Shown: piece by piece, positions 1 to 26,737 of the stretch | How the letters are laid out: every line of letters begins with the position of its first letter | Numbering within the stretch: position 1 is the stretch's first letter | IMG/VR virus record: IMGVR_UViG_3300041955_001975 | Span: 1 to 26,737 of that record | DNA: 26,737 nucleotides | DNA from: a virus | Strand: one strand, 5' to 3' | Notes under the pieces: generated by a model | The model's input: the letters and a program-made list of their open reading frames with translations, nothing else | What the model was told of the DNA's origin: nothing | The model's database searches: none | Position numbers and translations under genes: made by a program

Positions 1-876
1 ATGGACTTCCACACCTACACCACGATGCGTGACTGGACTCGGCGGGTATCGCCGGAGGACCGCTTCGCCCAGGACATCGGCCAGTTCTACAAGCGGGCGA
101 TGGACGATGCGATCAAGGTACGCTCCGCGCAATTTTTCGCCCAACTCATCAACGAACGGGACTGGGAAAAGGCCCGGCGGCCCTACTACAACCTGTGGCC
201 GTCGATCATCCCGATGCTCACCCGGCTGGACCTGGACCTCGATTCCGAACTGATCCGGCTCCCATTGCCGGCCCTCTGCGTCCGTCTTCCCAAAGACTCG
301 GCGAAGAACCCGCTCAAGTTCGAGTGGAAGGGCGACGACGTTTCCGTCCGCTGCATTATGATGGGCGACATGAACCAGGGCGAAGGTATTTCCGTGCTGA
401 TCGACGTGGGCGAATTGGTGGACGAGATCGGGGTGCCGGTCTACACCTACCGCAACTTCCCTCGCAAGCCCGGCCTGACCGTCCAACAATCGGTGGCCAG
501 TCTTGGAAGGAATGTGTTTGCCGACCTGGGCATCCAAGTCCCGGATTCCCTGGTCATGGACTGCGTGCGGCTGTGCTGCTCCCTTTGCCTGCTGGAAAAC
601 GATCCCGAGATCATTTCTCCCGATGTCCTGGCCGATGACCGGGCCAAGTACGAGGCCACCAGCGACCAGAAGTTCGTGGACAAGGCTCACCGGCGTGGCA
701 AGGTCGGCTGGGATGTGGGGAAACAAATCGAAGTCATCCCGCACTACAGAAGGCCGCACATGACTCTCGTTTGGACCGGGCACGGGCGGGTGACGCCTCG
801 GGTGGTGCCCAGGCGGGGAAGTGTTGTCCATCGGGAGGCGGTGGAGAAGTTGCCGAGCGGGTTTGGGGGAGGGTGA
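1..876 (+). CDS. Hypothetical protein, 291 aa, possibly cut at its 5' end
   Basis: I do not recognise this protein. The reading frame opens with ATG at base 1 of the window, so its ribosome site and possibly part of its N-terminus lie outside. It ends at TGA 874-876. The product looks soluble and mixed alpha/beta, with no signal peptide or membrane segment. The C-terminus is basic and tryptophan/histidine-containing, with the stretches HYRRPH, WTGHGR and RRGSVVHRE. Similar basic C-terminal motifs occur in uncharacterised phage and plasmid proteins, from memory. It converges on the leftward cas9 gene with about 50 bases between the two stops. Codon use looks like that of its neighbours, and the long frame without alternatives supports it being real. 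Function unknown. Confidence 0.75.
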   Translation: MDFHTYTTMRDWTRRVSPEDRFAQDIGQFYKRAMDDAIKVRSAQFFAQLINERDWEKARRPYYNLWPSIIPMLTRLDLDLDSELIRLPLPALCVRLPKDSAKNPLKFEWKGDDVSVRCIMMGDMNQGEGISVLIDVGELVDEIGVPVYTYRNFPRKPGLTVQQSVASLGRNVFADLGIQVPDSLVMDCVRLCCSLCLLENDPEIISPDVLADDRAKYEATSDQKFVDKAHRRGKVGWDVGKQIEVIPHYRRPHMTLVWTGHGRVTPRVVPRRGSVVHREAVEKLPSGFGGG

Positions 877-926
877 ACATGAAGTCCTTGTGCCAGCCGC
901 CTAGATTGCGCCCTCGTAACCCAGGG

Positions 927-3884
927 CTAACGCCAGTCGTGTGAACATCCAGTCGTTCGGGTGGCTCCAACTTCTTCCGCGTCGTTGGCTTCGACTGCCT
1001 CGATGTTCGGCTGCTTTGTTTCTTGTGTTTCTTGGGCGGCTGCAACATTGCCGCTGGCATGGTCGCGGGGAACGCTGTTGCTGAGCTGTTTTGCTTGCTT
1101 GTTGACCACGGCCGCGCACAAGGGGGACCGAAAAACATTCTTGATGTCGCGCAGCGCCGCGGGGGTGAGCGAATTCTTGGATAGGTCCAAGTTCTGCACA
1201 TAGAAGCGGCTGCCGTCGCCTCGCTCGATCACGCATCCTTGCGTCACTCGCTCCACTCGCTCGATGCCTTGGGTCCGGCAATAGTCGCGGAAGGCGGCGA
1301 CCCAGCGAGCAGAGAAGTCGGCCTCCTTCTCCTGTGACCCCAGCGGCCGGCCTGTCACCAGAGGGCTGTCATTCGGCACCTTGACCTTGGGCTCCGTCAC
1401 CTGGAAGATCCGGTTGAGCTTAAAGATCACCAGTTTCTCCTCCAGGACTCCCTTTTCGCACTGGTAGCCCACGTAAAGGCATTGCAGTGACGAGTGTGCG
1501 GCCTGGAATCGTCCTAGCCGTTGTGAATCTGTCTTGCGCGGGACGGTAAAATTGCCGCCAGCTTTGGTCAGCGAGATCCCCATCTGTGGGATCTCGTCGT
1601 TCTTGCCAGCCCGGAAGTCATCCAGCAGTCGCCGGCGATTCAAGTCATTCGGGTGCGTGCCCATCCCCTCGGTGTTGATAGAAGCCCGGAGGTGCTCCAG
1701 AAGTCGGACATCGGCGTGTAGCATGTCTGCCAAGAGATACGTGCGGAGACCGCTGGAAGTGACCTTACGGATGGACTGTTCCAGCATCTTCAGGGCCGGC
1801 TTCTTCTTTCGCTTCTTTTGCTTGCCTGACCCCTCTTCCGGCAGGGCCGTTTCCGCTTCCACTTCGGGCGGGGCCGCCGCCTCCTTGGCCACCAGGGCGA
1901 TCAGATCCTTTAGCTCCTTATGGAACTCCGCGGCGGACGCCTGCTTCTGATCTTTCCCGGTGAGTCTGTTGGTGCCCACGGGGTCCAGTTTGCAGGTGGC
2001 CTGGTTCTTCTTGTTCCAGTTGAAGGAACTCAGCCGCACTCGCACATAACCTCCGGGCAGGAGCGTCTCAAAGCCGGGAATGATCTCCAGGATGGCGTCG
2101 GCAGGCACGGCGGGCCGCTTCTCGAAAAGCAGCGGAGATGCCTTGAGCACCCGTTCCCTCCAGCGGCAGGCGTGTGACTGGCTGACCCGTCGCAGGGGAG
2201 CGCTCCAAGCGCCAAAGGAAGGCACTTTGCAAGCCAGGATAGCGGCGTCAATGGCGTGATTGTAGTCGTCGCCGTGGTCCTTGGCGTACTCGGGCAGCAT
2301 GATGGTGCGGTAAAGGGCTGTAAGACGCCCCGACTGGGCTCGAATCGCACAGGGCTTTCCTGTGCGGGTCTCGATGCACTGGGCGAGGTAGCGGGCCAAC
2401 GGCCGCGGGACCCGTTGGCTGTTGCCGATATGGGTCAGATCGGAGAGGATCATGGCCAGGGCCTGCTCGGCGTCCAAGGCCGAGCCCGCGTGACGCATCC
2501 GATTCAAGAGGCCCTTCTTGGTATCGTGATAGGGGTGCCTGGCGCGGAAGCCGTCGATCTTACGCTTGCCCACGTATTTGCCGTAGGCTTCGTAGGCGTC
2601 GTCGTGGATTGTCATGCCGGCCTCGGCCGCCGTGCGGGAACCCTTCCTTGCGTTGCAGGCGGGACAGGCAGGCACGATGTTCAGGTAGGCGTCGAAGGGG
2701 AATCGACTTTGCGGTAGCAGGTGCTCGACCTCCGTCAGCGGCGACCTCTTTCCGCAGTAGGCGCATCGGCCGTCAAACTCTTTGGTAAGCATTTCCCGCC
2801 GGTCCTGGAAGCCGTAGGCAGGTCCCTGCTGGTAGTGCTTGTAGGCTTCCGCCTCGTTGATCGACTTGTCCTGCTTGCGGTCCGGGTGGTAGCCCCGCAA
2901 CACGTCGAAGGCCACGCGCTCCACGACGATTTCGTCGATTTGGCCGACCAGGGGCAGCACGCGGGCTTCAAGGTAGCGCCACAGGTCGGTGAAGATTTTC
3001 TGCTCGATGCGGCCCACGTCGGCCGGCGAGAAGTCGGTCTTGGTCGGAATCGTCCGCCCCGTGACAACATACTGGATGTAGACATTAGAGTGTTCACAGC
3101 AAAAGCGAGTACGTCCCGCGGATTCCCCCTGAAGTATGTCGCGTATGTTCTTCTCGTAGACGGCCTTGTGCTTCTGAAAGGCCGGCTCCGGGACCAGCGT
3201 GTATAGCGCCTTGAACGGCACCCTCTTGGGCGATGCAAGGGCCCTGTCGATCCACGATTCCAGGGCTTGCCAGAGTTGGGCCGGGGACTCCCGCCGGCGG
3301 ATGATGTCGGTGAGCCAGGCGAAAAGTGCCTGCTGCAACCGTTCGCGCTTGGCATTCTTGGCCCGCCGGACATTGCGGTCACAACCTTCCCAGGCGCATT
3401 TTGACGGCTTGCGGTTCTCGACCCGCATAGGGCGGATTTCGCGGCGAAGGTGCCGGCGGCATACGGCCAGAACCCGCTCCTGATCTTCACTGGCGATGAG
3501 ACGCTTGATCTCCTGGGTCAAGGCGGTTAGAAATTCATCCCGGGAGATAGCAAACGGCATCTCTTTCTGGTCCTGCTCCTGGTCTTCCTTGGCAGGGTGG
3601 CCGAAGCCGCGACCGCTACAATAGCGGAGCAACTCGTCAGCCTGCTTAGACGGCAGACCCAGGCTGAGGAAAGCCGCCCCCAGCCTTTTCAGCCGGCGGC
3701 GTTTCGTCTTCCTCGTTCTGCGCGCCCGTCGAGCCAAGGCGCGGCTGTCCAGGGTCGTTTCGATAGGCTTCCGTTGGACTTCCATCGTGCCGAGGAACCG
3801 CGGGATGTTGCCTTCCGCCGTTTGCTCCACGACGCTGAAACCGATGTACTTTTCGCCGTAGTCGATTCCCAAGCAGAAGGTCAT
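927..3884 (-). CDS. cas9: Cas9-family RNA-guided endonuclease with IscB-like zinc HNH (985 aa)
   Basis: RNA-guided DNA nuclease with a split RuvC fold and an inserted HNH domain. RuvC-I is CLGIDYGEKYIGFS with catalytic Asp8. An arginine-rich bridge helix follows (about 47-71, including RRARRTRKTKRRR). Residues about 75-310 form a REC-like region. RuvC-II is IDEIVVERV with Glu322. The HNH domain (about 372-418) has CAYCG, EVEHLLPQS (His388), LNIVPACPACNARKG, thus two CxxC zinc pairs. RuvC-III is NHAIDAAILAC with His543 and Asp546. A lysine-rich linker (about 686-698) leads to a C-terminal WED/PAM-interacting-like part. All catalytic residues are present. The frame opens at GTG 3896 and ATG 3890, but ATG 3884 has GAGG six bases upstream and is preferred. 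No cas1, cas2, cas4 or csn2 lies nearby. The last 60 codons overlap a CRISPR-repeat-like sequence. Subtype is unresolved: compact type II-C-like or early branching (II-D-like). Confidence 0.93.
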   Translation of the reverse strand: MTFCLGIDYGEKYIGFSVVEQTAEGNIPRFLGTMEVQRKPIETTLDSRALARRARRTRKTKRRRLKRLGAAFLSLGLPSKQADELLRYCSGRGFGHPAKEDQEQDQKEMPFAISRDEFLTALTQEIKRLIASEDQERVLAVCRRHLRREIRPMRVENRKPSKCAWEGCDRNVRRAKNAKRERLQQALFAWLTDIIRRRESPAQLWQALESWIDRALASPKRVPFKALYTLVPEPAFQKHKAVYEKNIRDILQGESAGRTRFCCEHSNVYIQYVVTGRTIPTKTDFSPADVGRIEQKIFTDLWRYLEARVLPLVGQIDEIVVERVAFDVLRGYHPDRKQDKSINEAEAYKHYQQGPAYGFQDRREMLTKEFDGRCAYCGKRSPLTEVEHLLPQSRFPFDAYLNIVPACPACNARKGSRTAAEAGMTIHDDAYEAYGKYVGKRKIDGFRARHPYHDTKKGLLNRMRHAGSALDAEQALAMILSDLTHIGNSQRVPRPLARYLAQCIETRTGKPCAIRAQSGRLTALYRTIMLPEYAKDHGDDYNHAIDAAILACKVPSFGAWSAPLRRVSQSHACRWRERVLKASPLLFEKRPAVPADAILEIIPGFETLLPGGYVRVRLSSFNWNKKNQATCKLDPVGTNRLTGKDQKQASAAEFHKELKDLIALVAKEAAAPPEVEAETALPEEGSGKQKKRKKKPALKMLEQSIRKVTSSGLRTYLLADMLHADVRLLEHLRASINTEGMGTHPNDLNRRRLLDDFRAGKNDEIPQMGISLTKAGGNFTVPRKTDSQRLGRFQAAHSSLQCLYVGYQCEKGVLEEKLVIFKLNRIFQVTEPKVKVPNDSPLVTGRPLGSQEKEADFSARWVAAFRDYCRTQGIERVERVTQGCVIERGDGSRFYVQNLDLSKNSLTPAALRDIKNVFRSPLCAAVVNKQAKQLSNSVPRDHASGNVAAAQETQETKQPNIEAVEANDAEEVGATRTTGCSHDWR
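1003..1110 (+). ncRNA. Candidate tracrRNA / anti-repeat A, antisense to the 3' end of cas9
   Basis: Bases 1003-1046 match the CRISPR repeat (read on the + strand) at 30 of 35 positions once one 9-bp insertion is set aside. That insertion is an exact tandem copy of TGTTTCTTG (1017-1034). If the array is read leftward, a + strand RNA from here pairs with the whole crRNA repeat. Three of the five differences then become G-U wobbles (1032, 1033, 1042), whereas on the opposite strand all five are mismatches. Two bases after the anti-repeat a small hairpin, TGCC-GCT-GGCA (1049-1059), could act as a nexus. No clear promoter and no T-run terminator are visible, so the end is arbitrary. It could instead be an ectopic or decayed CRISPR repeat trapped in coding sequence. 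Confidence 0.42.
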
Positions 3885-3904
3885 GGTCATCCTCACTCAA
3901 AAGG

Positions 3905-4041
3905 TCGTTTCAGGACTCACCGAATAAGCCAAGGGAGTTGTGCAGAGCAGGGGTCTGTCCCGACCACTGGTGCGTCCCCGGGCAACGGCTCTTTGTAGTC
4001 AACCGGAAACAAAGCATTCGTTCGTTGTACGGGTCATGTGC
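3905..4041 (-). ncRNA. Candidate tracrRNA (anti-repeat B) in the leader between array and cas9
   Basis: The minus strand of 3992-4026 is complementary to the leftward crRNA repeat. Six pairs, UUGUAG with CUACAA (3993-3998), form a lower stem. A short internal loop follows, then CCGG and AAACAAAGCA (4003-4016) form an upper stem of 14 pairs with one bulged G, followed by partial pairing. This lower stem, bulge and upper stem layout is that of known tracrRNA:crRNA duplexes. The promoter-like motif at 4048-4086 would start transcription about 15 bases before it. Downstream the strand can fold: ACC-AGT-GGT, GGTC with GACC, GGGG with CCCC, and TGC-TCT-GCA within 3941-3980. No T-run terminator precedes cas9, so this RNA would be the 5' leader of cas9 mRNA, processed or not. 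The 3' end is a guess. Confidence 0.45.
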
Positions 4042-4047
4042 CCCTGC

Positions 4048-4086
4048 CCATACTAAGAGTTGCAAAATCTGGAAAAGTGGTTTTGG
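4048..4086 (-). promoter_or_regulatory. Recurrent promoter-like motif, copy 1 (upstream of cas9)
   Basis: Read leftward it contains AAAACCACTTTT, then AGATTTTGCAACTCTT, then AGTATGG. Three other places in the window (7881-7920, 12561-12600, 24458-24495) carry the same blocks at identical spacing. It lies between the CRISPR array and cas9, about 160 bases before the cas9 ATG and just before anti-repeat B. The end with RTATGG would serve as a -10-like element and the AACCAGTTTT block as an upstream element or operator. Assignment as a promoter is inference from position and repetition. Confidence 0.55.
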
Positions 4087-4163
4087 CGGAGGGAGATTTT
4101 CTGGGAGGTTCCGCCGCTAGCTCGATGCAAGGACTCATACGGCAGCCTGTTGCGGCGGACAGA

Positions 4164-4451
4164 TTGTTCGGGTGCTTTGTTCCCCGGGCGGCTACAACAA
4201 GCATTTGTTTCCGGCCGCAAACTGGAATACTGTTCGGGTGCTTTGTTTCCCGGGCGGCTACAACTCTACGCGATCAAGCAGAAATTGTTCGGCTGCTTTG
4301 TTTTCCGAGCGGCTACAACTGCTGGATCGTTCGGATCTGTGACTGGTGCGTTGTTCGGGTGCTTTGTTTCCCAGGCGGCTACAACAAAGTGACGAGAGGA
4401 ACAGGCAAGAGTAGTATTGTTCGGGTGCTTTGTCTCCCGGGCGACTGTAAC
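4164..4451 (-). CRISPR. CRISPR array: five 35-bp degenerate repeats, four spacers
   Basis: Repeats lie at 4164-4198, 4230-4264, 4285-4319, 4351-4385 and 4417-4451. Spacers are 31, 20, 31 and 31 bp (4199-4229, 4265-4284, 4320-4350, 4386-4416). Read leftward the repeat starts GTTGTAGCCGCCCGGG, continues AAACAAAGC and ends ACCCGAACAA. The GTTGTAG start and a following T in four of five copies (ACAAT end) match the termini of many type II-C repeats, which is why I prefer leftward transcription. No two repeats are identical: they differ from consensus by 1, 1, 3, 1 and 4 bases. The rightmost copy is decayed at its outer end. Rightward reading cannot be fully excluded. No leader is recognised. Transcripts from the leftward operon beginning near 7,875 could read through it. 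Confidence 0.93.
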
Positions 4452-4675
4452 ACAACTTAGAAACTGCTAGGACTGACGCAATAGACGGCGTACTCGTGGC
4501 CGTATCAGTCGGAACAACAGGTACGACTGTCAGAAAATACTCGCCATAATTCAGACAGATTCCGGTGGGTTCCGGCAGGATTCATAGTTAGCTATCACGG
4601 TTTGTGATCCCTTGGTGTTTGGCTAGAATGTTGTGGGGTTCAACCCGCAGGCGACCATTTTCTCGATCCCCTGCA
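4452..4675. other. Gene-free stretch right of the CRISPR array
   Basis: No credible gene is seen here. The stretch holds an inverted repeat CAGTCG...CGACTG (4506-4529), a hairpin ATCAC-GGTTT-GTGAT (4592-4606) and a short CCGG-based hairpin near 4562-4576. On the + strand TTGTGA, 16 bases and TAGAAT (near 4601-4628) resembles a sigma70 promoter but points into the antisense of the next gene. If the array is read leftward this is where its leader would be. I see no convincing leftward promoter. Confidence 0.4.
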
Positions 4676-4954
4676 TCAAGGGCGAAGGTAGCGATCCACC
4701 TTGCGGTAAGCAGGCTGTGCTTCAGAATCCTCTTGCATCGGCCCTTGCGCGCCAACCTGCCGGAGCCCGGCCACCGCCCTCTTGTGCCCGTTGACCAGGC
4801 TCTCGTAGGCTTGATCCCGTTGTCGCTCACTGGCGTACCAGCCATTGGAGAACCATTGCTGGAACCAGTTGCCCCAGTATTCGATGCCCCATTTCTTCTT
4901 CCGCGAGGGCATGGCCTTCTTCTTGTGGCGGGGAATCTCGGGGTCGCGGAACAT
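4676..4954 (-). CDS. Small hypothetical protein, 92 aa
   Basis: Unrecognised small protein. The frame is open further upstream, but ATG 4954 is preceded by GAGGGAG with a 6-base gap, and the upstream extension reads like a shadow frame. The N-terminus is very basic (RHKKKAMPSRKKK), followed by an aromatic block (WGIEYWGNWFQQWFSNGWY) and then SERQRDQAYE. The aromatic/basic composition suggests nucleic-acid or protein binding, but no family can be named. It is the last gene of the leftward operon before the CRISPR array. It starts two bases after the stop of a 23-codon ORF. Confidence 0.7.
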   Translation of the reverse strand: MFRDPEIPRHKKKAMPSRKKKWGIEYWGNWFQQWFSNGWYASERQRDQAYESLVNGHKRAVAGLRQVGAQGPMQEDSEAQPAYRKVDRYLRP

Positions 4955-4956
4955 GG

Positions 4957-5028
4957 CTACTCCCTCTCGACGAAGCCGTCCTCTTCGGCCCAGGCTTCCA
5001 GGTGAGGTCGCCGGGTCTCGTCGGTCAT
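4957..5028 (-). CDS. Possible 23-aa mini-ORF
   Basis: An acidic 23-residue ORF (MTDETRRPHLEAWAEEDG plus five residues). Its ATG overlaps the stop of the preceding membrane-protein gene as ATGA, and it ends two bases before the next ATG, carrying that gene's GAGGGAG ribosome site inside its own last codons. There is no Shine-Dalgarno of its own, so translation would depend on coupling. It may be a real micropeptide or simply a relay that carries ribosomes across the gap. Confidence 0.35.
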   Translation of the reverse strand: MTDETRRPHLEAWAEEDGFVERE

Positions 5029-5456
5029 CGGAAAAGGCCGCCATTGAAGAGCTTGTGCATGGCCCGGCGGGTGATCCTGAAGTAACGCACTGCACCGCCG
5101 AGAACACCGGCACCGAGGGCCAGGCCGAAGCCCTGGGCCAGGGAGGGGCCGTTCGTGTATATGAGCCACATTGCGCCGCCGATGATCCCCAGCAGCACCA
5201 GGACCGTGACGCCGGCCAGCAAGCACTCGGTCAGGACCATGAGGGTCTTCTTGCAAAGGCCCTGCGGGCGGAAGTGGCTCTCGGCCCAGTCGGTCAGGAT
5301 GCTCGTGACCATCGGGCCGTGGTTGCTGTTGTTCAGGGAGAGGGTGGCCGTCCGGCCGCCGAACTCGACATTGAGCCAGGTCCCCTCGGCGTTTTTCGTC
5401 AGTTCCACGCTCGCTTTCGCCGTCTTGGTCTTGGCGTCGATCTTGCTGTCGGTCAC
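5025..5456 (-). CDS. Small two-helix membrane protein, 143 aa
   Basis: Unrecognised membrane protein. It starts with GTG at 5456, preceded by AAGGAG seven bases away and overlapping the upstream stop as GTGA. Residues 1-65 are soluble and polar, with a beta-rich stretch (WLNVEFGGRTATLSLNNS). Two hydrophobic segments follow at about 74-99 and 106-123, the second glycine-rich, and the C-terminus is short and basic (RYFRITRRAMHKLFNGG). The topology suggests an N-terminal domain and tail on the same side of the membrane. It is co-transcribed with the genes on both sides. Function unknown. Confidence 0.72.
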   Translation of the reverse strand: MTDSKIDAKTKTAKASVELTKNAEGTWLNVEFGGRTATLSLNNSNHGPMVTSILTDWAESHFRPQGLCKKTLMVLTECLLAGVTVLVLLGIIGGAMWLIYTNGPSLAQGFGLALGAGVLGGAVRYFRITRRAMHKLFNGGLFR

Positions 5457-5980
5457 GTCGTCTCTCCTTGAGATGGCTTCCTTGCCAGGCGGTTGTAGTG
5501 GAGTAGCTTTTCGGCACGTTCGCCGGCGCTAGGCACCTTGGCATCTTGCATCAGTTCAGCGGCCGATTGGTCCGTCGGCCAGGCGTCATCGCCTGCGCGG
5601 CGATAGAGCGACGTGAAGGCGACAGGCATGTCCGGTGGAACCGGATTGGGATTGGTGACGGTAATGACCGGGCCTGGAGCCTCCTTGGCTTGGGAGGCGC
5701 TGGCACAATCGTCAATGCCCTTGCCGACAGTCGGGTCGATTGGGCCGGCCCGCTTCCGGCGAACGATCTTCAGGGCCTCTTCCAGATCGGCCACGAATTG
5801 CTCGGTGTCCGCGTGCATTGTGCCGGGGCCGCCGACCCGGTTAGCGTAATGAACCTCGTCCGGTTCGGCCTTGATGGCGGTGCCGTCCGGCTTGATGATG
5901 GTGCAGAAGCTCCCAGGCATTTCCAACTTGTGGAGGAGGGAGAGCAGGTTTCGACGACTCAGAACGACTTCGCTGGGCAT
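5453..5980 (-). CDS. Conserved phage-type hypothetical protein, 175 aa
   Basis: Soluble protein of unknown function. ATG 5980 is preceded by AAGGAG seven bases away. The N-terminal half holds SRRNLLSLLHKLE, CTIIKPDGTAI and HYANRVGGPGTMHADT. From memory, proteins opening with 'SRRNLL.LL.KL' are widespread among large phages and are uncharacterised; this is recollection, not a search result. The middle has a basic patch (VRRKRAG) and a Pro-rich linker (NPNPVPPDMP). The segment DDCASASQAKEA resembles DCAAASQANEA at the right edge of the window, at both protein and DNA level. The stop overlaps the next gene as GTGA. Confidence 0.78.
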   Translation of the reverse strand: MPSEVVLSRRNLLSLLHKLEMPGSFCTIIKPDGTAIKAEPDEVHYANRVGGPGTMHADTEQFVADLEEALKIVRRKRAGPIDPTVGKGIDDCASASQAKEAPGPVITVTNPNPVPPDMPVAFTSLYRRAGDDAWPTDQSAAELMQDAKVPSAGERAEKLLHYNRLARKPSQGETT

Positions 5981-5999
5981 GGTGCAGCTCCTTGGTCAG

Positions 6000-6068
6000 T
6001 ACAACCAGCGGGAATCGAACCCGCATTGCCGGCTGGAAGCCGGTGTCCTGCCGTTAGACGATGGCTGT
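6000..6068 (-). tRNA. tRNA-Gly (anticodon TCC)
   Basis: Read leftward from 6068, a full cloverleaf can be drawn. The acceptor stem is ACAGCCA with TGGTTGT (seven pairs, one G-U). The D arm is GTCT...GGAC with loop AACGGCA. The anticodon loop is CTTCCAG with anticodon TCC. The T arm is GCGGG-TTCGATT-CCCGC, and the discriminator is A. It resembles tRNA-Gly(TCC) genes. It is compact, 69 bases in all: the anticodon stem has only four good pairs (ACCGG opposite CCGGC leaves an outer A-C), base 26 or one pair is missing, and the variable loop is three to four bases. The 3' CCA is not encoded. It sits between two leftward genes and should be cut out of their mRNA. Confidence 0.85.
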
Positions 6069-6076
6069 TGTTGGTA

Positions 6077-6307
6077 CTAGCTCGCCGGGGTGGCCGGCGG
6101 CGTGGCCAGGGTGGCGGCGGCGGCGGCTTCGAGCTTGGTGGTGGCCTGCGCGACGGCAGCTTCGGCCGTGGCGACGGTGGGCTCGGCGGCGGTCACGGCC
6201 TTGGCGGCCTCCGTCTTACCGATGCCGATGGCCTTCTTGACGGCTCCAACTCCGTTGCTGATGGCGGTCTCGATCTTCTCTTTGATCTGGTCCAACTTGT
6301 CGGACAT
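6077..6307 (-). CDS. Alanine-rich helical small protein, 76 aa
   Basis: Low-complexity protein of unknown function. ATG 6307 has GGGAG eight bases upstream. The first third is amphipathic (MSDKLDQIKEKIETAISNG). The remainder is Ala/Thr/Glu-rich and predicted helical, ending in a Thr-Pro-Ala tail, so an extended helix or coiled coil is likely. There is no signal peptide and no membrane segment. It lies between the SPFH gene (upstream, same strand) and the tRNA gene. Association with the SPFH protein is possible but is inferred from position only. Confidence 0.65.
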   Translation of the reverse strand: MSDKLDQIKEKIETAISNGVGAVKKAIGIGKTEAAKAVTAAEPTVATAEAAVAQATTKLEAAAAATLATPPATPAS

Positions 6308-6470
6308 GAACGTTACTCCCGAGGGAAACAGGACAGTGTTTCAGTAGTTCATCGGCCCCGGTCTCGCCAGCGTCACTGGTCCCCGGTCACGTCGGCCGTC
6401 TACGGCGGTTTGAGGATTGAGCCTTACGGCAGCCGCGAACTACAACATCCGGCTTGAGTTGCCTGGACGG

Positions 6471-7832
6471 TTAGTTGGGACATTTAGCAGCCCGCGGCTC
6501 GGCCGGCAGAACGCCGGTCGCCCGCAGCAGCAAGAGGTTCATCAAGGTCTCGGTCAGGCTCGCGCCCTTGCCGTCCTTGCCATCGCCGCCGACGATCACG
6601 ACGCCCGGCACCTTGATCCCCGCCAGGGCCTCGGCGACCTTGGCGTCCCGGTCGGCCTTGATCGTGGCGAGAATCCGGTCCTTCTCCGCTAGGCCGCCGC
6701 CCAGTTCGATCTCTTTCTGCTTGGCCTCGGCAGCCGATATGGTCGCCTTCTTGTCGATCTCGGCCGTGTCGGCCTTGATCTGGGCGATCTTCTTGAGGGT
6801 CTCGGCCTCGGCCTGGGCCTTGGAGGCGACTTCGACCTTCTGCTCGGCGGCGGTCACGGCCTGGGTCTTGGTAATCACGGCGACTTCGGCCGCCTGGGTG
6901 GCCTGGATCAGGGCCCGCTCTTTCTTCTGGTTCTCCTCGGCCTTGATTTCGGCGACCTGCCGGAGTCCCTTTTCCGTGACCATGAGCCGCTGTTGGTACT
7001 CTTCCTGCCGCTGGGCCTTGGCTTGCTCGGCCTTCAGGTAGGATTCCTTCTTGGCCGCAAACTGGGCCAAGGTCTGCTCGTCGTACTGGGTCTCGGTGAC
7101 GCTGAATTGAAGGATACCGATCCGGTAGCGGTCCAGAGGAGACGCTTGCACGATGACCGGCTTCCCGTTGTCGCCCAGGACAACCTCCGTCGCCATGACG
7201 TGGGCCTTCTTCTCCGTGGTGATAGGCTTGCCGTCCGGGCCGGGCTGCGGAGTGCTCTCGGAAACGTCTTTCAATTCGACTTCGGTACGCCGCATCTCGA
7301 AGAGGCCCTTGGCAAGCTGCTCCTCGACGACCTGGTTGAACTCGGCCTTGCGGCTGGCCTGGTTCTCGCTGGCGGACATCATCGGGCCCGTGCTCTTGAT
7401 GCAGTTCGTAAGGTGCGAGCGCACGGCGTCCAGGATGTTGGCCGGGTTGGCGTTGAAGTCCTGGTGCATGAGCATACGGTGCTCGTTGTCGGTCGGCAGT
7501 TGGATCTTGACGAAGCTGCTGATGTGGGCCGTGCCGCCGTCGTTGAACGTGACCCGGATCGAGTCGTCCTGCGGGCCGCCCTCTTTTGTGCTCGCCGAGT
7601 AGTAGGCTTGCATGGCACGCGGGTAGGTCCAGATCGTGGCGAACCCCTTGAAGTAGTAGCCCGAGGAGTCGATGATGGAGACCTTGCCGGTGATCGACTG
7701 GCAGACCTGCCAGTTCTGGGAGTCGTTGTGGCCGATCATGCCGGACCAGAGGATGCCGGTGACGATCAGGACGGCCATGACGGCGAGAAGGGCACAGGTG
7801 ATTTTCACCTTTGCGGGAAGAGACAAGGACAT
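6471..7832 (-). CDS. SPFH/band-7 (prohibitin/stomatin-like) membrane protein, 453 aa
   Basis: Predicted membrane-anchored scaffold of the SPFH superfamily. It has a single N-terminal membrane segment (about 11-32), then the beta-rich SPFH-type domain (about 40-260, including WQVCQSITGKVSIIDSSGYY and VRVTEK-like strands). A long Ala/Lys/Glu/Gln coiled coil (about 265-400) follows, with repeated AEAK- and KAQAE-type segments, then a short hydrophobic, Gly-rich C-terminus (GVVIVGGDGKDGKGASL). SPFH proteins form ring-like oligomers that organise membranes and modulate proteases, and are found in several large phages. ATG 7832 has GGAG eight bases upstream. The recurrent promoter-like motif ends about 50 bases before the start. 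It heads the leftward operon running down to the CRISPR array. Confidence 0.82.
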   Translation of the reverse strand: MSLSLPAKVKITCALLAVMAVLIVTGILWSGMIGHNDSQNWQVCQSITGKVSIIDSSGYYFKGFATIWTYPRAMQAYYSASTKEGGPQDDSIRVTFNDGGTAHISSFVKIQLPTDNEHRMLMHQDFNANPANILDAVRSHLTNCIKSTGPMMSASENQASRKAEFNQVVEEQLAKGLFEMRRTEVELKDVSESTPQPGPDGKPITTEKKAHVMATEVVLGDNGKPVIVQASPLDRYRIGILQFSVTETQYDEQTLAQFAAKKESYLKAEQAKAQRQEEYQQRLMVTEKGLRQVAEIKAEENQKKERALIQATQAAEVAVITKTQAVTAAEQKVEVASKAQAEAETLKKIAQIKADTAEIDKKATISAAEAKQKEIELGGGLAEKDRILATIKADRDAKVAEALAGIKVPGVVIVGGDGKDGKGASLTETLMNLLLLRATGVLPAEPRAAKCPN

Positions 7833-7880
7833 TGGTGTAGCTCCAGAAGGAAACTTGGAATAGGTGCGTCAAGCACCAGG

Positions 7881-7920
7881 CTCACATAAAGAGTTGCGAA
7901 AACTCTCAAACTGGTTTTAG
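7881..7920 (-). promoter_or_regulatory. Recurrent promoter-like motif, copy 2 (upstream of the SPFH gene)
   Basis: Read leftward: AAAACCAGTTT, then AGTTTTCGCAACTCTT, then TATGTGAG. The blocks have the same spacing as in the other three copies. It overlaps the stop codon of the upstream gene and lies about 50 bases before the SPFH start codon, where a promoter for the leftward operon would be expected. Confidence 0.55.
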
Positions 7921-8212
7921 CGTTCCTCGCTTTTCTTACGGGCGACGCGCTGCTTGCGCGGTTTGGTGATTTCCGACCGGAGGGCTTCTGCGGTCTGGGC
8001 GATCTCCACCGCTTGCAGATCGGCGGCGCTGGCGGCCTGCCGGGCGTCGATTTGGTCGGCGCGAAGACGAGCGACGACCTCCTGGCTGCTGGCGGCGGTT
8101 CGACGATTTCGCTCACGAATCGGGTGAACCACCGGCTGCGTATCAGAAGCTTGTAGACGAGAAGCCCCAAGAAGACTACGACGAGCGTTGCCAGAACTTC
8201 GATGGTTGCCAT
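7917..8212 (-). CDS. Membrane-anchored helical protein, apparently frameshifted
   Basis: The start at ATG 8212 has AGGAG eight bases upstream and opens with a clear membrane anchor (about residues 3-23: TIEVLATLVVVFLGLLVYKLL) and a basic stretch. After about residue 33 that frame turns into Pro/Arg/Ser-rich shadow-like sequence running on to 7805. The neighbouring frame, open from GTG 8132 to TAA 7917, continues plausibly as a charged helix (SSQEVVARLRADQIDARQAA) with a basic tail (PRKQRVARKKSEER). The simplest reading is one gene, anchor plus coiled coil of about 97 residues, split by a frameshift near 8,100-8,130. Whether that is a sequencing error, a mutation, or a pair of overlapping genes cannot be told here. 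No canonical slippery heptamer is evident. Confidence 0.5.
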
Positions 8213-8228
8213 CAGCGTGACTCCTGGT

Positions 8229-8765
8229 TCAGATTCTCGGGTTTACGTCCAGCACCTTCCCAAAACGAGTGAAAGATGCCCTGAAGGAGGGCGCTCTTCG
8301 TCCCCAGTACACGAAGCAACAGGACATGGGTGCTCCCTTCTCGACCACCTTGCCGGCGAGCAGGAACTTCAGCCGAGGCACCCGCAAGAAGCAAATACTC
8401 CTTGCTCTTAGAAACACGTTGTCCTGCCAATGGCGCGTGTTGGTTGCCACGGGGATCAGGGCGATGATTTCCGACTCATGTTGCTCGTAGGCATTGCTGC
8501 ACCTCAACAGCCAGTCCTTGATGCTGGTCCCGTTTGCATTCCTGCCGTAGGGCGGGTTGACGTAGATCGTGGGGAAGTTCCAGGTCTCTCGCAGTCCGTC
8601 GTGTTCCGGCAGCTTGTACTCCACTTTCGCTCCGACGAGGGCGTAGTCATTGGAGCACGGGTCAAGAGCAATCCAGCCACCGAAGAAATCCCGGACGACC
8701 TGGACATATTCCGCGGGCGTATTCCAATCCGTCGTCAGTGAGGTGACGTGTCTTCCGGCGGTCAT
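8229..8765 (-). CDS. Phage Dam-type DNA N6-adenine methyltransferase, 178 aa
   Basis: S-adenosylmethionine-dependent adenine methylase of the small phage family (DNA_N-6-adenine-methyltransferase type). It opens with TTDWNTPAEYVQVV, the usual N-terminus of this family. LDPCSN (34-39) is the cofactor-side motif, and IYVNPPYG (about 67-74) is the catalytic NPPY motif. LIPVATNTRHWQDNVF and the GAPMSCCFVYWG strand are also typical. The length is normal for the family. Such enzymes protect phage DNA from host restriction. The start lacks a good Shine-Dalgarno; a 15-codon ORF (8762-8809) links the previous gene's stop to this ATG by GTGA and ATGA overlaps. No partner restriction enzyme is seen. Confidence 0.9.
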   Translation of the reverse strand: MTAGRHVTSLTTDWNTPAEYVQVVRDFFGGWIALDPCSNDYALVGAKVEYKLPEHDGLRETWNFPTIYVNPPYGRNANGTSIKDWLLRCSNAYEQHESEIIALIPVATNTRHWQDNVFLRARSICFLRVPRLKFLLAGKVVEKGAPMSCCFVYWGRRAPSFRASFTRFGKVLDVNPRI

Positions 8766-8809
8766 GCGGTCTTGCCGCCGATCTTGTGGATTGCTCTCAT
8801 TGCCTTCAC
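8762..8809 (-). CDS. Possible 15-aa relay mini-ORF
   Basis: A 15-codon ORF (VKAMRAIHKIGGKTA) whose GTG overlaps the exonuclease stop as GTGA and whose TGA overlaps the methylase start as ATGA. The exact double overlap suggests a role in passing terminating ribosomes to the methylase gene, which lacks its own ribosome site. A functional peptide is not supported by anything else. Confidence 0.25.
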   Translation of the reverse strand: MKAMRAIHKIGGKTA

Positions 8810-9699
8810 TGCGCCTTTCCCGCGCAGCGGACGCCGATTCGGATAAGGCGGACCACCATTTCTGCGTCCTCCACGGCGGTGTGGGCGACTTCGCCCTTGA
8901 TCCCGGCCCGTTCCATGCAGGTCTTCGAGTCGGGCAGCCTTTCGTCCGTGCCGGGCAGCCAGTAGAAGAGGGTCGGGTCGAGGACGCGGTGGTTCAGCTT
9001 GACCGTCCGCTTGAAACCGGGCAGCCTGTCGAGAAACGGCTTGTCGAAGCTGGCGAAGTTCTTGCCCGCAGGCGTCAAGCTCGTCTTGCCGTCCCAGCCC
9101 TGCGCCCGCAGCCAGGAGCAAAAGCTCTCGGCAACCTCGCCCGGCGACAGGACGGAGTTGTCGCGTGGCCCGGACAAACGTTTCAAGATTTTCGAGTTGA
9201 GGGCCAGGGCGTAGGGCTCGCCGGTGTAGACGGGATGGGCGATGTAGCGGTGGAAGATCGGCAGGGTTTCGAGCATACCGCCGTTGTCATAGATGGCCCC
9301 GATCTCAAGAATCTGGCAGGTCTCGGGGTCAAGGCCAGTCGTCTCCAGGTCGATGGAGACGTAGGGCATCTTGATCTTGGAGGACAGTTCCTTGAGGCCC
9401 TTGCTGGCGTGGCCGTTCCAATGGCACTGGCAACACTCGAAAATTGCTTCGTTCTCTGCCCTCTGCGTGAGCACGGCATGGCATACGGGACAGTACATGA
9501 TGGCCTCGACGATGATGGCGTTATGGGCTGCGAGTACGTCGCGCACCCAGTCTTCGTTCTCGCTGTGAGTAGCCCCGCAGGCACATGGGCCCACCAGCAT
9601 GTCGCACGGCGTACTGCCGTTGAAGCGTCTGAAGGTCCAGTCGGCGGGCCAAGGCACCATGCCGCTGCGCAGATACTTTCGCAGGACTCGTGGGTTCAC
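8806..9699 (-). CDS. DEDDh 3'-5' exonuclease fused to an N-terminal zinc-ribbon region (297 aa)
   Basis: The C-terminal part (about 112-290) is a DnaQ-like exonuclease. Exo I is YVSIDLETTGLD (Asp117, Glu119), Exo II is NFASFDKPFLDR (Asp219), and Exo III is HTAVEDAEMVVRL (His273, Asp278). All four acidic residues and the catalytic His are present, so it should be active on 3' DNA or RNA ends. The N-terminal 110 residues are not part of the usual fold and carry CACG, CPVC (70-73) and CCQC (89-92), a likely zinc ribbon. The open frame extends to 9762, but GTG 9699 overlaps the previous stop as GTGA and has GAGAGG six bases upstream, so I start there. Likely roles are phage DNA replication proofreading, recombination or nucleotide recycling. 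Confidence 0.85.
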   Translation of the reverse strand: MNPRVLRKYLRSGMVPWPADWTFRRFNGSTPCDMLVGPCACGATHSENEDWVRDVLAAHNAIIVEAIMYCPVCHAVLTQRAENEAIFECCQCHWNGHASKGLKELSSKIKMPYVSIDLETTGLDPETCQILEIGAIYDNGGMLETLPIFHRYIAHPVYTGEPYALALNSKILKRLSGPRDNSVLSPGEVAESFCSWLRAQGWDGKTSLTPAGKNFASFDKPFLDRLPGFKRTVKLNHRVLDPTLFYWLPGTDERLPDSKTCMERAGIKGEVAHTAVEDAEMVVRLIRIGVRCAGKAQ

Positions 9700-10088
9700 T
9701 TCGGGCCTCTCAAAAGTGTCTTTGCGGCTTTGTAGTCGGCGTCTACTGTGGCGGCGTGCCACTGTACAAAGTCCATTTCGTCCGTGGCGTCGGCCGTTGT
9801 GACCGCTATCAACCGTTGCACAGTCTCCATGTCATGCCGAAGCTGCTCAGCGGATAGAATCGCGTTGATCTGGCCGGTGCCCGGGACAACCGCGGCTTCA
9901 TATTCCACCAGGAAGGAGGCGGCTAGCTCGCGGTAGATGGCGACCAGGATCTTGAGCCTTTCGCTGAGTTGCTTAATGCGGACAAGGTGCCTCTCACTCA
10001 GCCGCACGGTTGCCTGAAAGGTCTCCAGTGCCTTCGTCATTTCCGGCGTGGCAGGTGTCGCGTTAGGGTCGGAGTCCAGGTTGCTCAT
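9696..10088 (-). CDS. Helical hypothetical protein, 130 aa
   Basis: Not recognised. ATG 10088 has GGAG eight bases upstream and overlaps the previous gene's stop as ATGA; the upstream extension of the frame looks like shadow. After a Pro/Thr/Asp-rich N-terminus the protein is almost entirely helical (residues about 17-125), with heptad-like stretches such as LSERHLVRIKQLSERLKILV and AEQLRHDMETVQRLI, so it probably forms a coiled coil or helical bundle. No enzyme motif is visible. It is translationally coupled on both sides, so it may work with the adjacent zinc-ribbon protein or exonuclease. Confidence 0.75.
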   Translation of the reverse strand: MSNLDSDPNATPATPEMTKALETFQATVRLSERHLVRIKQLSERLKILVAIYRELAASFLVEYEAAVVPGTGQINAILSAEQLRHDMETVQRLIAVTTADATDEMDFVQWHAATVDADYKAAKTLLRGPK

Positions 10089-10432
10089 TCCGTCTTCTCC
10101 TCGGACTCGTCCAGAGGACCGACCTCGGGGTGCGCGACCCCGAAAATCCTCAGTAGGCTTTCCAGGCACGAGGCGACGGCTCCTCGAACCTCTTGCATCT
10201 CGTGGCGCTCGACGTTGCCGTGCTCACAGGCCAGTTCCACGAGAAGTTCCTTGCGGCAAATGTCCCGGTACAAGTCGAGTGCCTGCATGACGCTGGTGGC
10301 CAGTTCGCCGGTGTGCGGCGGCTTCTTCAGAGCCTCGCACTGTCCGCCCCACCAGCCGCACGCGAGACACAAACGGTCCGGCTCAGGCGTTACCTGGAGC
10401 GGCTTGCCGCACTTGGGACAGAATTCGCTCAT
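10085..10432 (-). CDS. Zinc-ribbon protein, 115 aa
   Basis: Small soluble protein with an N-terminal zinc ribbon: FCPKCGKPL (Cys5, Cys8) and LCLACGWWG (Cys22, Cys25), with another Cys at 32. A helical region follows (about 45-100) and an acidic tail (GPLDESEEKTE). The ribbon suggests nucleic-acid or protein contact. ATG 10432 has AGGAG six bases upstream, and the stop overlaps the next start as ATGA. The family is not recognised beyond the zinc motif. Confidence 0.78.
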   Translation of the reverse strand: MSEFCPKCGKPLQVTPEPDRLCLACGWWGGQCEALKKPPHTGELATSVMQALDLYRDICRKELLVELACEHGNVERHEMQEVRGAVASCLESLLRIFGVAHPEVGPLDESEEKTE

Positions 10433-10441
10433 GGCGATCTC

Positions 10442-10822
10442 CTACTGGACCGGCCCCATGCCGGGCCCGACGTTGCGGACTAGGTTCACGTCCTGGATGC
10501 CCTTGAAGGTCAGGTTGAACTCGCGGACCGCGCGCTTGAACTCGGGGTCCCCGAAGCGCTGGCGAATCTGCGCCAAGGCCAGTTTCACCTTGTCCTTGGA
10601 GGCTTTGGCCGCCGCACTCCGGCCGCCCATCGTGCCAGCATCGGTCTTGATCTGCTCCCGCAGGGCGGCGAGCTGCGCCTTACCGCGGTCCTTCTGGTTT
10701 CCGACCAGCTTGAGTTGGGCGCGGGCCTCGCGCTGACCGCCGCTGGAGGCCGCCGCCTTGAGGGGCATTACCACGTCGAGTTTCCGGGCTCGGGCAGGGT
10801 TGCTCGCTTTCGCTTTGGCCAT
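10442..10822 (-). CDS. Basic Ala/Lys-rich hypothetical protein, 126 aa
   Basis: Unrecognised. ATG 10822 is preceded by CAGGAG seven bases away. The protein is basic and helical (MAKAKASNPARARKL, GGQREARAQLKLVGNQKDR, AAAKASKDKVKLALAQIRQR) and ends in a short neutral tail (VRNVGPGMGPVQ). The high lysine and arginine content without hydrophobic segments fits a DNA- or RNA-associated protein, but this is only a composition argument. It ends ten bases before the zinc-ribbon gene downstream. Confidence 0.68.
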   Translation of the reverse strand: MAKAKASNPARARKLDVVMPLKAAASSGGQREARAQLKLVGNQKDRGKAQLAALREQIKTDAGTMGGRSAAAKASKDKVKLALAQIRQRFGDPEFKRAVREFNLTFKGIQDVNLVRNVGPGMGPVQ

Positions 10823-10873
10823 TTTCTGGCTCCTGGTTTAGTGGGTTGCTTGTTTCCGGGCGACCGCGTGAAA

Positions 10874-11266
10874 TCACACGCCTAGCTCCCGGAGGGCTTG
10901 GACTTCGTCTGCCGTGAGCTTCTTGAGCGCTTGCCGCCGGGCTTTGACGAGCCCTTCGTACTCTTTCGCTTCTTGGCGGAACCGAGCGATTGCCTCTTGG
11001 TAGGCTTTGCGGCAGGCTTCCTTCGTCCCTTGGCCGGAGCCTCCACAGGCGGCGCAGGGGACGGTGCGCCGGTCTCGGTTGCCTTCGACCGGGCACGGCG
11101 GGTCTTGCGGGTCGTAGTTCCATCCTCGGCCGGAACAAGCGAGACAGGGCCACTTGTCGGCAGGGTGCAGTCCGAGCCAGTGCTGCTTGGTGGCAAACTC
11201 TTGCAGGCTTCGATAGGGTCGGACGGGCTTGACATGCTTCCATCCGGTGCTGAAGGTGCAAGGCAT
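10874..11266 (-). CDS. DnaJ-type zinc-finger protein, 130 aa
   Basis: Contains two CxxCxGxG-like units of the DnaJ zinc-centre type: CLACSGRG (Cys41, Cys44) and CAACGGSG (Cys71, Cys74). Further Cys residues at 58 and 85 may complete the sites. The C-terminal third is a charged helix (about 84-128) and no J domain is present. Small phage proteins with isolated DnaJ-type zinc centres are common and of unknown role. ATG 11266 has GAGGAA about five bases upstream. It overlaps the end of the upstream frame by almost 385 bases, which is unusual. The cysteine pattern argues that this is the genuine coding frame in the shared part. Confidence 0.75.
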   Translation of the reverse strand: MPCTFSTGWKHVKPVRPYRSLQEFATKQHWLGLHPADKWPCLACSGRGWNYDPQDPPCPVEGNRDRRTVPCAACGGSGQGTKEACRKAYQEAIARFRQEAKEYEGLVKARRQALKKLTADEVQALRELGV

Positions 11267-11694
11267 TCGTCTTCCTCTTCGTAGCGCGGCGTGACGTATC
11301 GCGTGAGAAGCTCAAAGGTCTTGCGGCTGAGCTTCTTGCGAGCCCACACAGGAATCCCCGTGGGCAGCTTGCCGAAGATTTCCACCAGGCCCCGCACACC
11401 CGTCGCTTCACAGGCTTTGGTCCAGAGCCGCTTGTGGCGTTCGCAAGATTCCCGGGCCTTCGCCAAGACCTTGAAAAGGCGATGGCCGGGGTCCGTGAAG
11501 TCCCACATCGGGAAGTTCTCGCCCTCCTTACCGCCGAAGTTCGGGACGATGATGCGGACGGTCGCCTGATAGCGGCCGGGCATCCGCACGCCGTCGTACT
11601 CCCTGCGCCAGACGATTCGGTATCCGTCTTCGGAGAGCCAGGTCCGCCGGACCTTTCCTTTCTGGCCGCGTTTCTTCTTGCGCGTGAACTCCAT
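10882..11694 (-). CDS. Basic hypothetical protein with long overlapping C-terminal frame, 270 aa
   Basis: Unrecognised. ATG 11694 has GGGAG eight bases upstream and an ATGA overlap with the preceding small gene. The first roughly 150 residues look genuine: a basic N-terminus (MEFTRKKKRGQKGK), beta-type stretches (GYRIVWRREYDGVRMPG, ATVRIIVPNFGG) and a helical part (RLFKVLAKARESCERHKRLW). From about residue 150 on, the frame becomes Ser/Pro/Lys/Arg-rich and fully overlaps the DnaJ-type zinc gene in another frame. Either the protein really has a disordered basic tail encoded by overlap, or an indel has removed the original stop near 11,250. The functional part is probably 11,240-11,694. Confidence 0.6.
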   Translation of the reverse strand: MEFTRKKKRGQKGKVRRTWLSEDGYRIVWRREYDGVRMPGRYQATVRIIVPNFGGKEGENFPMWDFTDPGHRLFKVLAKARESCERHKRLWTKACEATGVRGLVEIFGKLPTGIPVWARKKLSRKTFELLTRYVTPRYEEEDECLAPSAPDGSMSSPSDPIEACKSLPPSSTGSDCTLPTSGPVSLVPAEDGTTTRKTRRARSKATETGAPSPAPPVEAPAKGRRKPAAKPTKRQSLGSAKKRKSTKGSSKPGGKRSRSSRQTKSKPSGS

Positions 11695-11771
11695 CACTTG
11701 GGCTCCCCGTGAACACAACCGAACTCGGGACCGGGGATTATCCCCCAGCCCTTGTCGTCTTCAATGCACAT
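11694..11771 (-). CDS. Mini-protein, 25 aa
   Basis: A 25-residue ORF (MCIEDDKGWGIIPGPEFG, then CVHGEPK). ATG 11771 has AAAGG about eight bases upstream and the stop overlaps the next gene's ATG as ATGA. The sequence is not low-complexity and holds a Trp, two Cys and a His, so a metal-binding micropeptide is conceivable. The larger open frame reaching 11951 looks like shadow upstream of this ATG. Evidence is position and ribosome site only. Confidence 0.45.
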   Translation of the reverse strand: MCIEDDKGWGIIPGPEFGCVHGEPK

Positions 11772-11833
11772 GGTTCGCACCTTTCTTAGCGGGCCGGACG
11801 AGCGCCCCGCCAGGGTTTGCTGGAGGCCGGCGA

Positions 11834-12034
11834 TCAGTAGCCCCGGCCGCGATTGGCACGAGGGTGCATCGGCGAGTAGTGAGAGTGAAACGCCGGCAGG
11901 CGCGTCAGCATCTTGTGCGGTTTCTTCTTGGTTCCGCACCTTTTGGGACACCTCTGCGGTCCCGGCTCATTGATGCCGTGGAACACCTCGAACTCAGCTC
12001 CGCACGCAGGGCAACGGTAATCGTAGGTAGGCAA
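11834..12034 (-). CDS. FmdB-type zinc-ribbon protein, 66 aa
   Basis: Matches the FmdB/CxxC_CXXC_SSSS ribbon family pattern: MPTYDYRCPACGAEFEVFHG at the start, then RCPKRCG. Family members are short putative regulatory proteins, frequent in phages and bacteria. I choose the rare start TTG 12034 because a perfect AGGAGGTG lies just upstream with good spacing and because the product then begins exactly where the family does. The GTG at 12082 would add an unrelated leader. The C-terminal half is basic, His/Arg-rich (KPHKMLTRLPAFHSHY) and probably disordered. Confidence 0.8.
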   Translation of the reverse strand: MPTYDYRCPACGAEFEVFHGINEPGPQRCPKRCGTKKKPHKMLTRLPAFHSHYSPMHPRANRGRGY

Positions 12035-12044
12035 GGCACACCTC

Positions 12045-12257
12045 CTAGACGATGGGCTCGGTGACCGGTTGGACCACGACACAGTTCTTCAGGTTGCGGA
12101 CGGTGATCCGCCGGCCCTCGGCGTTGAAGCCGGTGATGTGAGCGTCATCGACCTGGGTCACGTTCAGCTTGTTCAGCCACATCGAACTGCGGCGGCGCAC
12201 GGGGTAACAGACCGTGTCGCCGGCCGCAATGGCGCGGCCTAAGAAGTCTCGGCTCAT
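12045..12257 (-). CDS. Small beta-rich hypothetical protein, 70 aa
   Basis: Unrecognised small protein with an SH3- or KOW-like look: GRAIAAGDTVCYPVRR, KLNVTQVDDAHITGFN, RRITVRNLKNCVVV. Repeated short beta strands with a 'GD.V.Y..R' beginning are seen in many small phage proteins. ATG 12257 has GAGGGAA upstream and overlaps the preceding stop as ATGA. No catalytic motif is present. Confidence 0.7.
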   Translation of the reverse strand: MSRDFLGRAIAAGDTVCYPVRRRSSMWLNKLNVTQVDDAHITGFNAEGRRITVRNLKNCVVVQPVTEPIV

Positions 12258-12511
12258 GCGATTCCCTCGGGAACTAAGGACTCGAAACGGGTGATAGACG
12301 ACGGTGCAGGGACCTCGAAGATGTGCGCGTAAGGGGCAGACAGAGCCACCATCGCCTCATCCAAGGCCGCCTTGTAGTTGGTGACATGCTTCAGGCGGGT
12401 CCGCATCTCCCTGCTAGGCCGCCTGCCATGCAGAACCAGGGCAAAGAACTCCGGCCGATACTTGGGGCTCATCTCGTGACGCTCGCAGATCGCATTCAGG
12501 TCAAGACTCAT
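12254..12511 (-). CDS. Small helical hypothetical protein, 85 aa
   Basis: Unrecognised. ATG 12511 has AAGGGAG about eight bases upstream. It is mostly helical with a basic middle (HGRRPSREMRTRLKHVTNYK) and could include a helix-turn-helix-like arrangement around residues 13-45, but no firm match is claimed. It is the first gene downstream of promoter-like motif copy 3 and is coupled to the next gene by ATGA. Confidence 0.68.
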   Translation of the reverse strand: MSLDLNAICERHEMSPKYRPEFFALVLHGRRPSREMRTRLKHVTNYKAALDEAMVALSAPYAHIFEVPAPSSITRFESLVPEGIA

Positions 12512-12560
12512 GGTTGCGCTCCCTTGGGGTTAAGTTGCGGGGCAGCCTAGTCCGCGCTCC

Positions 12561-12600
12561 GCCATACCAAGAGTTGCAAAATCTCGAAAACTGGTTTTCC
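12561..12600 (-). promoter_or_regulatory. Recurrent promoter-like motif, copy 3
   Basis: Read leftward: GGAAAACCAGTTTTC (a perfect GAAAAC/GTTTTC palindrome), then AGATTTTGCAACTCTT, then GGTATGGC. Spacing equals the other copies. It starts at the stop of the upstream gene and ends about 50 bases before the ATG of the next leftward gene. Immediately upstream (12601-12630) lies an inverted repeat GATCAGCGAA...TTCGCCGATC, nine of ten arm positions pairing. Confidence 0.58.
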
Positions 12601-12602
12601 GA

Positions 12603-12857
12603 TCAGCGAATTTTGTTGCGTTCGCCGATCAAGGCGGCCAGCGAGCGGCAGAGAAGGTCCCAGGCGAGCAGTCGCTTCCGCGGGAAACCGAGGATCGTAC
12701 CGTGCCGCCAGGGACGGCCTGCCTTGTCCCGCAGGTCCACGAAGTAGTTGCCTAGGGCAGGTCCGCCTGTGCCAAGGTTGGTGATCGTGCCCGTTGCAAG
12801 GGTCGTCTTGCGGGCTTCACAGCCGCCGGGCCATATTTCAATCGTTACCTTCAGCAT
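12603..12857 (-). CDS. Conserved phage-type small protein, 84 aa
   Basis: Opens MLKVTIEIWPGGCEARKTTL and continues with GTITNLGTGGPALGNYFV and RHGTILGFPRKRLLAWDLL. From memory, small proteins with this 'VTIEMWPGG' start and the 'GFPRKRLGAWDLL' ending recur in phages and prophages, without known function. ATG 12857 is preceded by AGGGTG six bases away; the longer frame to 12944 looks like shadow. It is the first gene of the leftward block beside the strand switch, so its promoter should lie in 12858-12950, where none is obvious. Confidence 0.75.
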   Translation of the reverse strand: MLKVTIEIWPGGCEARKTTLATGTITNLGTGGPALGNYFVDLRDKAGRPWRHGTILGFPRKRLLAWDLLCRSLAALIGERNKIR

Positions 12858-13133
12858 TACCGGCACCCTTGCGGATCGTCCGGGTTGTCGGCATCGTGCC
12901 GGCCCGCGACCGAGAAAACGCACCACGAAGAAGAGGCTACCCAAGGACGTTGAAGAGAAGACGAAGACCGTTCAGTTCGGCGGGCAGGGTTGGGGATCAA
13001 GCGGGGTAGGCCGCAAGTTCACGTTCCTCTCTCGGCTCTTGACGCCACCTATGGGGTGGGTGCGCTGAGGGGCATCCCAGCGGAAACAGTTTTATTCAGC
13101 GGTTTCTCGCGCCGTTTAGAATGGGGGGGGATA
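12858..13133. other. Divergent intergenic region, no gene seen
   Basis: This separates the leftward block from the rightward WG-repeat genes. Frames across it are open on the + strand but have no ribosome site and poor composition. A G-run (13123-13130) and a TAGAAT near 13117 are present, the latter without a good -35. I see no terminator and no repeat here. Confidence 0.4.
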
Positions 13134-13162
13134 TTGCTTAGCACCCCGCCGTTGGCTAGAAT
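13134..13162 (+). promoter_or_regulatory. Sigma70-like promoter of the first WG-repeat gene
   Basis: TTGCTT (13134-13139), a 17-base spacer and TAGAAT (13157-13162) form a near-consensus promoter. The predicted start near 13,169 leaves a leader of about 45 bases with AGAGGG eight bases before ATG 13215. It resembles a bacterial housekeeping promoter and is unlike the recurrent motif of the leftward genes. Confidence 0.6.
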
Positions 13163-13214
13163 TGCGGTTATTCCAGGGCTTCGATGGCGTGAACCTGAGC
13201 AGAGGGTGACTGAT

Positions 13215-14873
13215 ATGGGTGTGCGTCTCAGTGTCTACTCGGGCGTTCTTGTGCCCCTTCAAAACGTGCTGGAACTGATTCCCCCCAAGCACTATTCCCA
13301 AATGCTCAAGCAAGCCAGGAATGCCTGCGAGACAGACGAGGAATTTCGGAAGGCGTTCGGCGAATTGGATAGGAGTGAGACACTTACCCTCGACGACTTG
13401 AAGGACCGTCTGTACGAGACTGCCAAGAGTCTTTTGGCCCGCGATGAGGCATCGTCATCCTGCATTGAAGAACAGGACCATCAAACGCTGTTCTCGTTAC
13501 TATTCGAGGGTCTGCCGCACAGGTTTGGCTTCGTAGACAACTTGGGGCAATGGGTAGCGGGACCACCTTTTGACGAGCTAGGTGGATTCCATGAGGGACT
13601 TTCCTCTGCAAGGAAGAACGGCCTGTGGGGTGTGATTGACAAGCAAGGGCAGTGGGTGATTGACCCGCACTTTGAGGACATCGGTGAGTTTCGGAGGGGG
13701 CTGGCAGCCGCAAAGAGCCATGAAGGGTGGGGCTTTATCGACGCCAAAGGCAAGTGGGTCATCGAGCCAATGTTCGACGACGCCAGGACTTTTGACGAAG
13801 GCCCAAACGGCGTGAACTCCAATGCGTTGTGGGGTTTCATTGATGCGCAAGGGAAATGGTTGATTGAGCCGCAATTCTCCTTTATTGGCCGCTGGTCGGC
13901 CATCGGCTATGAGGGATTCGTGGACGGCCTTGCTGCTGCGTCGCAAGATGGCCTCGTCGGCTATATCGACGAGGAAGGACGATGGGTTATCGAGCCCCAG
14001 TTCGAGAACAGCGATGGGTTCGTCATGGGGCTTGCCCGTGCAAGAAAAGGAAAATCCTGGGGCATTATTGACAAACAGGGCAAGTGGGTCGTCGAACCGC
14101 AATTTGCCGACTTATCTCGCCCTGATGCGACAGGTGTGTATCGGGCAAAGTCTGATAATCTATGGGGACTTCTGGACCGACATGGCCAATGGATCATTTC
14201 TCCAACATTTCAATGCATCGGCCAGTTTGAGAAGGGAGTGTGGTTCGCCGCTGTTGATGATAAATACGGTACAATGACCGCAGAGGGGAAATGGCTCATT
14301 ACTCCACGTTTTGAACGGCTGGGACCGTTGTGTGATGGGCTCTCTGCTGCCAAACACGAGCGCTATGGCTTTGTTGACAAGGCAGGCAAATGGGTGATTG
14401 AACCCCAATTCGAGGAAGTCGAAGAGTTTCGTGAGGGTTATGCGCTTGCAAAGAGCGAGGGGTTATGGGGTGTAATTGATCGTTCAGGCAAATGGGTGGT
14501 CGCTCCGAAATTCGACAACACATACTGCGGCTCGTGGACCTTCGAGGACGGTGTGGCAGTGTTCAAACACGAAGGAGTGTGGGCAGGCATCAATCCAAGG
14601 GGCGAATGGGTCATTGAACCCGCGTGCAGGTACGTAGCTTTGTCAAAAGAAGAAGAGCCCGCTGGCGGACATGTGTTACCGAAAATCAAGGAGATCGTGG
14701 CTTTCCACTGGTATAATGTGACGGATGGATTGCGCTACGATCTCGGTGAGCCGTTTGTCGTGTTCGACAAGTCCGATTGTGTGGTCGAGCGGCTGACCGA
14801 ACCAGGGGAAGTTCTTGCGAGGGCCCTCGGCGTGGAAGAATTGCATTCAACACACTATGCACATTATGGTTGA
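13215..14873 (+). CDS. WG-repeat protein, 552 aa (copy 1)
   Basis: Eleven WG (KWG-type) repeats of about 33-40 residues run from about residue 95 to 460, of the form WGVIDKQGQWVIDPHF. Each forms a small beta unit, and together they build a repeat scaffold for protein binding. Before them is a helical N-terminal region (MGVRLSVYSGVLVPLQNVLE ...) with a degenerate EF-hand-like loop (ELDRSETLTLDDLKD, about 50-64), two residues shorter than a true loop. After them is a short tail. No membrane segment or signal peptide is seen. I start at ATG 13215 because AGAGGG lies eight bases upstream and the same ATG and leader are conserved in the second copy. It is on the opposite strand from its neighbours with its own promoter, and looks like cargo. 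Confidence 0.85.
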   Translation: MGVRLSVYSGVLVPLQNVLELIPPKHYSQMLKQARNACETDEEFRKAFGELDRSETLTLDDLKDRLYETAKSLLARDEASSSCIEEQDHQTLFSLLFEGLPHRFGFVDNLGQWVAGPPFDELGGFHEGLSSARKNGLWGVIDKQGQWVIDPHFEDIGEFRRGLAAAKSHEGWGFIDAKGKWVIEPMFDDARTFDEGPNGVNSNALWGFIDAQGKWLIEPQFSFIGRWSAIGYEGFVDGLAAASQDGLVGYIDEEGRWVIEPQFENSDGFVMGLARARKGKSWGIIDKQGKWVVEPQFADLSRPDATGVYRAKSDNLWGLLDRHGQWIISPTFQCIGQFEKGVWFAAVDDKYGTMTAEGKWLITPRFERLGPLCDGLSAAKHERYGFVDKAGKWVIEPQFEEVEEFREGYALAKSEGLWGVIDRSGKWVVAPKFDNTYCGSWTFEDGVAVFKHEGVWAGINPRGEWVIEPACRYVALSKEEEPAGGHVLPKIKEIVAFHWYNVTDGLRYDLGEPFVVFDKSDCVVERLTEPGEVLARALGVEELHSTHYAHYG

Positions 14874-15069
14874 ACGGACGGCCAATAATCGTCGCCACTT
14901 CCCAAACACACCAGTGGCAGATAAGGGCGCGGACACACCAACACCACTCATTGTGCGGTCGCGCCAACAAGAGCGAGGAGCCTCCTAACAGAACATCAGT
15001 TGCCAGCCGCACGGAGCAATGATGGCCCAGAAGGTGGTGGTATCGACAAGTCGAATTCATCCTGCGCTT
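14874..15069. other. Spacer between the two WG-repeat genes
   Basis: No gene is seen. It holds no clear terminator and no obvious promoter for the second copy, which may be co-transcribed from the promoter at 13,134. From 15070 the sequence repeats the leader of copy 1. Confidence 0.4.
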
Positions 15070-15118
15070 GGTTATCCCAGGGCTCCGATGGCGTCAACCT
15101 GAACAGAGGGCGACTAAT

Positions 15119-16771
15119 ATGGGTATGGATGTCAGTGTCCACTCGGGCGTTCTTGTGCCACTCCAAAGCGTACTTCGCTTCATTCCTGCGAAGCGCTATT
15201 CCCAAATGCTCAAGCAAGCCAGGAATGCCTGCGAGACAGACGAGGCATTTCGGAAGGCGTTCGGTGAATTGGATAGGAGTGGCACAATTACCTTCGACGA
15301 GTTGAAGGACCGTCTGTACAAGACAGCCAAGAGTCTTTTGGCCACCGATTCGGAAACGCTTCAGTGGAGTGAAATCGACGAATACGAACATCAAACGCTG
15401 TTCTCGTTACTATTGGAGAGTCTGCCGCACAGGTTTGGCTTCCTCGACAACTCGCGGCAATGGGTAGCGGGACCACCTTTTGACGAGCTAGGTGGATTCC
15501 ATGAGGGACTGTGCTCTGCAAAGACGAACGGGCTGTGGGGTGTGATTGACAAGCAAGGACGTTGGGTGATTGACCCGCACTTCGAGGACATCGGTGACTT
15601 TCACAGGGGGCTGGCAATCGCATCGAGCCATGATTTGTGCGGCTTTATCGACGCCAAAGGCAGGTGGGTCATCGAGCCAATGTTCGACGGGGCCGAGACC
15701 TTCATCGAAGGCCCAAACTTTGCGAGTTCCGATGGATTGTGGGGTTTCATTGATGCGCAAGGGAAATGGTTGATCGAGCCGCGATTCAAGCCCATCTGCG
15801 TCGGTTTCGTGGACGGCCTTGCTGCCGTGAGGCAAGACCAACTCGTCGGCTATATCGACGAGGAAGGACGATGGGTTATCGAGCCCCAGTTCGTGGAAAG
15901 CTCTCACTTCGTCATGGGGCTTGCCCTAGCAGAGGCGGACGGAGGATCATGGGGCATTATTGACAAACAGGGCAAGTGGGTTGTCGAACCGCAGTTCGCC
16001 GACTTATCTCTGTCTGGTGCGCCAGGCGTATATTGGGCAAAGTCTGATAATCTATGGGGACTTCTGGACCGACACGGCCAATGGCTCATTTCTCCTACAC
16101 TTCAATTCATCGAAGGGCCGTTCACAAACGGGGTCGCGGTCGCCATTGTTGATGGTAAGTACGGTGCAATAACCGTAGAGGGGAAATGGCTCATTCCCCC
16201 GCACTTTGAATGGTTGGGACCGTTGTGTGATGGGCTCTTGTGTGCCGCCGAGAACGATCGCGTTGGCTTTGTTGACAAGATGGGCGAATGGGTGATTGAA
16301 CCTCAATTCGAGCAAGTCGAACCGTTTCGTGAGGGTCATGCTCTTGCAAAGAGCGAGGCGTTATGGGGTGTAATTGATCGTTCAGGCAAATGGGTGGTCG
16401 CTCCGAAATTCGACGACCCAGAATACGGCTGGACGTTCGAGGACGGTGTGGCAGTGTTCAAGCACGAAGGAGTGTGGGCAGGCATCAATCCAAGGGGCGA
16501 ATGGGTCATTGAACCCGCGTGTAAGTACGTAACCTTGTCGGAAGATGAAGAGCCCGCTGGGGGACATGTCTTACCGAAAATCAAGATGATTCTGGCTTTC
16601 CACCAGCCTAGATTGACGGGTACATGGGATTTCAAAGACGGTGAGCCGTATGTTGTATTCGACAAGTCCGAGTTCGTCGTCGAGCGGCTGACTGAAAACG
16701 CGGAGGCTCTCGCCAAGGTTATCGGTGAGGAAAACCTACATTGCAACCACTGGACGAATTTTAGCAACTGA
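15119..16771 (+). CDS. WG-repeat protein, 550 aa (copy 2)
   Basis: Paralogue of the preceding gene with the same layout: helical N-terminus (MGMDVSVHSGVLVPLQSVLR), an EF-hand-like helix-loop-helix (ELDRSGTITFDELKDRLYK) and eleven WG repeats such as WGVIDKQGRWVIDPHF and WGFIDAQGKWLIEP. The loop is closer to a true EF hand than in copy 1 but still lacks two residues. One repeat has lost its leading W (CGFIDAKGRWVI) and others begin VG or YG. ATG 15119 has AGAGGG eight bases upstream. The C-terminal tails of the two copies are the most different part, suggesting different partners. Function unknown. Confidence 0.85.
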   Translation: MGMDVSVHSGVLVPLQSVLRFIPAKRYSQMLKQARNACETDEAFRKAFGELDRSGTITFDELKDRLYKTAKSLLATDSETLQWSEIDEYEHQTLFSLLLESLPHRFGFLDNSRQWVAGPPFDELGGFHEGLCSAKTNGLWGVIDKQGRWVIDPHFEDIGDFHRGLAIASSHDLCGFIDAKGRWVIEPMFDGAETFIEGPNFASSDGLWGFIDAQGKWLIEPRFKPICVGFVDGLAAVRQDQLVGYIDEEGRWVIEPQFVESSHFVMGLALAEADGGSWGIIDKQGKWVVEPQFADLSLSGAPGVYWAKSDNLWGLLDRHGQWLISPTLQFIEGPFTNGVAVAIVDGKYGAITVEGKWLIPPHFEWLGPLCDGLLCAAENDRVGFVDKMGEWVIEPQFEQVEPFREGHALAKSEALWGVIDRSGKWVVAPKFDDPEYGWTFEDGVAVFKHEGVWAGINPRGEWVIEPACKYVTLSEDEEPAGGHVLPKIKMILAFHQPRLTGTWDFKDGEPYVVFDKSEFVVERLTENAEALAKVIGEENLHCNHWTNFSN

Positions 16772-16868
16772 GTGCGGATCGGCCTCCTGCCATCGCTTAT
16801 ATGGCGGAGAAAACACTTACCCATTCCAACCTGACATAGGGGGTCGCACGACGGCGACTGTGGTCACA

Positions 16869-16988
16869 ATGAGCCCTGGGATTTTGCTAATCATTTTAGC
16901 AGGGTTAGCTATAGCGATAGCTAAACACTTCATGGAGAAGAGAGACCACTCCGAATCTGAAAGGAAAAGGAACGGCAAGATACGTTAG
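16869..16988 (+). CDS. Possible single-pass membrane micropeptide, 39 aa
   Basis: The ORF MSPGILLIILAGLAIAIAKH is followed by a charged tail (MEKRDHSESERKRNGKIR): one hydrophobic helix at about residues 4-18 and a cytoplasmic-type basic tail. There is no strong Shine-Dalgarno; the frame is open upstream to 16725 but that part looks non-coding. Composition argues for a real membrane peptide, but the support is modest. It would belong to the rightward WG-repeat module. Confidence 0.4.
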   Translation: MSPGILLIILAGLAIAIAKHFMEKRDHSESERKRNGKIR

Positions 16989-17095
16989 AGGCACAGGTTC
17001 GCATTCGTCAATATCAATTACAGCAGAAGGGTGAATTGAGGCGAGAAGGCGAGTATTCAGGAAGCCGGTCCCTTTACCACGGGTGCATTCCTGGA

Positions 17096-17851
17096 TCATG
17101 CCCCCTCCCAGATGGCTCGGTGGACGTAGCCGCTGCGGATCAGCCCGTGTTCCGCCGCGATCTTTTCGCAGTAGCCCCTGTCGATCTCGAAAAGGGAGCA
17201 GGGCAGGCCGAGACGTTTACACACTCTCAGCGTCGTCCCCGTGCCCGCGAAGGGATCGACCACGACGCCGCCGGGCGGTGTCGTCAGCTTCAGGCACCGT
17301 TCGACTAGCCCCTCGTTCAGTTGGGTCGGGTGCCACGGGCGGCGCTGCTTGCTGTTGCCTGTGACCCGCGTGAAGTCGAAAACGTCGCCCGGCACCCGCC
17401 CGCGGGGATCAGCACGCTTGTCGCCGTTCTCCTGCCGCCAACTCGGCACGCGGATGGCGTCCGGGTAGAGCGGGGCGTCGGACCAGCGAAGTCGCAAGAG
17501 CGGCCGATGGTTATTGCCCAGGTCGTGGTGGCTATGCTGGCCGAAAGTGAACGTCTGGACGCAGGGCTTGGCCTCGATCGCGCTGCCGTGCTGGCCCTCG
17601 ATCTCGGTCACGATGCGGCCTACTTGGAAGGTCCATTTCGCGTTGTAGGAGAGCCATACCGTCTTTGCCCTCGTGATGAAGCAGTTGAGCCAGCCGCGGA
17701 GCAAGTCGATGTAATCGCTCTCGGTGCGACGATCCTTGTAGGTGTCGTAGCCCAGGCCGATGTTGTCCGGCGGATCGGCGAACAATGTGTCCACCCGATC
17801 TGCCCCGGGCATCCACTCCATGCAGTCAGCATTGACAAGCGAGTATTTCAT
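17096..17851 (-). CDS. Beta-class DNA methyltransferase (N4-cytosine or N6-adenine), 251 aa
   Basis: SAM-dependent DNA methylase with beta-class motif order. The catalytic motif comes first (LFADPPDN, 24-30, a DPPD variant of DPPY). The target-recognition region is in the middle (about 100-165), and the SAM-binding motif is near the end (VVVDPFAGTGTTLRV, about 196-210), preceded by RRPWHPTQLNEGLVERC, which is typical. The last motif residue being Asp rather than Tyr/Phe/Trp is odd and could alter activity or base specificity. The start at ATG 17851 overlaps the upstream methylase gene's stop as ATGA; the frame further upstream is shadow. No restriction partner is present, so it is probably a solitary protective methylase. 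Confidence 0.85.
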   Translation of the reverse strand: MKYSLVNADCMEWMPGADRVDTLFADPPDNIGLGYDTYKDRRTESDYIDLLRGWLNCFITRAKTVWLSYNAKWTFQVGRIVTEIEGQHGSAIEAKPCVQTFTFGQHSHHDLGNNHRPLLRLRWSDAPLYPDAIRVPSWRQENGDKRADPRGRVPGDVFDFTRVTGNSKQRRPWHPTQLNEGLVERCLKLTTPPGGVVVDPFAGTGTTLRVCKRLGLPCSLFEIDRGYCEKIAAEHGLIRSGYVHRAIWEGA

Positions 17852-18507
17852 GTTGGGTCCAGTGCGGTCTCCGGCAGGAAGTAGTGGGAGCCGATGCCCT
17901 TGACGTTGAAGATCAGGATCTCGGCGTGAAACTCCACGCCGGGGAACGTGTCCAGCGGAAGCGACACGATGCTGGTCAGCTTGGCACCGCAATCCCGCAG
18001 CCATCGCCAGCGGGTGCTCTTGCGCCGTTGATTGAGACGCATCCCCATCGGTGCGAACATGACCGTTGGCGTCCCGTACCCGAACAGCTTGAACGTGTGC
18101 TCCAGGAAGACCTCCGGGTACAGCCTCCGGCCGCTGGCCCCGTTGAAGGGCGGATTGCAGAGCACGAGATCCGGGCGCGCCATGTCCGTTTGATCTTCAT
18201 ACCGGCCGTGACAAAACTCGTTGCAGTAGGCACTTCCTCGGTCGTCAATGTCGCAACCGTAGATGTAGTGGCCGCTGCTGACCCAAGGGGCCGTCAATCG
18301 GCCGGTGCCAATGGCCGGGTCCAGGACAAGATGGAACCAGTGCCGGCAGCGACCGCCCCCGGCACACGGCCCGCGAGCGGCTCGCAAGGGTCGGGCATTG
18401 CACAGCGTCGTGTAAAGAAACTGTGCAACGCTGCTCGGCGTGTAGATGTCGCTCCGCTTCGGGTTGGCGGTGTAGTCGTTTCGTTTGACGGTCAGCGGGC
18501 TCACCAT
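17848..18507 (-). CDS. N6-adenine-type DNA methyltransferase, 219 aa
   Basis: SAM-dependent methylase with the cofactor motif first (HLVLDPAIGTGRL, about 59-71), an acidic loop (YGCDID, 83-88) and the catalytic motif NPPF (118-121, in LVLCNPPFNGA). The order and the NPPF motif are those of N6-adenine enzymes. The N-terminus (NPKRSDIYTPSSVAQFLY) recalls the entry segment of HsdM-like methylases. It is short and lacks a recognisable target-recognition domain. It starts at ATG 18507 overlapping the upstream stop as TAATG, with a weak ribosome site. It is coupled to the beta-class methylase downstream by ATGA, so the two may act on the same DNA. Confidence 0.82.
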   Translation of the reverse strand: MVSPLTVKRNDYTANPKRSDIYTPSSVAQFLYTTLCNARPLRAARGPCAGGGRCRHWFHLVLDPAIGTGRLTAPWVSSGHYIYGCDIDDRGSAYCNEFCHGRYEDQTDMARPDLVLCNPPFNGASGRRLYPEVFLEHTFKLFGYGTPTVMFAPMGMRLNQRRKSTRWRWLRDCGAKLTSIVSLPLDTFPGVEFHAEILIFNVKGIGSHYFLPETALDPT

Positions 18508-18782
18508 TACTTTGTCTCTTTGGACCACGTTGTCTGTCGTTTGCAGTACCGAACGGTCAGATAGGTCCCCAGCCAGTTTCCGAGCCCGTAGGCGACAATG
18601 GCCGCGGCGCACCGTTCGACGACCAACAGGGTTGACACCAGGCCAAGCATGTAAATCAACAAGGCGAGGTGCGCGGCCTGTGCCGCATGACGGTCGCGGA
18701 CGGAGTTCACGCAGAGTGCCCAGAGAATGTCGAAAACGAAGCCACACAGGAACGCCACGGCGACGAGCGAATAGCCGCTCAT
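18507..18782 (-). CDS. Small multi-pass membrane protein, 91 aa
   Basis: Hydrophobic protein with about three membrane helices (about 5-25, 36-55, 58-80) and a basic C-terminus (TVRYCKRQTTWSKETK). The pattern with GLGNWLGTYLTVRY near the end is shared, from memory, with small membrane proteins of phages and bacteria of unknown role (DUF5698-like at best). The start at ATG 18782 overlaps the upstream zinc-ribbon gene's stop as ATGA; the frame extension to 18911 is shadow. Confidence 0.7.
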   Translation of the reverse strand: MSGYSLVAVAFLCGFVFDILWALCVNSVRDRHAAQAAHLALLIYMLGLVSTLLVVERCAAAIVAYGLGNWLGTYLTVRYCKRQTTWSKETK

Positions 18783-18940
18783 AATGATCCTCCCACCTCC
18801 CCGGCCATCGCGTGGCACTCGGGGCACTCCAGGTTGGACGACTCCTCGGTCGAGAACACGGCCACCCAGGTGTGGCCGCAGACCCGGCAGCAGGCGAAGC
18901 CGGTGGCCCACTGAGGCTCCTCGTTCAATTGCTCAGACAT
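18779..18940 (-). CDS. Zinc-ribbon micro-protein, 53 aa
   Basis: A 53-residue protein with a classical four-Cys ribbon: CRVCGHTW (Cys18, Cys21) and ECPECHAM (Cys39, Cys42). It starts at ATG 18940 behind GGAGGG; an in-frame ATG five codons upstream is possible. It is probably a nucleic-acid or protein interaction module. It is coupled to the membrane-protein gene by ATGA. Confidence 0.72.
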   Translation of the reverse strand: MSEQLNEEPQWATGFACCRVCGHTWVAVFSTEESSNLECPECHAMAGEVGGSL

Positions 18941-18980
18941 CGGACCCTCCATCCCCCGTGCTTGCTCTCGGTCATGGCGG

Positions 18981-19634
18981 TCAGACCTTGAGGCGAATAC
19001 TGTAATCGCACGACACAACGTCGTCGGGCTTCATGGCGTATCCCATGCACTTGCCCGCCAAAGCGTTGCCGAAGCGGTCAAAGACAGCCAACGACTTCAG
19101 GTTGGCTTCCTTCACAGCCGTCAGGCGGCCGAAGTGCAGTGTGAGGGATGCGCCATCGGGCCGGATGTCGCGCGTGATTCGCTTGGGATTGCCAAGATCG
19201 TAGGTATATTGCCCGGTCACTAGCCTGCCGCGCCAAGACTCGAAGCAGTCGATCGACGCCTCGAACAGTGACAAGACCTTCCTGGTGTGCTCAAGAATGC
19301 CGCGAGGCGCAATCGCAGGGGCGCTCAGCTTAGCGGTGTCCGATGGGTCCACCTCCTTGAACTCGCTTCGCCGAGCAGCGAGGCAACTGACCTGCCAGAC
19401 CTGTCCCGAAGGGCCAGCCTCGCCAGCCTTGTCCAGGCCGACGATGTAGTTGACGGACGCAGGCGGATTGGACGAATTGGTTGCCTGCGGATCGGCAAAG
19501 CCGCTCAAGGAGTCAAGCAGATCCTCGACTTTCTTCTGGCGGCGTGTCTTCCGGGAGGCGGTCGAAGCAACCTTGGACGTTGACGTTGCCGTCTTGCGCG
19601 TTAACTTGCGCACCGTTTTGCGCATCTTCTTCAT
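18981..19634 (-). CDS. Hypothetical protein with strongly basic N-terminus, 217 aa
   Basis: Not recognised. Residues 1-36 are extremely Lys/Arg/Thr/Ser-rich (MKKMRKTVRKLTRKTATSTS) and resemble histone-tail or nucleic-acid-binding extensions. The rest (about 60-217) looks like a folded, partly beta domain (VNYIVGLDKAG, QVWQVSCLAAR, LTLHFGRLTAV, VVSCDYSIRLKV). ATG 19634 lies inside the 3' end of the upstream gene, overlapping it by 122 bases. Either both ends are real or the true start is further in. No catalytic motif is seen. Confidence 0.68.
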   Translation of the reverse strand: MKKMRKTVRKLTRKTATSTSKVASTASRKTRRQKKVEDLLDSLSGFADPQATNSSNPPASVNYIVGLDKAGEAGPSGQVWQVSCLAARRSEFKEVDPSDTAKLSAPAIAPRGILEHTRKVLSLFEASIDCFESWRGRLVTGQYTYDLGNPKRITRDIRPDGASLTLHFGRLTAVKEANLKSLAVFDRFGNALAGKCMGYAMKPDDVVSCDYSIRLKV

Positions 19635-19896
19635 GGGTGCATTCTCTTGAGGCGGTAAAGGACAAAGTAATAACAGGGACGAGTTCGTCCGGCCCGACGA
19701 ATGCGTCCTCGTCCCTGTAGTCGATGGTCAGGGCGAGACCGGTATCGTCCAAGTGGTTCACGGCAGCCAGCAGCTTCTGGAAGACCCTGACGAAGTGCTC
19801 CGGTGCCAGCTTGGACGTGCGGAGGCGCTCCAGGGCGGCGGGAAGGATCGTCTTCGGCTGCCTCGGTCGGTCAGTAGTGATACTCGCGTCCGCCAT
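19513..19896 (-). CDS. Hypothetical protein, 127 aa
   Basis: Unrecognised. ATG 19896 has GAGGGA four bases upstream. The first 83 residues look genuine: a helical part (ILPAALERLRTSKLAPEHFV, RVFQKLLAAVNHL) followed by beta strands (ALTIDYRDEDAF, LVPVITLSFTAS). The last 40 residues, polar and Asn/Gln/Glu-rich, are those that overlap the next gene's basic N-terminus in another frame. The first bases overlap the upstream membrane-peptide gene by 26 bases. Function unknown. Confidence 0.62.
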   Translation of the reverse strand: MADASITTDRPRQPKTILPAALERLRTSKLAPEHFVRVFQKLLAAVNHLDDTGLALTIDYRDEDAFVGPDELVPVITLSFTASRECTHEEDAQNGAQVNAQDGNVNVQGCFDRLPEDTPPEESRGSA

Positions 19897-20083
19897 ACTG
19901 TCCCTCGCTGTAGCAGGCGTGCTTCGTTGTGCAGATCAGGATGGCGATAAGCGGCCAGACGAAAAGCGACGGCACCAGGTTCTCGTACCACTCAGTCCTG
20001 TAATTGGCGAGCATCGCATCCGCCTTGACGGTGACGGCGGCACCAATGATCCAGAGGCAGAGCAGGGCAATCAGCAGGTACAT
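19871..20083 (-). CDS. Small membrane protein, 70 aa
   Basis: Two hydrophobic segments (about 2-21, LLIALLCLWIIGAAVTV, and about 37-53, VPSLFVWPLIAILIC) separated by a polar loop (ANYRTEWYENL), with a polar, Tyr-rich tail (SEGQYGGREYHY). It starts three bases after the upstream nuclease gene's stop, with only a weak ribosome site, so translation is probably coupled. The family is unknown. Confidence 0.65.
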   Translation of the reverse strand: MYLLIALLCLWIIGAAVTVKADAMLANYRTEWYENLVPSLFVWPLIAILICTTKHACYSEGQYGGREYHY

Positions 20084-20086
20084 GGT

Positions 20087-21088
20087 TCACCATTTCTTCG
20101 TGCGGACGCATTCCGCAAAAAAGTCATCCTTCACCGATCCATCGGACATGAGGCCGCCGGCCATGTTGTCGAGCACCTCACAGCGGGACCGACTTTCCTC
20201 GGGGGTCATGTCGGTAAAGACATGGCCGCTGGTAATGGCGGTCCAGCAGCGGGCAACCCGCTTCACGAGAGCTTCCTGATGGGCCTTGCTCACGCGACCG
20301 CGGTGGTTTGCCACGCGAAGCAGCGGCCTCGCGTCGGGGCCCAGGTACTTGGCGACGATCTCGTCGATCATCAGGACGACGTTCTCATCGCCCACGGCCT
20401 CGCCCAGCAGCCAGCCGTAGAGGCAGAGCTGATCGGCGTACTCGTTGTTGCACCCCTCCATGTAGCCGGAATTGATTAACAGGCCGTGGTAGTTCATCCC
20501 CAGGAAGTTGGCGTGCTCCTTGCAATGGCTGCGGCTCGGCTTGTCGGACAAGTAGCCATCGCGGCAGAGCATATAGCCCTTGGACGGGCTCGCCCCGTAC
20601 TTGGAGCAGTAGCCGTGGACTTTCCAGTCGAGGATGACGTGGATCGGTCCGTCGCCCAGGTCGAGCACGAAGCGGCAGTCCGGTTTGCCCAAGAAGGGTG
20701 CGCCGCCGATGAGGCCCTCGACCTTGAACTCGAAGCGTGGCGGCTCGATGCTTCTCTGCAAGAGGACAAACAACTCCTCGTAGGCCCCGGTCAGCTTGTA
20801 GCACTTCCAGATGTGCTTGCCGGCCTTCAGGGCGAAGTCGCGGCACTGCGGCTCGACCTGGCTCTCGAAGATCGCGCCGAACTCGAATTGCGGATTGCTG
20901 CTCACGCCGAACAGTTGCGAGTGCAGGGCGGCCTTGACGAAGGCGTCGAAGGCGGACCCCACAGCCATCGGCGGCTCCTGGGGCAGGCGCGGGGCGGCCT
21001 TGTCCGCCAGGTAGCGCATGTAGAACTCCTCGACATCCTTCTCGAAGAGGCTGAGGGACGAGTAGCTGAGGGATCTTGGTGTCTTCAT
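20087..21088 (-). CDS. PD-(D/E)XK (RecB/Cas4-fold) nuclease, 333 aa
   Basis: Predicted phage exonuclease or recombination nuclease. It opens with LSYSSLSLFEKDVEEFYMRY, the usual N-terminus of PDDEXK_1 phage proteins. GSAFDAFVKAAL (44-55) follows, then GKPDCRF (Asp137) and VILDWKVHGY (Asp154, Lys156) as the metal-binding D...DxK core, and ADQLCLYGWLLG (Gln220, Tyr224), the QxxxY motif. All core residues are present. It lacks the four-Cys iron-sulphur arrangement of Cas4, though a His/Cys cluster (SHCKEH) is present at about 187-192, so I do not call it a CRISPR gene. Start ATG 21088 lies three bases after the previous stop. Confidence 0.85.
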   Translation of the reverse strand: MKTPRSLSYSSLSLFEKDVEEFYMRYLADKAAPRLPQEPPMAVGSAFDAFVKAALHSQLFGVSSNPQFEFGAIFESQVEPQCRDFALKAGKHIWKCYKLTGAYEELFVLLQRSIEPPRFEFKVEGLIGGAPFLGKPDCRFVLDLGDGPIHVILDWKVHGYCSKYGASPSKGYMLCRDGYLSDKPSRSHCKEHANFLGMNYHGLLINSGYMEGCNNEYADQLCLYGWLLGEAVGDENVVLMIDEIVAKYLGPDARPLLRVANHRGRVSKAHQEALVKRVARCWTAITSGHVFTDMTPEESRSRCEVLDNMAGGLMSDGSVKDDFFAECVRTKKW

Positions 21089-21091
21089 GGG

Positions 21092-21511
21092 TCAGGTCCA
21101 GAGCAGGCCCCGCAGGGCGATCAGTTTGTTGAGCATCTTGGTGTCGGTCTCGTAGTCGTCGAACTGGTCGTCGTTCTTACGCTGCCGCCACCAGGAATAG
21201 AGCACCCGTAACTCCTGCCACTCGGTTGCTCGACGGCGGGCCTCTCCTTCGCCGCAGTCCAGGTAAAGCGCGTAAACGTCCTGATAGAAGTGACCTTCTT
21301 CCTGGGTCACAAAGTCTTCAAGGATCTGGAAGGCCGCGTAGAGCAGCAGGTGGTCACGGTCGCACCAGGTCGGCCCCAGGGATCGGCAAACGACGACGTT
21401 GTAGCGGTGCCAGAGTCGGCATGTGAGCCAGTACCAGCGGTCGTGCAGCCAGCGCCGGGCGTCTCCCAATCGCCGCCAAGGGCTCCGCTTTCGTATTGGT
21501 TGCTTGCTCAT
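21092..21511 (-). CDS. Conserved phage-type hypothetical protein, 139 aa
   Basis: Basic, Trp-rich N-terminus (WRRLGDARRWLHDRWYWL) followed by RLWHRYNVVVCRSLGPTWCD and RDHLLLYAAFQILEDFV. From memory, the 'WHRYN.V....L..TW.DRD..L..A.FQ.L.DF.E' signature recurs in proteins of large phages of unknown function; I cannot confirm this by search. The C-terminal half is helical and charged (EARRRATEWQELRVLYSWW). Start ATG 21511 overlaps the previous stop as ATGA. Confidence 0.78.
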   Translation of the reverse strand: MSKQPIRKRSPWRRLGDARRWLHDRWYWLTCRLWHRYNVVVCRSLGPTWCDRDHLLLYAAFQILEDFVTQEEGHFYQDVYALYLDCGEGEARRRATEWQELRVLYSWWRQRKNDDQFDDYETDTKMLNKLIALRGLLWT

Positions 21512-21840
21512 GGCTTGTTCGGGGGTCTGGATGCGATCCCGGAGTCGGGCTTGGACTCGGGTTCAGCCGCCGGCTTGACCTTGGGCTCGGCCGGCTTGAT
21601 CTGGGCCTCGATTGGCTCGATCCTGGGCTCGGTCTTGGGCTCGGCCGGCGGCGGCAGCGGTGCTGGCTCCGTGTCCGGTGGCAGCGGGAGCCGAAGAACC
21701 TCCCAATCACCCGCGGTCGCGGGCGGCTGTGGAGCCGGTCGAATGGCCGGCTTGCCCATGAAAATGGCCGCGACGATCAAGGCCGACATCGCCATGAGGC
21801 CGAGCAGGATGCTGAGGGGGTTGTCGTTGTTCCGGTTCAT
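21508..21840 (-). CDS. Single-pass membrane protein with Pro/Glu/Lys-rich tail, 110 aa
   Basis: The N-terminal membrane helix (about 8-28: PLSILLGLMAMSALIVAAIF) is followed by a proline-rich, TonB-like extended tail with repeated PAEPK, EPRIEP and KPAEPK elements to the C-terminus. This suggests an inner-membrane anchor with a stiff arm outside the cytoplasm, but the role is unknown. ATG 21840 overlaps the previous stop as ATGA; the longer open frame upstream is the shadow of the methyltransferase gene. Confidence 0.68.
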   Translation of the reverse strand: MNRNNDNPLSILLGLMAMSALIVAAIFMGKPAIRPAPQPPATAGDWEVLRLPLPPDTEPAPLPPPAEPKTEPRIEPIEAQIKPAEPKVKPAAEPESKPDSGIASRPPNKP

Positions 21841-22475
21841 GTTGGCATTCCAGGTGGTGAGAAGATTCCCGTGAAGGCCGTGGCGTCCGACCAGAACTCT
21901 TTGAGGTGCGGAAGCCCGACTTTCAGGATGCCGCAGCCGTGGAGCCAATTCAGGATGCCTTCGGGCGTGAGAACGTGGGGGTGACAGTCGTCGGCCGGGA
22001 TGTAGAGCCACTCGAAGATGCGCAGGACGCCGTGGGGCGAGACGCGGGCGACAGCGTTGGTTACGACCTTGGCCGGGTCCTGGACGTGCTGGAGCACGTT
22101 GTACAGCCACACCTCGTCGAACAGGGCGTTGCCGAGCTGTTGGCTGCCCAGGCCCTCGCCCGGGGCCTGGATAAACTCAATCTTGTAGTTGGCGTATCGC
22201 CTATGGACTGAAGGCGGCCATTCGCAGGGGTCCGCCACAACCAACCGCTTGGCACCAATGCAGCGTAGGGTCATGCTGACCGGACCGCCGCCCACGTCCA
22301 GCACGGTCTTGCCCGGCATGTACAGCTCACCATTGAGCGTGCCGTAGTCCTCGAACAGCCCCATTTCACGGCCGTACATTTCCTGCTTGGCAAACTCGCC
22401 CCAGGCTCGCATCCCGAGACAATTGCCCCAGTATTCGGCCTCGTGCTTCTGCGTCTCATTCCAGTCGGCGGTCAT
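21837..22475 (-). CDS. Class I SAM-dependent methyltransferase, 212 aa
   Basis: Rossmann-type methyltransferase of the Methyltransf_11/25 kind. Motif I is VLDVGGGPVSMTL (58-70) and the acidic end of strand 2 is VVADP (about 79-83). The post-motif region is FDEVWLYNVLQHVQDPAKVV, where the LQHV helix is typical of small-molecule methylases. HGVLRIFEWLYIP is the following strand. There are no DNA-methylase NPPY motifs, so a small molecule, protein, lipid or nucleotide cap is the more likely target; similar genes occur in large phages. ATG 22475 has GGAG seven bases upstream. Confidence 0.82.
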   Translation of the reverse strand: MTADWNETQKHEAEYWGNCLGMRAWGEFAKQEMYGREMGLFEDYGTLNGELYMPGKTVLDVGGGPVSMTLRCIGAKRLVVADPCEWPPSVHRRYANYKIEFIQAPGEGLGSQQLGNALFDEVWLYNVLQHVQDPAKVVTNAVARVSPHGVLRIFEWLYIPADDCHPHVLTPEGILNWLHGCGILKVGLPHLKEFWSDATAFTGIFSPPGMPT

Positions 22476-22490
22476 GCTGCATCTCCTGGC

Positions 22491-22907
22491 CTAGCGGCCC
22501 TGGACCCCGTTTGTACTGAAGTCAAATGATCCCGACGGCCCGCTCGGCAGCTCGACAACCGCTTCGTGCGCCTGCCCGACCAGCCCGGTCGTCCCTTCCC
22601 CGGCGCGGTTGTCGTTGGGGCCTGTCTCCCCGGTCAGCCCGGCAGTGACGGCAGCGAACTTCGCGGCTACGGCGGCCGGCACTGGCTGCGGCTCTCCGAA
22701 GTGCCCCAGAATCTTGGCGACGACGACCTGCTCGCGGAGGGCTGGCGGCATGTCTTCCAGTGCCTGGATCTTCTTCAGGCAGCAGCGTTTGGCCTTCTTG
22801 CCGGAGCCACAGGGACAGAGATCGTTCCGGCCGACGTAAATCGACCCCTGTGCCGACGCCCTCTTCCGTTTTGCCTCGACGAGTCGCTTCTTGGTCTTGG
22901 TGCTCAT
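22491..22907 (-). CDS. SEC-C motif protein, 138 aa
   Basis: Carries a SEC-C zinc motif near the N-terminus: [18 protein letters not shown] (Cys31, Cys33, Cys42, Cys43). This is the metal-binding module at the C-terminus of SecA that is also found alone in many proteins. Before it is a basic segment ([12 protein letters not shown]). The remainder is helical then Gly/Ser/Thr-rich and probably disordered. ATG 22907 sits behind an 11-bp direct repeat of GGTTACCTGCT (22910-22931, + strand), which duplicates its AGCAGG ribosome-site-like sequence. The target is unknown. Confidence 0.8.
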
Positions 22908-22937
22908 GGTTACCTGCTGGTTACCTGCTCTGGTTAT

Positions 22938-23108
22938 TCACGAGTGGAACTCGAAGCCGAACGCATGGCCCGTCATGCCGAGACCGCCAAAGACGACGAG
23001 GATGGCAAGCATCCCGTCGATGTTCCAGAAGCGCCAGGCGGCAGCGGCTCCGAAGGCGATCACGAGTCCAAGGGTCGCTTGAACGGTTTCCTTCACAGCA
23101 TCGTTCAT
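22938..23108 (-). CDS. Two-helix membrane peptide, 56 aa
   Basis: A 56-residue hydrophobic protein (MNDAVKETVQATLGLVIAFG ...) with two membrane segments (about 11-25 and 32-47) linked by a short WRFWNIDG turn. ATG 23108 overlaps the DUF2061 gene's stop as ATGA. The small size and hairpin topology resemble phage accessory membrane peptides (holin-like at most), but nothing specific supports that role. Confidence 0.65.
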   Translation of the reverse strand: MNDAVKETVQATLGLVIAFGAAAAWRFWNIDGMLAILVVFGGLGMTGHAFGFEFHS

Positions 23109-23326
23109 GGTTGTCGAGCCTTTCCAAAGGGGATTTGATGCCAGAGTCGTTCGTGGAAGTAGAACAGGATCAGCTTCACGATGAAGCAGATCAGGGTGAA
23201 CACGGCACAGCCGCCGACGTTGCCGAACATGGCGAAAGCCAAGGCGAAGCAGACAAGGTTGCTGAAAGTTTCCCAAGTCAGTGCCTTGGCGACGGTACGC
23301 TTTGGTGCGCTGGGGTCGGGCTTCAT
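23105..23326 (-). CDS. DUF2061-type membrane protein, 73 aa
   Basis: Matches the DUF2061 pattern: RTVAKALTWETFSNLVCFAL at the start, two membrane helices (about 18-36 and 39-55) and KLILFYFHERLWHQIPFG at the end, corresponding to the family's conserved 'YY.HE..W..I..G'. The function of the family is unknown. ATG 23326 lies just behind GAGGGAGGAG and overlaps the preceding stop as ATGA. Confidence 0.82.
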   Translation of the reverse strand: MKPDPSAPKRTVAKALTWETFSNLVCFALAFAMFGNVGGCAVFTLICFIVKLILFYFHERLWHQIPFGKARQP

Positions 23327-23973
23327 CTCCTCCCTCGCTTCGCGGTTCGCTTGGCGGTCAGGCGATTTCTCCGGCCGATGTACCGGCTTGCAGACTCGAC
23401 GCAAGGTTTGCCCATCCAGTTGAAGAAGTACCAGCGGTTGAGCCGGTCGATCACCGGGTCGTGGTCGATGTGCCGCAGGTAGGTCTTCACTTCGTCCCAC
23501 GTCGAGAAGATCATCTCGAAGGGGAGCGTGCCGAAGAGCCAATCCGGGCAGTTCTCGATGCCCTGAGCCACGCGAACGAGGATGGGCTTCTTTTCCCGGT
23601 TGGCCAGGAACAACTCTTCGTAGGTGCCCGTTGCGTGAACTTGCAGGTCGATGTTCACGATGAGGAAGTCGGCCACGTCCACCATCCGCAGATCGACCGG
23701 GCGAATCTGCTTCATCTGGTTGCGGACGAACTCAAAGTCGCCGGATCGCTTCGCCTTGTGGCGCAGTTCGCGGTTCTCCAGGTCTTCGACGCCGATGTCG
23801 ATGGGCTTTCGGCACGGGTCGAGCCAGAGGATGTTCAGGTCGCTCAACGAGTCGATCAGGTCTTGACGCCAGCCGATGCCGCCGTCAATCACGCGGTCCA
23901 TTGCCCCGCACAGGTAGCCCCGGTTCAGGGCCAGCCGGTTCATGGCGGGCTTTCTCACGGCCTGTTTCTTCAC
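23323..23973 (-). CDS. Nucleoside 2-deoxyribosyltransferase-like protein, 216 aa
   Basis: Nucleoside deoxyribosyltransferase fold: RGYLCGAMDRV (18-28) corresponds to the nucleotide-binding YLAGPM-type start. RMVDVADFLIVNID (96-109) holds the substrate-binding Asp. GTYEELFLANREKKPILV (116-133) holds the catalytic Glu region. Such enzymes swap bases on deoxyribose or hydrolyse deoxynucleoside monophosphates and are found in large phages. A basic C-terminal tail (RRNRLTAKRTAKRGRR) is unusual. I start at GTG 23973, which overlaps the deoC stop as GTGA and has AGGAA upstream; ATG 23943 is an alternative. Being next to deoC, it likely belongs to a deoxynucleoside salvage pathway. Confidence 0.8.
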   Translation of the reverse strand: MKKQAVRKPAMNRLALNRGYLCGAMDRVIDGGIGWRQDLIDSLSDLNILWLDPCRKPIDIGVEDLENRELRHKAKRSGDFEFVRNQMKQIRPVDLRMVDVADFLIVNIDLQVHATGTYEELFLANREKKPILVRVAQGIENCPDWLFGTLPFEMIFSTWDEVKTYLRHIDHDPVIDRLNRWYFFNWMGKPCVESASRYIGRRNRLTAKRTAKRGRR

Positions 23974-24665
23974 GGGAGCAATTCCTGGAACTTGGACGAG
24001 CCGATGCGGGTGCAACCCATGTCCAGGTAACGGACTGCATCAGCGTAAGTGTTGATCCCGCCGCTGGCCTTGACTCCGCACCAATAATCGCCCCTTACGG
24101 CGTCAAGCATGATCCGCACCACGTCTGGGGTTGCTCCGTGCGGGGCGACGCCGGTCGAGGTCTTGATGTAATCCACGCCGCAATCAGCGCACAGGCGGGA
24201 GGCGTCCCTTATCTGGGACGGCGTGTAATAGCAAGTCTCCAGGATGGCTTTGACGATCGCCCCTCGCGGGCGGGCCTCGGCGACAATCTGGGTCAGCTCG
24301 GTCCTTATTGGGCCCGGATCGCCATCCAGGAGCCGGCCGTAGTTGACCACTACGTCGATCTCCTTCGCCCCGGAACCCATTGCCTCCACGGCCTCCACCG
24401 TCTTGGTAAACGGAGTGGTGTTGCCGTGCGGGAAACCGACAACAGCACACACTCGGTCCGTATAAAGAGTTGCAAAACAGACAAAACTGGTTGGGACGCA
24501 GACGGATTTTATTCCGTAGCGGTTCACCATCTCGCAGGCTGCGCGCACCTCGGCCGCCGTTGCGGTGGGCTTCAACACTGCCAGGTCCAGGGAGTCGGCA
24601 ATGCGCTTTACAGCGGTTGCGCGGTCGTCGGGTGTGGCTTCAGGCTCGATCTGATTGTTGTTCAT
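23970..24665 (-). CDS. deoC: Deoxyribose-phosphate aldolase, 231 aa
   Basis: Class I aldolase that splits 2-deoxyribose-5-phosphate into acetaldehyde and glyceraldehyde-3-phosphate. Key residues are present: Asp104 in EIDVVVNYG, the Schiff-base Lys168 in DYIKTSTG, and Lys199 in GVKASGGINTYADAV, with ILETCYY and the phosphate-site GCTRIGSS. The segment after SVCVPTSF (about 60-71) is roughly five residues shorter than in typical family members. It is encoded by the fourth copy of the recurrent promoter-like motif. Start ATG 24665 overlaps the methylase stop as ATGA. It feeds salvage together with the deoxyribosyltransferase downstream. Confidence 0.9.
   Translation of the reverse strand: MNNNQIEPEATPDDRATAVKRIADSLDLAVLKPTATAAEVRAACEMVNRYGIKSVCVPTSFVCFATLYTDRVCAVVGFPHGNTTPFTKTVEAVEAMGSGAKEIDVVVNYGRLLDGDPGPIRTELTQIVAEARPRGAIVKAILETCYYTPSQIRDASRLCADCGVDYIKTSTGVAPHGATPDVVRIMLDAVRGDYWCGVKASGGINTYADAVRYLDMGCTRIGSSKFQELLP
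24458..24495 (-). promoter_or_regulatory. Recurrent promoter-like motif, copy 4 (inside deoC)
   Basis: Read leftward: CAACCAGTTTTG, then TGTTTTGCAACTCTT, then TATACGG, with the same spacing as the other copies. It is the only copy inside a coding region, near codons 60-72 of deoC, and encodes FVCFATLY. If active it would transcribe the 3' part of deoC and the genes downstream. Confidence 0.42.
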
Positions 24666-25486
24666 TGCTGTTGGCAGTGGTGTTGGTTGACCTCAAAGCC
24701 GAGAAACTGGTGCCCTAGCATCCGAGCTGCCCGTCCTGTTGTCCCGCTGCCCATGAATGGATCGAAGACGATTCCAGACTTCATGCCCGATGCTTTGATG
24801 CACTGGAGCGGGAGGTCAATTGGAAAGGTGGAACAGTGGCCAGTCCGGTTCGGTCGCTGAAGCAGCTTCCAAACCGACCCGAGGGGAGGCTTGACCTGGA
24901 ACAGGTGGCGTTCGCTCTTGGCGAAGATGTAGATACCCTCGTGTTTACGATGCGGTCGGCGACAGCGGCCCTCTGGCAACGGCCGTGACTTTTCCCAGAT
25001 CACTTCGCCACGGAAAAGGAAGCCAAGATCACATAGGCCGGACACCACGCGGTACGGGATTGCCAGCAGGTTGCCATATTGCAACCACGGGGTGTCCCTG
25101 CGAATACAAGCCCTCCGGCGGCCACGCTTCTTCGTGTAGGCCGAGTTGGTCGCGGGTAGACCTTTGCCGTCTTTGCCCAAGGAACTGTAGCGATAGTCGC
25201 CGGCCTGCCAGTTGATGGGCGTGTTGTAAGCGTCTCCCAGGTTCAGCCACAGTGTCGCACTTGGCTTGAGGCAGCGCATCACCTCCGCAAGGACCGCGAC
25301 CAAGTTGCGTATGTAGTCCCGAGGATCGGGCTCTGAGCCCAGGTCGGCTGAATCGCGCTGGCCCCAGTAGGGTGGGGAAGTTACCGCAACATCGAAGGTG
25401 TCTGACGGGATGCTGCGCATCCCTGCCAGGCAGTCACAGCAGTGCGTCCGGTCCATTTGCCAGTGTCCGATCTTGCCACGGCTCAT
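24662..25486 (-). CDS. Beta-class DNA methyltransferase with TSPPYW motif, 274 aa
   Basis: DNA methylase of the N4-cytosine/N6-adenine beta group. The catalytic motif VAVTSPPYWGQRD (34-46) comes first and the SAM motif GIVFDPFMGSGTTGRAARMLG comes near the C-terminus. The TSPPYW variant and GQRD are typical of phage and restriction-system N4/N6 enzymes. The middle holds a basic recognition region (KKRGRRRACIRRD; RCRRPHRKHEG). The N-terminus has GHWQMDRTHCCDCLAGMRSI, the usual 'L..GD....L..L' entry with extra Cys. Start ATG 25486 lies after the RNA ligase stop; a GGAGG lies rather far upstream. The stop overlaps deoC as ATGA. No restriction enzyme is nearby. Confidence 0.88.
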   Translation of the reverse strand: MSRGKIGHWQMDRTHCCDCLAGMRSIPSDTFDVAVTSPPYWGQRDSADLGSEPDPRDYIRNLVAVLAEVMRCLKPSATLWLNLGDAYNTPINWQAGDYRYSSLGKDGKGLPATNSAYTKKRGRRRACIRRDTPWLQYGNLLAIPYRVVSGLCDLGFLFRGEVIWEKSRPLPEGRCRRPHRKHEGIYIFAKSERHLFQVKPPLGSVWKLLQRPNRTGHCSTFPIDLPLQCIKASGMKSGIVFDPFMGSGTTGRAARMLGHQFLGFEVNQHHCQQQ

Positions 25487-25491
25487 GGGTG

Positions 25492-26592
25492 CTACGCGGC
25501 CTCCCCATTGTCTTCCGCGTTGTTGCGGCCGATGAAGTCGGCCGACTTGCTCTTGAGGACCATTCGGCCGCGCAACACTTCGCTGTAGGTCTCGACGAGC
25601 GGCGTGATGACGATGCCCTCCCGGTCCTTGAACTTGGACTTCACTTCCGTTGCCAGGGTCGTCGGACCGCAGGTTAGGGCCTCGACCATCTTGGGGCTGA
25701 AGGGTCCTTGATAGAGCAGTGGGACCAGTTCGACCCCGAAGTTGTTGCACATCGTTTTCACGATGCTCCAATCGAGATAGTCCCCGTCATCCGTGATGTC
25801 GAACACGCGGTAGCCCAGCTCGCCCGCAGGCACCCCATAGTCGAGATCCTGGACGCCGGGGCCGTACAACTCGCCGAAGACGACGATGTTCCGGCGCTCG
25901 CCGCAGAGCGTGTTGAGCATTGCCAGCAAGCCTTCGTTCTCCAGCGGACGCCAGTAGACGGAAGTCTGGCCCTCCCACTCGCGCTTGCGGTTCTTCTTGT
26001 GTGAGCCAGCCATGAATTGGAACTCGCCCTCGACCTGGATCACGCCGACCCGGCTGTTGGTGCCGTGGATCTTTTCCGTCACGCGGACCGGCGTGCCGAC
26101 CGGGATGGCGTCCGGGTAGCGATAGTGATTCTGGATGTCCGTGTAGATGTGGAAGGCGGGATGCTCGGGAGCCAGGCCACCCCAGGCCGCCCCTTTGATC
26201 TGGCCGTTTCGCCATGTCGGCGGCTCGTACTTCTGGCCGCGGTAGTAGCCGGTCACGTCGCAGCCGGAGCCGGTGTGGGCCATGTCCATTGGAATGTGGG
26301 CGACGAAGCCGTAGCTGGCGACGCTTCGCAGGCGGCAGGCGGCGACACGGCAGGGAATCTTCCGACCGTCCAAGAGCGAACTCTTGAGGTACTTCTGCAC
26401 GCCCAGTTTCTCGGACACGTCGCCGGGGAGAAGCATGTCGGGCGGGAAGTAGACCACCAGATCGCCGGCCTGGTACTCGCCTTTGGGCACGACGCATTGC
26501 GTGCCGAGAATCCTGGCGACCTCCAGCCGATCGGCCTGCGGGTGCGGCTCGACGGCCTTGATGCTTTCGACGGTGATGCTAATGTCGGACAT
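25492..26592 (-). CDS. RNA ligase of the DRB0094/Rnl5 type, 366 aa
   Basis: ATP-dependent RNA ligase with an N-terminal OB-type domain, as in Deinococcus DraRnl. Residues 1-120 (VESIKAVEPHPQADRLEVAR, CVVPKGEYQAGDLVVYFPPD) form the OB part. The nucleotidyltransferase part follows with motif I VTEKIHGTNSRVG (Lys174 is the nucleotide-accepting lysine), motif III VFGELYG (Glu241), motif IV REGIVITP (Glu325) and motif V RMVLKSKS (Lys347, Lys349). All motifs are intact. Members of this family seal nicks with a 3'-OH RNA strand. In a phage a likely role is repair of RNA or tRNA broken by host defence, fitting the tRNA gene in this region. The ribosome site upstream of ATG 26592 is weak. Confidence 0.92.
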   Translation of the reverse strand: MSDISITVESIKAVEPHPQADRLEVARILGTQCVVPKGEYQAGDLVVYFPPDMLLPGDVSEKLGVQKYLKSSLLDGRKIPCRVAACRLRSVASYGFVAHIPMDMAHTGSGCDVTGYYRGQKYEPPTWRNGQIKGAAWGGLAPEHPAFHIYTDIQNHYRYPDAIPVGTPVRVTEKIHGTNSRVGVIQVEGEFQFMAGSHKKNRKREWEGQTSVYWRPLENEGLLAMLNTLCGERRNIVVFGELYGPGVQDLDYGVPAGELGYRVFDITDDGDYLDWSIVKTMCNNFGVELVPLLYQGPFSPKMVEALTCGPTTLATEVKSKFKDREGIVITPLVETYSEVLRGRMVLKSKSADFIGRNNAEDNGEAA

Positions 26593-26640
26593 GAGCGCAG
26601 ACTTTCAGACAGTTGGGGTTTGGGGGATCGCCAAAGACGT

Positions 26641-26737
26641 TCAGCGAGTTGTCAGATGCGAGAAGAGAGCAGATCGCGGTGTGCTTTCGGCCTCGTTGGC
26701 TTGGGAGGCTGCGGCACAATCTGGAATCAAACGACAG
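26641..26737 (-). CDS. 3' end of a gene running off the window (about 31 codons)
   Basis: The leftward frame is open from the window edge to TGA 26641-26643 and encodes PDCAAASQANEAESTPRSAL followed by FSHLTTR. The segment DCAAASQANEA is close to DDCASASQAKEA in the 175-residue protein at 5453-5980, and the DNA is alike at about 28 of 32 bases, which supports this frame. The rest of the gene is outside the window. A second frame here is open too, so confidence is limited. Confidence 0.45.
   Translation of the reverse strand, partial: CRLIPDCAAASQANEAESTPRSALFSHLTTR

What the first reader, a model, noticed from the sequence alone, without database searches (positions are those of the whole stretch)
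927..4451. Stand-alone Cas9-type locus (effector, array, guide-RNA candidates) without adaptation genes in a phage-like genome
Seen: an intact Cas9-family gene with all RuvC and HNH catalytic residues next to a five-repeat array. No cas1, cas2, cas4 or csn2 occurs in the 26.7 kb, and the surroundings are phage-like. Known: most type II systems carry cas1 and cas2; phage-borne CRISPR systems often lack them and target competing elements. Inference: a virus-carried minimal type II (II-C or II-D-like) interference system.
Basis: partly seen in the sequence, partly recalled or inferred. Interest (0 to 1): 0.85.

Follow-up and report, generated by a model that had tools for sequence, protein, structure and literature searches.

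The report
Phage-carried stand-alone Cas9 locus
A bacterial virus carries its own small CRISPR-Cas9 weapon (one intact but unusual Cas9 gene, a five-repeat guide array and a likely helper RNA, without the genes for learning new targets); phage-borne systems of this kind are known, but this Cas9 belongs to a deep lineage that no curated Cas9 model tested here recognises at its cut-off.

Summary
The window is the left end of a 113,838-bp IMG/VR phage contig with terminase, portal, major head and tape-measure genes. At 927-3896(-) it encodes a 989-aa Cas9-type nuclease with all RuvC and HNH catalytic residues. Beside it is a five-repeat array (35-nt repeats; spacers of 31, 20, 31 and 31 nt). The contig has no detectable cas1, cas2 or cas4 and no second CRISPR array.

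The protein is not II-C. It forms a 100/100-supported clade with a chromosomal Cas9 from a Desulfobacterota-phylum genome (33% identity over the full length), which also has an array and no cas1 nearby. That clade lies on the II-D/IscB side of the tree. II-D membership is neither shown nor rejected (AU p=0.15); the II-D model score (107 bits) is far below its cut-off (375). A likely tracrRNA lies between array and cas9. A second repeat copy lies in a non-conserved C-terminal tail of cas9.

Most likely this is an interference-only, tracrRNA-dependent DNA nuclease aimed at other mobile DNA. No spacer target was found; spacer 3 resembles a scaffold-like gene of the phage itself (24/31), which hints at related phages. 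Phage Cas9 systems lacking adaptation are published, so this is a new variant of a known kind.

The parts
927..3896 (-). cas9-type effector gene, 989 aa; homology to its closest relative ends at aa 933 (nt 1098)
930..1097 (-). extra C-terminal tail (aa 934-989) absent from the relative, with GC3 0.54 against 0.78 in the body: probably read-through into formerly noncoding DNA (inference)
1004..1046 (.). orphan repeat-like element (candidate A) inside the tail: repeat copy with a 9-nt tandem duplication; same sense as the array repeats on the - strand, an anti-repeat if read on the + strand
   Evidence: 0 of 1000 shuffles reach it
3915..4025 (-). favoured tracrRNA candidate (B): anti-repeat core 3993-4016, followed by an AAAGAGC...GCTCT tail; between array and cas9, same strand. 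Ends are approximate
4164..4451 (-). CRISPR array, five 35-nt repeats (GTTGTAGCCGCCCGGGAAACAAAGCACCCGAACAA on the - strand); strand inferred from repeat start and anti-repeat B. The 4417-4451 copy is degenerate at its GTTGTAG end
4199..4229 (-). spacer 1 (31 nt)
4265..4284 (-). spacer 2 (20 nt)
4320..4350 (-). spacer 3 (31 nt); 24/31 match to a scaffold-like gene of the same phage at contig 80953-80983
4386..4416 (-). spacer 4 (31 nt)
1..876 (+). convergent gene, 291 aa, no Pfam match; lies between cas9 and the contig's left end

Best explanation
The locus is a phage-encoded, interference-only type II CRISPR module. Shown: a Cas9-type gene with complete RuvC and HNH active sites, a five-repeat array on a phage contig, and no detectable adaptation genes. 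Inferred: the array is transcribed on the - strand; the tracrRNA (candidate B, between array and cas9) pairs with each repeat; host RNase III or another RNase matures the guides; and the Cas9-guide complex makes double-strand breaks in DNA matching the spacers. The beneficiary is the phage, which uses it against other mobile DNA in the same cell, probably related phages. Spacers would change by recombination or by borrowed host Cas1-Cas2, not by its own machinery. The effector belongs to a separate Cas9 lineage near II-D and IscB, shared with a chromosome of a Desulfobacterota-phylum bacterium.
For: Catalytic residues intact. RRXRR (PF14239) and HNH domains above cut-off. Best solved relatives are active II-D Cas9d nucleases. 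Relative L034/L048: 33% identity over aa 4-933, 12-repeat array 0.2 kb downstream, no cas1-like ORF apparent in the 20-kb stretch. Clade support 100/100. Anti-repeat B: 0 of 1000 shuffles; its tail resembles the relative's cas9-array intergenic region, 2 of 2000 shuffles under one scoring scheme. Cas1/2/4 absent. Phage hallmarks. GC of cas9 0.611, contig 0.617. Spacer 3 similarity to a phage structural-region gene: 0 of 300 shuffles. Precedent: phage type II systems, nearly all lacking acquisition genes, with short arrays and some spacers against other phages' structural genes (PMC7162821).
Against: No exact spacer target was found. The tracrRNA assignment is statistical: the B-tail similarity fails under a stricter scoring scheme (335 of 2000), neither tail folds better than shuffles, and Rfam finds nothing. 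The structure prediction was too poor to use (pLDDT 42). The contig end lies 926 bp from the cas9 stop, so adaptation genes beyond it cannot be excluded. Only one close relative was found.
Confidence: 0.68

Rival explanations
1. Same module, but the functional tracrRNA is candidate A, transcribed on the + strand, antisense to the cas9 3' end, with its tail running into cas9.
For: Far stronger pairing with the repeat: -55.5 against -29.5 kcal/mol, z -7.3. Anti-repeats in the II-D loci L008 and L010 also suggest a tracrRNA at the cas9 3' end on the opposite strand.
Against: The sequence after the anti-repeat has no similarity to the tracr regions of L008, L010 or L048. Near-identity over the whole repeat plus a 9-nt tandem duplication fits a stranded repeat copy as well.
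Confidence: 0.25
2. Anti-CRISPR by mimicry: the phage Cas9 soaks up host crRNAs rather than using its own array.
For: A phage-encoded type II-C Cas9 with a tracrRNA has been proposed to work this way (PMC10910872).
Against: That protein has a dead RuvC and no array; here RuvC and HNH are intact and an array is adjacent.
Confidence: 0.06
3. The module attacks or regulates the host (chromosome or its defences) rather than competing phages.
For: Some phage-encoded CRISPR loci carry spacers against bacteria (PMC7162821). No spacer matched phage or plasmid collections.
Against: Host unknown, and chromosomes could not be scanned with the spacers. Spacer 3 resembles a gene in the phage head region.
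Confidence: 0.2
4. Decaying or passively carried locus: a host-derived cas9 and orphan array that do nothing for the phage, or an assembly chimera.
For: Locus at the contig end; read-through tail on cas9; imperfect repeats and one 20-nt spacer.
Against: Full-length ORF with all catalytic residues; GC of cas9 equals the contig's (0.611 against 0.617); flanked on both sides by genes of matching composition.
Confidence: 0.12

Closest known systems
Type II-D CRISPR (Cas9d, e.g. Cas9d-MG34-1, PDB 8zq9/9auf; PMC9755519, PMC11706934)
   Same: Nearest characterised sequences (E=3e-23); shared bridge helix, zinc-ribbon-type cysteines and zinc HNH; array and likely tracrRNA; often without adaptation genes
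   Different: About 25% identity over aa 3-557 only; much longer C-terminal region (989 against 700-762 aa in the small Cas9d compared here); 107 bits against a cut-off of 375 on the II-D model; carried by a phage
Type II systems in huge phages (Al-Shayeb 2020, PMC7162821)
   Same: Cas9 system in a phage, catalytic residues kept, no Cas1/2/4, short array
   Different: Contig of 114 kb rather than over 200 kb; those Cas9 sequences could not be compared directly, but tblastn against the annotated phage collection found only HNH-region hits
Phage RuvC-dead Cas9 'biomimicry' (PMC10910872)
   Same: Phage-encoded Cas9 homolog with a likely tracrRNA
   Different: RuvC intact and an own array here
IscB/OMEGA
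   Same: HNH region is close to IscB in sequence (32-44% over short stretches); shared RRXRR N-terminus (PF14239)
   Different: Long region between bridge helix and RuvC-II that IscB lacks; CRISPR array and anti-repeat; lies in its own clade
L034/L048 Cas9 (genome G613, same phylum as the Desulfobacterales MAG of L009)
   Same: 33% identity over the full length, adjacent array, no adaptation genes nearby, possibly similar intergenic RNA region
   Different: On a bacterial chromosome; different repeat; array downstream of cas9

Membership tests
Type II CRISPR-Cas (broad) | single effector with split RuvC and HNH, all catalytic residues | tested here: met
Type II CRISPR-Cas (broad) | CRISPR array adjacent to the effector | tested here: met
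Type II CRISPR-Cas (broad) | tracrRNA with anti-repeat | tested here: inconclusive
   two significant anti-repeat candidates, but no expression data; tail homology is borderline
Type II CRISPR-Cas (broad) | cas1/cas2 in the locus (usual but not universal) | tested here: not met
   absent from the 113.8-kb contig; contig end is close, and nearly all phage CRISPR systems lack them (PMC7162821)
Subtype II-C | Cas9 groups with II-C type Cas9s | tested here: not met
   separated from all 14 other type II Cas9s, 100/100; TIGR01865 51 bits < 100
Subtype II-D | curated Cas9d model NF049971 above cut-off | tested here: not met
   107 bits, cut-off 375; its relative L034 scores 106 and the II-D protein L008 514, but L009 in the II-D clade also fails at 290
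Subtype II-D | monophyletic with Cas9d proteins | tested here: inconclusive
   not in the best tree, not rejected: AU p=0.15 with all II-D, 0.065 with small II-D only
Subtype II-D | zinc-ribbon motifs in the REC region and near RuvC-II (PMC9755519) | tested here: inconclusive
   C167, C172, C266 and H269 are conserved with Cas9d, but metal binding was not modelled
IscB/OMEGA | curated IscB model NF040563 above cut-off, no CRISPR array | tested here: not met
   73 bits, cut-off 175; array present
Phage RuvC-dead Cas9 mimic | inactivated RuvC, no array | tested here: not met
   RuvC residues intact, array present

The most novel reading that the evidence does not exclude
The phage protein and its relative from a Desulfobacterota-phylum chromosome represent an undescribed type II lineage of subtype rank, branching near IscB and II-D, that lives without adaptation genes on chromosomes and phages; in the phage version a stranded repeat in the 3' end of the cas9 mRNA pairs with the tracrRNA and adjusts the Cas9 level.
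Probability: 0.15. Interest if true: 0.75.

Novelty: new variant of a known kind. Interest (0 to 1): 0.5.

Why it matters
The curated Cas9 and IscB models tested here do not recognise this lineage at their cut-offs, so annotation pipelines would probably miss it. It adds an intact, phage-carried effector on the II-D/IscB side of the Cas9 tree, where few lineages are characterised. It also gives a concrete locus (effector, array, two RNA candidates) with which to test how a phage uses a Cas9 it cannot visibly retrain.

Tried and rejected
II-C placement: rejected by the tree. Scans of IMG/VR for relatives of the protein, alone or as alignments: only a small HNH protein (L007), otherwise nothing. 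tblastn against phages and plasmids: HNH-region and IscB hits only. Spacers: blastn against phages and plasmids, and exact 20-mers of all four in IMG/VR, no match. The scaffold-like protein has no relative in the phage collection, so spacer 3 could not be tested on a homologous gene. Spacers of the relative's array show no convincing match to this phage. Structure prediction: pLDDT 42, not used. Promoter/terminator scan: no more than chance. Rfam: no guide RNA family. Self-targeting: best self matches of the 31-nt spacers have at least 7 mismatches. The + strand reading of the array was considered: A would then be an anti-repeat in the cas9 mRNA (-48.2 kcal/mol). I prefer the - strand because anti-repeat B keeps its pairing next to the guide only that way and because the repeat starts GTT on that strand.

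Full report
What is there. The window is bases 1-26,737 of a 113,838-bp virus record. Fetching the rest and scanning PHROGs shows a tailed phage: terminase large subunit, portal, tape measure, DNA polymerase, helicase and two serine recombinases, and a major head protein with a scaffold-like gene beside it ('scaffold-like' is my reading of its position and coiled-coil-like sequence, PHROGs gives no function). Near the left end, 927-3896(-), lies a 989-aa ORF, with a five-repeat array upstream of it at 4164-4451. Repeats are 35 nt and spacers 31, 20, 31 and 31 nt. Cas1, Cas2 and Cas4 profiles give nothing on the contig, while the controls ring. No second CRISPR array was seen on the rest of the contig; the repeats found there are protein-coding (WG and collagen-like) or short. 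A convergent gene lies at 1-876, and the contig has no terminal repeats, so what lies beyond base 1 is unknown.

The effector. Pfam finds RRXRR and HNH above cut-off. NCBI's Cas9d, IscB and general Cas9 models all hit below their cut-offs (107/375, 73/175 and 51/100 bits). The best solved structures are Cas9d proteins (E=3e-23). Alignment keeps D12, E326, H392, N406, N415, H547 and D550. A search of 395 genomes of one phylum gave L034, a 954-aa protein 33% identical over aa 4-933 (E=3e-134). It sits on a contig with ordinary chromosomal genes, followed by a 12-repeat array and without cas1 nearby; a cas1 exists on another contig of that genome. Further searches in the same phylum and order found no more members. 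A 24-protein tree joins phage and L034 at 100/100 and puts them with II-D and IscB, away from 14 other type II Cas9s. Branching inside that side is unresolved, and AU tests reject neither II-D nor IscB affinity. Long branches and the distance between the proteins limit this tree.

Guide RNA candidates. Two elements outside the array match the repeat. B (anti-repeat 3993-4016, - strand) lies between array and cas9 and exceeds 1000 shuffles of that region. A (1004-1046) lies in the cas9 3' end and exceeds 1000 shuffles too. B's downstream sequence resembles the cas9-array intergenic region of L048 (AAAGAGC...CGCAC), but the significance depends on scoring: 2, 12 or 335 of 2000 shuffles. A pairs much more strongly with the repeat (-55.5 against -29.5 kcal/mol), but its flank resembles none of the other tracr regions. 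A lies in the tail aa 934-989, which L034 lacks and whose GC3 (0.54 against 0.78) does not look coding. I read A as most likely a stranded repeat copy and B as the tracrRNA, with moderate confidence. The array strand is inferred, not observed.

Targets. Spacers match nothing in phage or plasmid collections, and their 20-mers match nothing in IMG/VR. Spacer 3 matches the phage's own scaffold-like gene at 24 of 31 positions, above all 300 shuffled spacers; the other three are within or near chance (23, 13 and 287 of 300). In that reading frame the spacer keeps the HQxQIxxIQ residues, as expected of a homologous gene in another phage (my reading of the sequence). This is one hint out of four spacers.

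How it most likely works. By analogy with Cas9d (PMC9755519, PMC11706934), tracrRNA and crRNA would guide double-strand DNA cleavage. Without cas1/cas2 on the contig the phage cannot visibly add spacers itself. Huge-phage type II systems of this sort are described: catalytic residues mostly kept, acquisition genes almost always missing, median six repeats, some spacers against other phages' structural genes (PMC7162821). The proposed mimicry mechanism (PMC10910872) does not fit an intact RuvC with its own array.

Verdict. Real and correctly located. The kind (phage-borne, interference-only type II) is known. The effector lineage is unusual and its subtype is open. New variant of a known kind, interest 0.5.

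Noticed in passing
window 12990-14873(+) and 15068-16771(+): Two neighbouring paralogous WG-repeat proteins (PF14903, nine stretches each) on the strand opposite to most likely genes around them.
   Followed up: partly
window 8229-8765(-), 17096-18004(-), 24662-25771(-); contig 28994-29752(-): Several DNA methyltransferase genes in one phage.
   Followed up: partly
window 25492-26592(-): RNA ligase (PF09414, E=5e-22) with an N-terminal OB-fold domain PF21189.
   Followed up: partly
window 23970-24665(-): DeoC/LacD-type aldolase in a phage.
   Followed up: partly
window 20087-21088(-): 333-aa protein that by eye looks like a PD-(D/E)XK/Cas4-like exonuclease, but no Pfam, PHROG or PADLOC match and no Cas4 profile hit.
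   Followed up: partly
window 5999-6068(-): tRNA-Gly (TCC).
   Followed up: no
contig 83237-86314(-): Collagen-like GATGPTG repeat proteins, probable tail fibres, with a 105-nt period.
   Followed up: no
contig 112011-113838(-): Two adjacent serine recombinase/integrase-like genes at the right contig end.
   Followed up: no
L048:7914-11830 (genome G613): Chromosomal Cas9 of the same clade with a 12-repeat array and no adaptation genes nearby; the genome has a cas1 on another contig whose context was not examined.
   Followed up: partly

Follow-up and report, generated by a model that had tools for sequence, protein, structure and literature searches.

In IscB systems the guide, the scaffold and the nuclease lie in that order on one strand. 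The locus described here has the same guide-scaffold-nuclease order on a single strand, but IscB has a single omega-RNA and no array, whereas this locus has a crRNA array and a separate tracrRNA, and its Cas9 measures 985 aa as against 426-459 aa in five sampled IscB proteins. It lies in the window, by which we mean the whole analysed stretch of 26,737 nucleotides, occupying one end of a virus record of 113,838 bases. The record encodes terminase, portal, tape-measure, family A DNA polymerase and primase proteins and is thus that of a tailed phage, with no close isolate in the searched collection (top terminase matches were below 30% identity).

The current classification of type II systems is described in PMC12669027. 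Type II-D Cas9d (the MG34 family; PMC9755519, PMC11706934) resembles the window in several respects: it is the best NCBIfam match of the window protein, it is a compact Cas9, the RRXRR match is shared, its tracrRNA lies beside the array, and adaptation genes are often missing. It differs in that the window protein scores 107.3 bits on the Cas9d model, against a curated cut-off of 375 bits, that tracrRNA and array of the sampled Cas9d loci are on the opposite strand, and that the tree does not group the two. Type II-C systems of Neisseria and Pasteurella are similar in having a repeat that starts with GTTGTAG and ends with ACAAT and a tracrRNA upstream of cas9; in our Pasteurella multocida control, unlike in the window, this upstream tracrRNA runs divergently from cas9, and the locus carries cas1 and cas2. 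A phage-encoded II-C2 variant has been described (PMC12669027), likewise a Cas9 relative in a phage, but its RuvC is inactive, whereas the RuvC and HNH residues are kept in the window protein. In S. pyogenes a long tracrRNA, tracr-L, directs Cas9 to the cas promoter, which is thereby repressed (PMC11417352). As in the model considered below, a form of the tracrRNA is there tied to control of cas expression, so that coupling of the two is in general not new; the way proposed for the window differs, the link being shared transcription.

The phage Cas9 and the nearest relative found

A split RuvC plus HNH effector, a CRISPR array and a candidate tracrRNA with an anti-repeat place the locus in type II (Table 1). 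All catalytic residues of RuvC and HNH are kept, namely the RuvC-I D (LGIDYG), the RuvC-II E (IVVERVAFD), HNH (TEVEHLLPQ...CNARKG) and the RuvC-III H/D (NHAIDAAILA). Like the Cas9d score, the other NCBIfam scores of the protein, 73 bits for IscB (curated cut-off 175 bits) and 51 bits for Csn1, are far below the curated cut-offs. Viral contigs, scanned with the single protein, with two alignments and with HNH fragments, yielded no Cas9 relative closer than a 25% HNH-level match. The AlphaFold model (pLDDT 44) was given no weight.

Table 1. Features of the phage locus, in window positions except for the last row
Feature	Position	Strand	Remarks
CRISPR array	4163..4451	-	five 36-nt repeats, diverged from one another; spacers of 30, 19, 30 and 30 nt; crRNA probably read leftward
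Phage promoter-like element	4048..4083	-	one of 11 genome copies; points toward tracrRNA and cas9
tracrRNA and putative cas9 5' leader	3899..4049	-	predicted RNA start near 4047-4049
Anti-repeat of tracrRNA (GCTTTGTTTCCGGTTGACTACAAA)	3992..4015	-	from identity to the inverted repeat and from the fold
tracrRNA hairpin	3942..3973	-	32 nt; equal-length counterpart in relative L113, two compensatory pair changes
cas9	927..3884	-	985 aa from ATG at 3884; GTGAGG Shine-Dalgarno at 3891-3896
Dead CRISPR repeat B	1002..1046	-	inside 3' end of cas9 ORF; 9-nt in-frame insertion
Spacer-sized interval	972..1001	-	30 nt, between dead repeats B and C
Dead CRISPR repeat C	955..971	-	16-nt internal deletion
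Element copies (phage record positions)	4063, 7897, 12577, 24473, 31217, 34174, 40042, 50453, 56912, 63898, 95740		nine leftward

In 395 genomes of one bacterial phylum, a single Cas9 was found to align with that of the window over almost the full length (E = 5e-98; 957 aa; 36-37% identical), at locus G726:C209 (L113). This locus (7905-11812) consists of a stand-alone cas9 and an array on a bacterial chromosome, with no NCBIfam match above cut-off (105.6 bits on the Cas9d model). Its cas9 has folC and a tRNA-Arg on one side and the array of 12 repeats on the other, and all of them share one strand. It is like the window in having a homologous tracrRNA scaffold and in keeping cas9, tracrRNA and array on one strand; it is unlike it in its chromosomal location, in the tracrRNA being behind cas9, and in the 12 repeats, whose sequence is unrelated. 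In a tree of the catalytic core, which left out the larger archaeal II-D proteins (formerly II-C2), the window and L113 proteins form a clade (97% bootstrap) on a deep branch. The tree prefers grouping this clade with canonical Cas9; grouping it with the sampled Cas9d proteins was not rejected (p-AU 0.13-0.16), and grouping the window protein with IscB was weakly rejected (p-AU about 0.04). The window Cas9 belongs to a small and apparently undescribed branch that arises deep in the tree, near where Cas9d, IscB and canonical Cas9 part. Among phages, the search with flanking genes found one fragment of a related phage, which stops short of the CRISPR-Cas locus; a 291-aa neighbour protein had no match in that search.

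A probable tracrRNA on the cas9 strand

The earlier note on this DNA had read, leftward, an array, a promoter-like motif, an anti-repeat, a hairpin-rich stretch and cas9, and this order is confirmed at the positions of Table 1. The computed crRNA-tracrRNA fold has 6 bp in its lower and about 13 bp in its upper stem, the part between them being interrupted, and comes close to the 6 pairs, loop and 14 pairs of that reading. The identity of the anti-repeat to the inverted repeat scores 27.0, which was reached by none of 500 shuffles of neighbouring intergenic DNA; genome-wide, a score of 27 is near noise level. With the same processing, five of six bacterial Cas9d loci gave scores of 27-39, so that the window value falls within the range of accepted cases. 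Duplex energy does not discriminate (95 of the 500 shuffles were as good), because the DNA is GC-rich. No tracrRNA family of Rfam matched, and similarity to the nexus of the Neisseria tracrRNA (sequence from PMC6594998) was not significant and was equal for this site (site A) and for a second site, B, discussed below. Taken on this single locus alone, the case for the anti-repeat is moderate.

The deciding evidence comes from the comparison with L113. The gap between cas9 and array in L113 aligns with window positions 4012-3900 with a score of 50, reached by none of 1000 shuffles, and the other regions compared were not significant, save the same alignment on the complementary strand. In both loci AAAGAGC directly follows the lower stem, and a 32-nt hairpin stands in the same register, 19 and 20 nt after that stem. 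Between the two hairpins two pairs have changed on both sides and two have changed to G-U, and the G-U pairs of the L113 hairpin form only on the leftward strand. The lower stem covaries with the repeat of each locus (UUGUAG/CUACAA in the window, UUCCAAUC/GAUUGGAA in L113). The covariation in related loci that the earlier note had named as a check is present in this relative, both in the lower stem and, as two compensatory changes, in the hairpin. A homologous scaffold, a conserved hairpin and a stem that still pairs support both the identification as a tracrRNA and its leftward reading. The proposal of a tracrRNA on the cas9 strand thus holds up, and we regard the stretch 3899-4049 as a supported candidate for a leftward tracrRNA, on the strength of the homologous scaffold in the relative; the scaffold comparison rests on one homologous tracrRNA. 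How the conserved hairpin closes is uncertain, since AGAGC can alternatively pair with GCUCU in both loci. As for the claim that 3941-3980 is rich in hairpins, one hairpin there recurs in the distant relative's tracrRNA, while the folding energy of the region is no better than that of shuffles (z about 0). Together the window and L113 tracrRNAs provide a first handle on the guide RNA of this deep Cas9 branch.

The duplex energy is better when array and anti-repeat are read rightward, away from cas9 (-39.5 against -30.8), which would suit transcription of both in that direction. We consider such transcription very improbable: the phage element is oriented leftward, the pairs of the conserved hairpin survive only in the leftward reading, and the canonical order of anti-repeat followed by scaffold likewise holds only there. 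Moreover, the cas9-proximal, 5'-most repeat of L113 is also degenerate, matching the repeat at 4416, the more diverged one of the window array.

Dead repeats in the 3' end of cas9 and the order of the locus

Of all sites outside the array, the one in the phage genome that matches the repeat best is site B (1002-1046), within the 3' end of cas9, which the earlier note did not list. RNA from its plus strand (1004-1046) would pair near-perfectly with the crRNA, and this complementarity is far stronger than that of the anti-repeat (-55.5 against about -31 kcal/mol). One could accordingly take site B for the true tracrRNA, antisense to the 3' end of cas9, and the match at 3992-4015 for a by-product. 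We hold this to be extremely unlikely. A second degenerate repeat, C, stands exactly 30 nt beyond B (local score P = 0.023; none of 1934 genome segments matched both score and register), which points to a relic of repeat, spacer and repeat. The region after B has no significant similarity to the non-coding regions of L113, whereas the region of site A does, and no promoter or terminator match lies near B. As a tracrRNA, site B was therefore rejected: it is a dead repeat with a second degenerate repeat in register.

At the boundary of B, the third-position GC of cas9 drops from about 0.78 to about 0.5, and the Cas9 of L113 ends just before the corresponding point. Together with the 30-nt register of C, this identifies B and C as a dead repeat-spacer-repeat unit, and the last approximately 40 codons of cas9 (window 927-1050) read through it. 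This origin of the C-terminal codons from a dead array is a new finding that the earlier note did not contain. The fused array shows a phage-borne locus rearranging while cas9 stays open. We also observe that tracrRNA and cas9 are bordered on both sides by directly oriented repeats.

The window thus runs array, tracrRNA, cas9, dead array on one strand. The order in L113 is cas9, tracrRNA, array, also on one strand, and five of the six sampled Cas9d loci have cas9 with tracrRNA and array behind it on the opposite strand. The suggestion of an IscB-type layout was not borne out, given these two arrangements, the score on the IscB model and the tree. The earlier note had also asked whether homologous loci keep cas9 and repeat without this stretch, and the answer is mixed: the stretch is conserved in L113, but its position is not. 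The resemblance to IscB is hence one of order, not of descent, and the guide-scaffold-nuclease order seems to have come about by a rearrangement peculiar to this phage. That the dead array lies behind cas9, on the side where L113 carries its array, suggests that the rearrangement took place in the phage lineage.

The promoter-like element and a possible shared transcript

The promoter-like motif that had been noted near 4048-4086 proved to be real, in that the same element occurs in 11 copies in the phage genome, with a chance expectation of about 0.5 for its 9-mer core. Its consensus is AAACCAGTT-N7-TTTTGCAACTCTT-nnTnnGG, N7 being seven variable bases, and it is unlike a sigma-70 promoter. 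In six cases the element stands 26-51 nt ahead of the start codon of a reading frame of 60 aa or more (85, 453, 412, 205, 1059 and 103 aa); other copies are followed by longer stretches. For cas9 the distance from element to start is about 150 nt, and the extra length is filled by the tracrRNA candidate. The element is also preserved, with a different variable middle, in a copy on a short fragment from a related phage. Neither T7-type RNA polymerase nor sigma-70 region 2 domains were found in the phage, the polymerase search being one in which no control rang.

The tracrRNA candidate lies between the sole recognised phage-type promoter element and the start of cas9, and a search of the stretch between 8000 and 3700 revealed no terminator on the leftward (minus) strand. 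A shared transcript is thus the simplest reading, and we think it likely that this is a compact phage type II locus in which one leftward RNA from about 4048 serves as tracrRNA and then as cas9 message. RNA polymerase would start at the element and proceed leftward, the first 150 nt or so of the RNA being the tracrRNA and the rest the message. The tracrRNA part would anneal to the crRNA repeats; RNase III and trimming would presumably separate it from the message, after which it would be loaded into newly made Cas9. The supply of scaffold and enzyme would in this way be tied to the expression programme of the phage. The array lacks its own copy of the element and would probably be fed by read-through from the 7897 copy or by a weak, unrecognised promoter. 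The identity and strand of the tracrRNA rest on comparison; the start site, the shared transcript, its processing and the targets are inferred.

Type II systems that have been characterised mostly carry the tracrRNA as a unit by itself, whose position and strand vary (PMC3936727; PMC6199352). It could here, too, be a real leftward RNA with a short transcript of its own, cas9 being expressed mainly from another, such as read-through from the element at 7897, which could drive a long leftward transcript free of terminators, or from an unrecognised promoter immediately ahead of cas9; tracrRNA and cas9 would then be uncoupled. We judge this unlikely, as no terminator follows the tracrRNA, no second promoter match was found between it and cas9, and the distance from the conserved hairpin to the cas9 Shine-Dalgarno is only about 50 nt. 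Even so, cas9 transcripts could begin at a separate site that went unrecognised.

A more far-reaching version of the shared transcript is a tentative possibility, and on balance a doubtful one: that the tracrRNA acts as a regulatory 5' UTR of cas9. Pairing with crRNA and cleavage of the leader by RNase III would then release the tracrRNA and alter translation or stability of the message, so that Cas9 output would track guide supply, and an ordinary dual-RNA Cas9, in a previously undescribed deep branch, would be wired like an IscB/omega-RNA unit. If the leader model with its shared transcript is true, one phage promoter yields Cas9 together with its obligatory RNA cofactor, enzyme and scaffold are kept in step, and a canonical dual-RNA Cas9 has converged on the wiring seen in its transposon ancestors.

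The array, its spacers and the phage neighbourhood

The five repeats of the array (minus strand: GTTGTAGCCGCCCGGGAAACAAAGCACCCGAACAAT) all differ from one another, and since every repeat is mutated and one spacer has only 19 nt, the array may be decaying. By extension the whole locus might be a decaying passenger, with a degenerate array, a Cas9 that is not deployed and a disused tracrRNA; the dead second array fused into cas9 fits such a view. So do the spacers, which have no match above 13 nt within the phage itself or in the related phage fragments, and the array, which together with the tracrRNA region had no meaningful match in phage and plasmid records; the repeat sequence is absent from the searched viral contigs. 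Against decay, cas9 is open over 985 codons, with third-position GC strongly biased as far as roughly codon 945, the nuclease residues are all in place, and the promoter-like element is intact. We therefore regard the passenger explanation as quite improbable.

No Cas1 match was found in the phage record in a search for cas1 in which the controls rang, the record being possibly incomplete; adaptation genes are common in type II loci but not obligatory. The four spacers would accordingly make up a fixed set, whose likeliest targets are competing mobile elements. The spacer nearest the tracrRNA (window 4199-4228) contains GGCCGGAAACAAATGC, which is similar to the core of repeat and anti-repeat, and may thus be partly derived from a repeat.

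The surroundings of the locus hold some further features. Upstream of the array, a tRNA-Gly (TCC) gene (window 5999-6068) lies within the leftward gene cluster. Two adjacent paralogous proteins with nine WG repeats (PF14903) each are encoded at window 12990-14873 and 15068-16771, on the strand opposite to most genes. Genes for a DeoC-like aldolase and for an RNA ligase (PF09414 with a PHA02142 OB-fold) are found at window 23970-24665 and 25492-26592.
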